DNA from: a virus
Virus record (IMG/VR): IMGVR_UViG_3300044637_001673
Span: 1 to 50,714 of that record
Strand: one strand, 5' to 3'
DNA length: 50,714 bases
The position numbers and the translations under genes are program-made. The notes beneath the pieces are model-generated. The model saw nothing but the letters and a program-made list of their open reading frames with translations, did no database searches and was not told where the DNA came from. Shown piece by piece: positions 1 through 50,714 of this stretch. Position 1 is the stretch's first letter. Each line of letters starts with the position of its first letter.

Positions 1-266
1 TTACTAATTGAAAATGTTCCGTGAATATCATAGAAATTTTCAGGATTTGGGTGGAGTTTAGCTCGTTCATCTAAATTCAACTTTCGTTCTTCAATTTTTA
101 ATCCCCACCTTTCAGAAAACAGATCATCTGTTTTGATTAGTCTAATAAATTCTTCTTTGTCCGGGACAAAGTAACCTGTATAATCTTCCTTACCTGAATG
201 TTCGTTGTACCACTTTTCAAATGCCTTATAAGCCTCACCCAATAATTCTTGTTGTTCTTTATTCAT
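1..266 (-). CDS. hypothetical protein, truncated by window edge
   Basis: The start codon is at 264-266. The frame stays open for 88 codons and runs off the left edge, so the C-terminus is missing. I recognise no family. The stretch FSERWGLKIEER near residue 50 recurs almost exactly as FSERWGLTIEER in the gene at 521-1039, so the two share a small charged domain or are paralogues. It sits 13 nt downstream of the next gene in the same leftward run. Confidence 0.75.
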   Translation of the reverse strand, partial: MNKEQQELLGEAYKAFEKWYNEHSGKEDYTGYFVPDKEEFIRLIKTDDLFSERWGLKIEERKLNLDERAKLHPNPENFYDIHGTFSIS

Positions 267-279
267 AACTTTCAATTTT

Positions 280-531
280 TTATGACCACGCTGCTAAAAG
301 TTCTTCAAGGTATTTAACTCTATCTTCTTTACCTTCAACGCCACGTATTTCATTTAGTTCTTTGTTTATTGTTTCTAATGCGTGTTTAAATACTGACGTA
401 TACATTTCTGCCATACGTTTTGGCATGTCTTTTGTTGGAATTCCTTCAATGCTATCAGCTAGTGTTTTTGCTTGTATATTTTTAACTCTTGGGAAATTTA
501 TGTCTTCCCATTTTGTTTTATCATTGCTCAT
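280..531 (-). CDS. hypothetical protein, 83 aa
   Basis: Charged, mostly helical small protein with no signal peptide, membrane segment or known motif. Its start overlaps the end of the upstream gene (521-1039) by 11 nt, typical of translational coupling in this operon. Function unknown; probably an early accessory gene. Confidence 0.7.
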   Translation of the reverse strand: MSNDKTKWEDINFPRVKNIQAKTLADSIEGIPTKDMPKRMAEMYTSVFKHALETINKELNEIRGVEGKEDRVKYLEELLAAWS

Positions 532-1039
532 AACTTTCTATTGTTTTATCGTTGTATGTTATTGTGATTAATTTGGTTGGGATGTTTGCTTCATCCATAG
601 CTTTATTATGACCATCAGGATAGTGTAACATTTTACTTTGCGCTTCTAATTCCTTTCTTAAATCTAAATTTTTGTAAGCAATTCTAAACCTTTCATCATC
701 ACTCAACTCTCGTTCTTCAATGGTTAATCCCCACCTTTCAGAGAACTCCAGATCTGTTTTACATTTGTTGATAAATTCATTTTGTGTTAATTTAATTTTA
801 TCCCCCATTATCCAGTAATAACCCATATAAGCCTCATTCAATAAGTCTGGTTCGTTTTTACCATAATGTTCCAATTGATTTTCGTTAAAGATGTGTAATA
901 ATCCGTATTCATCCATTTCACCAATCACCCGAACTTCACCAGCAATTGTTTCAAATACACCTACAATTGTGCAAGGAAATTTATAACCTTTTGGTTTGTG
1001 AGCCTTGTCTCCCACTTTAAACTTTGTTTCTTTATTCAT
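521..1039 (-). CDS. hypothetical protein with SH3-like N-terminus
   Basis: 172 aa. Residues 7-58 (KVGDKAHKPKG then short strands with a VIG turn) look like the small beta-barrel often seen at the start of phage accessory proteins; this is a weak, pattern-based call. Residues ~98-112 contain FSERWGLTIEER, shared with the truncated gene at 1-266. No catalytic motif is visible. Confidence 0.7.
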   Translation of the reverse strand: MNKETKFKVGDKAHKPKGYKFPCTIVGVFETIAGEVRVIGEMDEYGLLHIFNENQLEHYGKNEPDLLNEAYMGYYWIMGDKIKLTQNEFINKCKTDLEFSERWGLTIEERELSDDERFRIAYKNLDLRKELEAQSKMLHYPDGHNKAMDEANIPTKLITITYNDKTIESYEQ

Positions 1040-1046
1040 CTTTGTT

Positions 1047-1274
1047 TTATTTGTATATTGATGGTCTTGAATTAAGTCTTTGACTCAATAATGTTTCCTT
1101 GAAACACTTAACAAATTCTTCTTTTATGTCTTCAACAACAATATCGTTACCCCACACCATTACGTCTTTTTTAACCCTGTCTTTCCAGTGATAGTTTGTT
1201 GGGTAGTTGTATAAAAGGAAGTTCTCCATTTCCTCCATAGTAAAGGAAAGTTCTATTTTAATTTGTTCACTCAT
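1047..1274 (-). CDS. hypothetical protein, 75 aa
   Basis: Small acidic/aromatic protein (MSEQIKIELSFTMEEMENF start) without recognisable domain. It overlaps the upstream gene by 8 nt, so the two are probably coupled. Function unknown. Confidence 0.65.
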   Translation of the reverse strand: MSEQIKIELSFTMEEMENFLLYNYPTNYHWKDRVKKDVMVWGNDIVVEDIKEEFVKCFKETLLSQRLNSRPSIYK

Positions 1275-1713
1275 AATCTTTATAGTAGTATTTGTCTAAT
1301 AATTCTCTACATTTTTTTGTAACATATTCCAATGTCCAATTTTGTTTAAAACCATCTTTAAATCCTTCTTCACCTTTTGATATCCATTCAATTGCAAATG
1401 CGAAGTTTTCAAAATCTTTTTCCATTTGGCTAAGGTAAGAATTTGTTTCAAGTAATTCTGTAATATCATAACCATTTTTATGTAACCATAAAACCACTTT
1501 GGAATTATCAAAATGTAATATGCAATTGTCCTGACCATCGTGAAATTCAATACCTATAATTGACCGACCATCAAATGTTATTTGTTGTTTACCATCTTCA
1601 GTAATAACCGGTTCAAATGATAATTTTTTAAACCAATAATATTTCTCATTTGGATAGACAAATTTTAAAATATCTTTTGCTTCGTCTTCAGTAAGTTCTT
1701 TAATGTTTTTCAT
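1267..1713 (-). CDS. hypothetical protein, 148 aa
   Basis: I use the ATG at 1711-1713 (MKNIKELTEDEAKDIL). A longer reading from a TTG at 1752 would only translate, in another frame, the tail of the upstream 59-aa gene; an AAAACAAAG stretch lies just before the chosen ATG. The product is soluble and has no motif I recognise. Confidence 0.7.
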   Translation of the reverse strand: MKNIKELTEDEAKDILKFVYPNEKYYWFKKLSFEPVITEDGKQQITFDGRSIIGIEFHDGQDNCILHFDNSKVVLWLHKNGYDITELLETNSYLSQMEKDFENFAFAIEWISKGEEGFKDGFKQNWTLEYVTKKCRELLDKYYYKDYE

Positions 1714-1723
1714 CTTTGTTTTA

Positions 1724-1903
1724 CTATTTAATACCAATTCCCTCTCCGTCAATGTATATTAACTTTACCGTTTCACCATCACCTATAATTGTTAAAGTGG
1801 GATATTCATCATCTGGAACAGGATGGGTGGGTTTTATTTCATAACGATATTCATAACAAATTTTATCCACTTTATCAAGAAACTCTTTCATTTTATTTGT
1901 CAT
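1724..1903 (-). CDS. small hypothetical protein, 59 aa
   Basis: ATG at 1901-1903, stop TAG at 1724-1726. The product begins MTNKMKEFLDKVDKICYEY and ends in strand-like residues (KLIYIDGEGIGIK). It fills the space between 1713 and 1903, overlaps the next upstream tiny gene by an ATGA arrangement and keeps the codon use of its neighbours. Unknown function. Confidence 0.65.
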   Translation of the reverse strand: MTNKMKEFLDKVDKICYEYRYEIKPTHPVPDDEYPTLTIIGDGETVKLIYIDGEGIGIK

Positions 1904-1986
1904 CTCTTAAATTTTGATTTGAATTTCATCCACACTATTTCAGGATAATTCCATAACCACCAAAAAAATATGTAAATTTTTTTCAT
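1900..1986 (-). CDS. possible 28-aa peptide
   Basis: MKKIYIFFWWLWNYPEIVW start; aromatic and hydrophobic, so possibly membrane-associated. Its stop overlaps the start of the next gene (ATGA). Supported only by position and frame; it could be non-coding. Confidence 0.4.
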   Translation of the reverse strand: MKKIYIFFWWLWNYPEIVWMKFKSKFKR

Positions 1987-1993
1987 CAGTCAA

Positions 1994-2719
1994 TCATTTT
2001 ATATGGTACTTCTTTTTAAATTGTTCAAACGATTCTTCATTTATTGTAAAGCTCATTACACCAAGTGCTTTAGCTACAGATATTTCAATTGCATTTTTTA
2101 GTTCTTCCTCACTATACATTCTTTCAGATTGCCATTTAGCACCTAATTTAACACCATCACTAAATGTTAAATCTACATCATCTTTTAAACTTTGTTTGTA
2201 AAGTCCATTAGAATACTCTTCAAGTGTTTCTTGTTTAGGTTCTTCTTGTGGAATGATGATTTTTAGAGAAGAAGTAATTTCGGTAATATCACTTAAAATA
2301 CCACTATGATATTTTCTAATTTCAACAAACTCACAACTTGGATTCTTAACAAACCATTCTAAGAACTCATCATCAATAGCTTGTACACCATCTGCGATTA
2401 AATCTTGGTCTGTTGTCAGGATGATTTTTTTACAAACTTTTTGCAAAGAATGATAATCTCCATATTCATAAGAAACTCCTTTGCCAATTAAAAATTCATA
2501 CCCATCTTCAGTTAATATAATTTTACCAACTTCTTTTCCAATTAATCCATAATCTCCTTCTTTAATTTCTTCGTTAGAAGTGATGTATAAATGATAATTC
2601 TTACAATGTCCTTTTGGTGTGTTAGTTAATCCATTAGTATAAAGTTTAATGGATGAACTCCCACCAGGTTTAGTTAACCTACTTGGTTTTTCTGTTGGTA
2701 ATAAATGTATGTTTTTCAT
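1994..2719 (-). CDS. conserved phage protein of unknown function, 241 aa
   Basis: Three blocks are visible: an N-terminal strand-rich part (MKNIHLLPTEKPSRL, then YITSNEEIKEGDYGLIG), a central block KKIILTTDQDLIADGVQAID and EFLEWFVKNPSCEFVEI, and a C-terminal helical part (GAKWQSERMYSEEE). From memory this block order recurs in proteins of Bacteroidota and marine phages, without a known role. A possible host-type -10 box (TAAGTTTG, 2737-2744) lies 17 nt before the start. Confidence 0.8.
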   Translation of the reverse strand: MKNIHLLPTEKPSRLTKPGGSSSIKLYTNGLTNTPKGHCKNYHLYITSNEEIKEGDYGLIGKEVGKIILTEDGYEFLIGKGVSYEYGDYHSLQKVCKKIILTTDQDLIADGVQAIDDEFLEWFVKNPSCEFVEIRKYHSGILSDITEITSSLKIIIPQEEPKQETLEEYSNGLYKQSLKDDVDLTFSDGVKLGAKWQSERMYSEEELKNAIEISVAKALGVMSFTINEESFEQFKKKYHIK

Positions 2720-2796
2720 TTTCTATCTTTTTTATACAAACTTAAACAATTTATTTTGATTAAAAAAGTTTTTTTGTTAAAATATAGGGTAAACCC

Positions 2797-2946
2797 CTAC
2801 TCCTTTTCTATTTCTATTTCCGGTTTAACCTTACTTGGTTTTTTAGTTGTTTCATCATCTGTATCGTCTTCAATAACGATCTTTACTGTTTCAGGGAATA
2901 ACATATTCATTCCAATTCCTAAATTTACTTCAATTACTTTTTCCAT
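2797..2946 (-). CDS. small acidic protein, 49 aa
   Basis: ATG at 2944-2946, TAG at 2797-2799. Product MEKVIEVNLGIGMNMLFPET followed by an acidic/lysine-rich tail. It fills an otherwise empty interval in the operon. Unknown function. Confidence 0.6.
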   Translation of the reverse strand: MEKVIEVNLGIGMNMLFPETVKIVIEDDTDDETTKKPSKVKPEIEIEKE

Positions 2947-2958
2947 GCCTTTTTAATT

Positions 2959-3147
2959 TTAAAATAATAATCCAATTGCCAATCCTAATGCAAATCCTGA
3001 CACAAATATTGAAACAATAAATGTTATTAAATATTTTTTAATCTTATTAAAATTAAAAAATCCGTTATTGTTTTGTGGTTGTTGAAAACCTTTCATTACG
3101 TTTTCCAAATTTTTAAACATATTTGGATCAAAGGGGTTGTTGTTCAT
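2959..3147 (-). CDS. tail-anchored small membrane protein, 62 aa
   Basis: The first ~35 residues are polar and Asn/Gln/Phe-rich; residues ~40-62 form one hydrophobic helix (LITFIVSIFVSGFALGLAIG) at the extreme C-terminus. This gives a single-pass, tail-anchored topology. Overlaps the upstream zinc-ribbon gene by 4 nt. Function unknown. Confidence 0.65.
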   Translation of the reverse strand: MNNNPFDPNMFKNLENVMKGFQQPQNNNGFFNFNKIKKYLITFIVSIFVSGFALGLAIGLLF

Positions 3148-3461
3148 ATTTTATTTTCTTTTATAATTTTATATTTGTTAAGTTTTAACCATTCTAAAAA
3201 ATCAGGTGCCGTCCATTCATTTGGATCCAATTCACCTAATGGACCATCTCCGAACTGATCAATAAAACCTTGTAAATAATCTTGTTCAATTTCAAATCCA
3301 CCATTTTCACTTTCAACTATTTTAGTTCTAACCATTTCAATAGCACAAGGTTCACACTGAACGGATCTTTTATCACCTGAAAAAGTATTCTTACATGTTA
3401 TACAATTACAGTGATAAAACCCAGGAGCAAATCCACCTATTGGATATTTTACTTCTTCCAT
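3144..3461 (-). CDS. small zinc-ribbon protein, 105 aa
   Basis: N-terminal Cys cluster HCNCITC ... CEPC (residues ~18-39) is a treble-clef/zinc-ribbon pattern that I recall from short phage proteins with the block GFxPGFYxCNCxTC. The C-terminal half is acidic and helical. Probably a nucleic-acid- or protein-binding accessory factor; the role is inferred from the motif only. Confidence 0.7.
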   Translation of the reverse strand: MEEVKYPIGGFAPGFYHCNCITCKNTFSGDKRSVQCEPCAIEMVRTKIVESENGGFEIEQDYLQGFIDQFGDGPLGELDPNEWTAPDFLEWLKLNKYKIIKENKI

Positions 3462-3697
3462 TATTCCGATTTATTTATGAATGATTGTCGTTTAATTCTT
3501 ACCAAATCATTAAGTGGGTCAATAACTGTGTATTGATAACTGTTCCAGTATTTATCTGGAGATTTAGTTCTTAATTGTTTTGCAAAATTACTAATCAATT
3601 TTTTAGCGGTAAATGTTTGTTGGTATGTTTCACAAGAATCAATTATCTTTTCAATCCAGTTTGATACGTCTCCGTAGTGTGTGCTTCTATTTTCCAT
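3461..3697 (-). CDS. hypothetical protein, 78 aa
   Basis: Soluble, basic C-terminus, no recognised motif. Abuts the zinc-ribbon gene and lies 2 nt from the next upstream gene, so it belongs to the same transcript started at the promoter near 4219. Confidence 0.65.
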   Translation of the reverse strand: MENRSTHYGDVSNWIEKIIDSCETYQQTFTAKKLISNFAKQLRTKSPDKYWNSYQYTVIDPLNDLVRIKRQSFINKSE

Positions 3698-3698
3698 T

Positions 3699-4214
3699 TT
3701 ATGCTTTTTTTAAAATTAAACATCCGTTCTCGTCAAGTTTTGGTTGTTCTTTTGGTTTGTCTTCAGTATACGATGTTGAAAATCCACCTAATGATTGGTC
3801 ATAGAAACAAGGTTCCATTTTAATCTCAACATCAATTTCTGTTGGTTGTTGAAGGGATTGGATATATTTATCTGTGTGGTCTATTGCAGGATAACCAAAA
3901 TTATGACCATTAGACACTCCATCCATATATGCTTTTCTAACATCCTCCAAAGTAAATACCTTGTCTTTGTTCAACTCAATTGCTTTGTTGATACATTCTT
4001 TAGCAAATGCTTCAGTGAATGAATCTATAACCCCATCAAATCCGTTTCTAACTTGTTTATATACAACATCAATAACATCAACTACACCAAATATCTCATC
4101 ACAGTTTTGTTTGAAGAGTTTTTGATTTCCTTCAACATATTCTGTTGACGCAATTATTTTTCCATCAACATACAGATAATAATTGGAATCAGTCTTAATC
4201 AGTTTTGCTTTCAT
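3699..4214 (-). CDS. conserved phage protein, 171 aa
   Basis: Begins MKAKLIKTDSNYYLYVDGK, a strand pair; the middle (DVRKAYMDGVSNGHNFGYPA) resembles the central part of other small phage proteins of unknown role, and the end is KLDENGCLILKKA. First gene after a complete host-type promoter (4219-4250): the -10 box ends only 4 nt before the ATG, so the mRNA is probably leaderless. Confidence 0.75.
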   Translation of the reverse strand: MKAKLIKTDSNYYLYVDGKIIASTEYVEGNQKLFKQNCDEIFGVVDVIDVVYKQVRNGFDGVIDSFTEAFAKECINKAIELNKDKVFTLEDVRKAYMDGVSNGHNFGYPAIDHTDKYIQSLQQPTEIDVEIKMEPCFYDQSLGGFSTSYTEDKPKEQPKLDENGCLILKKA

Positions 4215-4218
4215 AATA

Positions 4219-4250
4219 CAAATGTAAAAAAATTAAATTAAAAAAACAAA
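4219..4250 (-). promoter_or_regulatory. host-type promoter, leaderless arrangement
   Basis: On the minus strand TTTG, 20 nt, TACATTTG (Bacteroidota -33/-7 boxes), then TATT and the ATG of the 3699-4214 gene. Directly follows the terminator at 4250-4272. Confidence 0.75.
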
Positions 4251-4272
4251 TCCCACCGGTAGAAGGTGGGGT
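4250..4272 (-). terminator. rho-independent terminator
   Basis: Minus-strand hairpin CCCACC / GGTGGG with a 7-nt loop, followed by a T-rich run. Ends the transcript of the 4280-5480 genes and overlaps the next promoter. Confidence 0.75.
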
Positions 4273-4279
4273 TTGAATC

Positions 4280-4531
4280 TTATTTCTCAATAGGTTTGAC
4301 CATCTTTATATTAACGGTTGGTGTGTCCATCCATTGTCCGTTACACATTTTTATGGTACTCATTCCACTTTCATATGATATTACCTGTGTTGCTTCAATT
4401 TGTGATCCATCATTTAATATTACTAACTCATCACAAACTTTATCATTTTGGATTGAGATGTACACAAACCAACTAAATAATACAGATGTTAATATTATAA
4501 ATAAAATTATAAAACTAAAATTTCTTATCAT
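4280..4531 (-). CDS. small membrane-anchored protein, 83 aa
   Basis: N-terminal hydrophobic helix (residues 4-26, FSFIILFIILTSVLFSWFVY) followed by a short polar domain. No lipobox, so probably an uncleaved anchor with the rest outside the cytoplasm. Last gene before the terminator and next to the SPFH gene, so possibly a partner of that protein; this is inference. Confidence 0.65.
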   Translation of the reverse strand: MIRNFSFIILFIILTSVLFSWFVYISIQNDKVCDELVILNDGSQIEATQVISYESGMSTIKMCNGQWMDTPTVNIKMVKPIEK

Positions 4532-4532
4532 A

Positions 4533-5480
4533 TTATTTAATGTTTAAAAATGTTCCTGATCCACCCGCAACTGTTGTAGGAAGTTTTCCGTCCCAAGATT
4601 GTGCTTTCAAATATTCAACATAAAGAGGTGTAATTTCTTTTTGTTTTAACTTCATTGCCAAGGCCAAGGCTTGTGCGTCAATTATAACTTTTGCCGAATC
4701 TCCACGAGCGATTGCGATTTTTTCTTGAGCTTCAGCTTCCGCAACTAACTTACGTTGCATCGCAGCCTGTGCCTCCTGAACCGCCTTTGTTTTAGATTCA
4801 ATCGCCTGTTGTAGTGCTTTTGGTGGTGTGATGTTAGTTCTTAACTGTGATACTTCAAACCATTTAGATAATCTTTTATTACACTCAGCAACAATAGCCG
4901 CTTCAAATTCCTCTCTTTTATTAAAGATAGCATCCACTTCCCATTTATTAGCCACGTCATTTACTGAAGAGACAATTGCGTTCATTAACCATCCTTGTTC
5001 AATTTGTTTTATATCTAAACGTAAGTTCTCAAACATATTACCAATTGCCGTCGGTTTTAATGAATAGTTAAAACTTGGTTTAATTGTTGCTGCAAATCCA
5101 CCTTTTGTAATCACGGTCTGATCCTTATATTCAATATGTTGTTGGTATGTAGGAAACTCTAACATCTGTTCTGTCCAAGTATTGTATAATACCCACCCCG
5201 TTTTATATTCATAACTTGACACACCTCTTTTGTCACCGGTTAAATTAACTTTAATCCCAACGTGTCCAGCATCTACTCTATCTAATGCGAATGGTTGGAT
5301 GCTAGAGATTATAATAGCCAAGACAAAAATACCAATTGGTTTAACTATCCACATAGTATTAAACATCTCTTTACTATCACCCCATCTGTCTGTTCCTGTT
5401 ACATACATTCGGTCTCTTGTTGTAAATGCTACAAATCCAGCAATTACCAATCCTAAAATAAAAATTAAAGTACTAATCAT
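4533..5480 (-). CDS. SPFH/band-7 (prohibitin-like) membrane protein
   Basis: 315 aa. Two hydrophobic segments at residues 2-20 and 46-66, then an SPFH-type domain (residues ~68-225; VDAGHVGIKVNLTGDKRG and the ITKGGFAATIKPSF strands) and an Ala/Glu/Lys-rich coiled coil (~225-285, KAVQEAQAAMQRKLVAEAEA). Such proteins form large membrane scaffolds. In phages prohibitin-like proteins are occasional and their role is not settled; membrane protection or superinfection control are possibilities. Followed by two small membrane proteins. Confidence 0.85.
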   Translation of the reverse strand: MISTLIFILGLVIAGFVAFTTRDRMYVTGTDRWGDSKEMFNTMWIVKPIGIFVLAIIISSIQPFALDRVDAGHVGIKVNLTGDKRGVSSYEYKTGWVLYNTWTEQMLEFPTYQQHIEYKDQTVITKGGFAATIKPSFNYSLKPTAIGNMFENLRLDIKQIEQGWLMNAIVSSVNDVANKWEVDAIFNKREEFEAAIVAECNKRLSKWFEVSQLRTNITPPKALQQAIESKTKAVQEAQAAMQRKLVAEAEAQEKIAIARGDSAKVIIDAQALALAMKLKQKEITPLYVEYLKAQSWDGKLPTTVAGGSGTFLNIK

Positions 5481-5667
5481 TTTTTTCTTCTTTTTTGTTA
5501 AATAATTTTATTGTTTCGTTTATTACATACATAAGGAGTCCAACAACACCAACGAAACTTAACAGTTGGAGGAATCCGTTTACTTCTCTACTGACGACAT
5601 ATTCGCCAAACATTGTTCCGATTGCGATAAAGCCTAACCACATCAGAAACACTTTAAAAAACTTCAT
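5473..5667 (-). CDS. small membrane protein, 64 aa
   Basis: Two predicted membrane helices (residues ~5-24 and ~33-53) and a charged C-terminal tail KLFNKKEEKND. Overlaps the start of the SPFH gene by 8 nt, so it is likely translated with it. Confidence 0.65.
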   Translation of the reverse strand: MKFFKVFLMWLGFIAIGTMFGEYVVSREVNGFLQLLSFVGVVGLLMYVINETIKLFNKKEEKND

Positions 5668-5682
5668 TTCATTTTTTATATA

Positions 5683-6054
5683 TTAATCATTTATAAAAAC
5701 ACAATTCTTAAATTCATAAACTTGTCCGGATCTTGAGGATATTACATCTAATTCAATGTTATAACCAATAATGTTTATTTTTTCTGCTTTAAAGTCTTCA
5801 CCTTTTTTTGGTACTTTAAACTTTAATGGTTTATCAAATACTACCCCTTGTCTATATGATATCCTTTTAACAGTATCGGTCCAAGTTGATAATCCATATT
5901 TTCCATTATACCTAAACTTTCTACCGACAAATCTTGGAATATCAAACCTTTCATTTTCCACATCTTTTGATAATGGATTTTTCTCACCTGTTAGTTCTTC
6001 GTAGTAAGGATTAAGTTCTCCGGTCTGTGGATCGTGTGTTGGTATTTTCTTCAT
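5683..6054 (-). CDS. hypothetical protein, 123 aa
   Basis: Strand-rich soluble protein (MKKIPTHDPQTGELNPYYEE start; KVPKKGEDFKAEKINIIGYN in the middle). No motif identified. Sits between membrane-protein genes in the same run. Confidence 0.65.
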   Translation of the reverse strand: MKKIPTHDPQTGELNPYYEELTGEKNPLSKDVENERFDIPRFVGRKFRYNGKYGLSTWTDTVKRISYRQGVVFDKPLKFKVPKKGEDFKAEKINIIGYNIELDVISSRSGQVYEFKNCVFIND

Positions 6055-6056
6055 TA

Positions 6057-6242
6057 TTACTTATTATAAAGTACGTACAATCTTTGAGCAATTTCTTTTA
6101 ATTGAAATTCTAATTTTGAAATTTTTTGTTTATCCTCTTCAGTTAATTCAAACTTTTCTGCTTTAATGTCTGCAATTTCATTAATGATTCTTCTATGTTG
6201 TTCCATTAAAGCTCCTTGCAAAATTCCGTTGTTTTGTTCCAT
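6057..6242 (-). CDS. small coiled-coil protein, 61 aa
   Basis: Almost entirely helical with heptad-like hydrophobics (RRIINEIADIKAEKFELTEE). Likely oligomeric. Function unknown. Confidence 0.6.
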   Translation of the reverse strand: MEQNNGILQGALMEQHRRIINEIADIKAEKFELTEEDKQKISKLEFQLKEIAQRLYVLYNK

Positions 6243-6252
6243 TTTTTTATTT

Positions 6253-6504
6253 TTATTTTTTTATTATTGCCCTTGTTAACTGGTTGATTAATCCTTGTAA
6301 TTCACCGAACTCGTGAAATCTAACAAGTGGATCAGTATTGAAAAAATCAACGTACCATTTATCTTCCTTTATTTCCTCGTTAGTTGGTGTAATAAAGGTT
6401 AAACCGTCCACAATATCAAGAACATAGTAATAGGACTCATCTTCATCGTGTTCTCTGATTTCCTCACTTTTAAACCCTAAAAGTATTAATTCTCTTTCTG
6501 TCAT
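6253..6504 (-). CDS. hypothetical protein, 83 aa
   Basis: Starts MTERELILLGFKSEEIREHD, acidic, with strand-like blocks (YYYVLDIVDGLTFITPTNEE). I recognise no family; a short winged-helix-like fold is possible but not supported by a motif. Confidence 0.6.
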   Translation of the reverse strand: MTERELILLGFKSEEIREHDEDESYYYVLDIVDGLTFITPTNEEIKEDKWYVDFFNTDPLVRFHEFGELQGLINQLTRAIIKK

Positions 6505-6505
6505 A

Positions 6506-6769
6506 TTACTTAGTTTCTATAATGTTATAAGTTCCTTCAATTACACCCCAAGATGATTCTTCGTGAAATTGATATGTTTCGGCAACATCATTAGAATCCA
6601 TCTGACGTGTCAAATACCAAATTTGGGTTTCTTTCCAAGTAACAGTCACCAATTTACGTCCTTTTGGTAGATGTATTGTTCCTTCACCGCCAAAACTTTT
6701 AACTCTTTCGTTTTCTGTACAAGATGTTACCATAACACCCATTAAAATCGCTAAAAATACTTTCTTCAT
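6506..6769 (-). CDS. small lipoprotein, 87 aa
   Basis: Signal peptide MKKVFLAILMGVMVTSC with a lipobox-like VTSC, so Cys17 is the likely lipidated residue. The mature part is a short strand-rich domain. One of three adjacent lipoprotein genes (with 6766-7014 and 7286-7504), which suggests cell-envelope modification during infection. Confidence 0.7.
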   Translation of the reverse strand: MKKVFLAILMGVMVTSCTENERVKSFGGEGTIHLPKGRKLVTVTWKETQIWYLTRQMDSNDVAETYQFHEESSWGVIEGTYNIIETK

Positions 6770-7014
6770 TTTATTAGTTTTATTTTTTTTAAATCTCCGT
6801 TTTTATCTGTTTTATATTTAACCCTAACAGTATCAACAACTAAAATGTACTGATGGTCCATGTTTAAACAATTCCATTCACAAGTTTCGTGATAATACAG
6901 ATGGACATGTATTTTATCCAACTTTTTACATTTCAAATATGTGAAATCTTTATATTGCCAGTTTGAACAACTCGTTACCAACCACAGAACAAATATATAT
7001 AACATTTTTTTCAT
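6766..7014 (-). CDS. small lipoprotein, 82 aa
   Basis: I choose the ATG at 7012-7014 (MKKMLYIFVLWLVTSC); the only longer start is TTG. VTSC is the lipobox. The mature part has paired Cys (HETCEWNC). Overlaps the 6506-6769 gene by 4 nt. Confidence 0.7.
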   Translation of the reverse strand: MKKMLYIFVLWLVTSCSNWQYKDFTYLKCKKLDKIHVHLYYHETCEWNCLNMDHQYILVVDTVRVKYKTDKNGDLKKIKLIK

Positions 7015-7016
7015 AA

Positions 7017-7289
7017 TCAAATTTCTCTTGATGTAAATTCTTTAAGTGCTTCGTCAACAACCTTCATATATTTTTCTTGTTTTTTTCTATGATAAAGATA
7101 TAATAAAAAACAGATTAGGTATACAATTAAAAAACTAACTACTCCAACAAAATTAAAAAATAATAAGATAGATTGTATAAGTGATACAATAGTTAAGATT
7201 ATTGTTGAGTACATGTGTTTATCGGCAATTGCCAAATTTTTCCGAGCCAAATCTAAAAGTTCTCCGTCGTTTAATTCTTTCACATTCAT
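7017..7289 (-). CDS. two-helix membrane protein, 90 aa
   Basis: A cytoplasmic-like N-terminal helix (residues 1-25), then two hydrophobic helices (about 29-46 and 49-66) and a Lys-rich tail. Overlaps the neighbouring lipoprotein gene by 4 nt. Role unknown. Confidence 0.65.
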   Translation of the reverse strand: MNVKELNDGELLDLARKNLAIADKHMYSTIILTIVSLIQSILLFFNFVGVVSFLIVYLICFLLYLYHRKKQEKYMKVVDEALKEFTSREI

Positions 7290-7504
7290 AATTTAATCGT
7301 TTTAATAACATATGGAGGACTGATTCTTACTTCACTACCATCACTATTAAAGTAATACGCAGTATCACCATCAAAACTTATTGTGTCGGTATACCAGACT
7401 GCTGGATGTCCACCATCTTTTGTTTCAACCACACCTTCAATTTTGTACTTGTACCCGTTTGATGTACAGGACACAAGACATAACATAATTAATAATTTTT
7501 TCAT
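7286..7504 (-). CDS. small lipoprotein, 72 aa
   Basis: The ATG at 7502-7504 gives MKKLLIMLCLVSCTSNG, a lipoprotein signal with LVSC. I prefer it to the ATG at 7540 because a -10 box (TACCTTTG, 7509-7516) ends 4 nt before it, in the same TATT-ATG arrangement seen at four other genes here. The mature domain is strand-rich. Confidence 0.65.
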   Translation of the reverse strand: MKKLLIMLCLVSCTSNGYKYKIEGVVETKDGGHPAVWYTDTISFDGDTAYYFNSDGSEVRISPPYVIKTIKL

Positions 7505-7650
7505 AATACAAAGGTAACTAAATTTATTGATATAACACACATTATTTTTTCTTTATTTTGGTAAATTACTTTTTTGCCACCATAAAATCTTTCATCAATC
7601 TCAACAACCCCTTCGGTTATCTCGTTATCAACCAAAAGTTTTACTTTCAT
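7501..7650 (-). CDS. small hypothetical protein, 49 aa
   Basis: ATG at 7648-7650, TGA at 7501-7503; product starts MKVKLLVDNEITEGVVEIDE. It overlaps the end of the 7628-7840 gene by 23 nt and its own 3' end contains the promoter of the downstream lipoprotein. Reasonable codon use, but no family. Confidence 0.5.
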   Translation of the reverse strand: MKVKLLVDNEITEGVVEIDERFYGGKKVIYQNKEKIMCVISINLVTFVL

Positions 7651-7840
7651 CTTCAAATAATTGGTTGGTGATCAGGTTGTTTTGAATATCGTGTTTTCCC
7701 ATATTATAGGTTGTGTACGTGCCGTTATCAAAATAAACCCTCACCATCAAAAATCCAAGATCAGACACGTAAAGTTTTTCAATTTGCCCAACACCCTTTG
7801 GTGTATTAATTATTGGCTGATTGTTTATTGATTTTATCAT
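7628..7840 (-). CDS. hypothetical protein, 70 aa
   Basis: Short strand-rich protein (QIEKLYVSDLGFLMVRVYFD). Overlaps the upstream gene by 35 nt. Unknown. Confidence 0.55.
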   Translation of the reverse strand: MIKSINNQPIINTPKGVGQIEKLYVSDLGFLMVRVYFDNGTYTTYNMGKHDIQNNLITNQLFEDESKTFG

Positions 7841-8243
7841 AAATTGATTGTAATGTATTTGTTATTTGAGATTTGATTTCTTCCTCATAATTAGTTCTTT
7901 GATCCTCCACTTTGGTATCGTAAAGTTTTTTGAGTTTCTGTAAGTCTCTTTGACCTAATGTTGAAACATAATGATAAACGTGGTTGGTGATTTCTACTTT
8001 ACTATCCTCCATAATGATAAAAATATCCAAAGTCTTATTGACTATATATCTTTTACCTGAAAGTGGAGCAATGGTAAATTTAGAATCGGGATGATTGATC
8101 ATTTTTCTAACAATCGCGGTTGTGATATTTTCATAACCTGTTGAGTCTTCTGGTGCTTTAAACCACTTATGTCCTCTTTCCCAAATATAGAATTTTACTT
8201 TTAAACGTTTATACAATCGTCTAGTCCAACTTTTTACACTCAT
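7806..8243 (-). CDS. hypothetical protein, 145 aa
   Basis: Basic N-terminus (MSVKSWTRRLYKRLKVKFYI), a middle strand region and a C-terminal helical part. No motif recognised. It is the first gene behind a strong host-type promoter at 8258-8289. Confidence 0.65.
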   Translation of the reverse strand: MSVKSWTRRLYKRLKVKFYIWERGHKWFKAPEDSTGYENITTAIVRKMINHPDSKFTIAPLSGKRYIVNKTLDIFIIMEDSKVEITNHVYHYVSTLGQRDLQKLKKLYDTKVEDQRTNYEEEIKSQITNTLQSIYDKINKQSANN

Positions 8244-8257
8244 AATTTATTTTTTAC

Positions 8258-8289
8258 CAAAGTTAGGAAAACATTTGGTATAAAACAAA
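8258..8289 (-). promoter_or_regulatory. host-type promoter
   Basis: Minus strand: TTTG, 20 nt, TAACTTTG, then about 14 nt to the ATG of the 7806-8243 gene. Confidence 0.7.
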
Positions 8290-8292
8290 CTT

Positions 8293-8946
8293 TTATTTAA
8301 ATTTTTTGATTTTTTCTTTTCCTCTCATTTCGGAGGCATATTTCATCCAAACTTTTTTAACTCTTGACCAATCTTTTTTGGGGTCTTTAAAATTTCTTTT
8401 GTTTTCTTTAAACCATTCTTCCATAGCATCGGACAATGACATTTTTTTGGTGTTGGATCTTTTTATTAATCCTCTAACATATGCGGGTATTTCAACTTTT
8501 GATGTGAGGTATTTAAAATTATATTCTTCATCGTCTTCAATATCATCTTCACGTTCAAATTCCATATCCTCAAAATTCTGTTGTTCAACGTGTTCTAACT
8601 CGTGTTCAATAGTTTCTTTAACTTCAGCAACCAAATCACTCATACTTTTAGGAAAATGTTGTGGGTTGAATGTGATCTCCATATATATCTCTTCCATATC
8701 TGCCTCAGCATGTATTGAGAATGGATCGTCCAAATCAATATCCTCCAAAAAATAACACTTAAAATCAAAGACCGCATACTCATCTCCCCTGTCAAATCTT
8801 AAATCATACAACTCAAAGTCCTCATCTTTTTTAAATTGCTTGATAACCATTCGGGAAAGTTTTATTGATAACTCATCTGACTTTCTTTCGTTGATTAACC
8901 GGTTTGTAATTCTACCAATAAGTGATTCTATAATTTGTTGTCTCAT
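8293..8946 (-). CDS. HExxH putative metallopeptidase, tagged N-terminus
   Basis: 217 aa. Residues ~110-120 read ETIEHELEHVEQQ: HELEH is the zinc-binding HExxH of zincins. An acidic linker and a Lys-rich tail follow. The N-terminus MRQQIIESLIGRITNRLINE is an amphipathic helix ending in I-N-E, matching the tag family of this window, so the protein may be packaged in the head and cut after Glu20 (inference). Overlaps the GAF-like gene by 4 nt. Activity is not shown; a third zinc ligand is not obvious. Confidence 0.7.
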   Translation of the reverse strand: MRQQIIESLIGRITNRLINERKSDELSIKLSRMVIKQFKKDEDFELYDLRFDRGDEYAVFDFKCYFLEDIDLDDPFSIHAEADMEEIYMEITFNPQHFPKSMSDLVAEVKETIEHELEHVEQQNFEDMEFEREDDIEDDEEYNFKYLTSKVEIPAYVRGLIKRSNTKKMSLSDAMEEWFKENKRNFKDPKKDWSRVKKVWMKYASEMRGKEKIKKFK

Positions 8947-9551
8947 TGTTGTAAGTGAGTCATTAAAACACCACCAAGTGATGTTGCGTGTACTAATAAA
9001 TGATTTATTGATTCAATATTTAATTTCGTTTTTCTTTTTGTATATTCAACACCTAAAGTCCCAATAAATCTATCATCAATAGTTTTAATAGCAAATAAAT
9101 AACCTGATTTACATCCAGTATCTTCTGCAATATATTTTAAACCATAAGTAGCTATTGTCTCGTCTTTATAGTCCGGTATTTCAATTACATCATTACTTAA
9201 TAGTTGATTGATTGACTTTGAAAATAAATTAACCGGTATATTATGGAAATTGTTTTGTACTGATGTTACTCCCGGATGTACGGTCTCATACATTATTGAA
9301 AACTTCGCCATTGACTTACCTGTTGGGTAGAAGTTTCCTCCGTTATGGAATTGTGTAATCCAAACTCTGTCAGCATTAAACTCTTCTTTTATATGTTCTA
9401 TCTTGTTTGTAACCAACTCTGAAACTCTTAAAGTTTCTTTAACCATGTCTGGTTTCTCCTTCTTTTCCAATCTACTCTTTATATAAAGAACCAAAATTGG
9501 ACCAATCACACCTGTTATAAATGCGATTATTATTCCTACATAATTTTCCAT
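8943..9551 (-). CDS. membrane-anchored GAF-like sensor protein
   Basis: 202 aa. One N-terminal helix (residues 4-24), a linker, then a GAF-like domain (~38-195; NADRVWITQFHNGGNFYPTG ... SGYLFAIKTIDDRFIGTLGV). I recall this WITQFHNGG block from phage proteins near lysis genes. The sequence ATATTTATAA at 9559-9568 lies upstream of the start, after a terminator, so this gene probably starts its own transcript. It may sense a small ligand or membrane state; ligand unknown. Confidence 0.75.
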   Translation of the reverse strand: MENYVGIIIAFITGVIGPILVLYIKSRLEKKEKPDMVKETLRVSELVTNKIEHIKEEFNADRVWITQFHNGGNFYPTGKSMAKFSIMYETVHPGVTSVQNNFHNIPVNLFSKSINQLLSNDVIEIPDYKDETIATYGLKYIAEDTGCKSGYLFAIKTIDDRFIGTLGVEYTKRKTKLNIESINHLLVHATSLGGVLMTHLQQ

Positions 9552-9581
9552 ACTAAATTATAAATATATCTTAAATTAAAA

Positions 9582-9604
9582 AACCCCCACTATTTATGGG
9601 GGTT
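9582..9604 (-). terminator. rho-independent terminator
   Basis: Minus strand CCCCC, 8-nt loop, GGGGG and TTTTTT, placed after the holin-like gene and before the GAF-like gene. Confidence 0.85.
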
Positions 9605-9623
9605 AAGTATTAATTTAATAAAA

Positions 9624-9791
9624 TTATTTTTTGGTAATAACTGACCAAATAGTACCAGTTAACGTCATAACTCCACCGATGATCTCAGTAACGGTTGCCT
9701 CATCAACAAGACCTTTCATTACAACAATACCACCAACAAATGTTAATGTGTGTCTAACAATACCTAATACTTGTTCTTTTGTAAGTTTCAT
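9624..9791 (-). CDS. holin-like small membrane protein, 55 aa
   Basis: ATG at 9789-9791, TAA at 9624-9626. MKLTKEQVLGIVRHTLTFVG, then a hydrophobic segment (FVGGIVVMKGL) and a second one (IIGGVMTLTGTIWSVI) with a Lys-Lys end. Two short helices, tiny size and position near the endolysin and just before a terminator fit a class II type holin. The motif ATATTTAT lies upstream near 9820. Holin function is inferred from shape and context. Confidence 0.7.
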   Translation of the reverse strand: MKLTKEQVLGIVRHTLTFVGGIVVMKGLVDEATVTEIIGGVMTLTGTIWSVITKK

Positions 9792-9826
9792 AATTGAAAA
9801 TTTAAAAGTTTATTTATATATAAATA

Positions 9827-10681
9827 TTACAATGTTTCCGATTTTGGATCAATATCCGAATTATAAGGAATACCTTCACCATCTTCAATAGTAATATTTG
9901 GATACATTTTAGATAAAATATTAACTAATTTATCCATTGTGTTTAACCTGTCGTATTCTGTTGTTAGTTTTGCGGTTTTTGTATATTCAAGTGCCGGTTG
10001 TAAAGTACCCACTTGAAATTCTAATAATCTTGTTATAACGGTTTTAAGACTTTTAGGTTCATAAGTTTCCGTAGTATCAATTTCTAAATCAACCTCACCA
10101 ACAATTTGACTCTCATATCTTTTTTTAACTAAAAGGTAATTTTCTTCAACTGTTTTATATGTTTGTCTTAATGTTGCCAAATCAGTCACTTTATCTTCAA
10201 TTGGTGATAAAATGATGGTGTCGTCATTGTTGTAATAGTCATAACTTTCAAATATAATTCCTGATTCTTCTTTTTTCCACGATGGTGTTATTTTAGCGTT
10301 ACCAACAAAAACGTTATATTTATCTGTTTTTGGTATTTCAATTGTTACATTTAAAGTTACCTCACCTTTGTACTTTTGATAAAACTTTATAAATGTAGTG
10401 TTTAATAACATTTTGGATAGGTCAACTTTAGTATACCCATCATTGTCAGTTATAAAACTAACACTAAATAAATTTTCTGTCGTATCATTTATGGTGTATC
10501 GTGATAGTGGAGTTAAACCAACAACTTCTCTAGGTTGATCCGCAGCGGTTTCCTTATTTAGTAAATTAATTACTGAGATATTAACCTTACCACTTACACC
10601 GGTAGATGCTTGTAACTCCTTAGATCCATCGTTGTCGTAGTATTCCTCAAGTTTAAAAAATATTGTATTATTTTCTGCCAT
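9827..10681 (-). CDS. possible structural protein, 284 aa
   Basis: Strand-rich N-terminal two thirds (MAENNTIFFKLEEYYDNDGS; ENLFSVSFITDNDGYTKVDL) with an immunoglobulin-like alternation, then a helical C-terminal part (YKTVEENYLLVKKRYESQIV) and an acidic tail. No transmembrane segment. I do not recognise a family; a virion or fibre-associated protein is plausible. Sits between endolysin and holin-like gene. Confidence 0.6.
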   Translation of the reverse strand: MAENNTIFFKLEEYYDNDGSKELQASTGVSGKVNISVINLLNKETAADQPREVVGLTPLSRYTINDTTENLFSVSFITDNDGYTKVDLSKMLLNTTFIKFYQKYKGEVTLNVTIEIPKTDKYNVFVGNAKITPSWKKEESGIIFESYDYYNNDDTIILSPIEDKVTDLATLRQTYKTVEENYLLVKKRYESQIVGEVDLEIDTTETYEPKSLKTVITRLLEFQVGTLQPALEYTKTAKLTTEYDRLNTMDKLVNILSKMYPNITIEDGEGIPYNSDIDPKSETL

Positions 10682-10690
10682 TTTTTTATT

Positions 10691-11515
10691 TTATTTTAAT
10701 AAGTTATAATACTCTTTGAAGTGTTTAATTCTATCCGCAAGACCTATTGTTCCTCCATTTACTCTTTTTGTTACCGCAGTAACCGTAGCATCATCAGCTC
10801 CTTTATCACATATTGACCAAAGTTTGTTTGAGTCAAAGAAAAATGCCGCAGATGCCAATGGGTATTTAGTTGCAACTAAGTCAGGGTTCGAAACACAATC
10901 TTCGCCAATAAATTTAGTGAAACTAGTATAGTTCGCCTTTCCTGTTAATTGAATATAACCTCTTCCTCTAAATTTAAACCCTTCTTTTGATGCTTCATCT
11001 CCATTACTCATACGGTTAGCATAAACTCTTGATGCGATCTTTTCAGGTTGTTTAGCATATGATTCAGCCAAGTTACCAGGAAAGTATTTACCAAACGTTC
11101 TTTTTAATCCATCAGCAGAATAATTTAAATTTTCTGATACTGCTTTAAAACCACCTGACTCGTGTCCACATTGTGATAAGAAGTGAGCAAGTCTCAAGTT
11201 ACTTGTGATATTAAATTTTTTTGCAGTTTCAGGAATCTGTGCGATAACAACATCCGGAATGTGTCCTTTTAATTTTTGAATGTTTAATCCACCTGCAGGT
11301 TGAATAACAACATCTTCTTTAACCACCTGAGTTGTCCCGAACATTTTAGACCAAGTACCGTCACCAACAATACCATCAGCGGTTAATCCGTTTTTAGTTT
11401 GCCATTCTTTTACCACCGTTTCAGTTTTAGGTCCAAAAGAACCATCAGCGGTTAATCCTAATTTTGTTTGGAGTTTTTTTACATCTTCTCCTGTAGATCC
11501 TACTTTTAATAACAT
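10691..11515 (-). CDS. endolysin: peptidoglycan-binding domain plus GH19 catalytic domain
   Basis: 274 aa. Residues 2-57 are a PG_binding_1 repeat (VGSTGEDVKKLQTKLGLTAD ... DGIVGDGTWSKMFG). Residues ~88-270 are a glycoside hydrolase 19 (chitinase/lysozyme-like) domain: LAHFLSQCGHESGGF holds the first catalytic Glu, and GFKFRGRGYIQLTGKANY is the family signature. It would cut the glycan strands of peptidoglycan. No signal peptide, so it needs a holin; the holin-like gene lies close downstream. Confidence 0.9.
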   Translation of the reverse strand: MLLKVGSTGEDVKKLQTKLGLTADGSFGPKTETVVKEWQTKNGLTADGIVGDGTWSKMFGTTQVVKEDVVIQPAGGLNIQKLKGHIPDVVIAQIPETAKKFNITSNLRLAHFLSQCGHESGGFKAVSENLNYSADGLKRTFGKYFPGNLAESYAKQPEKIASRVYANRMSNGDEASKEGFKFRGRGYIQLTGKANYTSFTKFIGEDCVSNPDLVATKYPLASAAFFFDSNKLWSICDKGADDATVTAVTKRVNGGTIGLADRIKHFKEYYNLLK

Positions 11516-11526
11516 ACGTTTTTGTT

Positions 11527-12204
11527 TTATTGTTTATTTTCTGTTGCGTATTTTATACCCATAATTGTTCCTACTATTGAAAAAGCGTTTGTTAAAAGAA
11601 TACCAAATATGTTTGACCAAGCAGCACTGATAACTTGGGTGTCCTTACCAACAAATAATGTTAAAACATATACGCCGGTAGTGACAACACCTACACCCAT
11701 GATAACCCAAAGAGCCACTTTAACTATTGTGGATATGAGTTCGTTTTGTGTTTTCTTTTGTAATAAATCTAAATCATTTTCTGCATTTTGTTTTGCTGCT
11801 TCAGCATCAACTCTCGCCTTTTCGGACTTCATCATTTCTGTTTGAAGTTTTTCTGTAAGTTCTAAATTTTCTTTTTTCCATTCGTTAAGTTCTCTGTTTT
11901 GAACTTCAAATGTTAACTTGGACTCTTCTATTTCTGTGATTTTGTTTTGAAGGTCCTCCATCATTTTTTCGTTTTTTTCATTTAACGTTACAAGTTCTTC
12001 ATTTTGTTTTTGTATTTTTTTTGTCATCTCAAGACGTTTTCTTCTTTTGTCTCCGTCTTTTGTTTCACAATCTTTTAAATAGTTTTTAAAATCTTCATCA
12101 TTTTCAGTATCAATAAGTTTAGTAATATTACCTTCAAGACCTATACCTTTTTTAAGGTATAAGTCCATCAATGTTTTTTTAGTATTACTATCTATTTTTA
12201 TCAT
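11527..12204 (-). CDS. coiled-coil membrane protein, 225 aa
   Basis: Residues ~55-160 are a long charged coiled coil (KIQKQNEELVTLNEKNEKMM onward). Two membrane helices follow (~164-186 and ~198-218). Its stop overlaps nothing but its start overlaps the receiver-domain gene by 4 nt, so it is co-translated with the two-component pair and may be its output or partner at the membrane. This link is inferred from gene order. Confidence 0.7.
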   Translation of the reverse strand: MIKIDSNTKKTLMDLYLKKGIGLEGNITKLIDTENDEDFKNYLKDCETKDGDKRRKRLEMTKKIQKQNEELVTLNEKNEKMMEDLQNKITEIEESKLTFEVQNRELNEWKKENLELTEKLQTEMMKSEKARVDAEAAKQNAENDLDLLQKKTQNELISTIVKVALWVIMGVGVVTTGVYVLTLFVGKDTQVISAAWSNIFGILLTNAFSIVGTIMGIKYATENKQ

Positions 12205-12638
12205 TTGTAAACTTTAAATGGTAATGTTCTATTTTTATACCCTTCATAATCTTTTCTGAACTCTTCTAAACGAGGTTCAATATCGTCAGATTTAATAATC
12301 CAAAACTGAGCACCGGCTTGAACCGCCTTTGCTTGTTCTTCAGGTTCGTTTGACGATGATATAATACCAACAACTACGTGATTACCATATTCAAAATTAA
12401 TTTTTCTAATTAATTCTATACCATCAAAAGAACTACCAATAATGTTTAAATCAACAAACACACATTCAGGTTTATCGTTATCGTCCCCACTTTTGAACCA
12501 TTTTTCAAATTTCTTTGCAGCTTCGTCAGAACTATTTAATGCGGTTAAAGACAAACTTATGTCAAGTAATGAACAAGCGTCTTCAAATACCAAATGGAAT
12601 AAATCCTCATCATCTACCAATAAAATTGAGTCAATCAT
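12201..12638 (-). CDS. stand-alone response-regulator receiver protein
   Basis: 145 aa, a single REC domain. Asp9-Asp10 (LLVDDED) form the acidic pair, Asp63 (CVFVDLNI) is the phospho-acceptor, Ser94-96 (IISSS) the switch position and Lys116 (WIIKSDD) the conserved lysine. No DNA-binding domain is attached, so it probably acts through protein contacts. It lies directly downstream of the histidine kinase and overlaps the coiled-coil membrane gene by 4 nt. Confidence 0.9.
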   Translation of the reverse strand: MIDSILLVDDEDLFHLVFEDACSLLDISLSLTALNSSDEAAKKFEKWFKSGDDNDKPECVFVDLNIIGSSFDGIELIRKINFEYGNHVVVGIISSSNEPEEQAKAVQAGAQFWIIKSDDIEPRLEEFRKDYEGYKNRTLPFKVYK

Positions 12639-12652
12639 TTTTTTCTTTTTTT

Positions 12653-14251
12653 TTATTTTATTTTTATTTTCATTTTTGTTCCTATTTCATTCTTCTCACA
12701 AGTAATAGTAAACCTGTGTTCTTCTAAAATTGCAACGCAAATATTTAATCCCAAACCAGTACCTGATTCTGTTTGTCCTTCTTTTCTTACGTATGGTTTA
12801 CGTAGGTGATCAAAATCTTGTTGTGTGATTCCCCTACCATTATCTTGAATGTATATATTATTCTCATCATAATAAATTTTAACAAACTTAGTGTCAGAAT
12901 CATTATACTTTAAACCATTCCTAATAAGGTTATCTACTGCAGTACAAAATAACGCCTCGTTTACTTCTATTGTTGGTAAGTCCTCAATAATAACTTGACT
13001 ACTATATGCGGTTGATGATAGATAATCAGATAGGATCACTTTTAAATCACATTCCGATTTATTTAAGACAACGTCTTTTTTAACAAGATTTGTAAACTCA
13101 TATACCCCTTTATACACTTTTTGTGAATGTTTAAGACCTTCCTTAATCATTCTAATTGGTGCCTCTATTTTTAAATCGGATATGTCTTCGGGTTTTAATC
13201 TTCTCTCTAAAGAACTTAACCCTCTTGGCATATATGTATTGATACCTGAGTGCATATCGTGTCTTAATATCTTTGCCGCATGTTCTAAATAGGTATTTTT
13301 CTTTTCAATCTCTTTCTTTTGTTCGTAAGAATTGGTAACATCTGTTGCTATTTTCATAACACGATAAATCTTACCATCCAAACCAACAATCGGATTGTAT
13401 GTTGCTTGTAGATGAACTAAAGAACCATCTTTTTTAACTCTAGTGATTTCACCAGTAAATAATATACCGTCATTTAATTTTTTCCAAAAAAGTGAATACT
13501 CCTCACTTTTTGAATGGTCTTCGTCTATAAAAATTCTATGGTGTTTTCCTGCAACTTCATCAATTGATGAATAACCCATAGTTGTTAAAAACAATTCGTT
13601 AGCAAAAATTATGTTTCCTTCCAAATCAAACTCAATAACAGCATTAGATTTATTTATTGCGTTCATTCTATTACGAATTTCCACTTCTTTTTTCTTAAGC
13701 TCCGTAACGTCTTGTCTAATTGATGAAAACCCTTCCAACTTACCATTCTTGTCAAATTTTGCCTTAATATATGTATCAACATAATAAAGTTCTCCTGACT
13801 TTCCTTTATTGGTCACAACATCATTCCATATCTCACCTTTCATAACGGTTTCATACATCTTACCCCAATACCCATCAGGTTGTAATCCAGAGTTAACAAC
13901 ACTATGATCTTCACCTTTAACCTCATCTAAAGACCAACCTGAAACCTCCTCAAATTTTTTATTAACGTATGTAATTTTACCGTATTTATCGGCAACAGAA
14001 ACAATGGTTGCAGAATCAATAAAATCCTCACTATCTTTTATTTGTTTTAATAATTCACCTTTTAATTCTACGGTTTGAGATTTCATTAAGAAATAAAATA
14101 ATGGGGAAAATAATAAAAAGCAAGATATCTCAATAATTCTTGTTATATCAGTGGCTTCAATAAGACCCGATAAAACAAAAATTTTAGTTAAAAGAAAAAT
14201 AACCATCAATATTACAGATGGTATTATTAATAGTTTACGTTTTTTAATCAT
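12653..14251 (-). CDS. PAS-PAS sensor histidine kinase
   Basis: 532 aa. Two membrane helices (residues ~8-27 and ~39-56), PAS domains at ~75-185 (ATIVSVADKYGKITYVNKKF; SSIRQDVTELKKKE) and ~196-308 (ATYNPIVGLDGKIYRVMKIA), a dimerisation helix with His331 (LRHDMHSG), and an HATPase domain: N box DNLIRNGLKYND (440-451), G1 DNGRG (470-474), G2 GTGLGLN (497-503). All catalytic elements are present. The motif ATATTTAT (14256-14263) is 4 nt from the ATG, and TTTG lies 18 nt further up. With the receiver gene it forms a complete phage-borne two-component system. Confidence 0.9.
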   Translation of the reverse strand: MIKKRKLLIIPSVILMVIFLLTKIFVLSGLIEATDITRIIEISCFLLFSPLFYFLMKSQTVELKGELLKQIKDSEDFIDSATIVSVADKYGKITYVNKKFEEVSGWSLDEVKGEDHSVVNSGLQPDGYWGKMYETVMKGEIWNDVVTNKGKSGELYYVDTYIKAKFDKNGKLEGFSSIRQDVTELKKKEVEIRNRMNAINKSNAVIEFDLEGNIIFANELFLTTMGYSSIDEVAGKHHRIFIDEDHSKSEEYSLFWKKLNDGILFTGEITRVKKDGSLVHLQATYNPIVGLDGKIYRVMKIATDVTNSYEQKKEIEKKNTYLEHAAKILRHDMHSGINTYMPRGLSSLERRLKPEDISDLKIEAPIRMIKEGLKHSQKVYKGVYEFTNLVKKDVVLNKSECDLKVILSDYLSSTAYSSQVIIEDLPTIEVNEALFCTAVDNLIRNGLKYNDSDTKFVKIYYDENNIYIQDNGRGITQQDFDHLRKPYVRKEGQTESGTGLGLNICVAILEEHRFTITCEKNEIGTKMKIKIK

Positions 14252-14318
14252 ATTAATAAATATACCTTAACTCTTTACTTTTCAAAAATCACAATATTTA
14301 TAATGAAAATTAATTATT

Positions 14319-14927
14319 ATGAGTTACACAAGAGAACAGGTTGAGGCTGCCGTAAAAGCCAAAGGGTATGTTTGGTTTGAAGACGCAAACAACAAAAGTT
14401 ACGATGTGAATATCGTAGGAGTAAGAAATAACGCACCTTCAGTTGCAAAAAAAGTAACAAACGTGTTTGATGATCACCTTACATTATCATTTAAAGATGA
14501 AAAAGGTGCTTGGCAATACTATTGTTGGATGGCAACATGTGATCCAGGTAAAAAGGGTGTACAACAATTCCATAACAAAAATGGTGTTGCAAGATTAGTA
14601 CCGGGACAATACAGAGGCGTATGGAAAATTGATTTGCATCAAGGAAAATACGAAGCTCTTTGTCAAAGACTTGGTAATGTAACTGTTTGGAGAGATGTAA
14701 ACAAAGACCTTATTTTTGAAGAAACAAAAACTGATACAGGTATTTTTGGTATTAACATCCACAAAGCAGGTCAAGACTCTCAGTGGGTAGAAAATTGGAG
14801 TGAGGGTTGTCAAGTATTTAAAAGAGTAAAAGACTTTGATGTGTTTATGTCTTTATGTAAGAAGGCATCTAAAATTCACGGAAACAAGTTTTCATATACT
14901 CTAATAGAGTCAACAGACATTAAATAA
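14319..14927 (+). CDS. YkuD-like (L,D-transpeptidase-like) protein
   Basis: 202 aa, one of the few plus-strand genes. Residues ~143-165 (FGINIHKAG ... NWSEGCQVF) have the His ... Ser-x-Gly-Cys pattern of the YkuD active site, with Cys as the presumed nucleophile. The N-terminus (MSYTREQVEAAVKAKGYVWF) could be a small binding domain. It may modify peptidoglycan peptides; the activity is inferred from the motif. ATATTTATAA lies about 20 nt before the start, and a terminator follows. Confidence 0.65.
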   Translation: MSYTREQVEAAVKAKGYVWFEDANNKSYDVNIVGVRNNAPSVAKKVTNVFDDHLTLSFKDEKGAWQYYCWMATCDPGKKGVQQFHNKNGVARLVPGQYRGVWKIDLHQGKYEALCQRLGNVTVWRDVNKDLIFEETKTDTGIFGINIHKAGQDSQWVENWSEGCQVFKRVKDFDVFMSLCKKASKIHGNKFSYTLIESTDIK

Positions 14928-14930
14928 CAT

Positions 14931-14955
14931 AAAGGGACTTCGGTCCCTTTTTTTA
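14931..14955 (+). terminator. rho-independent terminator
   Basis: AAAGGGA CTTCGG TCCCTTT followed by T residues: stable hairpin directly after the plus-strand YkuD-like gene. The A-rich 5' side may also let it work for the opposing tiny gene at 14953-15036. Confidence 0.85.
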
Positions 14956-15036
14956 TCTCCCCTTGTAGGTCAAATAAGATACTACCATAATACCTATCAA
15001 CGCGATCGGTACTAAACATGCGATAATTATTTCCAT
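14953..15036 (-). CDS. single-helix membrane peptide, 27 aa
   Basis: MEIIIACLVPIALIGIMVVS followed by a short polar end; one membrane helix. TATTTATAA lies just upstream, as for the tagged genes. Below 100 nt, so coding is likely but not certain. Confidence 0.5.
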   Translation of the reverse strand: MEIIIACLVPIALIGIMVVSYLTYKGR

Positions 15037-15109
15037 AGTGTTTTTTTTATAAATAGATTAACAAACTCCGTTCCAACACTCCTCTTGAGTGGATCATACT
15101 ATTAAATTA

Positions 15110-15316
15110 TTATTCTTTGATTTTAAACCAGCGTTTGAATAATTTTTCCCATACATCCATAGCAGGATTAATGGCAACGAAAAAACCAACTAATCCAATT
15201 AAAAAAGTTCCGATTGATGATTCTGATTCCAAATAGTATTTGAACAACCCCAAACCAATCCAAACAATACTGAATGACAGAACATAAGACAAAACCAATA
15301 AAAGAAACTTTTTCAT
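15110..15316 (-). CDS. two-helix membrane protein, 68 aa
   Basis: Hydrophobic helices at ~3-28 and ~34-52, then an amphipathic basic end (EKLFKRWFKIKE). TATTTATAA lies about 13 nt upstream. Position next to the lysis and signalling genes makes a role in the membrane likely, but nothing more can be said. Confidence 0.65.
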   Translation of the reverse strand: MKKFLLLVLSYVLSFSIVWIGLGLFKYYLESESSIGTFLIGLVGFFVAINPAMDVWEKLFKRWFKIKE

Positions 15317-15340
15317 AATATTTTAATTTTATAAATAAAA

Positions 15341-15414
15341 AAACCGGGAAAGGGATTGAACCAATGACACGTCCTGTTTAAAAAGGATTGCTCTACCAGC
15401 TGAGCTACCCGGTT
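15341..15414 (-). tRNA. irregular tRNA, 8-nt anticodon loop
   Basis: Complete 7-bp acceptor (AACCGGG/CCCGGTT), normal D arm (GCTCAGCTGGTAGAGC) and TTCAATC T-loop. The anticodon loop is 8 nt (TTTTAAAC) closed by only four good pairs, and the T stem has two T-T mismatches. The anticodon is ambiguous: TTA (would read UAA), TAA or TTT depending on register. A regular tRNA-Lys(TTT) exists at 23603, so this may be decaying or a suppressor type. Confidence 0.6.
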
Positions 15415-15453
15415 TTGTATAATAATAAGACATTAATTTAATAATGTCAAGTG

Positions 15454-15545
15454 TAGTCAGGAGAGGAATCGAACCTCTCTACAGGGAGCTACCCGACATC
15501 CATGACCTTCCATCGGACTCGAACCGACCTTGTACCAACCTGACT
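15454..15545 (-). other. tRNA-like RNA with unusual core, 92 nt
   Basis: 7-bp acceptor-like stem AGTCAGG/CCTGACT and a good T arm (AGAGG TTCGATT CCTCT). The length and the hairpin GGG TAGCT CCC before the T arm suggest a class II layout, but no normal D and anticodon arms can be drawn. A second T-arm-like hairpin (GTCGG TTCGAGT CCGAT) lies inside. Confidence 0.45.
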
Positions 15546-15710
15546 AAGTTGGTAGAGATTTGCGCCAACGCAGAGTCACCTCTACGTCTTGTTTCTTTTG
15601 TTTATGGTACTCTACCGTTGTAAGTTTCTCTTATCTTACACCACCATTCGCGGGACATCCCGAATTCCCCAATGGTTGTTACTCTACTACCAGGAATCAA
15701 GTAACCGGTG
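15546..15710 (-). other. non-coding spacer with nested hairpins
   Basis: ACCATT (15643-15648) pairs with AATGGT (15671-15676) and encloses CGGGA/TCCCG; GTAAG/CTTAC and GGTA/TACC hairpins lie beside it. No ORF with normal codon use. Confidence 0.45.
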
Positions 15711-15826
15711 ATGTCAGGGTGGGATTCGAACCCACAATGAGCAACCTTTATAGTTTCTCGCGTCCAATTGCTTATGGACCGTGGTACTTTTAGGACTCGG
15801 CACCGTGCCTCATTACGCTCCTGACC
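15711..15826 (-). other. oversized tRNA-like RNA, 116 nt
   Basis: Perfect T arm (GTGGG TTCGAAT CCCAC) and acceptor-like ends GGTCAGG/CCTGACA with a 1:72 mismatch. The inside is about 30 nt too long for a class II tRNA; a hairpin GTCCA/TGGAC and an arm GAG-AAC/GTT-CTC are visible. Either an interrupted tRNA or a different RNA with a T arm. Confidence 0.4.
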
Positions 15827-15837
15827 AACCTTTGACT

Positions 15838-15913
15838 CTCAAGCATTCTACTCCCAGCTCCGAGGAATTGTATATAACTTAGCCCGTTACTCACCGCTGT
15901 ACAGGTACTTGAG
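15838..15913 (-). ncRNA. duplicated tRNA-sized RNA, copy 1
   Basis: 76 nt closed by a 7-bp stem CTCAAGT/GCTTGAG. It shares blocks GGGCTAAGT, ATACAATT and GTAGAATGCTT with copy 2 at 16015-16087. No TTCRA T-loop, so not a normal tRNA. Confidence 0.5.
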
Positions 15914-15945
15914 TTTATCAAAAACTTATCTTCTTTTTCTTACCC

Positions 15946-15976
15946 CAAAGATAAATAAAATAAATATTAAAAACAA
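15946..15976 (-). promoter_or_regulatory. host-type promoter in tRNA array
   Basis: Minus strand TTG, 20 nt, TATCTTTG; reads toward the RNA at 15838-15913 and the leftward tRNA-like genes. Confidence 0.65.
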
Positions 15977-16014
15977 TAATGGTGTCATAATTTTTTATAA
16001 TTTAAAAACACGCT

Positions 16015-16087
16015 CCTAAGCATTCTACTTCCCGCGGTACGAAATTGTATCTTACTTAGCCCACCGTCAGCGGTATGGGTACTTAGG
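16015..16087 (-). ncRNA. duplicated tRNA-sized RNA, copy 2
   Basis: Closed by CCTAAGT/GCTTAGG: compared with copy 1, two stem positions change on both sides (T-A to C-G and C-G to T-A), which is covariation. Also holds a strong inner hairpin ACCG CTGA CGGT. Conserved blocks as in copy 1. Confidence 0.5.
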
Positions 16088-16140
16088 TTTACGTGTTTGT
16101 GATCCATGTTCTAATTTCGGGATGAATCTTTCCCACGTAG

Positions 16141-16527
16141 TCAGGACAAGATTCTATACTTTTCATAGGTGTTTCTTTGTGATTTCCTATGGGGGTATAA
16201 TTTTACTGTCTTTCCTTTTATTTCTTTTGTTGGTATTTTATACCAAGTATTTTCAGGTATCACATAAATAACAATAAAGTCAACATCTTTTTCGTTATAT
16301 TTTTTTTTCAATTTTGACCCTGAGCAAACAGAACAACTATAACAATCCATTCCGGATGAAGTGTCTTTTCTACTTGTTGATTTTATTTGTATTCTTTCTA
16401 AAGAATCTCCGTTATCAATTATTAAATCATACTTACTATTATCCCCAAATGGTTTTGATATTATATATCCTAATTCATAACTGAATAACATAAATTTAAG
16501 TTCAGCATTATCACCTTGTGTTTTCAT
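16141..16527 (-). CDS. PD-(D/E)XK endonuclease, homing type
   Basis: 128 aa from the ATG at 16525-16527 (MKTQGDNAELKFMLFSYELG); the longer start would be TTG. GD..E at the N-terminus, then YDLIIDNGDSLERIQIKSTS: the D ... Q-x-K pair is the PD-(D/E)XK core, as in the PF11645-type group including the intron nuclease I-Ssp6803I. A Cys cluster (CYSCSVC) follows. It stands alone inside the tRNA array, the usual place of a homing endonuclease. No intron core was found around it. Confidence 0.75.
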   Translation of the reverse strand: MKTQGDNAELKFMLFSYELGYIISKPFGDNSKYDLIIDNGDSLERIQIKSTSRKDTSSGMDCYSCSVCSGSKLKKKYNEKDVDFIVIYVIPENTWYKIPTKEIKGKTVKLYPHRKSQRNTYEKYRILS

Positions 16528-16586
16528 AATATTTAGTTTATTAATAAATATCACAATACAGGACAAAGGTGTTACCTGATTATAAA

Positions 16587-16664
16587 GGTAATGTAATTAG
16601 GTTGCTGATACACCTACACTAATTAAGGTAAGAATTTCACTTTTACCTCCTAATTACATTTACC
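16587..16664 (-). ncRNA. long-stem spacer RNA
   Basis: GGTAATGTAATTAGG (16587-16601) pairs with CCTAATTACATTTACC (16649-16664), 15 bp with one bulge, around a 47-nt loop. No gene. Confidence 0.5.
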
Positions 16665-16670
16665 AAATTT

Positions 16671-16767
16671 GAGGTTGAAATCCTCTGTGTTGTAGTGTAC
16701 GATTATGTTTTCCATAATTCAAGTAATGTCACTCATCTTTATATTTCCTTTCTCAAGGGAACAACAC
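16671..16767 (-). ncRNA. duplicated RNA element with GAGA tetraloop, copy 1
   Basis: Minus strand: GTGTTGT ... ACAACAC closes the domain, with CCTT-GAGA-AAGG inside and GAGG-7 nt-CCTC plus AAATTTG on the 3' side. Copy 2 lies at 18019-18093. Confidence 0.5.
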
Positions 16768-16773
16768 AATATT

Positions 16774-16912
16774 ATTGATAGTGATGGAGTACCCGGTCTC
16801 GCTCCAATCTTAACTGCTTGCCCGAGTTTTAGGGTGCACCGGCAGAAGGGTGATGACTATCCTTGACCTACCTAGTTCGTCGACAACATAAGTAGAGGCG
16901 TCCACTATCAAT
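16774..16912 (-). ncRNA. spacer RNA closed by 10-bp stem
   Basis: ATTGATAGTG (16774-16783) and CACTATCAAT (16903-16912) are perfectly complementary. The inside is GC-richer than the phage genes and has no credible ORF. Confidence 0.5.
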
Positions 16913-16913
16913 A

Positions 16914-16926
16914 TTTTCAAAGAACA
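16914..16926 (-). promoter_or_regulatory. boxA-like antitermination site
   Basis: Minus strand GTTCTTTGAAAAT, matching the boxA of rRNA leaders (TGTTCTTTGAAAACT type), 8 nt after the tRNA-Asp. Confidence 0.5.
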
Positions 16927-16933
16927 CTTTGTG

Positions 16934-17005
16934 CGGTCCATCCGGGAATCGAACCCGAAGCATATCCGTGACAGGGATATATGTTAGCCGTTACACCAAT
17001 GGACC
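16934..17005 (-). tRNA. tRNA-Asp(GTC)
   Basis: Acceptor GGTCCAT/ATGGACC, anticodon loop CTGTCAC, T-loop TTCGATT. CCA is not encoded. Confidence 0.9.
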
Positions 17006-17068
17006 AAAAAACCACATTACAAAACCATAAAGGTACAACTCCTGCGGTCGCGTTGTTCGTCCTATTGT

Positions 17069-17141
17069 CACCCGTATGGGAATCGAACCCATGATCTTCT
17101 CCGTGAAAGGGAGACGACTTAAACCGCTTGTCCAACGGGCG
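17069..17141 (-). tRNA. tRNA-Glu(TTC)
   Basis: Acceptor CGCCCGT/ACGGGTG, anticodon arm TCTCC CTTTCAC GGAGA, T-loop TTCGATT. First RNA after the promoter at 17153. Confidence 0.9.
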
Positions 17142-17152
17142 TTTAACTCTCA

Positions 17153-17184
17153 CAAAGATAGGTATTTTATTTCAATCTACCAAA
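17153..17184 (-). promoter_or_regulatory. host-type promoter for tRNA-Glu/Asp
   Basis: Minus strand TTTG, 20 nt, TATCTTTG; the box ends 12 nt before tRNA-Glu. The whole segment (AGATTTGGTAGATT) recurs at 18403 and 23564. Confidence 0.75.
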
Positions 17185-17203
17185 TCTTTTTTAAACTTTT
17201 TTT

Positions 17204-17278
17204 GAACTACCCATAGGACTCGAACCTACATCTTCCGGCTAGGTGCCGACGTGCTCTCCATTTACACCATAAGTAGTT
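17204..17278 (-). tRNA. tRNA, probably Arg(CCT)
   Basis: Acceptor AACTACT/GGTAGTT, T arm GTAGG TTCGAGT CCTAT. Anticodon arm TCGG CACCTAG CCGG puts CCT at 34-36 but with A instead of U at position 33, so the identity is uncertain. Confidence 0.6.
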
Positions 17279-17373
17279 ATTCAAGAGGACAGACAGGAAT
17301 TATTGGTACCAAACTACACTGTGATATATGACCCATCTTCTTGTTAGGACTCGGTTAATTACTCCGGTCTTCG

Positions 17374-17443
17374 TGGACACTGTGGGAATCGAACCCAAAC
17401 GATCTGATTGCAAATCAGTCGACCTGCCGTCGGCATCAGGCCC
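17374..17443 (-). tRNA. tRNA-Ala(TGC), irregular
   Basis: Anticodon arm CTGA TTTGCAA TCAG gives TGC; acceptor GGGCCTG/AGTGTCC has the G3-U70 wobble that marks tRNA-Ala but also two mismatches. The D arm is a short TGCC GAC GGCA hairpin without GG. T-loop TTCGATT. Confidence 0.6.
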
Positions 17444-17451
17444 ATAAAAAA

Positions 17452-17645
17452 AAATAAACCTTCCGTGCTCACCACGGGTTTGGATTTGATCGATGGTTTG
17501 TTCCCCATCACCTGTTGACGTGCACATCAGAGCAGGGTCCATTACAGAGTACCTTGGGACATTCAAACTCTCCGTAAAGGTTGCGATCCTATGAGAGCCA
17601 AGGTTCCTTTCATCCGCGCTATTCGGACTTCTGTAAGGTTTATTT
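17452..17645 (-). ncRNA. spacer RNA closed by 11-bp stem, 194 nt
   Basis: AAATAAACCTT (17452-17462) pairs perfectly with AAGGTTTATTT (17635-17645). Inside: CCGTG/CACGG hairpin, ACCTTGG/CCAAGGT (7 bp) enclosing CTCTC/GAGAG. It fills exactly the gap between tRNA-Ala and tRNA-Gly. Confidence 0.55.
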
Positions 17646-17646
17646 G

Positions 17647-17718
17647 AGCAGGTACCCGGAATCGAACCGAGATCTTCTGATTGGAAGTCAGAAGTAATAA
17701 CCGTTATACGATACCTGC
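17647..17718 (-). tRNA. tRNA-Gly(TCC)
   Basis: Acceptor GCAGGTA/TACCTGC, anticodon arm TCTGA CTTCCAA TCAGA, T-loop TTCGATT. Confidence 0.9.
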
Positions 17719-17934
17719 GAAGTGTGACTACTCCTTGGGTAGTTTCGTCACTTAACGTGAATGGGGTGATCAAACCTACTAACAACACGGGTGTAAGTTT
17801 ATACGTTAAACTATCTCCACAAAACGTTAGTTTTTATCGCCCAAAACTACTAAACGGTCAGATGCCTTGTGACCCCTATTTTAAGTGCGTGTCACCCTCT
17901 TCTCTCTGACAGAACTCTACTGTCTACACTCCCG
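17719..17934 (-). other. non-coding spacer with hairpins
   Basis: AAGTG/CACTT encloses ACTAC/GTAGT near 17720-17753; GACAG/CTGTC near 17910. No gene with normal codon use. Confidence 0.4.
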
Positions 17935-18015
17935 TACTGACGGTTGGATTCGAACCAACGTTTTCAACTTACCGCTACAGGTATGGACGATATAAGCGTC
18001 CACTGGTACATCAGC
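17935..18015 (-). tRNA. tRNA-like, possibly Ile(TAT), no normal D arm
   Basis: Acceptor GCTGATG/CGTCAGT (two wobbles), anticodon arm GGACG CTTATAT CGTCC and T arm GTTGG TTCGAAT CCAAC are all good. Only 7 nt lie between acceptor and anticodon arm, while the variable region is 25 nt with a TACC/GGTA hairpin. Confidence 0.55.
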
Positions 18016-18018
18016 AAA

Positions 18019-18093
18019 TTTGAGGTTGAGTTCCTCGGTGTTGTTAACGTCTATATTTGTTACTCCTACATTCCTTTCTCAAGGGAACAACAC
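18019..18093 (-). ncRNA. duplicated RNA element with GAGA tetraloop, copy 2
   Basis: GTGTTGT/ACAACAC closing stem (18087-18093 and 18038-18044), CCTT-GAGA-AAGG hairpin and 3' GAGG-AACTCAA-CCTC, as in copy 1 at 16671. Starts right at the 3' end of the tRNA-Met. Confidence 0.5.
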
Positions 18094-18096
18094 TTG

Positions 18097-18180
18097 TTGC
18101 GGGAGGTGGACTCGAACCACCGGGGCCTTTCGACACAAGGTTATGAGCCTCGCTAGCTACCAACTACTGACTATCCCGCT
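18097..18180 (-). tRNA. tRNA-Met(CAT), initiator-like
   Basis: Anticodon loop CTCATAA. Acceptor AGCGGGA/TCCCGCA leaves an A1-A72 mismatch, as initiator tRNAs leave 1-72 unpaired, and the 3' end CCCGCAACA resembles fMet. The variable region is about 9 nt longer than usual; the anticodon stem lacks the three G-C pairs. Confidence 0.7.
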
Positions 18181-18187
18181 ATGTTTG

Positions 18188-18262
18188 TGGTGTGGGAATG
18201 GAATCGAACCATCGGCACAGGAGGTTTCCGTCTCCTTGCTCTACCAACTGAGCTACCGCACC
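18188..18262 (-). tRNA. tRNA with 8-nt anticodon loop, identity unclear
   Basis: Normal D arm and T-loop (TTCGATT); acceptor GGTGCGG/CCACACC with one mismatch. Anticodon stem AGGAG/CTCCT is perfect but the loop is 8 nt (ACGGAAAC), readable as GGA or GAA. Confidence 0.6.
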
Positions 18263-18281
18263 ATAATTTGTAGTTTAGTAG

Positions 18282-18316
18282 TTGACTCAAACTCTCGTTT
18301 CACCATCTTGAGTCAA
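18282..18316 (-). ncRNA. 9-bp hairpin in spacer
   Basis: TTGACTCAA and TTGAGTCAA pair perfectly around a 17-nt loop. Confidence 0.5.
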
Positions 18317-18370
18317 CAGGTTAATGCACTTTACGAGTTTCCCGTTTCTTACAACCACATATTTTTAATA

Positions 18371-18382
18371 TTTCAAAGAACC
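18371..18382 (-). promoter_or_regulatory. boxA-like antitermination site
   Basis: Minus strand GGTTCTTTGAAA, 21 nt after the -10 box of the promoter at 18403. Confidence 0.55.
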
Positions 18383-18402
18383 TTTTTTCCTTATTTGTTT
18401 TA

Positions 18403-18434
18403 CAAAGATATATAATCTTTTTTAATCTGCCAAA
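18403..18434 (-). promoter_or_regulatory. host-type promoter for tRNAs
   Basis: Minus strand TTTG, 20 nt, TATCTTTG, leading into boxA and the tRNAs from 18262 downward. Confidence 0.75.
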
Positions 18435-18456
18435 TCTTTTTTAAACTTTTTTTCTG

Positions 18457-18540
18457 TAGTCCGAGTGGGACTCGAACCCACAAGCCTCAAAGGGCAACAG
18501 GGCTTAAACCTGTCGTGTATACCAATTCCACCACCGAACC
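18457..18540 (-). tRNA. tRNA-Leu(TAA)
   Basis: Class II: anticodon arm ACAGG TTTAAGC CCTGT, long variable arm, T-loop TTCGAGT. Confidence 0.9.
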
Positions 18541-18558
18541 ATTTTATTCATCACCATT

Positions 18559-18571
18559 ATGTCAAAGAACC
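18559..18571 (-). promoter_or_regulatory. boxA-like antitermination site
   Basis: Minus strand GGTTCTTTGACAT just after the promoter at 18584 and before tRNA-Leu. Confidence 0.55.
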
Positions 18572-18583
18572 TCTTTTGTTTTA

Positions 18584-18613
18584 CAAAGTTACAAAAAACT
18601 TTTAATTCCACAA
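18584..18613 (-). promoter_or_regulatory. host-type promoter for tRNA-Leu
   Basis: Minus strand TTG, 19 nt, TAACTTTG; sits directly after the terminator at 18630-18654. Confidence 0.7.
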
Positions 18614-18626
18614 TACCCTTAAACAA

Positions 18627-18654
18627 AAAAACCCACCTCTTTTGGAGATGGGTT
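18627..18654 (-). terminator. rho-independent terminator
   Basis: Minus strand AACCCATCTC / GAGGTGGGTT hairpin followed by a T run. Confidence 0.85.
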
Positions 18655-18679
18655 TCAAAATTTATTATGTATTAAATTA

Positions 18680-18754
18680 TCATACCACCTCCCTAAAGGA
18701 ACGATCCTCAGCTATCGCCAATCCGCCTAATAGTATGATATGTAAATTTTTCAT
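18680..18754 (-). CDS. possible 24-aa peptide
   Basis: MKNLHIILLGGLAIAEDRSF and a few residues more, between a promoter-like site at 18780-18809 (TTG, 19 nt, TATATTTA) and a terminator. Its codons are unusual for this genome, so it may instead be part of an RNA. Confidence 0.3.
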   Translation of the reverse strand: MKNLHIILLGGLAIAEDRSFREVV

Positions 18755-18819
18755 TTGCGTTTTTATTTGTTTTGTCTTATAAATATATGCTACTTTTCAA
18801 AAGTGTCAAGTTTTTTTAA

Positions 18820-19018
18820 AATAAAATTAACTACAAGAACACATTTAATCACGAATTAGTGTCCAACCTTCCTTGTATCAAAACCCAAAATCGTGTATAA
18901 TGGGGACACATACCTTAACCCTCGTTAATTTTTGGTTAGCTAACCTCCGGGTGGCCAAACCCAGTTTTTTGTGTGGGAGACTCAACCTATTTTACCGGTG
19001 GGAGTCATCAACCAATCA
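18820..19018 (-). ncRNA. structured leader or small RNA, ~200 nt
   Basis: Starts at the promoter 19024-19055. Visible pairings: GACTCCC ... near-palindrome at its start, CTGGGT/ACCCGG, GGTTAGCTAACC palindrome, TTAAC/GTTAA. No ORF. A second promoter-like site follows at 18780 and the terminator at 18627-18654 ends the unit. Confidence 0.45.
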
Positions 19019-19023
19019 CAATA

Positions 19024-19055
19024 CAAATATATAACTTATTTTTTAATTAATCAAA
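19024..19055 (-). promoter_or_regulatory. host-type promoter for RNA at 18820-19018
   Basis: Minus strand TTTG, 20 nt, TATATTTG. Lies immediately after the stop codon of the 19058-20170 gene. Confidence 0.7.
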
Positions 19056-19057
19056 TA

Positions 19058-20170
19058 TTATGGTTGATAATTATCTCCGTAATATAGAGTGAAATCTACT
19101 AATTGATCTGTAATTCCACCATAAAGTACTTCATTAATAATTTCTTCAAGACCTCTTGAATCCATTTCACCTAATTCATTAATTACCTCTTCCGGTGTGT
19201 GTGCGTTTAAGTAATCAATTGGGTCTTCAAAATTATCATTAATTAACCACGATAAACCATGAATAATTTCAAATGATGACCCATCAACATCTGGTACAAA
19301 ATTGTTTCTTATTTCTTTTTCTAAATTACTGATAAATTCATCTGTCGCGTCTTCATCATCTAAATCTATATCAAATGGTAAATAATCATATACATCACTA
19401 TCTAAAAAAAATGAAGTACAATTGTTTACAATATCATTAATAGTATCATTATCAAGGATTATAGGTTCAATTTCATCAAAATTTTCACTAACCCAATCTA
19501 CAATTTGATTAATAAGTCGTTGTCTTTCACTTTTTTCTGGTGCTTTCAATCCTCTAGCATCATGAATTTCTTGTAATTTTTCAATAATTTCAGTATATCT
19601 TGGATGTTTCTTTGGATAAGACTCTTCAGATAATCTTGAAGTTGACATACAATTATTAACCGCATTACACCAATCAGGCTCTCCAGTTATTTTTACGTGA
19701 TAAGAAAATTTATGATTCGGATCATCTTGTGGTTTATTTTTGAATATCCAAAAGAACTCAGTTCCAGTATCATTATGTCTTCTCCAATATGAACTATCAT
19801 CTTTTGCGGTTGTACACCATTTAGATCCTGCACCATATTTACAACTTGCTTCGTGTGTGTTTGCCTTTAATACCAACAAATCTTTATCTTCATAAATTTT
19901 TGTGGCATCCTCTGATTTGGCGGCTTGTTTAATTCTATTTAAATCACCAACCAATTCTTCGTATGAAGAATATTGAGCAAAATCTTTTTTTGATAATTGT
20001 TTTTGGTATTTAAAAACATCATCAATAATTGATAATGCTTTTTCGGGATTCCCACTCCTTTTATTGGCCCACGATTTATATAAATTTTTAACGTGTTCTG
20101 ATTGTTCTTGAATAACTTGTTTAACTATTCTTGTTAAATCAGATTCTGTTAGTCTAATAATTCTTTTCAT
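19058..20170 (-). CDS. tagged putative virion protein with W-C motif domain
   Basis: 370 aa. Tag: [18 protein letters not shown] then VIQE (possible cut after Glu22). Residues ~105-140 hold CKYGAGSKWCTTAKD and the aromatic strand TGTEFFWIFKN; a related ETRWCTSS block occurs in the 41092-42468 protein. The C-terminal 170 residues are acidic and helical. A motif ATATTTAT (20185-20192) is flanked by an 8-bp inverted repeat ATCAACAT/ATGTTGAT before the start. Function unknown; internal head protein is the inference. Confidence 0.75.
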   Translation of the reverse strand: MKRIIRLTESDLTRIVKQVIQEQSEHVKNLYKSWANKRSGNPEKALSIIDDVFKYQKQLSKKDFAQYSSYEELVGDLNRIKQAAKSEDATKIYEDKDLLVLKANTHEASCKYGAGSKWCTTAKDDSSYWRRHNDTGTEFFWIFKNKPQDDPNHKFSYHVKITGEPDWCNAVNNCMSTSRLSEESYPKKHPRYTEIIEKLQEIHDARGLKAPEKSERQRLINQIVDWVSENFDEIEPIILDNDTINDIVNNCTSFFLDSDVYDYLPFDIDLDDEDATDEFISNLEKEIRNNFVPDVDGSSFEIIHGLSWLINDNFEDPIDYLNAHTPEEVINELGEMDSRGLEEIINEVLYGGITDQLVDFTLYYGDNYQP

Positions 20171-20210
20171 ATCAACATTTTAATATAAATATGTTGATAA
20201 TAAAGATTTG

Positions 20211-20291
20211 TACCTCCGGAGAGACTCGAACTCTCACTCCTTTCGGAATCCGGGTCTAAGCCGGATGTGTCTACCGTTCCACCACGAAGGC
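20211..20291 (-). tRNA. tRNA-Leu(TAG)
   Basis: Class II: acceptor GCCTTCG/CGGAGGT, anticodon arm ATCCGG CTTAGAC CCGGAT, variable arm, T-loop TTCGAGT. Confidence 0.9.
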
Positions 20292-20300
20292 CTGTTTTTG

Positions 20301-20372
20301 AGCTCAGGGAGGGATTTGAACCCACATACCACGGTTTTGCAGACCGGGACTTTACCTATCAGACACCTGAGC
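20301..20372 (-). tRNA. tRNA-Cys(GCA)
   Basis: Acceptor GCTCAGG/CCTGAGC, anticodon arm CGGT CTGCAAA ACCG, T-loop TTCAAAT. Confidence 0.9.
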
Positions 20373-20377
20373 ATATA

Positions 20378-20833
20378 TTAACGGCAGTGGTGATCTGCCG
20401 CTTTTGTTGCAATTTGGTTGTCGGGTTTAATGTTTGTTTTATACCCCAAAGATGTTGCCCACCCAACAACAGGTTGAACCAATTTTGAACTGAAATGTTT
20501 TTCTTGACTATTATAATCTAAGTCAATCTCAACTTGTACCTTTACTTTTTTGGTTAACCATTCCGCAACCTCAATTGAATAATCGGCCTCATTCCAAAGA
20601 CGTGTCCATTTGTCTTTAATTTTTTTCACTTTCTGTTTATGTAGTATGTAGTGGACACCACGATTCCCATACCTATAAGCTATTACCGTAACATACACGG
20701 TACTTCTTCTGTGGTTTTGTGAGTCTGTACCGATGTGTACTTCCACCCATGGACATTCTTTTAGAACATCTAAGGTATGTTTTACCACATCAGGAATTGT
20801 TTCACCGTTAACCGTTCTAAATACTCTGTTCAT
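20378..20833 (-). CDS. RNase H-like fold protein (YkuK/DUF458 family)
   Basis: 151 aa from the ATG at 20831-20833 (MNRVFRTVNGETIPDV); the longer frame only translates the tRNA-Phe. VEVHIGTDSQNHRRSTVYVT gives the first acidic strand, EIDLDYNSQEKHFSSKLVQP the second, and ATKAADHHCR the C-terminal helix with Asp/His, as in the YkuK-like RNase H-fold family. Placed between tRNA-Phe and tRNA-Cys, so an RNA-related task such as tRNA processing is possible but not shown. Confidence 0.75.
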   Translation of the reverse strand: MNRVFRTVNGETIPDVVKHTLDVLKECPWVEVHIGTDSQNHRRSTVYVTVIAYRYGNRGVHYILHKQKVKKIKDKWTRLWNEADYSIEVAEWLTKKVKVQVEIDLDYNSQEKHFSSKLVQPVVGWATSLGYKTNIKPDNQIATKAADHHCR

Positions 20834-20849
20834 TATTTCTATTTTTTTG

Positions 20850-20925
20850 TGGAACCATGCGGAGTCGAACCGCAACCTCTGGTTTTTCAGACCAGCGTGA
20901 CACACCATACTTACACCATAGTTCC
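20850..20925 (-). tRNA. tRNA-Phe(GAA)
   Basis: Acceptor GGAACTA/TGGTTCC, anticodon arm CTGGT CTGAAAA ACCAG, T-loop TTCGACT. The D arm is a few nt longer than usual. Confidence 0.85.
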
Positions 20926-21711
20926 TTATTTTTTATGTTTATTAACCCAATCATTAATTCTATCAGTACACATTTCACAGTATTCCTCATGTATATCAAA
21001 CCCAATACCTAACCTATCTAATTTTTCACAAGATAATAATGTTGTTCCCGAACCTAAAAATGGATCTAAAACAATATCACCAACAAAAGAATAATATTTT
21101 ATAATTTTATCTGATAACTCTTCAGGGTATGGTGCTAAATGTTTTGATTTAGTTTCGGGGTTTATCGTCCAAACATTACTCCTCTCATAAGTTTCATTAA
21201 CCAGTGATTTTTCTAAAATTTCACCTTTATAAGATCTAACAACTTTATCTATAAGAAAACTTGCCGGTTTTTGAAAAACAAATATTACTTCAGACACTAA
21301 ATTTGGTTTATATGCAACTGGTTTTCTATGTTGGTAAAACCCTCCATTTCTATTTATTGCCGCTCCTTCAGGTTTTACCCACACAATATCATCTAAATAT
21401 TTCCAACCAATTTCTTTCATTATTGGAAAAAAATCAAAGGGTATTGGTAATCTTTTACTCTCACAATTCCTATTTTCTCTAGGTATTATTACCGGAGATA
21501 AATTAACAACACACATTCTACCTTCTTTAGTTACTCTAAACACTTCAGAAAACACTTCTTTAAGAAACGATAAATAATCATCATATGTTTCCCATGTACT
21601 ATAAGATTTTGCATTAAAGTATGGTGGTGATGTCCAAGTTAAGTGTATTGTTTCATTTTTAATGTCTTTAATACCTAAAAGACAATCTTTACATATAATT
21701 TTTTGTTTCAT
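20926..21711 (-). CDS. DNA methyltransferase (TSPPY, amino-methyl type)
   Basis: 261 aa. TSPPYF (residues 27-32) is the catalytic motif IV and DPFLGSGTT near residue 215 the AdoMet-binding motif I, in the beta-class order (IV first). TSPPY fits N4-cytosine or N6-adenine methylation. Overlaps the HNH gene by 4 nt; together they could be a small restriction-modification unit, or the enzyme may protect phage DNA. Target unknown. Confidence 0.9.
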   Translation of the reverse strand: MKQKIICKDCLLGIKDIKNETIHLTWTSPPYFNAKSYSTWETYDDYLSFLKEVFSEVFRVTKEGRMCVVNLSPVIIPRENRNCESKRLPIPFDFFPIMKEIGWKYLDDIVWVKPEGAAINRNGGFYQHRKPVAYKPNLVSEVIFVFQKPASFLIDKVVRSYKGEILEKSLVNETYERSNVWTINPETKSKHLAPYPEELSDKIIKYYSFVGDIVLDPFLGSGTTLLSCEKLDRLGIGFDIHEEYCEMCTDRINDWVNKHKK

Positions 21712-22142
21712 GTGTTAAATGTTCTTGCCGAATCTTTTTTATTAGAGCAGTCACCGCTCTCAATACTTTTTCTATTGTGACACAATTTACAATAAGTTTT
21801 AACATTTTCTACTGAATTGTTATTGTGGTCTCCATCTATGTGATCTAAATCTAAACATCCAACCTCAAACCCTTTCCAATTTTCTATACTAGGAACAGGA
21901 CACATAAAACCTAAATGACCGTCTATATTTTCACAATATTTTTTTTTATGTATAGTGATACCCTCAATAACAACACCCTTCTTTCTTGCCTTTTGGCAAC
22001 GTGGACATTCAGATTTAAAAGACCAATTGGACCAATTTCTTACAGCAACATTGTTATTGCATCCAGGATTTATACATTTTGGTAATTTATGTCCTAAATC
22101 ATAAAATTTTTGTTTTTGTATGTTAGAAATTTTTAAAGTCAT
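21708..22142 (-). CDS. HNH endonuclease
   Basis: 144 aa. Zinc-binding pairs CINPGC and CPRC in the first third, then the HNH core LDLDHIDGDHNNNSVENVK, YCKLCHNRKS. First gene of the unit behind the promoter at 22164 and overlapped by the methyltransferase start (ATGA). Could be a restriction nuclease paired with that enzyme, or a free-standing homing nuclease in the tRNA array; the sequence does not decide. Confidence 0.85.
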   Translation of the reverse strand: MTLKISNIQKQKFYDLGHKLPKCINPGCNNNVAVRNWSNWSFKSECPRCQKARKKGVVIEGITIHKKKYCENIDGHLGFMCPVPSIENWKGFEVGCLDLDHIDGDHNNNSVENVKTYCKLCHNRKSIESGDCSNKKDSARTFNT

Positions 22143-22163
22143 ATTTTTTAATATTTAATAAAA

Positions 22164-22194
22164 CAAATATAAGTATTTTTTTTTAATTAACAAA
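22164..22194 (-). promoter_or_regulatory. host-type promoter for HNH-methyltransferase unit
   Basis: Minus strand TTTG, 19 nt, TATATTTG, 21 nt before the HNH start codon. Confidence 0.75.
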
Positions 22195-22207
22195 ATTAAA
22201 TTTTTAG

Positions 22208-22279
22208 CGCGTCCCCAAGGTCTCGAACCCTGACCGATGGGTTTGGAATCCATCATGCTACCTATTACACCAGAGACGC
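22208..22279 (-). tRNA. tRNA-Trp(CCA)
   Basis: Acceptor GCGTCTC/GGGACGC; anticodon loop TTCCAAA gives CCA with an A31-C39 mismatch; T-loop TTCGAGA. Confidence 0.8.
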
Positions 22280-22317
22280 AAATTGCCCGACCTAGCTCGG
22301 GACCGACATCGGATCCG

Positions 22318-22389
22318 TACCCCCTCAGAGACTCGAACTCCGACCTGACACCTTAGAAGAGTGTTGTACTTCCATTATACGAAAGGGGC
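22318..22389 (-). tRNA. tRNA-Arg(TCT), copy 1
   Basis: Acceptor GCCCCTT/AGGGGGT, anticodon arm ACACT CTTCTAA GGTGT, T-loop TTCGAGT. Confidence 0.88.
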
Positions 22390-22395
22390 GAATAA

Positions 22396-22564
22396 AAGAT
22401 GATGAATGACTTTATCAGGAATCCCGCTACTTCTATCAAAGCTTCACACACCATTAGAGAGTTGGGTTATTACATCAATACAATTAAGATTGAATACCTT
22501 TCCTTAGTTTGTACCCTTGCGACACGTCTCTCCACGTCTGTCATTCTACGCTTCTTATCATCTT
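22396..22564 (-). ncRNA. spacer RNA closed by 8-bp stem
   Basis: AAGATGAT (22396-22403) pairs with ATCATCTT (22557-22564); the domain exactly fills the gap between two tRNA-Arg genes. No credible gene inside. Confidence 0.5.
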
Positions 22565-22567
22565 TTG

Positions 22568-22639
22568 TACCTTCGGAGAGGGTCGAACTCCCAATCATTA
22601 GATTCGTATTCTAAGGCTTTTCCATTAAGCTACGAAGGT
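22568..22639 (-). tRNA. tRNA-Arg(ACG)
   Basis: Acceptor ACCTTCG/CGAAGGT, anticodon arm TTAGA ATACGAA TCTAA, T-loop TTCGACC. Confidence 0.9.
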
Positions 22640-22645
22640 ATGTTG

Positions 22646-22719
22646 TGTGTATGATGGGTCACGATCCCACGACCTCCGCTTTCACAGAACGACACTCTAC
22701 CAACTGAGCTACATACACC
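22646..22719 (-). tRNA. tRNA-His(GTG)
   Basis: Extra 5' G (G-1), acceptor GTGTATG/CATACAC, anticodon loop CTGTGAA. T-loop is ATCGTGA: positions 54 and 58 are swapped to A and T. Confidence 0.85.
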
Positions 22720-22725
22720 ATATAG

Positions 22726-22795
22726 TACCGATAAAGGGTATCGAACCCAATGACATCCAGGATATGAGCCCGGACCGGAAACCTCTCCTATCGGC
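22726..22795 (-). tRNA. tRNA-Met or Ile2(CAT)
   Basis: Acceptor GCCGATA/TATCGGT, anticodon arm CCGGG CTCATAT CCTGG, T-loop TTCGATA. Elongator Met or lysidine-modified Ile cannot be told apart here. Confidence 0.85.
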
Positions 22796-22800
22796 ATTTG

Positions 22801-22886
22801 CGGAAGACATTGGAATCGAACCAAACACCCTTACGGGTACATCTCGCTTAGCAGGCGGACCCTATCGCCATCAAGGTTTATCTTCC
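22801..22886 (-). tRNA. tRNA-Ser(GCT)
   Basis: Class II with variable arm ACCC/GGGT; anticodon loop CTGCTAA; acceptor GGAAGAT/GTCTTCC; T-loop TTCGATT. Confidence 0.9.
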
Positions 22887-22890
22887 GTAG

Positions 22891-22927
22891 AGTGTGGTAC
22901 TCCTGCAGTAGTTGGGGCACCCACACT
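22891..22927 (-). ncRNA. 7-bp hairpin in spacer
   Basis: AGTGTGG and CCACACT enclose 23 nt between tRNA-Ser and tRNA-Ile. Confidence 0.45.
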
Positions 22928-22944
22928 AGTTATTCCCCTTTTTG

Positions 22945-23017
22945 TGTTCACGACGGGTTACGATCCCATTACCTCCGACGTATCAGATCGGCGCTCTACC
23001 AATTGAGCTACGTGAGC
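22945..23017 (-). tRNA. tRNA-Ile(GAT)
   Basis: Anticodon arm CCGAT CTGATAC GTCGG; acceptor GCTCACG/CGTGAAC with one mismatch; swapped T-loop ATCGTAA. Confidence 0.88.
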
Positions 23018-23042
23018 TGGTACGTATTTAGGGGTATTTCTT

Positions 23043-23092
23043 AACCACCCCCTCAGCTCGTCAGCGGACTCGTCAGTCACTTCTCGGTGGTT
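23043..23092 (-). ncRNA. 7-bp closed spacer hairpin with inner repeat
   Basis: AACCACC/GGTGGTT; the loop contains CTGACGAG-like sequence twice on the minus strand, forming a GTC/GAC hairpin. Confidence 0.45.
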
Positions 23093-23093
23093 G

Positions 23094-23166
23094 CGGACAA
23101 GACAGGGTACGATCCTGTAACCTATCGGTTAACAGCCGATTGCTCTACCAATTGAGCTACTTGTCC
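23094..23166 (-). tRNA. tRNA-Asn(GTT)
   Basis: Acceptor GGACAAG/CTTGTCC, anticodon arm ATCGG CTGTTAA CCGAT, swapped T-loop ATCGTAC. Confidence 0.9.
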
Positions 23167-23173
23167 ATTGTGG

Positions 23174-23256
23174 TGGGAGAGGAGGGACTCGAACCCCCAA
23201 GGTCTCACGACGACAGATTTACAGTCTGCTGAGCCAACCAATTGCTCAACTCTCCC
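23174..23256 (-). tRNA. tRNA-Tyr(GTA)
   Basis: Class II: acceptor GGGAGAG/CTCTCCC, anticodon arm CAGA CTGTAAA TCTG, variable arm, T-loop TTCGAGT. Confidence 0.92.
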
Positions 23257-23266
23257 TTATTTTTTG

Positions 23267-23340
23267 TACACCCTACAGGGGTCGAACCTGTGACCTGTAG
23301 TTTGTAATACTACCGCTACTACCATCTGAGCTAAGAGTGT
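23267..23340 (-). tRNA. tRNA-Val(TAC)
   Basis: Acceptor ACACTCT/AGGGTGT, anticodon arm GTAGT ATTACAA ACTAC, T-loop TTCGACC. Confidence 0.9.
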
Positions 23341-23343
23341 GTT

Positions 23344-23559
23344 TTATGATGTTATCATTTTAATACTTTCAATTGTGGTAGAGTACATTCCTTGTTCTAA
23401 ATAAGGTTTACTATCATTCAAAAGTCTTAGAACGGTGTTTGTTGCTTGTTCTTGAGTTTGTCCTTGTTTTATTAATCGTACAATAGCTCTTTCACATTCT
23501 TCACCAACTTTAACCATTCCTTTTGGTAGTCCTTTCTTAATTTCTTTTACTGTTTTCAT
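23344..23559 (-). CDS. hypothetical protein, 71 aa, inside tRNA array
   Basis: Helical, basic N-terminus (MKTVKEIKKGLPKGMVKVGE), no known motif. A full promoter (23564-23594) ends 4 nt before its ATG, so its mRNA is likely leaderless and continues into tRNA-Val, Tyr and Asn. It could help RNA handling, but only position supports that. Confidence 0.7.
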   Translation of the reverse strand: MKTVKEIKKGLPKGMVKVGEECERAIVRLIKQGQTQEQATNTVLRLLNDSKPYLEQGMYSTTIESIKMITS

Positions 23560-23563
23560 ATTA

Positions 23564-23594
23564 CAAAGATAATACTTTTTTTTAATCTACCAAA
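23564..23594 (-). promoter_or_regulatory. host-type promoter, leaderless arrangement
   Basis: Minus strand TTTG, 19 nt, TATCTTTG, TAAT, ATG. Segment similar to the promoters at 17153 and 18403. Confidence 0.75.
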
Positions 23595-23602
23595 TTTTTT
23601 TG

Positions 23603-23677
23603 TGATCCCGGTGAGGCTCGAACTCACGACCCCTCCATTAAAAGTGGAGTGCTCTAAACCAACTGAGCTACGAGATC
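23603..23677 (-). tRNA. tRNA-Lys(TTT)
   Basis: Acceptor GATCTCG/CGGGATC, anticodon arm TCCA CTTTTAA TGGA, T-loop TTCGAGC. Confidence 0.92.
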
Positions 23678-23735
23678 TTCTGTTTGTCATACTTGTCACT
23701 TTCCATAACACTTATTTTTATTTGTTTATTATTAG

Positions 23736-23810
23736 TCGGGATACCAGGACTCGAACCTGGATGATGTCCACTTCCCAAAAGTGGCGACTTACCAATTAGT
23801 CCACATCCCG
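23736..23810 (-). tRNA. tRNA-Pro(TGG)
   Basis: Acceptor CGGGATG/TATCCCG, anticodon arm CCACT TTTGGGA AGTGG, T-loop TTCGAGT. Confidence 0.9.
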
Positions 23811-23816
23811 TTATAG

Positions 23817-23900
23817 AGGAAGAAGTAGGTGTCGATCCCAATACCTTTCGGTACCGCCCGTTTTCAAGACGGGGTCACAGGCCGCTGTGATTCATCTTCC
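23817..23900 (-). tRNA. tRNA-Ser(TGA)
   Basis: Class II: anticodon arm CCCGT CTTGAAA ACGGG, variable arm ACC/GGT, acceptor GGAAGAT/TTCTTCC, T-loop ATCGACA (A at 54). Confidence 0.85.
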
Positions 23901-23906
23901 TTATTG

Positions 23907-23978
23907 ATCTCCCCCAAGGTCTCGAACCTTGATTCTCTGGTCCAAAACCAGGTGTCCTGCCAATTAGACGAGGGGAGA
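23907..23978 (-). tRNA. tRNA-Gln(TTG)
   Basis: Acceptor TCTCCCC/GGGGAGA, anticodon arm CTGG TTTTGGA CCAG, T-loop TTCGAGA. Confidence 0.9.
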
Positions 23979-23992
23979 ATTATGAAGCCAAT

Positions 23993-24005
23993 ATGTCAAA
24001 GAACT
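23993..24005 (-). promoter_or_regulatory. boxA-like antitermination site
   Basis: Minus strand AGTTCTTTGACAT between tRNA-Thr and tRNA-Gln. Confidence 0.5.
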
Positions 24006-24018
24006 TTTTCTTTTTTTG

Positions 24019-24091
24019 AGGTTCCTATCAGGTTCGAACTGATGACTCCGGGTTACAAAGCCGGGATATTACCAAACTATACTAAGGAACC
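24019..24091 (-). tRNA. tRNA-Thr(TGT)
   Basis: Acceptor GGTTCCT/AGGAACC, loop TTTGTAA gives TGT with a C31-C39 mismatch, T-loop TTCGAAC. First tRNA of the main array after the terminator. Confidence 0.85.
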
Positions 24092-24106
24092 AAATTTTTG
24101 GGTATA

Positions 24107-24136
24107 AAAAAACCCGAACTGTTTTGAGTTCGGGTC
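24107..24136 (-). terminator. rho-independent terminator
   Basis: Minus strand CCCGAACT/AGTTCGGG with a 6-nt loop and TTTTTTT. Confidence 0.88.
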
Positions 24137-24320
24137 TTATATTTCTTTTATATTTTTTGTTAATCTTTATCAACTCATAAATGAAAATGCCCTATTATGT
24201 GACTTAAGCGTACGATACACGTTAAACGACCACTGAATGCTCGGGTTACAAATGTTCATATGTTTATTAGTTGTTCTCATCTTGTTATAAATATATAGTT
24301 TTTTCTAAAAGTTTTAATTA
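24137..24320 (-). ncRNA. short transcript of unknown kind
   Basis: Lies between the promoter at 24326 and the terminator at 24107. An ATG frame of 36 codons (24170-24280) exists but its codons (CCG, AGC, CGT, ACG) do not fit the phage genes, so a small RNA is as likely. TATATTTATAA lies near 24290. The layout parallels that of 18627-19055. Confidence 0.4.
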
Positions 24321-24325
24321 CCCTA

Positions 24326-24355
24326 CAAATATAGGTATTTTTTTTTAATTGACAA
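24326..24355 (-). promoter_or_regulatory. host-type promoter
   Basis: Minus strand TTG, 19 nt, TATATTTG; drives the short unit ending at 24107. Confidence 0.65.
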
Positions 24356-24372
24356 GTGTTTTTATTATTTTT

Positions 24373-25065
24373 TTATACAAATTCTTCGTCATCAAAATCT
24401 TCAAAATCATCATCATCAAAATCTGAATCATAATATGGATTATACATACTTAAATCTTTATATTCGTCAAATGGTTCTTCTTCCGACCCCATTAATTCCG
24501 TACCTTCAAAGTCTCTCATTCCTGGTCTTAAATTTCTTTTGTAATCATCTTTTTTAATTGTTCTAAATTCTCTTGGGTTGTAGTCTTTGAATCTTTTTTT
24601 GGTAATAAAATCATCAAACCCTTCACCTAATTCTTCATCTCTTCCTTTTGTTTTTGCAAATGCTTTCTTTAAATCATTAACAGAGTGTCCTCCAATTGAA
24701 TCGTATGGTTCGTCCTCATCGGCATTATAAAAACCTTCTTTTTCCATTAAACTTTCAATATTGTTAGCCAAATTATCATTACCTTCATCATATAAAGCAT
24801 CAACAATATCTTCCTCGCCCATTAAATTAATATCGTGTAAATCATATCCACATTCATTTTCAAGAAAATCTCTTGCTTCTTCAATTAAATCTTGAAGTTC
24901 TTCTTCACCCATATCGGTTTCACCCCACTCTTCGTCGCCTTCATCCTCATCGTCAAAAAATCTACCTCTCATGGTTCCATAGTCTTCTTCATCCTCCATT
25001 TCATTTATTGTTCGTCTAACAATTCTTGTTAAATCTGATTCTGTAAGTCTTATTATTTTTTTCAT
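24373..25065 (-). CDS. tagged acidic protein, 230 aa
   Basis: Tag [18 protein letters not shown], then TINE (possible cut after Glu22). The rest is strongly acidic ([21 protein letters not shown]-terminus with runs of Asp/Glu) with few basic residues. An acidic core protein packed with the DNA, or a scaffold, would fit; no fold is recognised. The first 45 nt of the gene are nearly the same as in the next gene and in 19058-20170. Confidence 0.75.
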
Positions 25066-25073
25066 ATTTTTTA

Positions 25074-25325
25074 TTAAAATCTATTTATCGGTCCTTCCTT
25101 TTCTTTTGACCATCTTTTTGAAACGTCACTTCTTAAATCCATATCACCTTCTATTTCATCAGCGATTTGTCTTAATATAAATACTTTAGATTCTTGAGAT
25201 TCATATGAATCCCATAATATATCTTTTATATCATTATAAAGTGGATTTTTATCCTTATCTTCTTTTAATGTCTTTCTAACAATTCTTGCCAAATCTGATT
25301 CTGTAAGTCTAATTATTTTTTTCAT
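25074..25325 (-). CDS. tagged small protein, 83 aa
   Basis: Tag [18 protein letters not shown], then TLKE (possible cut after Glu22), leaving about 60 residues of helical, charged protein. ATATTTAT at 25340-25347 precedes the start. Function unknown. Confidence 0.72.
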
Positions 25326-25355
25326 TATTTTTTTATTATATAAATATGTTAATGG

Positions 25356-26312
25356 TTAAGAAAGTCCATGAACTCTAATACTAAGTTCTTCGAGTTTATT
25401 AATATCTTGAATAATTACAAAATTATCTTCCATACCATATTGTTCTCTTGTATCATCAACATCTTCTTCACTCATATAGTTATTTGATTTTAATATCATA
25501 TAGTAATCAAAAGAAGGATCTTCATTTTCAATATCATCAAAAAAATCTTTTTCTATTGGTCTATCAATATATTTTTCTAAACTTTTTCCAAGAATTAAAT
25601 AATCAACCCTTTCAATATTGTAATAATAATTATAACTATCAACTTCTCCACTTCCACCACAATAATCACAATCTTCGTGTCCATTTCCATCACAAGAATC
25701 ACAACTTTCAGTACCACTACCTTCACAAGTACCACAATTAAAATTTCCTTGTCCACCACAAGAATCACATCTTTCGGCACCTTCACCATCGCAATGAACA
25801 CATTCTACCTCAACTTCAACTTCGTCCCCTTCATCATCTTCTTCTGTTTCAATTTCAGTTCCTTTACCATCACAATACCTACACTCTTGAGATCCTTCAC
25901 CGCTACAATCATAACATTCTTCAGTTCCTTCACCATCACAATATCTACAATCTTGTTCACCACTACCACCACAACTAGAACAATCATAATACCCATCACC
26001 AGCACAGTCGTCACATGTTTCACTTTTATAACCCATTTCATCATATATATCAACTGTTAAAACATAAAGATTATTAATAATTCTATTGATGTCTTCAGGT
26101 TTAAGTCTTGGCTTATTAATTATAAACCATGATGTGATAATGATTTTAAGTTTATCTGCAGTTGTTGGTGCTTTTGACATGATTAATTGACCAAAATGGT
26201 CACTTGATGCCAATTGTTTTATTTTAGTTCTTGTTATTGCTTTATCACTTAATTCGGACTCGGCTAAATTGGCTAAAGTTTTTGCAAGTGAATATATCTG
26301 TCTAAATTCCAT
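25356..26312 (-). CDS. zinc-finger protein with ten DnaJ-type CxxCxGxG repeats
   Basis: 318 aa. Residues ~100-225 carry ten CxxCxGxG units in two groups of five (CDDCAGDG to CRYCDGKG; CVHCDGEG to CDYCGGSG) split by an acidic linker. DnaJ itself has four. There is no J domain. The N-terminal 100 residues are helical (MEFRQIYSLAKTLANLAE, ending in L-A-E like the tag family) and the C-terminus is acidic. May hold unfolded protein or bind a partner. ATATTTAT at 26318-26325. Confidence 0.85.
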   Translation of the reverse strand: MEFRQIYSLAKTLANLAESELSDKAITRTKIKQLASSDHFGQLIMSKAPTTADKLKIIITSWFIINKPRLKPEDINRIINNLYVLTVDIYDEMGYKSETCDDCAGDGYYDCSSCGGSGEQDCRYCDGEGTEECYDCSGEGSQECRYCDGKGTEIETEEDDEGDEVEVEVECVHCDGEGAERCDSCGGQGNFNCGTCEGSGTESCDSCDGNGHEDCDYCGGSGEVDSYNYYYNIERVDYLILGKSLEKYIDRPIEKDFFDDIENEDPSFDYYMILKSNNYMSEEDVDDTREQYGMEDNFVIIQDINKLEELSIRVHGLS

Positions 26313-26340
26313 ATGTAATAAATATAGGAAAAGATAAAAG

Positions 26341-26401
26341 AAATCACAGTAGGATTCAAACCTACACCAATTTTTGTGCTAACCAATTACACCATGTGAT
26401 T
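26341..26401 (-). pseudogene. truncated tRNA lacking the anticodon arm
   Basis: 61 nt: acceptor AATCACA/TGTGATT, D arm TGGTGTAATTGGTTAGCA, T arm TAGG TTTGAATC CTA are kept, but only about 10 nt (CAAAAATTGG) stand where the anticodon arm should be. ATATTTATAG lies upstream near 26505. Confidence 0.6.
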
Positions 26402-26512
26402 TTCTTTGTTATTCTCAACTACCGAGTTAATTTTTATTTATTGCTTTTACGGCCGAGTATTAGACAAAAGGGTAAAAATAACAAAATCCCTGAGAGGTTA
26501 TCTATAAATATC

Positions 26513-26803
26513 TTATAGTTCTTGAACTTGAATCATAACCCAATCAACCTCACCTTCAGTTAAATGTCCTAGTACGTCATTAGTAATATGTGTGTTGTAA
26601 GATATTTCCCAATCTTTTTTATTACCATAAATTATCGCAACTTCCCATTCACTATCATTTGATGTGTAGGAAGAAAAACTTTTGGATATTGGGTTTTTAT
26701 ATCTAACAACAGACACCCCATAACCATTTGGGAAAAATAATAGTCCGTGTACACCCTCACCAAAAGAATGTGGTTTAAATTCTATGTCTTTAAATGATTT
26801 CAT
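26513..26803 (-). CDS. hypothetical protein, 96 aa
   Basis: Strand-rich small protein (GEGVHGLLFFPNGYGVSVVR). Overlaps the upstream gene by 1 nt. I recall similar short proteins in phages, without known function. Confidence 0.65.
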   Translation of the reverse strand: MKSFKDIEFKPHSFGEGVHGLLFFPNGYGVSVVRYKNPISKSFSSYTSNDSEWEVAIIYGNKKDWEISYNTHITNDVLGHLTEGEVDWVMIQVQEL

Positions 26804-27102
26804 TAATTATTTAACATTGCGTATTGATCTTCTTCTAAACCTTTAACTCCAAGTTTTTCTAAGGCTATTTTTAATACGTGAAGTTGTTTTGCTAAGTGAA
26901 ATTTGTTTGAGATCAAAGCGCTGAACTCAACTCCCGTTTCTTTATTGAACTTTTCAAAATTCTCCAAACGTCCTTCCATACGAAGTCTTAATTCACATCC
27001 ATTGATGTAAAAATCTAATAGTTGTTTCTTATTGAATACTTCAAGTAGTTCGTCAGATTCGTGAGTCATTGAGAAAAATAGGGAGACAAGTTCTTTGTTC
27101 AT
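26803..27102 (-). CDS. hypothetical helical protein, 99 aa
   Basis: All-helical (MNKELVSLFFSMTHESDELL; FHLAKQLHVLKIALEKLG). First gene behind the promoter at 27117. Unknown role. Confidence 0.65.
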   Translation of the reverse strand: MNKELVSLFFSMTHESDELLEVFNKKQLLDFYINGCELRLRMEGRLENFEKFNKETGVEFSALISNKFHLAKQLHVLKIALEKLGVKGLEEDQYAMLNN

Positions 27103-27113
27103 TTTGTTTATTT

Positions 27114-27221
27114 TTACAAAGATACATATTTTTCTGAATATTCGTCAAGTTCTTTAAGATATTTTATAAATTCTTCTGAATTAATAAATTCTTGGTGTAA
27201 TTGTTCAAAGATTTCTTCCAT
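27114..27221 (-). CDS. small helical protein, 35 aa
   Basis: MEEIFEQLHQEFINSEEFIK; TAA at 27114-27116. Its last codons (TAT GTA TCT TTG) are also the -10 box for the next gene, so promoter and coding sequence overlap. Confidence 0.5.
   Translation of the reverse strand: MEEIFEQLHQEFINSEEFIKYLKELDEYSEKYVSL
27117..27148 (-). promoter_or_regulatory. host-type promoter inside the 35-aa gene
   Basis: Minus strand TTG, 21 nt, TATCTTTG, 14 nt before the start of 26803-27102. Confidence 0.7.
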
Positions 27222-27302
27222 ATTAAAAATATAAATATTTTTTTTATTATAATCAACTTTTTTAGTTTAGTTGGATATTTATATAATATAATCCATTAAA
27301 CT

Positions 27303-27857
27303 ATGAAAAAAGAAGAGTTAGAAAAATTTATTGAAGATGGTAAATCTTTTAATCAAATTAGTAAAGAAACAGGTAAATCATTAACCACTGTTAGGTATTG
27401 GGCTAAAAAAAATAGTTTGGAGTCTAAGCATGTCCAGTTTAAATATAATGAGAAAAAAGGAGTTAATCCTGAAAGAAAATGTCCTAAATGTAAGTTGGTC
27501 TTACCTTCCGATCAGTTCTATAAACGTAGAGGGGTTGAATTTTCATCAACATACTGTAAAATTTGTACGTCTGATCAGTCTTTAAATAGAATGCAAAAAC
27601 TTAAAAAACAAATGGTTGATTATAAAGGTGGTTCTTGTCAAATATGTGGGTATGATAAGTATACAGGTGCGTTAGAATTCCACCATACAGATCCGAAACA
27701 AAAAGATTTTAATTTATCCAGTTTAAAAAGGTATTCATTTAACGATATAGTAAAATCTGAGTTGGACAAGTGTGTTCTTGTTTGTGCAAACTGTCATAGA
27801 GAAGTACACGCTAAAATAGTAGTCCCGCCTGGACTCGAACCAGGAATAGAAGATTAG
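27303..27857 (+). CDS. HNH endonuclease, plus strand
   Basis: 184 aa. Residues 1-40 look like a helix-turn-helix (SFNQISKETGKSLTTVRYWA), then zinc pairs CPKC ... CKIC, CQIC, and the HNH core EFHHTDPKQKDF ... VCANCHREVH. The last 12 codons (VPPGLEPGIED) are the antisense of the tRNA-Arg at 27820-27891, so the reading frame invades the tRNA gene. A homing nuclease that targets or shares this tRNA site is plausible. ATATTTAT lies about 25 nt upstream. Confidence 0.82.
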   Translation: MKKEELEKFIEDGKSFNQISKETGKSLTTVRYWAKKNSLESKHVQFKYNEKKGVNPERKCPKCKLVLPSDQFYKRRGVEFSSTYCKICTSDQSLNRMQKLKKQMVDYKGGSCQICGYDKYTGALEFHHTDPKQKDFNLSSLKRYSFNDIVKSELDKCVLVCANCHREVHAKIVVPPGLEPGIED

Positions 27858-27891
27858 AAATCTACTGTGATATCCCTTTCACCACGGAACC
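27820..27891 (-). tRNA. tRNA-Arg(TCT), copy 2
   Basis: Acceptor GGTTCCG/CGGGACT, anticodon loop TTTCTAA with one stem mismatch, T arm CCTGG TTCGAGT CCAGG. Overlaps the 3' end of the plus-strand HNH gene. Confidence 0.85.
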
Positions 27892-27897
27892 AAATTA

Positions 27898-28074
27898 TTA
27901 GATCTTTTTAACTTCGTAAACGTGTCCAGAATCTGAGTTGGTTTGGAAAATATTTTTCATTTCTTCGGCCTCGTCTTCAGTTTCAAATTCCCAAATCTCA
28001 CCTTGACTATCTAATAGTGTTACAGGAACTCTTTTTTTGTTTATTTTTTTAATGTGTTTTATAATTACGTACAT
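27898..28074 (-). CDS. small hypothetical protein, 58 aa
   Basis: ATG at 28072-28074: MYVIIKHIKKINKKRVPVTL then ETEDEAEEMKNIF and HVYEVKKI. Strand-helix-strand pattern, overlooked because it is short. Directly upstream of the tRNA-Arg. Confidence 0.65.
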   Translation of the reverse strand: MYVIIKHIKKINKKRVPVTLLDSQGEIWEFETEDEAEEMKNIFQTNSDSGHVYEVKKI

Positions 28075-28101
28075 AACTTTTTTTAATAATAATACAAAAA
28101 T

Positions 28102-28131
28102 AAAAACCCCCAGTCAACTAAGAAAGGGGGA
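28102..28131 (-). terminator. rho-independent terminator
   Basis: Minus strand CCCCC/GGGGG hairpin and T run after the 28152-28990 genes. Confidence 0.8.
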
Positions 28132-28151
28132 TTAATTTATATATTGTTTTT

Positions 28152-28451
28152 TTATGTACCAATAATAAGACCACCTAAGTCAAGACCTGCCGTTCCTTTT
28201 AGTCTATCTTCAACTTCTCCGTACATGTATGATTTAACTACTGCGGTGATTGATTGTTCAGATTGAGCAATTTTTGTCTCCATCCAATCTTCAAGTTCTT
28301 CACCTTCTTCCATCATTTCCCACATCTTATAAGCTAAAGTCGCAATTGTAAATAATTGTTGTTTAGCCATATAAGAACCTTCCTCATGGTTTTCTTTAAG
28401 AATTTTTACCATTCTCTCAAGTTGTTCTTCTGTTATAATAATTTTACTCAT
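28152..28451 (-). CDS. tagged small protein, 99 aa
   Basis: Tag variant MSKIIITEEQLERMVKILKE (possible cut after Glu20). The rest is helical (QLFTIATLAYKMWEMMEEGE) and ends GLDLGGLIIGT. Together with 28460-28990 it forms a two-gene unit ended by a terminator. Probably virion-associated, by the tag. Confidence 0.7.
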   Translation of the reverse strand: MSKIIITEEQLERMVKILKENHEEGSYMAKQQLFTIATLAYKMWEMMEEGEELEDWMETKIAQSEQSITAVVKSYMYGEVEDRLKGTAGLDLGGLIIGT

Positions 28452-28459
28452 ATATTATA

Positions 28460-28990
28460 TTATTGTAATTCTTGAGTTCCTTCTTCTTCAGATCCACCTT
28501 CTTCAGCACCACCTTCACTACCACCTTCAATAGATTCGTCGGGGTTTGGTAACAACAGACCCTTTTGTGTGTAGAAAGCATCATAAATAACTTTATCCAA
28601 TTCTGCAATTTTTGCTTGGATATTATTAAAATTTTGATCTAGTGATGCTAATCTTTGTTCAACTTTTCCGGCATTTGCCTTTCCTTTTGCTTTTAATTTT
28701 GCAACCGCATTATCTAAATAAACTTTTCTATCTGTATATAATTTTTGATAATCGGCTCTAAATTCCGCTAAATCATTTCTCAATTGATTTCCTTTTGCGG
28801 TTACTCTAGCAAACGCCGCTTCAATTCTTGGTGACATGTCATTTTCAGATTTTGTGAAAATGTTTTTAATTCCAGTACCAACTCTTGCCTTTAATCCAGC
28901 AAGATTTGCGTTTTGTTCATTTAAAAAATTATTCTCCAATCTTTGGTTGGATTCTTGCATGTGTCTAATTTTACTATAACTTTTACTCAT
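28460..28990 (-). CDS. coiled-coil protein with tag-like start, 176 aa
   Basis: MSKSYSKIRHMQESNQRLEN then NFLNE: M-Q-E and L-N-E are both possible prohead-protease sites. The middle is a basic Ala-rich helical rod (AAFARVTAKGNQLRNDLAEF) and the end is an acidic Gly/Glu tail. Possibly a core or DNA-associated protein. Confidence 0.68.
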   Translation of the reverse strand: MSKSYSKIRHMQESNQRLENNFLNEQNANLAGLKARVGTGIKNIFTKSENDMSPRIEAAFARVTAKGNQLRNDLAEFRADYQKLYTDRKVYLDNAVAKLKAKGKANAGKVEQRLASLDQNFNNIQAKIAELDKVIYDAFYTQKGLLLPNPDESIEGGSEGGAEEGGSEEEGTQELQ

Positions 28991-29016
28991 TTTGTTTTAT
29001 TTATTTATTTATTTTA

Positions 29017-29409
29017 TTACCATGTTCTACATGCCCAATATCTTGGTTTCCATCTTGGTCCAGGATTATCACAATTATGTCTTGCTCTGAAAGATCTTCT
29101 TCTTTCAGGATTGTTTTTCTTTATGACCATCCTTTTACCTTTAGCTGATTTACCACCAAAACCAAAGTTTACTTTAACAACCTTTCCTTTGTCGTTTTTT
29201 ACATAGACTTTGAATTTTTTAATGTCTCCTTGCATTATTTTACCAAGTTGTACTTTTCTTCCTTGGTATTCTGCCTCATTTAAAAAATTATTGTCTTTAA
29301 ATTTGGTTACCTCAACAGATCCATATATATCTTCATATATATAATTGTTATTATTAGTAACATTTTTAATTACATTTATTAGTTGCGATTCTGTTAATTG
29401 AATTATCAT
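29017..29409 (-). CDS. tagged basic protein with W/C-rich end, 130 aa
   Basis: Tag variant MIIQLTESQLINVIKNV; FLNE near residue 45 may be the cut site. A strand region (KKFKVYVKNDKGKVVKVNFG) leads to a basic block NPERRRSFRARHNCDNPGP and an aromatic end RYWACRTW. I recall this RRSFRARHNCD...RYW block as common to phage proteins of unknown role. ATATTTAT at 29414-29421, after a terminator. Confidence 0.75.
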   Translation of the reverse strand: MIIQLTESQLINVIKNVTNNNNYIYEDIYGSVEVTKFKDNNFLNEAEYQGRKVQLGKIMQGDIKKFKVYVKNDKGKVVKVNFGFGGKSAKGKRMVIKKNNPERRRSFRARHNCDNPGPRWKPRYWACRTW

Positions 29410-29430
29410 ACATATAAATATATCAATAAT

Positions 29431-29457
29431 AAAAAAAGGTGAGTATTACCTCACCTA
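29431..29457 (-). terminator. rho-independent terminator
   Basis: Minus strand AGGTGAG/CTCACCT with 6-nt loop and TTTTTTT, after the 29522-30210 genes. An ACACA/TGTGT hairpin lies just before it (29468-29485). Confidence 0.85.
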
Positions 29458-29521
29458 TTTTAGGGTCGACACAAGATGTGTGCGAACTGCCACCACTTTG
29501 TTTTAAAGATTAACAAAGAAA

Positions 29522-29788
29522 CTATTCCTCCAATTTAGATTTTGCAAGTACCACCTCAGCCATGGACACCTCTTTTGTCTTACCAATAACTAATGACTCT
29601 TTTAGTATTGAGTTTGGTATATGAACTAAGAAGTCCTTACCGTTAAAGGTTGAAAGGTTTTGATTCAACTCTATTGAAGAGTGAATCATATTTAAAAATA
29701 TTTTAAACTGCACCTCATCCATGAAAGTCTCATTTAAAACTTCTCCGAACTTAGGATGAACTATCAATACGTGTTTATGTGTTGCCAT
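29522..29788 (-). CDS. hypothetical protein, 88 aa
   Basis: Mixed strand-helix protein (MATHKHVLIVHPKFGEVLNE), soluble. Unknown. Second gene of the unit started at 30215. Confidence 0.62.
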   Translation of the reverse strand: MATHKHVLIVHPKFGEVLNETFMDEVQFKIFLNMIHSSIELNQNLSTFNGKDFLVHIPNSILKESLVIGKTKEVSMAEVVLAKSKLEE

Positions 29789-29826
29789 ATTTTTTATTTA
29801 TTGTAAAGTTAAGAATAAATTTTAAA

Positions 29827-30210
29827 TTAAACAATTTCTTTGTAAGTTATTTTTTTAATATTCACATTATCATAGTGAGTATCTACGCCAAAATATTTAA
29901 TCTCATTTGCTATTATTTTTTCAATTTTGTATCTATAATAACCATTACATCTTACTTTAAATCTTTCACAGTATCTGTTTGAGTAAAAATAACTACCGTA
30001 TACTCTCATATCAACAACCACATCAACTTCATACAAAAAACTACTACCCCAACTGTTTTTATATTTTCTTACATTAACAATTTTTACAACCGCCTTATCA
30101 AGTTCAGAATACGCGGCATTATCTACCTGTTTTAATTCAAAATTTGATTCTTTCAAAACCATTTTGATTGCCTTTACTTGTGTGTCTCTGATTGCTTTTC
30201 CTTCTTTCAT
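29827..30210 (-). CDS. hypothetical protein, 127 aa
   Basis: I choose the ATG at 30208-30210 (MKEGKAIRDTQVKAIKMVLK), since a -10 box ends 4 nt before it; the ATG at 30270 lies upstream of that promoter. The C-terminal half is strand-rich and tyrosine-rich (RVYGSYFYSNRYCERFKVRC). No family recognised. Confidence 0.68.
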   Translation of the reverse strand: MKEGKAIRDTQVKAIKMVLKESNFELKQVDNAAYSELDKAVVKIVNVRKYKNSWGSSFLYEVDVVVDMRVYGSYFYSNRYCERFKVRCNGYYRYKIEKIIANEIKYFGVDTHYDNVNIKKITYKEIV

Positions 30211-30214
30211 GATA

Positions 30215-30245
30215 CAAAGATATGCAAAAATTTTTAATGCACAAA
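30215..30245 (-). promoter_or_regulatory. host-type promoter, leaderless arrangement
   Basis: Minus strand TTTG, 19 nt, TATCTTTG, TATC, ATG. Confidence 0.75.
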
Positions 30246-30302
30246 AAAATGGACAATAATATTTTATCATCCATCAATTTTTTTTACCAGTAATCATGTT
30301 TT

Positions 30303-31246
30303 AAAAAAAGGTTGAGATTACACCTGTTATTGAGAACCTTTAGAGTCATTATTTATTCTACTCTTATCCACTTCCTTTTGAGAAGTATTCCTCAGTGACG
30401 ATTATTTAGGTGAATCACTCCTTGAGGTTTGAATTACTCTCACCTTACTTGACTCTTTCCGAGGATGCCTCCCCAGTTCGTCCTTGCGGGACTAAAGGTT
30501 TTTCGGATAATTACACTCAGACTTGGGATCCTTGTGTGCAATGAACGGCTCATTACTATGTAGTCACCTTTCATTCAAACCTGACAGACACTTTTACATT
30601 TTTACTTTTTAGAGTTTACAGCCTAATGTAAATTAATGTTGTGTGTTGTGGATTGTCAAAGTAGTGGTCTGCCAACCGAGCCAACCCATCTTTTGGACGA
30701 ATCGATACTCAACTACTCTGTGAAATGTCCCCATTTCCATACATCAAGATTACTTCAAAACAATTCCTTTGGTAAGGAATTATTAGGGTTGGTAACAGCA
30801 CCACCTGTACACGAACATACCTTTCGGTTTTAAGTACCCTATCATAATGGAACACGCAATAATAAAATCGGATAATCTTATTTTTTGCATAATTCCTACG
30901 GGTTATTCCTCTTGGTGTTCCCACCTCAAACTGACAACCCACATTGCCAGTTCGTCGAACCACTTTCCCTACAGCGTTGCCCTCGGTACTAAAGGTTAAA
31001 CGGTATCCCGCTTGTGTACTCGACCTCAACAAGTCATAAGACTCACCAAGACGCAAACCCATTACACGTTAGGTTCACTTTATCCCACTTTCGTGGTTTA
31101 TTTTAATGGACCATACACGGCCCAATGACTTAATTTAGTTTCACACTTAAAGAAAGGGAGGTGTTAATTCGCTTTTTATAATTGTGACGACAATTTCAGT
31201 CGGTTTTAGTTTTTCAAAGAACGTTTCAGGTCTTTTCCTGATTTGT
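30303..31246 (-). ncRNA. giant structured RNA candidate (GOLLD/ROOL-like), ~945 nt
   Basis: No credible gene, yet a full transcription unit: promoter at 31251, boxA at 31211, end hairpin AAAGGTT/AACCTTT with T7 at 30303-30341. Hairpins seen directly (minus strand): CCAC-GAAA-GTGG (31085), GGTG-GGAA-CACC (30914), ACC-GAAA-GGT (30819) and GAAATG-GGGA-CATTTC (30722), all GNRA loops; ATTCCTT/AAGGAAT (30763), CTGGCAA/TTGTCAG (30931), AATAAGAT/ATTTTATT inside GCAA/TTGC (30856), GGGCC/GGTCC (near 31110), ATTGT/ACAAT (31181), GAGG/CCTC (30461), TAGGGT/ACCCTA closing 30784-30842. Size, setting beside a phage tRNA array and ornate structure fit GOLLD or ROOL RNAs; homology is untested. Confidence 0.7.
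31211..31223 (-). promoter_or_regulatory. boxA-like antitermination site
   Basis: Minus strand CGTTCTTTGAAAAACT, close to the Bacillus rRNA boxA, about 35 nt into the giant RNA. Confidence 0.6.
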
Positions 31247-31250
31247 TTTA

Positions 31251-31281
31251 CAAAGTTAAGTCTTTTTTTTCAATTAGACAA
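31251..31281 (-). promoter_or_regulatory. host-type promoter of the giant RNA
   Basis: Minus strand TTG, 20 nt, TAACTTTG, followed by GTAAAACAAAT as at the tRNA promoter 18403. A CAGG/CCTG hairpin (31227-31240) separates it from boxA. Confidence 0.75.
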
Positions 31282-31289
31282 GTACTTTT

Positions 31290-31430
31290 TTAATTTTTTT
31301 CTACGTACACCTTGTCAGTTCCGTATTTTTTAGCCATGATATCAGCAAACTGATAATTAGGTGTATATACTTTCTGACCTTCGTTATTGATGTAGGCGTA
31401 AATTTCATTTACAACTTGATCTTCGCTCAT
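31290..31430 (-). CDS. small hypothetical protein, 46 aa
   Basis: ATG at 31428-31430: MSEDQVVNEIYAYINNEGQK ... FADIMAKKYGTDKVYVEKN. Good codon use and its own promoter 50 nt upstream. Its end touches the promoter of the giant RNA. Unknown function. Confidence 0.65.
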   Translation of the reverse strand: MSEDQVVNEIYAYINNEGQKVYTPNYQFADIMAKKYGTDKVYVEKN

Positions 31431-31479
31431 GTCTTAACATTATTTCAATTTATTATTAGGACATTTCCTAATTGTTTTA

Positions 31480-31510
31480 CAAATCTAAAACATTTATTCT
31501 AAACTGTCAA
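31480..31510 (-). promoter_or_regulatory. host-type promoter for the 46-aa gene
   Basis: Minus strand TTG, 20 nt, TAGATTTG. Confidence 0.7.
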
Positions 31511-31579
31511 TTGTTTTTTTAAAAAAATAATGAATTTTGTTAGAGGTATTTTATAAATATATAAATATGTTACAAAAAA

Positions 31580-33319
31580 CTAGTAGTTTGATAAATTTTT
31601 TAATAATTCTATTCCAAGAGTTTTGTGTTTTCCTTTAAGTGGGATTTCAAAAACGTTATTACCTGGAAATTTATACGTTTTTTCGGGTAACATTAACTTT
31701 GTATGTCCAGTATCATCAATACCTAATAATGGGTATGGTACGTTTTTCATAGTTATAGAATTACTTTCAATCATTGTACATTTTTCAGGATGATCCCATT
31801 GTCCTCTATTATCAACAACACAATCTAATTTTTCCATTATATAGTCCCATTCTTTTTCTGATAAAGTTTTACCACCCTTTATATGATTTTTTAAAAGTGA
31901 TTCAACACCTTTTTTATAACTTTCTTTAGATTCTTTTAGGTTAGCTGGTGTCCCTATTTTTTTATTTAATATATCAACAAATGTTTTTTGAATATCCTTT
32001 AATAGATCAACATATTTTCTATCGCCTTCTTGTTTTTTACCACTATATAAAAAATTAATACCTGATATATTTGTAATACATTTATGTCCTCCTGAATTAG
32101 CTTTTATAACATCTAACCCATTAACCGAAACTTTATCTAATAACATTCTTTGTTTTTCACTTAAACTTCTATATAGTCTAGATGATATATTAGATAAAAT
32201 ATCTCTTAAACTTCCATAATCCCCTTGTATTTTAAATGAAGGCGAGTTTCCATATATTGCCATCATATCTTTAAATGTAAACCCAACAGATCCATATTCC
32301 GTTCCCATTTCAGATAATCTTTTTAGAGTACCAAATGTTATTTTTTGTGAGGTTAATTCACCTTTAAAAACATCTAAAACCTCATCTTTTATCTCACCTA
32401 AATCAACACCCTTTAACGCTCTTTCTTTTTTGTATGGATTGCAAGAAGACTGAACCAACCCTTTAGGCCAAGCCATCACAATAAAATCAGCATCAGGATT
32501 ATTTCTAAATGGTGTATACCTATCATAAGATCCCGACTTCACCATTGATCCTCCTCCGTATTGAACAATCACATTACCTTGTACATCAAGATTTTTATAA
32601 TTTTTCATTTTAGAAACGTAGTCTTCTTGATTTTTTACTAAATCATCTATATTCGCATAACCTTTTTCTTTTATGATTTTTTTAATCAAATTTAATATAC
32701 TCAAAAGTGATGGTTTTGCTTCTAAAACAAGTCGCTCTAAAAATTTTGGTTTGTTTTTAAATGCTAATAGTAGTTTGTTTGTTACAAGCCCCATTAACAT
32801 TTTATTTCTTTTCAATGATTCATTTTTATCATATTTGAAGAGATAATTCATTACCATTTCCGGTGTTATGTCATTTACTGCAAAATTTGCAGAATCAACT
32901 GTTGATATTAGGTGTATGTCTTCTGATGTGAATATTTCTTTTGGTGATATACTTTGTGAAATTGTTTCAACGTTTGATCTTGACGATTTGAAGTTTGTTG
33001 CGGTGTCCTTTTCTACACCCGCTTGACTGTCGTGATGGTCTGTATGAATAACAAACATTGGTTTTCCGTGTGCAAAATCAACTAAAACTGGCATAACTTC
33101 ACCACTACCTTCAGGTTTTTTTATTCCAAATTCTTTATCTCCGTATTGAATAATTTCAGCATCAACAACATTAATACCGTTTTGTTCAAGGTAGTTTTTC
33201 ATTGCAATTGCCGTAGTAACCCCATCTAAATCTTGGTGAAAGTATATTTTAGCTTTCTTGTATCTTTTTGCCAGTAAATTAATGTCTCTAATTCCCGATT
33301 CTTTGATTAGTCTTTTCAT
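31580..33319 (-). CDS. DHH-family phosphoesterase, tagged
   Basis: 579 aa. FHQDLDG (Asp30, Asp32), LVD (Asp80) and TDHHDSQAG (Asp93-His94-His95) are DHH motifs I to III for two metals; NSGGHKCITNISG near residue 420 is the DHHA1-like GGH loop. Family members are RecJ or NrnA-type nucleases. The start MKRLIKE is a very short version of the window's tag (I-K-E), so the enzyme may be packaged. The C-terminal 140 residues are an extra domain. ATATTTAT at 33325-33332 follows a terminator. Confidence 0.85.
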   Translation of the reverse strand: MKRLIKESGIRDINLLAKRYKKAKIYFHQDLDGVTTAIAMKNYLEQNGINVVDAEIIQYGDKEFGIKKPEGSGEVMPVLVDFAHGKPMFVIHTDHHDSQAGVEKDTATNFKSSRSNVETISQSISPKEIFTSEDIHLISTVDSANFAVNDITPEMVMNYLFKYDKNESLKRNKMLMGLVTNKLLLAFKNKPKFLERLVLEAKPSLLSILNLIKKIIKEKGYANIDDLVKNQEDYVSKMKNYKNLDVQGNVIVQYGGGSMVKSGSYDRYTPFRNNPDADFIVMAWPKGLVQSSCNPYKKERALKGVDLGEIKDEVLDVFKGELTSQKITFGTLKRLSEMGTEYGSVGFTFKDMMAIYGNSPSFKIQGDYGSLRDILSNISSRLYRSLSEKQRMLLDKVSVNGLDVIKANSGGHKCITNISGINFLYSGKKQEGDRKYVDLLKDIQKTFVDILNKKIGTPANLKESKESYKKGVESLLKNHIKGGKTLSEKEWDYIMEKLDCVVDNRGQWDHPEKCTMIESNSITMKNVPYPLLGIDDTGHTKLMLPEKTYKFPGNNVFEIPLKGKHKTLGIELLKNLSNY

Positions 33320-33342
33320 ACTAAATAAATATGAAACAAAAC

Positions 33343-33364
33343 AAAAAAACCAACATTACTGTTG
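33343..33364 (-). terminator. rho-independent terminator overlapping a stop codon
   Basis: Minus strand CCAACA GTAA TGTTGG TTTTTTTG; the loop contains the TAA of the methyltransferase gene. Confidence 0.8.
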
Positions 33365-34204
33365 GTCTTCTTTAATATCTTCTAACTTTTTAAAGTATTC
33401 TACTCTTGTTTTCGCAATTTCGGTGTAGTTTGGTGATAGTTCTATTCCTAACCACCTTCGTCCGAGAACTTCAGCGGCAACTAAACTAGTACCACTTCCA
33501 GCAAATGGGTCCAATACTATATCATCTTTATATGATAATATCTTGATTGCCTTTGTTGGTATGTCCATTGAAAAGGTTGCTTTGGTTAGAGACTTAGTAT
33601 CGGCAAAATAATTCCATTGACCAAATACAAGTTCCATGAATTCTTTTTTATCTTGTTCTTCGTACACCACTTTTTTCTTAAAAGTTCCGTCTTCTTGCTC
33701 TATCTCTGTAGGGACTCCTTTCCATTGTGGTTCACCTTTAACCTTTTTAATATGAACTTTTTTATATGCCAAAATAACACATTCCTTTGGGTTATAGATA
33801 TAAGGACTGGATGGACTCATCCACGATCCCCATGCTGTGGTTTTACTACGATGAGGTGATTGTTCTTCTAAATCAACAATACCAAAGAATCCAAAACCGA
33901 TTTCTTTCATTATTTGGTACATCTCCGAAACAAAGAATATTCTCCCACCCTTCTTTTGTCTGTTAATTTCGTAAGGGATGTTTAATGCAATTCTTCCATC
34001 ATCTTTTAATACTTTATAAGCTTCAGTTAACCAATTTCTTGCAAACACAACATATTCTTGAAAATCAACGTCGTCATCATGCGTATCATAAGCAATACCA
34101 ACACCATAGGGTGGTGAGGTCACGATTAGGTCAATACAACCTTCAGGTAATGTTTTCATGACCTCAACGCAGTCACCATTTATAATCTTGTTTGTTTCTA
34201 TCAT
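33356..34204 (-). CDS. DNA methyltransferase (TSPPY type), second copy
   Basis: 282 aa. VTSPPYG (residues 28-34, motif IV), DPFAGSGTS near residue 232 (motif I); beta-class order. It differs clearly from the 20926-21711 enzyme, so the two probably have different targets. No nuclease gene is adjacent, which fits an orphan protective enzyme. Overlaps the lipoprotein gene by 4 nt. Confidence 0.9.
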   Translation of the reverse strand: MIETNKIINGDCVEVMKTLPEGCIDLIVTSPPYGVGIAYDTHDDDVDFQEYVVFARNWLTEAYKVLKDDGRIALNIPYEINRQKKGGRIFFVSEMYQIMKEIGFGFFGIVDLEEQSPHRSKTTAWGSWMSPSSPYIYNPKECVILAYKKVHIKKVKGEPQWKGVPTEIEQEDGTFKKKVVYEEQDKKEFMELVFGQWNYFADTKSLTKATFSMDIPTKAIKILSYKDDIVLDPFAGSGTSLVAAEVLGRRWLGIELSPNYTEIAKTRVEYFKKLEDIKEDQQ

Positions 34205-34851
34205 TTTTGTAATTTAATTTTATTATCTAACAAGTTTTGATTTATCAATAACATATCGGGACTTACTTTAATCATAAGTGCCATATTACTTTTAGACCTA
34301 ATTGAGTTTATGTTTTCAAATGTGTCTATTTTAGATGCAAATCTTGTTATTGAAGTATAGGTACCTGTTTTTAACTTATCAATATCCTTATCACCAAACT
34401 TTCTAATATCATCTAAATAAAGTACTGGTGTCTTTCTAATTAAAGTTTTACCCTTGTAACATATCCAATCATAGTCGTACTCATTTGTTTGATATAACTT
34501 TGATACTGAACTTTTTAATGCTCTTTCTAATATTTCCACGTTTTTAAAATCACACTGAAGTCTTACAATATAGTTTTCATAATCTTCTGTGATAGTAACA
34601 TTTGTGATACCTTCTTGTTCTTGTAATGTTTTTTTAAAAAAACTAATTTTTTGTTTTATTTCAGATATTTCAGGAACTTTTTCACCATATAAACTATCAA
34701 GAGCAAGTATTGCTGAGGTTTTGGTTTTACTTTGACTAAGGTTAATTGAATACTTAAAAGTTCCTGATCCGTCGGAGTTTAATTTTAAATCTTCAATTAT
34801 TTCAATACAAGATGTTAATAACAATATTAACAAAAAATAAAAATATTTCAT
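34201..34851 (-). CDS. lipoprotein, 216 aa
   Basis: Signal MKYFYFLLILLLTSC with lipobox LTSC. Mature part: strand-rich start (LKLNSDGSGTFKYSINLS), helices and strands, ends QNLLDNKIKLQK. Resembles in outline host envelope lipoproteins. Overlaps the DUF3310 gene by 4 nt. Role in envelope or exclusion is only a guess. Confidence 0.7.
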   Translation of the reverse strand: MKYFYFLLILLLTSCIEIIEDLKLNSDGSGTFKYSINLSQSKTKTSAILALDSLYGEKVPEISEIKQKISFFKKTLQEQEGITNVTITEDYENYIVRLQCDFKNVEILERALKSSVSKLYQTNEYDYDWICYKGKTLIRKTPVLYLDDIRKFGDKDIDKLKTGTYTSITRFASKIDTFENINSIRSKSNMALMIKVSPDMLLINQNLLDNKIKLQK

Positions 34852-35069
34852 TTTTTATCTAATGTATTTATATGGTGTTGTAAATACCACAACGCCTTTT
34901 TTAGGTCCTCCAACTCCTTTTCTTTATTTTTTTTACCGGCTCTTGATATGTATTTAATAGTATTACCAAGTGAGAACCCTAAATCCCACGCATCAATTAC
35001 CTTGATAGCTTCATATGTGTTATCTTCTCCCCCATAATGTTGTGGGTGATTTACTTGTTCATTACTCAT
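34848..35069 (-). CDS. DUF3310 family protein, 73 aa
   Basis: ATG at 35067-35069 (MSNEQVNHPQHYGG). The blocks VNHPQHY, YEAIKVIDAW, GNTIKYISRAGKK and LEDLKKALWYLQHHI are the DUF3310 signature, common in phages and often called nucleotide-kinase-like, though the activity is uncertain. Confidence 0.88.
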   Translation of the reverse strand: MSNEQVNHPQHYGGEDNTYEAIKVIDAWDLGFSLGNTIKYISRAGKKNKEKELEDLKKALWYLQHHINTLDKK

Positions 35070-35256
35070 AAATCCCAAGTTGGTTTAAATAATTTCTTAC
35101 TTGTTTACCTAACTCCATGTCGTTAGGGTATTTTTTTACTAGTTCAATTATTACTTTTGAATCAACGTTGATTTCTTTTTTTTGAACTGATGGGTGTTTG
35201 TACCCAAACTCTTTTTCTTGTCTTAACTCGTTTAATGATCTTTGTTTTACTATCAT
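35062..35256 (-). CDS. hypothetical protein, 64 aa
   Basis: Basic helical N-terminus (MIVKQRSLNELRQEKEFGYK), then a helical part. Overlaps the DUF3310 start by 8 nt. Unknown. Confidence 0.65.
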   Translation of the reverse strand: MIVKQRSLNELRQEKEFGYKHPSVQKKEINVDSKVIIELVKKYPNDMELGKQVRNYLNQLGIYE

Positions 35257-35282
35257 GACTTTTTTATTTCAATAATATCAAA

Positions 35283-36032
35283 CTAAATTTTATTTGTCAA
35301 ATTTTTGTGTTTAATAATTTTTGATTGAATCATGTAGTTCATTATTTTCCTTTTTGCAATAGGAATTAATGTTTCTTTGAGTGGGTAATTATTATTGTGG
35401 TTAATAGTAAAAACAATCAATTTACTATGAACCTTTGGGTCCTGTAAATTTTTAATTAGTGGTTTTTTAACCTCTTTTAGTTTATCGTCAAAATCACCTT
35501 TTGGACATTCACATATTTTTTTTATGTGGCACTTAGTCTCCACACTATCTTTTTTTATTGGTTTTACAATAAACTCATAAAGGTATGTCTTATCATTATA
35601 ATCTAAAAAGAATAATCCTTGTTTTGGGTCAATGTTTTTTGGGTTTTGTACTGGATCAATTGAAACGGTATCATTAACAATATCCCAAATGGCTTTAGCG
35701 TGATTAAAATAGTCTGTCAGTTTTGTTGACGAGTATTTACATACGTGGTAAACCTCTAAAATTTCTTCTTTTGTTAGTAAAGGACAATCAACGGGTATTA
35801 AATCTGATATTAATATTTCATCATCAGGGTCCTTCAATGTCCTATTAAGTGTTAAAATTTGACCTTTTTCAATTAATAAATTGATACTAGCAAGATGTAG
35901 TGATATTTCTTGAAACTGTGGGTATAACTTAAAACCATTTAAGTTTTTATCTAATTTTTGTAAATAACCTAAAAGAACCAATTGTTTGTGTTCTAAATCT
36001 ATTGGGTCTTGGAATAACCAGTCAGTCTTCAT
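35283..36032 (-). CDS. conserved hypothetical protein, 249 aa
   Basis: MKTDWLFQDPIDLEHKQLVL opens a helical domain (1-100); the C-terminal half has KDSVETKCHIKKICECPKGD and a long basic helix (PIAKRKIMNYMIQSKIIKH). I recall similar openings in structural-neighbourhood genes of related phages but no function. A neck or tail role cannot be shown. Confidence 0.68.
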   Translation of the reverse strand: MKTDWLFQDPIDLEHKQLVLLGYLQKLDKNLNGFKLYPQFQEISLHLASINLLIEKGQILTLNRTLKDPDDEILISDLIPVDCPLLTKEEILEVYHVCKYSSTKLTDYFNHAKAIWDIVNDTVSIDPVQNPKNIDPKQGLFFLDYNDKTYLYEFIVKPIKKDSVETKCHIKKICECPKGDFDDKLKEVKKPLIKNLQDPKVHSKLIVFTINHNNNYPLKETLIPIAKRKIMNYMIQSKIIKHKNLTNKI

Positions 36033-36081
36033 TAAAATATTTTAGATAAAAAATAGATGTTTTTTTAATGAGTGTAAATGA

Positions 36082-37263
36082 TTAGTTATATCTCATCACA
36101 TAATATTCCTCTCCGTTGATGGTATACGAGTCTTCAGTTCCGTCATAACCATTTAAAATACTTCCATACCCATCAGTTCTAATTACGTAATCAATGGCAG
36201 CATCTACATCCACAAAATTTAAAAGGTATTGATTATCATAACCTCTATCTTTTAAAGTTCTAAATATATCATCTTTGTTATCATCAACCATACCTTCTAT
36301 GGTATCTTCAATTTCTTGTTCATTATAATCACCTTCTGGATTTTCCTTAATGTCTTCTATTAATTGTTCGTAGTCGTAAATATCACTTTCAATTTCTTCT
36401 TGTTCTTCATCGGTTAATCCGCCATCTTCGAGTTTTTGATTTAGTCTATCAATATTTGCTTGGTGTATTTCTAAATATTGTTTTTGTTGTTTGGTAAATT
36501 CTTTAGTTATATTCCAATCTTCAGGGCTTTGTCTAACGTATTCGCTATAGTCCTCATAAAGATAGTCTCTCACATATCTTTCATCAATATGGTATTCCCA
36601 AACCCAATCTCTAAATGTGTCAAAACCAGATTCCTCAATTTGTGATTCTAAATTTTCTTTTGCCGCATCATATATTTTATCACCTTCATAAACAACATAT
36701 TCACTTTCAAAGTTTTTTGATCCTAACCAAAGATAGACACTTGAGTCTCCGTAATGGTTATAATTCTCTTTAAATAAAAAATACTTATCTTCACCTTCTT
36801 CTACAACACCGTTTTCTTTAAGGTACTCAAAAATTGCTTCGGTTTCATTTGATTCTTTGTCATTATTTTCAACATTCCAATCATCATCTTCTCTTAATAC
36901 GTCTTGTTGTGCAAGTCTTTGTTTATGGATTTTTAATTTTTCTAATCTTTCCATTTCAGATCCCCAATAATCCAATCTTCCTATTACTTTATTTTTATCA
37001 AAAAATGAAATGTTTGTATGACCGATATCTAAATCACCTTGCACTAAATCAATACTATCAATATTTTTTACATCTTTTCTACCTCTAAGATCTAATTCAC
37101 CTGTAATTCTAATTTTTTTACCGGCATAGTCAGGAAGTCTTTTAATAAACGCACCGTCACCATTAACATAATCCAAAAGTTCTTTATATTCTTCAGGACT
37201 AATATCAACCCACTCTTCGGTCTCTTCTTTTATTATTTTTTTAATTAAGGAATTTAAACTCAT
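36082..37263 (-). CDS. tagged protein with beta-solenoid-like segment, 393 aa
   Basis: Tag MSLNSLIKKIIKE (possible cut after Glu13). Residues ~50-100 have repeated strand turns (ITGELDLRGRKDVKNIDSID, LVQGDLDIGHTNIS) like a short right-handed beta-helix. The rest is strongly acidic and helical (DGGLTDEEQEEIESDIYDYE). TATTTATAA lies 6 nt before the start. Probably an internal or core protein. Confidence 0.72.
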   Translation of the reverse strand: MSLNSLIKKIIKEETEEWVDISPEEYKELLDYVNGDGAFIKRLPDYAGKKIRITGELDLRGRKDVKNIDSIDLVQGDLDIGHTNISFFDKNKVIGRLDYWGSEMERLEKLKIHKQRLAQQDVLREDDDWNVENNDKESNETEAIFEYLKENGVVEEGEDKYFLFKENYNHYGDSSVYLWLGSKNFESEYVVYEGDKIYDAAKENLESQIEESGFDTFRDWVWEYHIDERYVRDYLYEDYSEYVRQSPEDWNITKEFTKQQKQYLEIHQANIDRLNQKLEDGGLTDEEQEEIESDIYDYEQLIEDIKENPEGDYNEQEIEDTIEGMVDDNKDDIFRTLKDRGYDNQYLLNFVDVDAAIDYVIRTDGYGSILNGYDGTEDSYTINGEEYYVMRYN

Positions 37264-37349
37264 ATTTTATAAATAGTTTATGTTTACAAATGAATATTCA
37301 TAGTTTATAAATATTTATATATAAAATAAACCTCTAAAAAATTTTAGTC

Positions 37350-37484
37350 ATGGGATGTGGTTGCAAAAACAAAAATAATGGTCAACAAGCTCAACAGCCT
37401 GTTCAGACTCAACAAGAGTCAAACAACAACAACGTAAAAGCTGCCGTTCAAAAGATTGTAGAAAAGTATTACAACAAGAAATAA
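37350..37484 (+). CDS. small Cys-rich/Gln-rich protein, 44 aa
   Basis: MGCGCKNKNNGQQAQQPVQT ... VQKIVEKYYNKK. Two Cys at the N-terminus, Gln/Asn middle, amphipathic end. ATATTTAT lies about 30 nt upstream. I recall MGCGC-type small proteins in similar phages. Unknown role. Confidence 0.65.
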   Translation: MGCGCKNKNNGQQAQQPVQTQQESNNNNVKAAVQKIVEKYYNKK

Positions 37485-37551
37485 AAAACTATTTAATCAT
37501 ATTTTAATTTTTTTTAATATTAATTAAAAATAAAAAGTTAAAAAAATTAAT

Positions 37552-38418
37552 ATGATTGAAGTTTCAAGTTTTTTATCAGGTAAAAATCTATGTAATATTT
37601 TCGCAGACCTTATTGTAAAAGAAATTAATAAAGTATCTCCTGATGCTATAACAGAAATAAAAGTTATAAACGTCAGGAGTTTTTTTATTGTTAAAGGTTT
37701 TACTTCATCTGAAAAAATAGTAAATCTTTCAGACATTTTATCTGATTTATATCAAAGTTATGATGAAAATTTAGTTAAAACCGTTAGAGTGATTGATATA
37801 ATCATTTATAACAAAAAAATTGATTCAAAATTAAAAATTAACATTAATCTCAGTAAAGAATCAAAAAAAGTAGAAGAACCCCTAAAAGTTATTTGTAATA
37901 GATTACAAAAAGAAGGTTACTACTTAAATTTAAAAGTTCATAATAAAAATTTATTTTATGACTTTGAAAATATAGTAGAGTATGATCATGACTATATCTC
38001 TTCTAACTTTAGAGGTTATAATTGCGTAAAAGATGATTTTTCAAATGATTTTTATATTTCTGATTTAGTTTATGGCCTATCAGATAATGGTGAAAAATAT
38101 TATCATTTTTTATTAAATAAAATTTCATTTAACCTATTAAATAGAGGGTTTTCAAATGACTTAAACCTTTTAATTACATCTGAAAATGGTGTAGATGATA
38201 TTGATTCTGAAAACATTAATCTTTCGGTTATTAATAAAACAACAATTAACAACGAAAAACTTGAAAGTCTAATTTTAGATAATTTTAGTTTTAAACTATC
38301 GGACATTAAAAACGAATTTGATTTATCTGAATTTAATTTACTATCTTATTTGTCTGAAGTTAACTACGTTCCAAGTTGGGAAAATTATCAAGGTACGAGG
38401 GATTTAATGTTCTTATAG
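37552..38418 (+). CDS. hypothetical protein, 288 aa
   Basis: Alpha-beta protein, Ser/Asn-rich, with no membrane segment (MIEVSSFLSGKNLCNIFADL; KVINVRSFFIVKGFTSSEKI). The start recalls the N-terminal domain of S-adenosylmethionine synthetase (LxSGKxxxxxAD), but no ATP-binding motifs follow, so I do not assign that name. Converges with the glutaredoxin gene, overlapping 6 nt. Confidence 0.65.
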   Translation: MIEVSSFLSGKNLCNIFADLIVKEINKVSPDAITEIKVINVRSFFIVKGFTSSEKIVNLSDILSDLYQSYDENLVKTVRVIDIIIYNKKIDSKLKININLSKESKKVEEPLKVICNRLQKEGYYLNLKVHNKNLFYDFENIVEYDHDYISSNFRGYNCVKDDFSNDFYISDLVYGLSDNGEKYYHFLLNKISFNLLNRGFSNDLNLLITSENGVDDIDSENINLSVINKTTINNEKLESLILDNFSFKLSDIKNEFDLSEFNLLSYLSEVNYVPSWENYQGTRDLMFL

Positions 38419-38694
38419 AACATATCCCTTTACCAACTCAACCCCTTCGTATATGTCTTGGAAATCTCTATCGGGGGCTAAAAGCTGTACGTTAGTTGCA
38501 TCATTATTTTCATCTAAAGTTAATAACATAAGCGCCGGTACATATTCATTTGTCGCCTTAACAAATTCGTCGTATTCTTCACTATGATCGTCAATATCTC
38601 TTTCTAAAAAAGGGATGTTTTCTTTTTCTAACTCTTCTTTAATCATTGTACAGAAAGGACAACCTTTCATTGTGTAAACTACCGCAATTTTCAT
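38413..38694 (-). CDS. glutaredoxin-like protein
   Basis: 93 aa. CPFC (residues 12-15) is the redox active site, and VPALML near residue 52 has the cis-Pro of the thioredoxin fold. Phage glutaredoxins usually serve ribonucleotide reductase; none is visible in this window. Two nt from the next gene. Confidence 0.88.
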   Translation of the reverse strand: MKIAVVYTMKGCPFCTMIKEELEKENIPFLERDIDDHSEEYDEFVKATNEYVPALMLLTLDENNDATNVQLLAPDRDFQDIYEGVELVKGYVL

Positions 38695-38695
38695 A

Positions 38696-39040
38696 TTAAT
38701 CTATTGTAAAATATTTATTTAATCCTTTTAATAAAAAGTTTAAGTTCTCAGTATCTTTAAGTAAATATAATACATTTATGTTATAAACATTTTCATGTTC
38801 AACCCTTTTAAAATAAACATAAACATCGGTTTTACCGTATTTTAATAACCCTTCTTTTAATATGACGTTAACACCATCATAATCAGAGTATAACCAAATA
38901 GATTCATTTTTTTCTTTTAGTAAATTAAACCCATCTTTAACAATATTTTTTGTTTTTATTATTGATGGGTATATTTTATTTTTTGTTAAAAAAATATCTA
39001 TAATATTATCAGGTATTAAGTTTTTATTATCTTTTTCCAT
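38696..39040 (-). CDS. hypothetical protein, 114 aa
   Basis: Strand-rich second half (SIWLYSDYDGVNVILKEGLL; YFKRVEHENVYNINVLYLL). Two nt from the PcfJ-like gene. Unknown. Confidence 0.65.
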   Translation of the reverse strand: MEKDNKNLIPDNIIDIFLTKNKIYPSIIKTKNIVKDGFNLLKEKNESIWLYSDYDGVNVILKEGLLKYGKTDVYVYFKRVEHENVYNINVLYLLKDTENLNFLLKGLNKYFTID

Positions 39041-39042
39041 GT

Positions 39043-40737
39043 TTAAGGTAGATCCATAAATAGTTCTTCAAAAAAATTATGATTGTTATTATTGATAATA
39101 ACTTTCTCGTTTACTTCATTAACCCATATTGGGTATATATCGTAAATAGGTTTTGTTTCATCAAATTCTTTAAATTTTGCAAAAGTCCTTGTTGTTTTAC
39201 CATTTTTATATTTTTTAACCATAATGGGTAACTTTATAAATTCTTTTCTAAAAAGGTTATCAACTCTTCTATCTAACTCATCAACAGGTATAATCCATTC
39301 GTCCGTTAGTGGCATGTTATATTTACCTAAAGTTTGTGATCTTCTTAAACCGTCTCTTGTATATTGGTATTCTATTGTTGCTCTTTCAGGCCCATCTTCA
39401 CTGTCTTTTCTTAATGAAACAATAAAACAGTATGGTTTTTCAGAGTATGTCCTTACACAGTTGTGCTGGTGAATTGATTCTCCTTGATAATCTTCTGTGG
39501 TTTTAAAAAGTATCGGGAAGTATGTATTGTCATTAGTGAATATTGGATCTTCAACCAAAACCGAATCTTCACCATAAAATCTTGTAACGTGTCCGTTACT
39601 ATACGAATCAATGAGTGTTGCCCATTCAGAGTGTTCATTATTAAATTCATCTCTATTTTTGGCCAATAATTTAACATTTTCACCATAATTTTCCAATTTA
39701 ATTTTAAATCTTAAATGATCACTTAACAAATGTATAAAATTTTCTGAATTTGTTTCATTTAAAAGTGTTACAATATTTTCTTTTTCTTTTTTTGTTAAAA
39801 AAATATCTGCAGGTAAACCTTCACAAACGGGATTATAATTTGAATAAATTTTTTCGGTTATAAAAACCTCATCTTTAATTTTATTAAATAAATCTTGTCC
39901 TAATAAATTATATAATTGAACAATACCATTAAGGTCAATATTATCATACCTATTAAATAGTGATTTGATTTTTCTACCTTTTAAATTATGTTTTTTCATT
40001 AACCATGTAACCAAGTTCGCTTCGTGTTTTCTAACTTCTTTAAATGGTGCAAACATTTCAGAAAACTTCAAAAATGCATTTGGATATTTAATTTTTCCGT
40101 TTTGAAGTATAATTTCATAATATTTCTCCTTTGGTTTTTTATTTGATTCAATATTAAGACCTAATTTTTCAATAATTCTATTTAAAAAAATGTCAAATAA
40201 TTTGTCTCCACTACCATATCCTTGGTTGTAATTAGATAAAACAGGAAAAATCCTTGTATTGTTGAGGTTTGTTACATTAATTTTATTGATGAAACCTATT
40301 TTTTGTTTTCTTTTGAATTGAGCCTCGCCACTATAAAATAACTTTCTATTATAATTAAATGTTAGATAATAAATTGTTTTTCTTGTTTTGAAATATCTTT
40401 TACCAACTTCTCTATGGTTTCTGTAATTGAATACTTTTAATGCGATTTTATCTTCATTTTCTTCAATAACATATAAATGTCTATTTAAATAACAACTAGT
40501 TAATAAATTAGGGTAGTTTTTTAAATACTCCTCTTCTCCTTGTATTACGTATTCTTTTCCTGTTTTACTTGTAAACGTACCAACATAAGACTTATGTGGG
40601 TTAGATGGTACATAATGCCGACCCATATCCCCTAAAAACGGATCTTCATCTTCTACATTTATTGAATTAAAATTTTCATAAAAATAAGTCTCATAGTTTT
40701 TGATCTCATCTTTAAAAAGGACTGTCATATCTGACAT
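39043..40737 (-). CDS. PcfJ-like protein, 564 aa
   Basis: ATG at 40735-40737 (MSDMTVLFKDEIKNYETYFY); the longer start would be TTG. Residues ~415-500 match the PcfJ pattern: HQHNCVRTYSEKPYCFIVSL, RATIEYQYTRDGLRRSQTLG, KYN. The His-Asn-Cys-Val and following Glu may form an active site. PcfJ-like proteins occur in plasmids and phages with no settled function. Confidence 0.75.
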   Translation of the reverse strand: MSDMTVLFKDEIKNYETYFYENFNSINVEDEDPFLGDMGRHYVPSNPHKSYVGTFTSKTGKEYVIQGEEEYLKNYPNLLTSCYLNRHLYVIEENEDKIALKVFNYRNHREVGKRYFKTRKTIYYLTFNYNRKLFYSGEAQFKRKQKIGFINKINVTNLNNTRIFPVLSNYNQGYGSGDKLFDIFLNRIIEKLGLNIESNKKPKEKYYEIILQNGKIKYPNAFLKFSEMFAPFKEVRKHEANLVTWLMKKHNLKGRKIKSLFNRYDNIDLNGIVQLYNLLGQDLFNKIKDEVFITEKIYSNYNPVCEGLPADIFLTKKEKENIVTLLNETNSENFIHLLSDHLRFKIKLENYGENVKLLAKNRDEFNNEHSEWATLIDSYSNGHVTRFYGEDSVLVEDPIFTNDNTYFPILFKTTEDYQGESIHQHNCVRTYSEKPYCFIVSLRKDSEDGPERATIEYQYTRDGLRRSQTLGKYNMPLTDEWIIPVDELDRRVDNLFRKEFIKLPIMVKKYKNGKTTRTFAKFKEFDETKPIYDIYPIWVNEVNEKVIINNNNHNFFEELFMDLP

Positions 40738-40757
40738 AAAAATATATTTAAGCGTTA

Positions 40758-41039
40758 CTAATTCATACAAATTAAACCCATGTGGTGTTGCATATGTGGC
40801 ATAACTTTATCCACACCTTTTTTGTCACCATTGAGTTTTACTATTAAATCTATAAGTTGTTTTCTTGTTGGTTCTAATGGTTTTTCGTCATCTTCTGAAT
40901 TAAATTCAACTATTTTTTTAACTCCATTAAAAAACTTTTCGGGGTCTATATCACCTATAAGTTGTTTTAACTGATCGGGGTTTTTATCAAAAAACCCCTT
41001 AAAGTTTGTCATATATATTTCAATATCTAAATTCCCCAT
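40758..41039 (-). CDS. hypothetical protein, 93 aa
   Basis: Helical acidic protein (YMTNFKGFFDKNPDQLKQLI; RKQLIDLIVKLNGDKKGVDK). A -10-like box TATATTTG at 41063-41070 lies upstream without a clear TTG. Ends 20 nt before the PcfJ-like start. Confidence 0.65.
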   Translation of the reverse strand: MGNLDIEIYMTNFKGFFDKNPDQLKQLIGDIDPEKFFNGVKKIVEFNSEDDEKPLEPTRKQLIDLIVKLNGDKKGVDKVMPHMQHHMGLICMN

Positions 41040-41091
41040 AACTTTATTTTTTATTCAATAAACAAATATAAGAAATTTATTTGAGACTTTT

Positions 41092-42468
41092 TTACTTTTG
41101 GTCAAAAATAAAGAAGTTTCCGTCTCTTTCCGCTCTTTGTCTTAATGCTTCAGGAATAGTTCCATCAAGTTTGCTATTTTTAATATTAATAATTGATAGT
41201 TTAGGTAATTCTGCTAAACATGCCGGTAAAGGTTGTAAGTTTGGATTATCAGGTAAAGATAAGAACTTCAACTCTTTTAAATTACAAATACTATCAGGAA
41301 TTTTAGAAACGCAACCAACAAGGTGTAATGCACTTAACTGTTTAAAGTCTCCGATTCTTTCAGGTAAATCTAAATTAAATGACTGACCTCCTCCTTTATG
41401 TGTAAATTCTAATCTTTTAATGTTTTCAGGTAGTGTGTCAAAAAATTCATCAAACCCATAAAGTGCAATAAATTTAGATGCTGAATCGCCAGGATAATTA
41501 ACAGATACTTTTTCACCATTATTTTGTGAAAGACCCATCATGAATTGAGGTTTAAAGTATTCTTTAAGTCCGTCTTCTTGTTTAGATAAGAAATCGACCA
41601 AATCAATTTGTCTATCTGCTGGGTCCATATATTGATTAGATGGGAAGTGGAATTGGTATCTTAATGCTGGAAGTCCTGTTTTTTCACCAACTTCCATACT
41701 TCCTGTGAATTTTGTAGGTGAATTAGGTATTACAACATATAAAGGACCATCTTTAATGTATCTATCAAACCAAGTAAGTCCAGGTGATGATGTACACCAT
41801 CTTGTTTCTCCTTTTTGCGGTTCTAAATAATACCCACCATAGAAACATGCCGCGTCTTTACCAAGTTGTCCTGTATTTGAAATTTTAACAACCGTCCAAT
41901 TACCAAATTTTTTAACTTCTTCAGCACCTGGATGTTGGTATGATGTTGATGCCTCTTTTTTCTCGTCAGCAGTTGCCTTAGTTTTTTCTAAACTGAAATC
42001 TTTAACTTGATCGTAAAGTGTTTCAGGTGTTAGTTTATTAATATCTCTATATTCTTGTGGTAATCTATTTTTAAATCTTTCAAACTTCATTAAGTCACCA
42101 GTAACTTTATAAAGGTCTTCTAAAAATAATGCCTGATATTCTTTAATTGCCTGTTTAACTGCAGGACTATTAGGGTCTGTAATACCACTACTTAGATCGA
42201 TATTTGGTGTTACAAAGTTTTTAAGTATCCATTGGGTATATTTTCCAATTTTTACTTTTTCCATATCTTCAGGTTTTGCGTTAATTGCTTCCATACCTTC
42301 AGGAACTCTTGATGTTGGATCCGCAGCAATTATTTCAAACAATACATGAAATGGCATCATACCTTTTCTTGTCTCTTTATTTGGTTTAACGTATTTGTCA
42401 AATAGTACTTGAAATCTTGAGCTCTCAACGATTAAATCTCTTAAAATACTCGTAAATCTAATAGCCAT
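41092..42468 (-). CDS. tagged protein with W-C motif domain and leucine-rich repeats, 458 aa
   Basis: Tag MAIRFTSILRDLIVE (possible cut after Glu15). Residues ~195-290 contain FYGGYYLEPQKGETRWCTSS and the strand GPLYVVIPNS, related to the W-C domain of 19058-20170. Residues ~360-450 are four to five leucine-rich repeats (LPERIGDFKQLSALHLVG; IPDSICNLKELKFLSLPDN; LPACLAELPKLSIINIKNS). LRRs usually bind protein. ATATTTAT (42486) and TATATTTG (42496) both lie upstream. Confidence 0.82.
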   Translation of the reverse strand: MAIRFTSILRDLIVESSRFQVLFDKYVKPNKETRKGMMPFHVLFEIIAADPTSRVPEGMEAINAKPEDMEKVKIGKYTQWILKNFVTPNIDLSSGITDPNSPAVKQAIKEYQALFLEDLYKVTGDLMKFERFKNRLPQEYRDINKLTPETLYDQVKDFSLEKTKATADEKKEASTSYQHPGAEEVKKFGNWTVVKISNTGQLGKDAACFYGGYYLEPQKGETRWCTSSPGLTWFDRYIKDGPLYVVIPNSPTKFTGSMEVGEKTGLPALRYQFHFPSNQYMDPADRQIDLVDFLSKQEDGLKEYFKPQFMMGLSQNNGEKVSVNYPGDSASKFIALYGFDEFFDTLPENIKRLEFTHKGGGQSFNLDLPERIGDFKQLSALHLVGCVSKIPDSICNLKELKFLSLPDNPNLQPLPACLAELPKLSIINIKNSKLDGTIPEALRQRAERDGNFFIFDQK

Positions 42469-42514
42469 AATTAATGTTTTTATTAATAAATATCACAAAT
42501 ATAAGAAAAATATT

Positions 42515-43354
42515 TTAATAATTCATAATCAATAACTCTTCCCCCATATTTTGTTTTTCACCTTTCTTTGCGGAAGCCGCCTTAGCGAACTCTTTTTTAA
42601 CCCAACGGTACTCATTTTCAGGAAACCAAGTGCGTAATAATTCAAAATCATAATAAGATAAACTAAATTTACCTTTAACCTTGTGTAAAACTTTAGCCAA
42701 TCTTTCATGGTCCTGACGGTCAAAATCATGATTTGAGTAGTAGTTTTCAGTTTTCCAATATGGCGGATCCAAATAGATATATGTTGATGGTGAATCGTAT
42801 TTATCAATAACATCAGAAAAATCCATGTTTTCAACATCAGTTATTTTTAAAAAGTGATCAACCCAATCAGGTTTTGATAACTTATCTCTGAATGTTAGAT
42901 ACTTTGACTTATACTTACCTTTAAGGTCAATAAAGTTAGATGTCTCAGGTTTTGAACCACTAAATACTTGTGTTAGAATGTAGACATATTTGGCTGCAAC
43001 TTCATAATCACCAGGTTCTACGCTGAATCCTTGACTAAAAATTTCAGCCTGAAAACTTACAAATTGTTGTTTATAAATTTCAGGTGTTAGATCAACGCCC
43101 TGTTTTTGACAATCTATTGAATTTATCGCCCTTAATAATTCGGATGGGTTCTGAACACACTTAAATAAATTGTAATTTAATGGATTAAAGTCATTATAAA
43201 CAACTTTTTTTAGATTGGGGTATTGTTTTAGGTCCATATTATAAAAACACCAATACATACCTCCGAATGTCTCTAAATAGACCTCCATATCTTTATCATA
43301 GAAAGGAACTATCCACTTTCCAATCTTACTTTTACCTCCTATATAACTTAACAT
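42515..43354 (-). CDS. dam: Dam-type DNA adenine-N6 methyltransferase
   Basis: 279 aa, D12 class. YIGGKSKIGKWIVPF (residues 4-18) is the AdoMet-binding start, LETFGGMYWCFYN the second block and IYLDPPYW near residue 195 the catalytic DPPY. Makes N6-methyladenine, target unknown. Promoter at 43359 with the leaderless spacing. Confidence 0.9.
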   Translation of the reverse strand: MLSYIGGKSKIGKWIVPFYDKDMEVYLETFGGMYWCFYNMDLKQYPNLKKVVYNDFNPLNYNLFKCVQNPSELLRAINSIDCQKQGVDLTPEIYKQQFVSFQAEIFSQGFSVEPGDYEVAAKYVYILTQVFSGSKPETSNFIDLKGKYKSKYLTFRDKLSKPDWVDHFLKITDVENMDFSDVIDKYDSPSTYIYLDPPYWKTENYYSNHDFDRQDHERLAKVLHKVKGKFSLSYYDFELLRTWFPENEYRWVKKEFAKAASAKKGEKQNMGEELLIMNY

Positions 43355-43358
43355 AATA

Positions 43359-43390
43359 CAAATATAGTATTTTAAATATTTATTTTCAAA
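43359..43390 (-). promoter_or_regulatory. host-type promoter, leaderless arrangement
   Basis: Minus strand TTTG, 20 nt, TATATTTG, TATT, ATG of the Dam gene. Confidence 0.78.
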
Positions 43391-43413
43391 CCGAACTTAA
43401 TTAAAATATAACT

Positions 43414-43575
43414 ATGAAACAAAAAAAAGCAACACAAGTTACAGGTTGTAAAACATGTAAACAAGGATTATCTGGTACACAAAAATCATTCATTTTTTTA
43501 GGTATATTCATGTTATTCACCTCCATTTACGGAACTATAGAGTTAATTAGTGACCTCATCTCTATTTTGAAGTAA
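43414..43575 (+). CDS. small membrane protein, 53 aa
   Basis: MKQKKATQVTGCKTCKQGLS then one hydrophobic helix (FIFLGIFMLFTSIYGTIELI). CxxC before the helix. ATATTTAT lies about 30 nt upstream. Its end overlaps the DnaJ gene, on the other strand, by 33 nt. Confidence 0.65.
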   Translation: MKQKKATQVTGCKTCKQGLSGTQKSFIFLGIFMLFTSIYGTIELISDLISILK

Positions 43576-44544
43576 CTCTTTAATCTTGATCCTAATATCC
43601 TGATCAATTTCACTATTTTTTTGGATTGATAGTTTTATGTAAAAATTACCATTTCCTTGTGGGGTTTTGTATCCTTTACCTGGTATTCTCAATGGTTTGT
43701 CAGAATCCAATGTTTTTGGTATTGAAATCCTTAATGTTCCTTCAGGGTGTTCAATATCTATGGTATCATCAGTAATTATGTTTAATACGTCTAATTTTTT
43801 GTTATAAATTAAGTCATACCCACTTTTTTGAAAATCGGTATTTTCATTTAAATTAATTTTTAATATTAAATCCCCATTAGTGTTGGTGCTATTTGAATAA
43901 TCACCTTTACCTCTTACTCTCATAAAATCCCCATTATCTGAATTTGGTGGTATTGATACGTTAATTTTTTGTGGGTTTCTAGTTCTACCATTACCGTTAC
44001 ATGTACCGCAATGTTTAACTATTTTACTACCCGCACCATTACAAACATTACAAGCCATCTGAATTTGTTGTTTAAACATGCCGGTACCAAAAATCTGATA
44101 AATAAACCCGTTACCGTTACAATTATTACAAATGTGTCTATCACCACCAGAACCATTACATGTTACACAATTTTCTAAAACATCTACATTAATTTCTTTT
44201 TTAACACCAAAAAAAGATTCTACAGGCGTTATTTCTAAATTTATAACTTTGTCAGGTGCCCTTCTCTGTTGTCTTTGTCCGTTTACCATTTGTTCAAACA
44301 TACTATGTATGTCAAAACCACCACCACCCATTTCAGAAAAAGGGTTGTTACGTCTCATATTATATTCTTCTCGTTTTTTTACATCCCCAATATTATCGTA
44401 GGCCTCCGCAATGTCTTTAAACTTTTCTTCACCTTCAGGGTTTACATCTGGGTGGTATTGTTTACTTAATTTTCTATAGGCCTTTTTTATTTCGTCTTGT
44501 GATGAATCCTCTAAGACACCTAAAATTTCATAATAATTTTTCAT
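43543..44544 (-). CDS. dnaJ: DnaJ-like co-chaperone
   Basis: 333 aa, close to a full type I DnaJ. J domain 1-65 with HPD at 31-33, short Gly/Met linker, four zinc CxxCxGxG units at ~128-195 (CVTCNGSG, CNNCNGNG, CNVCNGAG, CGTCNGNG), then the substrate-binding C-terminal domain ending in helical residues. It could recruit host DnaK for head or tail assembly. Its start codon overlaps that of a divergent gene (CATG at 44542-44545). Confidence 0.92.
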   Translation of the reverse strand: MKNYYEILGVLEDSSQDEIKKAYRKLSKQYHPDVNPEGEEKFKDIAEAYDNIGDVKKREEYNMRRNNPFSEMGGGGFDIHSMFEQMVNGQRQQRRAPDKVINLEITPVESFFGVKKEINVDVLENCVTCNGSGGDRHICNNCNGNGFIYQIFGTGMFKQQIQMACNVCNGAGSKIVKHCGTCNGNGRTRNPQKINVSIPPNSDNGDFMRVRGKGDYSNSTNTNGDLILKINLNENTDFQKSGYDLIYNKKLDVLNIITDDTIDIEHPEGTLRISIPKTLDSDKPLRIPGKGYKTPQGNGNFYIKLSIQKNSEIDQDIRIKIKELLQNRDEVTN

Positions 44545-45187
44545 GAAGCATAACTATTTAATCGTATTATTCAAAAATAAGAAAAAAAGAAAAATTATCA
44601 ATTCATACGCAACAGAAATGAATGCAAAAAAGAAATTTGATGATATAATAATAAAAAATAATAAAGTTGTTTTTGAAAAAGTTATAGAAAACGCAACCCC
44701 TGTTGAGTATGAGATTGGTTTGTTGACCAACACAACTAACATACAGAAAAGTTTATATATTACTGATGAGTTGGGTAGAAATAATCCTGTTAATTTAGAA
44801 GATCCCGATTATGTTTTTTTAGATTTAAAAAAATATTATGTTGAGGAAAAGGTTTTTGATTGGCAAACACAAAATAAAATTTCTTTTGACCGTTTGATTT
44901 CCGATTACTGCGCTAACACAGATTTAAAAAACATATTTACCTTACATAACAAAATCTGTATTCAATTAGATACGGATGTTAATTTATTTTCACTTAAAGA
45001 TAAATCAGAGGCAGAAAGACTTTTAAATAGTCTTGAGGGTTATTTTTATGAGAAAAAAAGACTTGATGCTATTTTTGTAAGGGACGTTTCTTCAGCACAA
45101 AGAAAATGGTTATATGAGTTATTAACACAAAAAGGTTACGATAAAAAAAGACTATACAGGTTAAAGACTACTTTTTCAAAAAGGTAA
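44543..45187 (+). CDS. hypothetical protein, 214 aa
   Basis: Lys-rich N-terminus (MKHNYLIVLFKNKKKRKIIN), mixed alpha-beta, no motif recognised. The ATG at 44543 shares two bases with the DnaJ start codon on the other strand, so the signals for each gene must lie inside the other or be very short. Confidence 0.65.
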   Translation: MKHNYLIVLFKNKKKRKIINSYATEMNAKKKFDDIIIKNNKVVFEKVIENATPVEYEIGLLTNTTNIQKSLYITDELGRNNPVNLEDPDYVFLDLKKYYVEEKVFDWQTQNKISFDRLISDYCANTDLKNIFTLHNKICIQLDTDVNLFSLKDKSEAERLLNSLEGYFYEKKRLDAIFVRDVSSAQRKWLYELLTQKGYDKKRLYRLKTTFSKR

Positions 45188-45389
45188 AATCTACATTACC
45201 AATTGATATTACTACTTTATCTTCTTTATTTTTATTTTTAAGATTATCCATTAAACTTAAAAAGGTGTCTTCGTCTAAAGACACCTTTATTTCAATATTA
45301 CCTTCATTTAAAAACGTGTTTTCTAAAATTTCAACAGATTCGGCTAACTTAGTTAATTGATCCCTAAAGTTTTCAATATTCTTTGCCAT
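45168..45389 (-). CDS. hypothetical protein, 73 aa
   Basis: Helix-rich first half with the phrase TFLNEGN seen also in the 28460 and 29017 proteins, then strands (NIEIKVSLDEDTFLSLMDNL). Converges with the plus-strand gene at its end by 20 nt. Confidence 0.62.
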   Translation of the reverse strand: MAKNIENFRDQLTKLAESVEILENTFLNEGNIEIKVSLDEDTFLSLMDNLKNKNKEDKVVISIGNVDFTFLKK

Positions 45390-45565
45390 AAGGTATATTT
45401 TTTTTCAACTAAAATCGTATTCTTAATTTCTTTTGGATCCATTTTTTTAAGTTCTTCAGAAAACTTTTTTTTGTAATTTTCTGAAAAGTTTTGTATACTC
45501 TTATCTTCATCCTCTAATATTTTCAGTTGTTTCTGTAATTTCGTCAGTGAGTTCTTTTGATTCAT
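45353..45565 (-). CDS. hypothetical protein, 70 aa
   Basis: ATG at 45563-45565; the longer start is TTG. Helical, Lys/Glu-rich (KKFSEELKKMDPKEIKNTIL). Overlaps both neighbours (37 and 59 nt), unusual even for this genome. Confidence 0.58.
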   Translation of the reverse strand: MNQKNSLTKLQKQLKILEDEDKSIQNFSENYKKKFSEELKKMDPKEIKNTILVEKKYTLWQRILKTLGIN

Positions 45566-45947
45566 TTTCAATTAGTTTTGTTAATTGTTCAATATCAAAC
45601 TTTAGTCCCTTTAAACTTTCAAGATTTTCATTTTCAAAAATATTTTTTAGTTCTTGGACTTTAGATTTGAATAACCTTTCTTTTTCTTCTCTTTCAATGT
45701 TCGTTTTAATAATAGCATCCACAATGTTTTCAAGTTTATTTATAAGTTGTGTATTATTTTCACAAACAAATGATGTTATTTTAGTTCCGTCTCCATTATC
45801 GTTTTGAAGTATTTCAACCCCTTCTGGTATTTTCTTCAACATTATCCATGTGCTTGGAAATGTAAGATCAAAACTTACGTAATTTTTTAATATTCTAACA
45901 GAATATAAGTATTTATTTATTTTGTTAATGAACTGTCCAAAAATCAT
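45507..45947 (-). CDS. hypothetical protein, 146 aa
   Basis: N-terminal strand domain (YVSFDLTFPSTWIMLKKIPE), C-terminal coiled coil (KNIFENENLESLKGLKFDIE). Unknown; 1 nt from the next upstream gene. Confidence 0.65.
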   Translation of the reverse strand: MIFGQFINKINKYLYSVRILKNYVSFDLTFPSTWIMLKKIPEGVEILQNDNGDGTKITSFVCENNTQLINKLENIVDAIIKTNIEREEKERLFKSKVQELKNIFENENLESLKGLKFDIEQLTKLIENESKELTDEITETTENIRG

Positions 45948-45948
45948 G

Positions 45949-46140
45949 TTAAAAGTAAATTAAATATGAAATAATATATGATAATAAAAGACCGTATGTT
46001 AATCTTTCACCCATTGTCATTTCAAAAGGTTTAGGTGGAGTTGAGAAAAAAACACTTATAAATGAGACGGCCAACCCTATTATTGCAATAATAGAAAATA
46101 TAAATACAAACCCCGTCAATTGTGAGTATAAATTAATCAT
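45949..46140 (-). CDS. two-helix membrane protein, 63 aa
   Basis: Helices at ~8-30 and ~47-62 separated by a short polar loop. Overlaps the histone-like gene by 8 nt. Unknown. Confidence 0.65.
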   Translation of the reverse strand: MINLYSQLTGFVFIFSIIAIIGLAVSFISVFFSTPPKPFEMTMGERLTYGLLLSYIISYLIYF

Positions 46141-46318
46141 TTTTTTCTTTTTTAGTTTCTTCTAAAATTTCATTTCTAAGTTTTTGCATTAAACCTTTAA
46201 GTTCTTGTGCAGCTTTTCTTGCTCTAGTACCTGCGGAATTATTCCCTTTACTATAAAATTTAGCAGTTTCAGCAGTTAAAGTTTCTGTTAATGTTTTTAT
46301 TTGTTCTAAAGTTTCCAT
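46133..46318 (-). CDS. histone H1-like DNA-binding protein, 61 aa
   Basis: The core KFYSKGNNSAGTRARKAAQE then LKGLMQKLRNEILE matches the short histone H1/Hc1-like proteins of Bacteroidota (GNKAAGTRARKALQELK pattern, from memory). It probably coats or bends DNA. Tail is Lys/Glu-rich. A host-derived origin is likely; its neighbours are phage genes. Confidence 0.8.
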   Translation of the reverse strand: METLEQIKTLTETLTAETAKFYSKGNNSAGTRARKAAQELKGLMQKLRNEILEETKKEKND

Positions 46319-46382
46319 TTTTTTATTTATTAAAATTTATTTTAAAAAAAACTAATTATGTCTTATATAATGTCAATAGATA

Positions 46383-46877
46383 TTAAGTGTTTTTTAAAGA
46401 TCTTTCAAGTGTTTTATATATATCTGTAAAAATTTCAATATCTGATTTACTTTTTTTACTTTCATATCCAAATATTTGGACAAAAAAATCAAAAACATTT
46501 TCTTGCCCTTTTTTATCGTTCTGATTATAAAAAACATCATAGAAAAGATCCTTCAAAAATATAGTGTCTTTTTCATTGAAAAAAAATAAAACGTTTTCTT
46601 TTTGGAAGTTACTTATGGTTTTTTCCCAACACCATTTTAAGTGATCTTTTTTTTGTTGTTCGGTCATACCGACTTTAGTGTCGTTAGAATTTTCATATTC
46701 ATCACCCAAATACGTTTCCTCTAATAATTTTAGAAATGAAACACAAAAATCCCTAAACAACTCTGTAAGTTCTAAAGTTATGTTATTGGCTAAATACCAA
46801 GACGTTATGTCTTCTTGGGACATTGGTTTGACCAACCACTCTAAAAATTGGTCCATATTATTATTATTAGTAGACAT
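46383..46877 (-). CDS. hypothetical helical protein, 164 aa
   Basis: ATG at 46875-46877 (MSTNNNNMDQFLEWLVKPMS). All helical and aromatic (KTISNFQKENVLFFFNEKDT). No motif. A tail-assembly chaperone-like composition is possible but unsupported. Confidence 0.65.
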   Translation of the reverse strand: MSTNNNNMDQFLEWLVKPMSQEDITSWYLANNITLELTELFRDFCVSFLKLLEETYLGDEYENSNDTKVGMTEQQKKDHLKWCWEKTISNFQKENVLFFFNEKDTIFLKDLFYDVFYNQNDKKGQENVFDFFVQIFGYESKKSKSDIEIFTDIYKTLERSLKNT

Positions 46878-46916
46878 AAACAAATAATAATACTGTTATT
46901 TTAAAAACGAAAGATA

Positions 46917-48065
46917 TTATTGTGTTTTTTTCTGATAACCAATAAGTTTTTTTATTTCCATTATATTATTTTTAACGTTTTCGTTAATTTGAAAATTTTC
47001 TTTAACTGTTTTAGTTTTTTTCTTACTTGATTTTAACATATCAATTAACTTACTCGTTCCATCACCACTTCCTTCCCCTGTTGTATCGTTTTTAACAGGT
47101 TGTGGGTCTTTTTGGTATGCTTTTCTTTGTAGAGCCCTTAATAAATTATCTTTTCTTATTTGATTTCTTTTCTTATTTGATGGTGTTTCTACAGCATTAG
47201 CCCACTCAGGATTGTTTCCGGTTCTAGAAGAACCTTGCAATAAATCGTCCATCCACTCTTCATTTGGGTGTATGTCGTCAAAATCAAGATTTTCAAGTCC
47301 TGCCGCAGTAAAGTTGTCAATATATTCTTGCGTGGTGTCTGAAGGGGTATATGCATGTTTAGACATTTTAGCTAATTCACCATTACCTTTTGGAAAATGT
47401 TTAGGTTCCATTTCATAATCACCTTTTGATGCATCTTTCAAGTAGTCTTTCATTTTCTTAACAACATCACCTATATAATCATCATTTTGTTTTTTTGATT
47501 TTTTTTGGGCGTCTTTGAAAACGTCTTTGGTTTTAGATTTATTTTTACTGTTAGATTTTTTCTTTTCTTCAAGTATAATGTTTTCTATTATATTTATAAT
47601 TTCATTTTCAGTAAAAATAAATTTCTCTCCTGTTTCATCAAGAACTAACTCATATGACTCTTTTCTTAACATTTTAAAATCTTGACTATCTAATTTACCG
47701 TTTTTGTTCTTATCTAACTTATATTGTTTTCCATGTAATTTTTCTTCTATTTCGCCCTCAGTCATACCGCACTCCATGCATTCTCCTTCTTTCATATACC
47801 CACCACACTCACACATGTTTTCAGACCCTTCTTTCATTTCGGATTTTTTTCTTCTAATCATTGCAAAATCGTTTTTATCAATTTTACCGTTTTTGTTCTT
47901 ATCTAACTTATATTGTTTTCCATGTAATTTTTCTTCTATTTCGCCCTCAGTCATACCGCACTCCATGCATTGACCTTCCATCATTCTTCCACTACATTCT
48001 GAGCACATTTTGTCTGAACCTTCAGCCATTACTCTTTTTACTATATTCATAATTTTTCTGTCCAT
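46917..48065 (-). CDS. tagged protein with repeated zinc-ribbon and EF-hand units, 382 aa
   Basis: Tag MDRKIMNIVKRVMAE (possible cut after Glu15). Two tandem units of about 63 aa follow: Cys pairs (CSECSGRMMEGQCMEC; CECGGYMKEGECMEC) and then an EF-hand/dockerin-like loop DKNKNGKIDKNDF or DKNKNGKLDSQDF. A Lys/Ser-rich basic middle and a polar C-terminus follow. About 87 nt of the two units are nearly identical in DNA. Suggests metal (Zn, Ca) binding in the virion. ATATTTAT at 48070-48077. Confidence 0.8.
   Translation of the reverse strand: MDRKIMNIVKRVMAEGSDKMCSECSGRMMEGQCMECGMTEGEIEEKLHGKQYKLDKNKNGKIDKNDFAMIRRKKSEMKEGSENMCECGGYMKEGECMECGMTEGEIEEKLHGKQYKLDKNKNGKLDSQDFKMLRKESYELVLDETGEKFIFTENEIINIIENIILEEKKKSNSKNKSKTKDVFKDAQKKSKKQNDDYIGDVVKKMKDYLKDASKGDYEMEPKHFPKGNGELAKMSKHAYTPSDTTQEYIDNFTAAGLENLDFDDIHPNEEWMDDLLQGSSRTGNNPEWANAVETPSNKKRNQIRKDNLLRALQRKAYQKDPQPVKNDTTGEGSGDGTSKLIDMLKSSKKKTKTVKENFQINENVKNNIMEIKKLIGYQKKTQ
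47695..47970 (-). repeat. internal coding repeat, two units ~190 nt apart
   Basis: About 87 nt starting near 47695 recur from about 47885 almost without change, coding KQYKLDKNKNGK and the MECGMTEGEIEEKLHG block before it. Recent duplication or conversion. Confidence 0.75.
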
Positions 48066-48085
48066 ATTAATAAATATCTTATTGT

Positions 48086-48556
48086 TTATAAATTACCAAT
48101 GGTTTTATTTAATATAATCTTTTTTATCTCATCTTCAGTAAGTCCAGTCCTTAAAGACACGTTATAAATTGCTTCGGATATTGGTGAATTTTTTAAATAT
48201 TTTACCGGTTTATCTTTACTATTTCCCTGACTACAATACGGGAATGTTTTACATTTTTTATCTATTTGAACAAAAGAACCTCCAGGTATTTGGGTTTTTT
48301 TCCAAGATCTACCCCTACCTTTTAAATTGTTACCTTTCATTTTAACATCTTCAAATCCAGGAGCGTCATATGATCCAACCGAAGAACTACTTGTGGCCTC
48401 TTTAAATTCTCCCTCAACTTTATTTTTTTTGTATTCTTTTTTCGCTTTCTTGTCATCTGAAAACATACTAAATAAAGGTGCCGAAAATCCACCGGCAGAT
48501 GCTGCACCTGTAGCTTCTTTAGTTTCATTTTCTAAAATTTGTTTTTTTGTTATCAT
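48086..48556 (-). CDS. tagged protein with duplicated Ser/Gly motif, 156 aa
   Basis: MITKKQILE (I-L-E, possible cut after Glu9), then EATGAASAGGFSAPLF and the related EATSSSSVGSYDAPGF 40 residues later. KGRGRSWKKTQIPGGSFVQI and KCKTFPYCSQG form a basic/Cys block, and the C-terminus is a small helical domain (SLRTGLTEDEIKKIILN). I recall these blocks from proteins of related aquatic phages. Function unknown. Confidence 0.72.
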   Translation of the reverse strand: MITKKQILENETKEATGAASAGGFSAPLFSMFSDDKKAKKEYKKNKVEGEFKEATSSSSVGSYDAPGFEDVKMKGNNLKGRGRSWKKTQIPGGSFVQIDKKCKTFPYCSQGNSKDKPVKYLKNSPISEAIYNVSLRTGLTEDEIKKIILNKTIGNL

Positions 48557-48969
48557 GGTGTAAAAAACTGTAAATAGGTTATTGACATTACAAAAAATCC
48601 AGCAACTATTTCAATAATAGTGTTTTTTGTTTTTAACTTATGGATATCACTTCTTAAATTTTTATTTTCTTCACTAACTAAATTAAATTTTTCGTCTTTG
48701 AACCCGATAATTTTTTGATAAGTAGTGTCTTTTTGCTCCATAAATTTAATAATTCCATCTTTTTTATTTATTATCAAATTAAGTGTATCAATTTCATTTT
48801 CACTTAATTTAAGTAAATCTTTAACTTTATCGTAATCATTTAAATCAAGTAATATTTTTTGTCCAACATGATAAGGAAAACATATTTCAGAGCTATCAGT
48901 TTCAGGAGTTTTTTGACCAAAAACGGTTAAAAAATTAAAAATAAAAAACAAAAGTATTATTTTTTTCAT
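48553..48969 (-). CDS. exported coiled-coil protein, possible spanin component
   Basis: 138 aa. Signal peptide MKKIILLFFIFNFLTVFGQ with Gln at +1, typical of Bacteroidota; then a coiled coil (~45-110) and a C-terminal hydrophobic helix (IIEIVAGFFVMSITYLQFF). Paired with the 48971 gene it could span the envelope. Spanin role is inferred from shape. Confidence 0.6.
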   Translation of the reverse strand: MKKIILLFFIFNFLTVFGQKTPETDSSEICFPYHVGQKILLDLNDYDKVKDLLKLSENEIDTLNLIINKKDGIIKFMEQKDTTYQKIIGFKDEKFNLVSEENKNLRSDIHKLKTKNTIIEIVAGFFVMSITYLQFFTP

Positions 48970-48970
48970 A

Positions 48971-49324
48971 TCAATATTTATATCTTTTTCTTAATGTACT
49001 GTCAACTTGTTTTGCTGTTAGTACCTTTATTTCATTAGCCTTTTCATCGTAATAGTTATTAACTACTTTTTTTTGAATTCTAATATTATTGATTGATGAA
49101 TCTAATTTTTCTATGTCTTTTTTATAAGAGGATATTGAATCGTTATATTTGTCTAAATTAGTATTTAAATCTTTAATTTTATTATCAATAGCATCTAACT
49201 TATTTTGTAAATCTTTTGGGTTACTTGTGTCCTCAGTAAATGTCCTTATTAATAAAAAAATTAAAAGTGACCCAAATATCACCATCAATATATATTTAAA
49301 ATTGTTTGTTAAAAAATCTTTCAT
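48971..49324 (-). CDS. Rz-like membrane-anchored coiled coil, 117 aa
   Basis: One N-terminal helix (residues ~9-27, YILMVIFGSLLIFLLIRTF) and an outer coiled coil (~38-90) with a basic end, the layout of an inner-membrane spanin. One nt from the exported 48553-48969 gene. Inference from topology. Confidence 0.6.
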   Translation of the reverse strand: MKDFLTNNFKYILMVIFGSLLIFLLIRTFTEDTSNPKDLQNKLDAIDNKIKDLNTNLDKYNDSISSYKKDIEKLDSSINNIRIQKKVVNNYYDEKANEIKVLTAKQVDSTLRKRYKY

Positions 49325-49326
49325 AA

Positions 49327-49878
49327 TTATTTTGTTTCTTCCTTCTTAAATTGGGTTTTTCTTCTTGTTGATATCACCTTAGCCCATTTTGTTTTAAACT
49401 TTTCATAATAAGTTGTTAATTTACCGATTAACTCAGTAAGTCTTTCGTCCAATTTAATCATGTCTCCATTAATATAAACTCCGTTTGTTTCTCCAATTGA
49501 AAAGAAAAATTCTAAATCAAAGTCAATTACTTTACCGCTCCACTGTACTTCATTTGGATAAACGTTCAAAATCCCAAAGTCAGATAAATCAGATACGTCC
49601 GCAACAAATTCATCCATAGTTTCTTGATAAGATGTTTTTTCATCTGTAGTTAGTTCTAAATCCTTTTTTTCTTTTCCGTGTAAAGTTAATAAACCACCGG
49701 AAATTCTATAAGTTTTACTCTTATCTTTTTTTACTTTTTCTGGATCTATTTCTTCTCCTGTGGTTTCATCACTAATACTATCTTCAATGCTTTTTGCAAT
49801 GTTTAGTGGTCCAGACTGTTCCATCAACATTCTTGATTTTTTAAGTAAATTTTTTATTTCATCATATTGGTTCATCAT
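49327..49878 (-). CDS. tagged-type protein, 183 aa
   Basis: N-terminal helix MMNQYDEIKNLLKKSRMLME (L-M-E, possible cut after Glu20). The middle is strand-rich (ISGGLLTLHGKEKKDLELTT; WSGKVIDFDLEFFFSIGETN) and the end helical and basic. Possibly a virion protein. Overlaps the amidase-like gene by 17 nt. Confidence 0.68.
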   Translation of the reverse strand: MMNQYDEIKNLLKKSRMLMEQSGPLNIAKSIEDSISDETTGEEIDPEKVKKDKSKTYRISGGLLTLHGKEKKDLELTTDEKTSYQETMDEFVADVSDLSDFGILNVYPNEVQWSGKVIDFDLEFFFSIGETNGVYINGDMIKLDERLTELIGKLTTYYEKFKTKWAKVISTRRKTQFKKEETK

Positions 49879-50467
49879 TTTCTATATTTTTTTTTAAAAG
49901 TTTAAAATCAAAAGATGGGTTAACATCTCTATATATAAAGTTAAAATTACTTTTAGTGACAATTCCGTTAAAATTTTCAACCCCATCTTCTTTAACGTTG
50001 TGTCCTAAACATTTTTTTGGGATATTAAAATCATCACAAAGTTCAATTATTAGTTCGGATAACTTATTTATTTGTAATTCTTTATGTGGGTCCCAAAAAA
50101 AATAGTCTCTCCACTTTTTTTCGTACACTTCTTTTTTATAAATATCACCAACCCAATTAACAAACGTATTATCTAAAGGATTTTTTTTTAACCATCCTAA
50201 ATTTTCAATACTGATAATAATTGCGTTTTCATCAACACTTTTTTGACCCATGTAATTTGAATAATTTTCAGGATTCATAATTTGATAAATTTGACCTGTT
50301 TTTTCTATTACATAGTTAGGTAAATACGGATTTTTTTTATTATATCTGTATTTCAAAGAATTTATGTAGTTTCTAACCGATCTTTTTGTTTCGGTTAGTA
50401 TTATTTGTTTTTTTTTACTATTTGAACCTAAAGGGTTAAAATCTGTTAAATCGTAAAGATTTTCCAT
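49862..50467 (-). CDS. amidase_2-like protein lacking clear zinc ligands
   Basis: 201 aa from the internal ATG at 50465-50467 (MENLYDLTDFN); an ATG at 50507 would overlap the upstream gene by 74 nt. PNYVIEKTGQIYQIMNP, NYMG, AIIISIENLGWL and ELIIELCDDFNIPKKCLGHN follow the block order of the N-acetylmuramoyl-L-alanine amidase/PGRP fold. Of the expected zinc ligands only GHN is visible; the first two His appear replaced. It may bind rather than cut peptidoglycan. Confidence 0.65.
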   Translation of the reverse strand: MENLYDLTDFNPLGSNSKKKQIILTETKRSVRNYINSLKYRYNKKNPYLPNYVIEKTGQIYQIMNPENYSNYMGQKSVDENAIIISIENLGWLKKNPLDNTFVNWVGDIYKKEVYEKKWRDYFFWDPHKELQINKLSELIIELCDDFNIPKKCLGHNVKEDGVENFNGIVTKSNFNFIYRDVNPSFDFKLLKKNIENDEPI

Positions 50468-50714
50468 TCCTGTTTGAGTAGGATAAACGTTTAGGTTCTT
50501 CTTGAACATTTGATTCTTGTTCTATTTGTGGTTCTACCACTTCATCAATCTCTATCTTTTGTAATTCGATTAAATCTTCTTTTCCAAAATACTCATCTAT
50601 AGGTAATCCTCCTTTTTCAACATAAACAGGGACCTCAACTATCTTTTCAATAATTACCGGATCCACTTGGTCGGTACTTGGTCGGTACTTGGTCGGTACT
50701 TGGTCACTTACTTG
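50436..50714 (-). CDS. partial gene running off the right edge
   Basis: The frame is open to the window end. Visible: a repeat-coded segment (QVPTKYRPSTDQV), then DPVIIEKIVEVPVYVEKGGL and an acidic helix ending RFNRF. The N-terminus lies outside. The IVEVPVYVEK type strand is common in coiled or fibre-linked segments; function unknown. Confidence 0.6.
   Translation of the reverse strand, partial: QVSDQVPTKYRPSTDQVDPVIIEKIVEVPVYVEKGGLPIDEYFGKEDLIELQKIEIDEVVEPQIEQESNVQEEPKRLSYSNRNGKSLRFNRF
50665..50706 (-). repeat. 11-nt tandem repeat
   Basis: ACTTGGTCGGT three times plus a partial fourth unit. The unit is not a multiple of 3, so each copy is read in another frame by the gene that covers it. 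Confidence 0.85.

What the first reader, a model, noticed from the sequence alone, without database searches (positions are those of the whole stretch)
25356..26312. Ten DnaJ-type zinc motifs without a J domain
Seen: two groups of five CxxCxGxG units, more than twice the number in DnaJ, next to tagged genes; a separate true DnaJ is at 43543. Inferred: a holdase or an adaptor that competes with or recruits host chaperones, possibly virion-bound (its start ends in L-A-E).
Basis: partly seen in the sequence, partly recalled or inferred. Interest (0 to 1): 0.52.

Follow-up and report, generated by a model that had tools for sequence, protein, structure and literature searches.

The report
Phage protein with zinc-ladder arm
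A large phage's protein carries ten zinc-binding motifs that most likely fold back on each other as one long hairpin, like a ladder with five zinc rungs, a stretched version of a small zinc module in chaperones whose length seems to change one rung at a time.

Summary
The minus-strand ORF 25356-26312 (318 aa) holds ten CxxCxGxG units as 5+5; shuffles of the same protein never exceed 1. It has no J domain; a true DnaJ lies at 43543-44544. Relatives show what the "two groups of five" are. In virus contigs the arrays are 3+3, 4+4, 5+5, 6+6 or 7+7; arms are equal in 64 of 67 two-arm cluster representatives, against a shuffle maximum of 39. Two phage proteins with about 80% identical flanks carry 3+3 and 4+4. 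In cellular relatives odd spacings recur at mirrored positions. I read this as one hairpin: unit i faces unit 11-i, giving five nested Zn-Cys4 sites, an extended DnaJ/BSD2 cysteine-rich domain. Flanks 1-99 and 222-318 form a confidently predicted base; the tip is a beta-hairpin. Viral arrays are strongly acidic and poor in hydrophobic residues; cellular ones are not acidic. A rigid acidic binding arm is my best functional guess, held weakly. The chaperone idea is untested; the "LAE" tag idea is not supported. I found no description of such ladders in the papers searched. New variant of a known kind.

The parts
25356..26312 (-). whole gene, 318 aa, ATG start at 26312, stop codon 25356-25358
   Evidence: dN/dS about 0.3 between close relatives
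26016..26312 (-). N-terminal flank, residues 1-99 (five helices, then a strand); half of the split base domain
   Evidence: AlphaFold2 ten-residue blocks 77-96 pLDDT
25860..26015 (-). left arm, residues 100-151: units 1-5 (first Cys at 100, 111, 122, 133, 144)
   Evidence: Cys invariant in A2
25803..25859 (-). tip linker, residues 152-170, predicted beta-hairpin (strands 152-158 and 164-170), acidic turn
   Evidence: nearly invariant in the 5 sequences of A1
25647..25802 (-). right arm, residues 171-222: units 6-10 (first Cys at 171, 182, 193, 204, 215), mirror-spaced to the left arm (first Cys of unit i plus last Cys of unit 11-i is always 318)
25359..25646 (-). C-terminal flank, residues 223-318; second half of the split base domain
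   Evidence: AlphaFold2 ten-residue blocks 70-95 pLDDT
25074..25325 (-). neighbouring tagged gene ([18 protein letters not shown]...), 30 bases downstream
   Evidence: tagged genes also follow the ladder gene in L002-L005
24373..25065 (-). neighbouring tagged gene, 230 aa; relatives lie downstream of 7 ladder clusters
26513..26803 (-). upstream neighbour, phrog_4074 (unknown function); relatives lie near 19 ladder clusters
43543..44544 (-). true DnaJ (J domain, zinc domain with four units, C-terminal domain), separate gene

Best explanation
Architecture (my confidence about 0.85): the protein is one phage-specific alpha/beta base domain, split in sequence, from which a single long zinc hairpin projects. 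The two arms run antiparallel, unit i of the left arm faces unit 11-i of the right arm, and each pair of CxxC knuckles holds one zinc. That makes five nested Zn-Cys4 sites, closed by an acidic beta-hairpin at the tip. [quoted passage not shown] Function (confidence about 0.3, inferred): a stiff, polyanionic arm whose length is set in steps of one zinc site and which grips a basic protein partner of phage or host, working without Hsp70. Shown: motif number, equal arms across relatives, mirrored spacing in cellular relatives, split base and tip hairpin in the model. Inferred: zinc content, the exact cysteine pairs, rigidity, and what the arm binds.
For: Equal arms: 111 of 129 virus-contig ORFs have two equal arms (4+4 41, 3+3 39, 5+5 26, 6+6 3, 7+7 2). 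At 60% identity there are 74 clusters; 64 of the 67 two-arm representatives are equal, against a shuffled mean of 19.6 and maximum of 39 in 100,000. The search pattern asks only for three units in a row, so it does not force equal arms. Paired change: L019 (3+3) and L091 (4+4) are 80.6% identical over 191 aligned flank residues, and a flank tree of 69 proteins needs 12 changes of n. Antiparallel rather than parallel: pooled over 125 even arrays, irregular gaps match their mirror partner exactly 27 times and the parallel partner once; shuffled mean 8.05, maximum 18 of 20,000. Internal mirrored cases include L137, L147, L188 and L243. The window model has base strands 97-100 and 222-225 and tip strands 152-158 and 164-170, all mirrored about residue 161; the 3+3 model L014 has three strand pairs mirrored about 121. 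Kinship: PDB profile hits 1exk (DnaJ) and 6ekb/9ci1 (BSD2). Acidic arm: median net charge -23 per 100 aa in 65 viral arrays, -5 in their flanks, +5 in 83 cellular arrays.
Against: AlphaFold2 gives the ten-unit array itself pLDDT under 50, so the model does not show the cysteine pairs; in the 3+3 model the array is only about 57-70. No coordinates were available to measure Cys distances. The mirrored-gap signal comes almost wholly from cellular arrays (25 of 27); viral arrays have too few irregular gaps (2 exact against a shuffled mean of 1.2). Ten of the 16 exactly palindromic irregular arrays share a 13-residue end gap and may be one lineage. Twenty of 83 cellular cluster representatives have an odd unit count. 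A residue covariation test did not single out mirror partners. Foldseek found no confident match for either model. Zinc binding and any partner are untested. The nested pairing in DnaJ (units 1+4, 2+3) is recalled, not from a call.
Confidence: 0.6

Rival explanations
1. One reading: a J-less zinc chaperone, a holdase or an adaptor that competes for or recruits host Hsp70/Hsp40 clients, possibly packaged in the virion. (Rival on function; compatible with the ladder architecture.)
For: Profile kinship to DnaJ and BSD2 zinc domains. J-less relatives ZnJ2 and ZnJ6 are reported holdases (passages). One cellular ladder protein, L179, carries both a J domain and a 5+5 ladder. The phage also encodes its own DnaJ.
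Against: No J domain or DnaJ C-terminal domain by Pfam. The array is acidic and poor in hydrophobic residues. The LAE tag is not conserved at its place and sits in a predicted helix of the base domain.
Confidence: 0.2
2. Nucleic-acid mimic: the acidic rod imitates DNA or RNA and occupies a host or phage nucleic-acid-binding protein such as a nuclease, RNA polymerase or nucleoid protein. (Rival on function; compatible with the ladder architecture.)
For: 37 D/E and 4 K/R in 123 residues; viral arrays median -23 net charge per 100 aa in 65 representatives, cellular arrays +5 in 83, before counting the negative charge expected at each Zn-Cys4 site. The charge is on the array far more than on the flanks.
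Against: No structure resembling a known mimic was found. The number of sites varies from 3 to 7, and it is not clear why a mimic would vary so. No partner known.
Confidence: 0.15
3. Zinc store or redox protein: ten CxxC pairs buffer zinc or exchange disulfides.
For: Twenty invariant cysteines in 17 aligned 5+5 proteins. DnaJ-type zinc domains have reported thiol activity (passages). Some cellular ladders carry what looks like a lipoprotein signal (by eye).
Against: A store would not need strictly equal arms, a fixed 11-residue period or a tip hairpin.
Confidence: 0.1
4. Two separate five-unit domains, or parallel pairing of unit i with unit i+5.
For: Equal arms alone would also fit parallel pairing.
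Against: Odd arms leave one unpaired unit per domain. Irregular gaps match the mirror position 27 times and the parallel position once. Base and tip strands are mirrored.
Confidence: 0.05

Closest known systems
DnaJ/Hsp40 cysteine-rich domain (Pfam PF00684; PDB 1exk)
   Same: CxxCxGxG units; a longer step in the middle; profile match E 4.9e-07, 30.4 bits; PDB hit 1exk
   Different: Four units (two zinc sites) there, ten here; 11-residue period; no J domain and no C-terminal client domain; strongly acidic; below Pfam's cut-off of 32.7 bits
BSD2 and other J-less plastid zinc chaperones (ZnJ2, ZnJ6; Pfam PF25436; PDB 6ekb, 9ci1)
   Same: J-less, compact CxxCxGxG units; scores 27.8 against a cut-off of 27; weak structural overlap of the inner units of the 3+3 model with 6ekb, Z 2.1, rmsd 3.6, 44 aligned
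   Different: Four units there; here ten within a split phage domain; no plastid or Rubisco context
Anti-TRAP (RtpA)
   Same: A short zinc unit of the same motif; weak profile hit to the 3+3 family (3lcz)
   Different: A 53-residue chain that assembles as trimers and dodecamers (search listing of PMC2896485); no long array
HMO-2011-type phage DNA polymerases and the Bacillus phage Riggi protein with two CxxCxGxG motifs
   Same: Phage proteins with a piece of the DnaJ zinc domain (PMC9038755, PMC6918029, PMC3853051, passages)
   Different: Two motifs only; no paired arms reported in the passages read

Membership tests
DnaJ (Hsp40 class A) | N-terminal J domain | tested here: not met
   No J domain in the window protein by Pfam at E 0.1; the window's real DnaJ is found in the same scan
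DnaJ (Hsp40 class A) | C-terminal substrate domain (DnaJ_C) | tested here: not met
   Not found, while found in 43543-44544
DnaJ cysteine-rich domain PF00684 | score at or above Pfam's cut-off (32.7 bits) | tested here: not met
   30.4 bits, E 4.9e-07: related but below the cut-off
BSD2 cysteine-rich domain PF25436 | score at or above Pfam's cut-off (27 bits) | tested here: met
   27.8 bits, a narrow pass on part of the array
BSD2/DnaJ cysteine-rich domain | four units forming two zinc sites | tested here: not met
   ten units, 5+5; hence a variant, not a plain member
BSD2/DnaJ cysteine-rich domain | same fold as 6ekb or 1exk | tested here: inconclusive
   window array modelled at pLDDT under 50; 3+3 model overlaps 6ekb at Z 2.1 only
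BSD2/DnaJ cysteine-rich domain | binds zinc through the cysteines | not testable with these tools
   20 of 20 Cys invariant in 17 sequences is consistent
J-less zinc chaperone (DnaJE class) | prevents aggregation of clients | not testable with these tools
   needs an assay
T4-type packaged (tagged) protein | conserved N-terminal tag ending in a prohead-protease site such as LxE | tested here: not met
   LAE is LVK, IVK, IVK and LMK at the same place in the four relatives of A1; residues 3-20 are a helix of the base domain. The LxE rule is recalled, not from a call

The most novel reading that the evidence does not exclude
A modular zinc-ladder protein architecture, used by phages, bacteria and archaea, in which a two-stranded rod lengthens or shortens by one zinc site when one unit is gained or lost on each strand together. 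Large phages have made the rod polyanionic and use it as a length-tuned nucleic-acid mimic that docks on a host or phage nucleic-acid-binding machine.
Probability: 0.15. Interest if true: 0.8.

Novelty: new variant of a known kind. Interest (0 to 1): 0.55.

Why it matters
If right, a familiar four-motif chaperone module is only the shortest member of a series that runs to at least 16 units (8+8) in cellular genomes and 14 (7+7) in virus contigs. The pairing rule (unit i with unit 2n+1-i) makes a sharp prediction from sequence alone for a large set of unnamed proteins, and it gives protein engineers a metal-stiffened hairpin with a repeat-coded length. The contrast between acidic viral and neutral or slightly basic cellular arms points to a specific viral use that can be tested.

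Tried and rejected
Chance: rejected by shuffles. LAE virion tag: rejected on conservation. Two independent domains or parallel pairing: disfavoured. Adjacent pairing within an arm: rejected because arms of 3, 5 and 7 are common.

Exceptions among the 67 two-arm representatives: L096 (7,5), L125 (7,6) and L075 (3,5). Read by eye, each has a degenerate unit (CEH or CHC at the C-terminus, CSC inside) that restores 7+7, 7+7 and 5+5. This is an after-the-fact reading and I did not count it. Of 129 ORFs, 18 are not two equal arms: 5 are single even runs of 8 or 10 (3 and 2), 6 have an arm cut by a contig end, L104 minus looks like an ordinary DnaJ by eye, L007, L049 and L073 are other shapes, plus the three above. 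The tree used only complete, symmetric, short-type proteins (69 rows), so it counts changes of n but is not a test of symmetry. One search left out ORFs cut by contig ends and chains under six units (206 sequences kept, 148 clusters).

Led nowhere: residue covariation between facing units (inconclusive). PHROGs and NCBIfam gave no name for the window protein. Foldseek against PDB and BFVD gave no confident match; VIA best Z 5.7 to a chain of an archaeal ribosome over residues 1-71, within the range the tool calls common. Cellular gene neighbourhoods looked unrelated by eye. Megablast of window 30000-50000 against named phages: no match.

Literature: searches showed no paper on arrays of more than four such motifs in their listings; most subscription papers are absent from that library. 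Papers opened were seen only as passages; the others were seen only as search listings.

Full report
What is there. The feature is a minus-strand gene, 25356-26312, 318 aa. The plus-strand reading of the same stretch in that frame is full of stops. It has ten exact CxxCxGxG units with an 11-residue period in two groups of five, separated by a 27-residue step. Shuffling gives at most one motif. The gene is under purifying selection (dN/dS about 0.3 for L002-L004 pairs and about 0.35 for those against the window). The window is a 50,714-base virus record, with 23 tRNA calls and a true DnaJ at 43543-44544.

Relatives. Close relatives L002-L005 are 42-62% identical and lie on contigs of 15-214 kb. 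Among named phage records only LR745206.1, a 634,780-base uncultured phage, matched, and only over part of the array. With the six loci already held, this gave 129 ORFs in 126 loci. Two length classes stand out: about 250-325 aa with the array in the middle (the window's kind), and about 470-570 aa with the array at the C-terminus behind another domain.

The arm rule. Arms are equal in 111 of 129 ORFs. Collapsed at 60% identity to 74 clusters, 64 of 67 two-arm representatives are equal; reshuffling right arms gives a mean of 19.6 and a maximum of 39 in 100,000. The three exceptions each contain a degenerate unit that restores equality when read by eye, which I do not count. L019 (3+3) and L091 (4+4) are 80.6% identical in their flanks over 191 residues, so one unit was gained or lost on each arm since they parted. 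A quick flank tree of 69 symmetric short-type proteins needs 12 changes of n; many of its forks are weakly supported.

Which units face each other. Equal arms fit both antiparallel and parallel pairing. The cellular relatives decide. Their irregular spacings are mirrored, for example [13,13,11x5,15,11x5,13,13], [11x4,17,14,17,11x4] and [11x4,17,11,10,11,17,11x4]. Pooled with the viral set (148 clusters, 125 even), irregular gaps match the mirror position exactly 27 times and the parallel position once; shuffles within the right arm give a mean of 8.05 and a maximum of 18. Split by source, cellular arrays carry the signal (25 against 1; shuffled mean 6.9, maximum 16), while viral arrays have too few irregular gaps to tell (2 against 0; shuffled mean 1.2, maximum 3). 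Ten of the 16 exactly palindromic cases share the end gap of 13 and may be one lineage; L101, L137, L147, L169, L188 and L243 do not.

Models. AlphaFold2 on 17 aligned 5+5 proteins gives the window's flanks high confidence (most ten-residue blocks 90-96) and the array under 50. It does show a tip hairpin (152-158, 164-170) and two strands that bracket the array (97-100, 222-225); both pairs are centred on residue 161. The 3+3 relative L014, on 22 sequences, has array blocks of about 57-70 and three strand pairs centred on residue 121. These models agree with one antiparallel hairpin on a split base domain but do not prove the cysteine pairs. PDB sequence profiles find DnaJ (1exk) and BSD2 (6ekb, 9ci1). 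Fold searches found nothing confident.

Function. The viral arrays are polyanionic: median net charge -23 per 100 residues in 65 cluster representatives against -5 in their flanks and +5 in 83 cellular arrays. They are also poor in hydrophobic residues (window array 13% V/I/L/M/F/W/Y of non-Cys non-Gly residues, window DnaJ zinc domain 34%; medians 15.7% in 62 viral and 20.0% in 63 cellular even arrays). That is unlike a surface made to hold unfolded chains, and it fits better an arm that binds a basic partner, or a nucleic-acid mimic. One cellular ladder protein (L179) also has a J domain. Neighbouring genes give no function: the most often recurring ones are phrog_4074 and unnamed small proteins.

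The tag idea. LAE at residues 16-18 is LVK, IVK, IVK and LMK at the same place in the four relatives of A1; 4 of the 16 other rows of A2 have an LAE three residues earlier. It lies in helix 3-20 of the base domain. The downstream neighbours do carry a shared N-terminal motif, and tagged genes also follow the ladder gene in L002-L005, but the ladder protein itself does not carry it.

Verdict. Real, and best explained as a stretched DnaJ/BSD2-type zinc hairpin with five predicted zinc sites. It is new as a variant: no description was found in the searches listed under Tried and rejected. The function is open.

Noticed in passing
window 19058-20170, 24373-25065, 25074-25325 (-): Three otherwise different proteins share an N-terminal tag MK(K/R)[13 protein letters not shown](R/K); looser versions begin 28152-28451 and 29017-29409. 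A literature search for LTESDL found no paper.
   Followed up: partly
window 15340-24091 and 27819-27891 (-): Dense tRNA cluster: 22 ARAGORN calls in 9 kb plus one more at 27.8 kb, one with an odd four-base anticodon.
   Followed up: no
window 12653-14251 (-): PAS-domain histidine-kinase-like protein (PAS_9 and HATPase_c above cut-off), which seems unusual for a phage.
   Followed up: no
window 4533-5480 (-): SPFH/Band 7 protein (E 3.6e-23).
   Followed up: no
window 46917-48065 (-): Protein with duplicated EF-hand/dockerin-like calcium motifs next to CxxC pairs (EF-hand_1 29.2 bits, cut-off 25.4).
   Followed up: no
window 39043-40770 (-): Weak PcfJ-like match (21.7 bits, below cut-off 25).
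   Followed up: no
window 41092-42468 (-) and L075: Block YQFHFPS(N/A)Q(Y/F)MD in the window's leucine-rich-repeat-like protein resembles the stretch just before the ladder in the 1568-residue L075 protein (by eye).
   Followed up: no
L048, L010, L053, L125 (long type), L245: The domain before the C-terminal ladder in long-type proteins also matches Cellulophaga phages (phi38:1 gp037) and up to 15 places in 634-735 kb phage records, some of which may be array matches; N-termini look like short tags (YxxFLxES, by eye).
   Followed up: partly
L179:1319-3664: One protein with a J domain, a 5+5 ladder, apparent membrane helices (by eye) and an LprI domain.
   Followed up: partly
L185, L193, L243: Cellular ladders of 8+8, 7+7 and 6+6 units that begin with what looks like a lipoprotein signal (by eye).
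   Followed up: no
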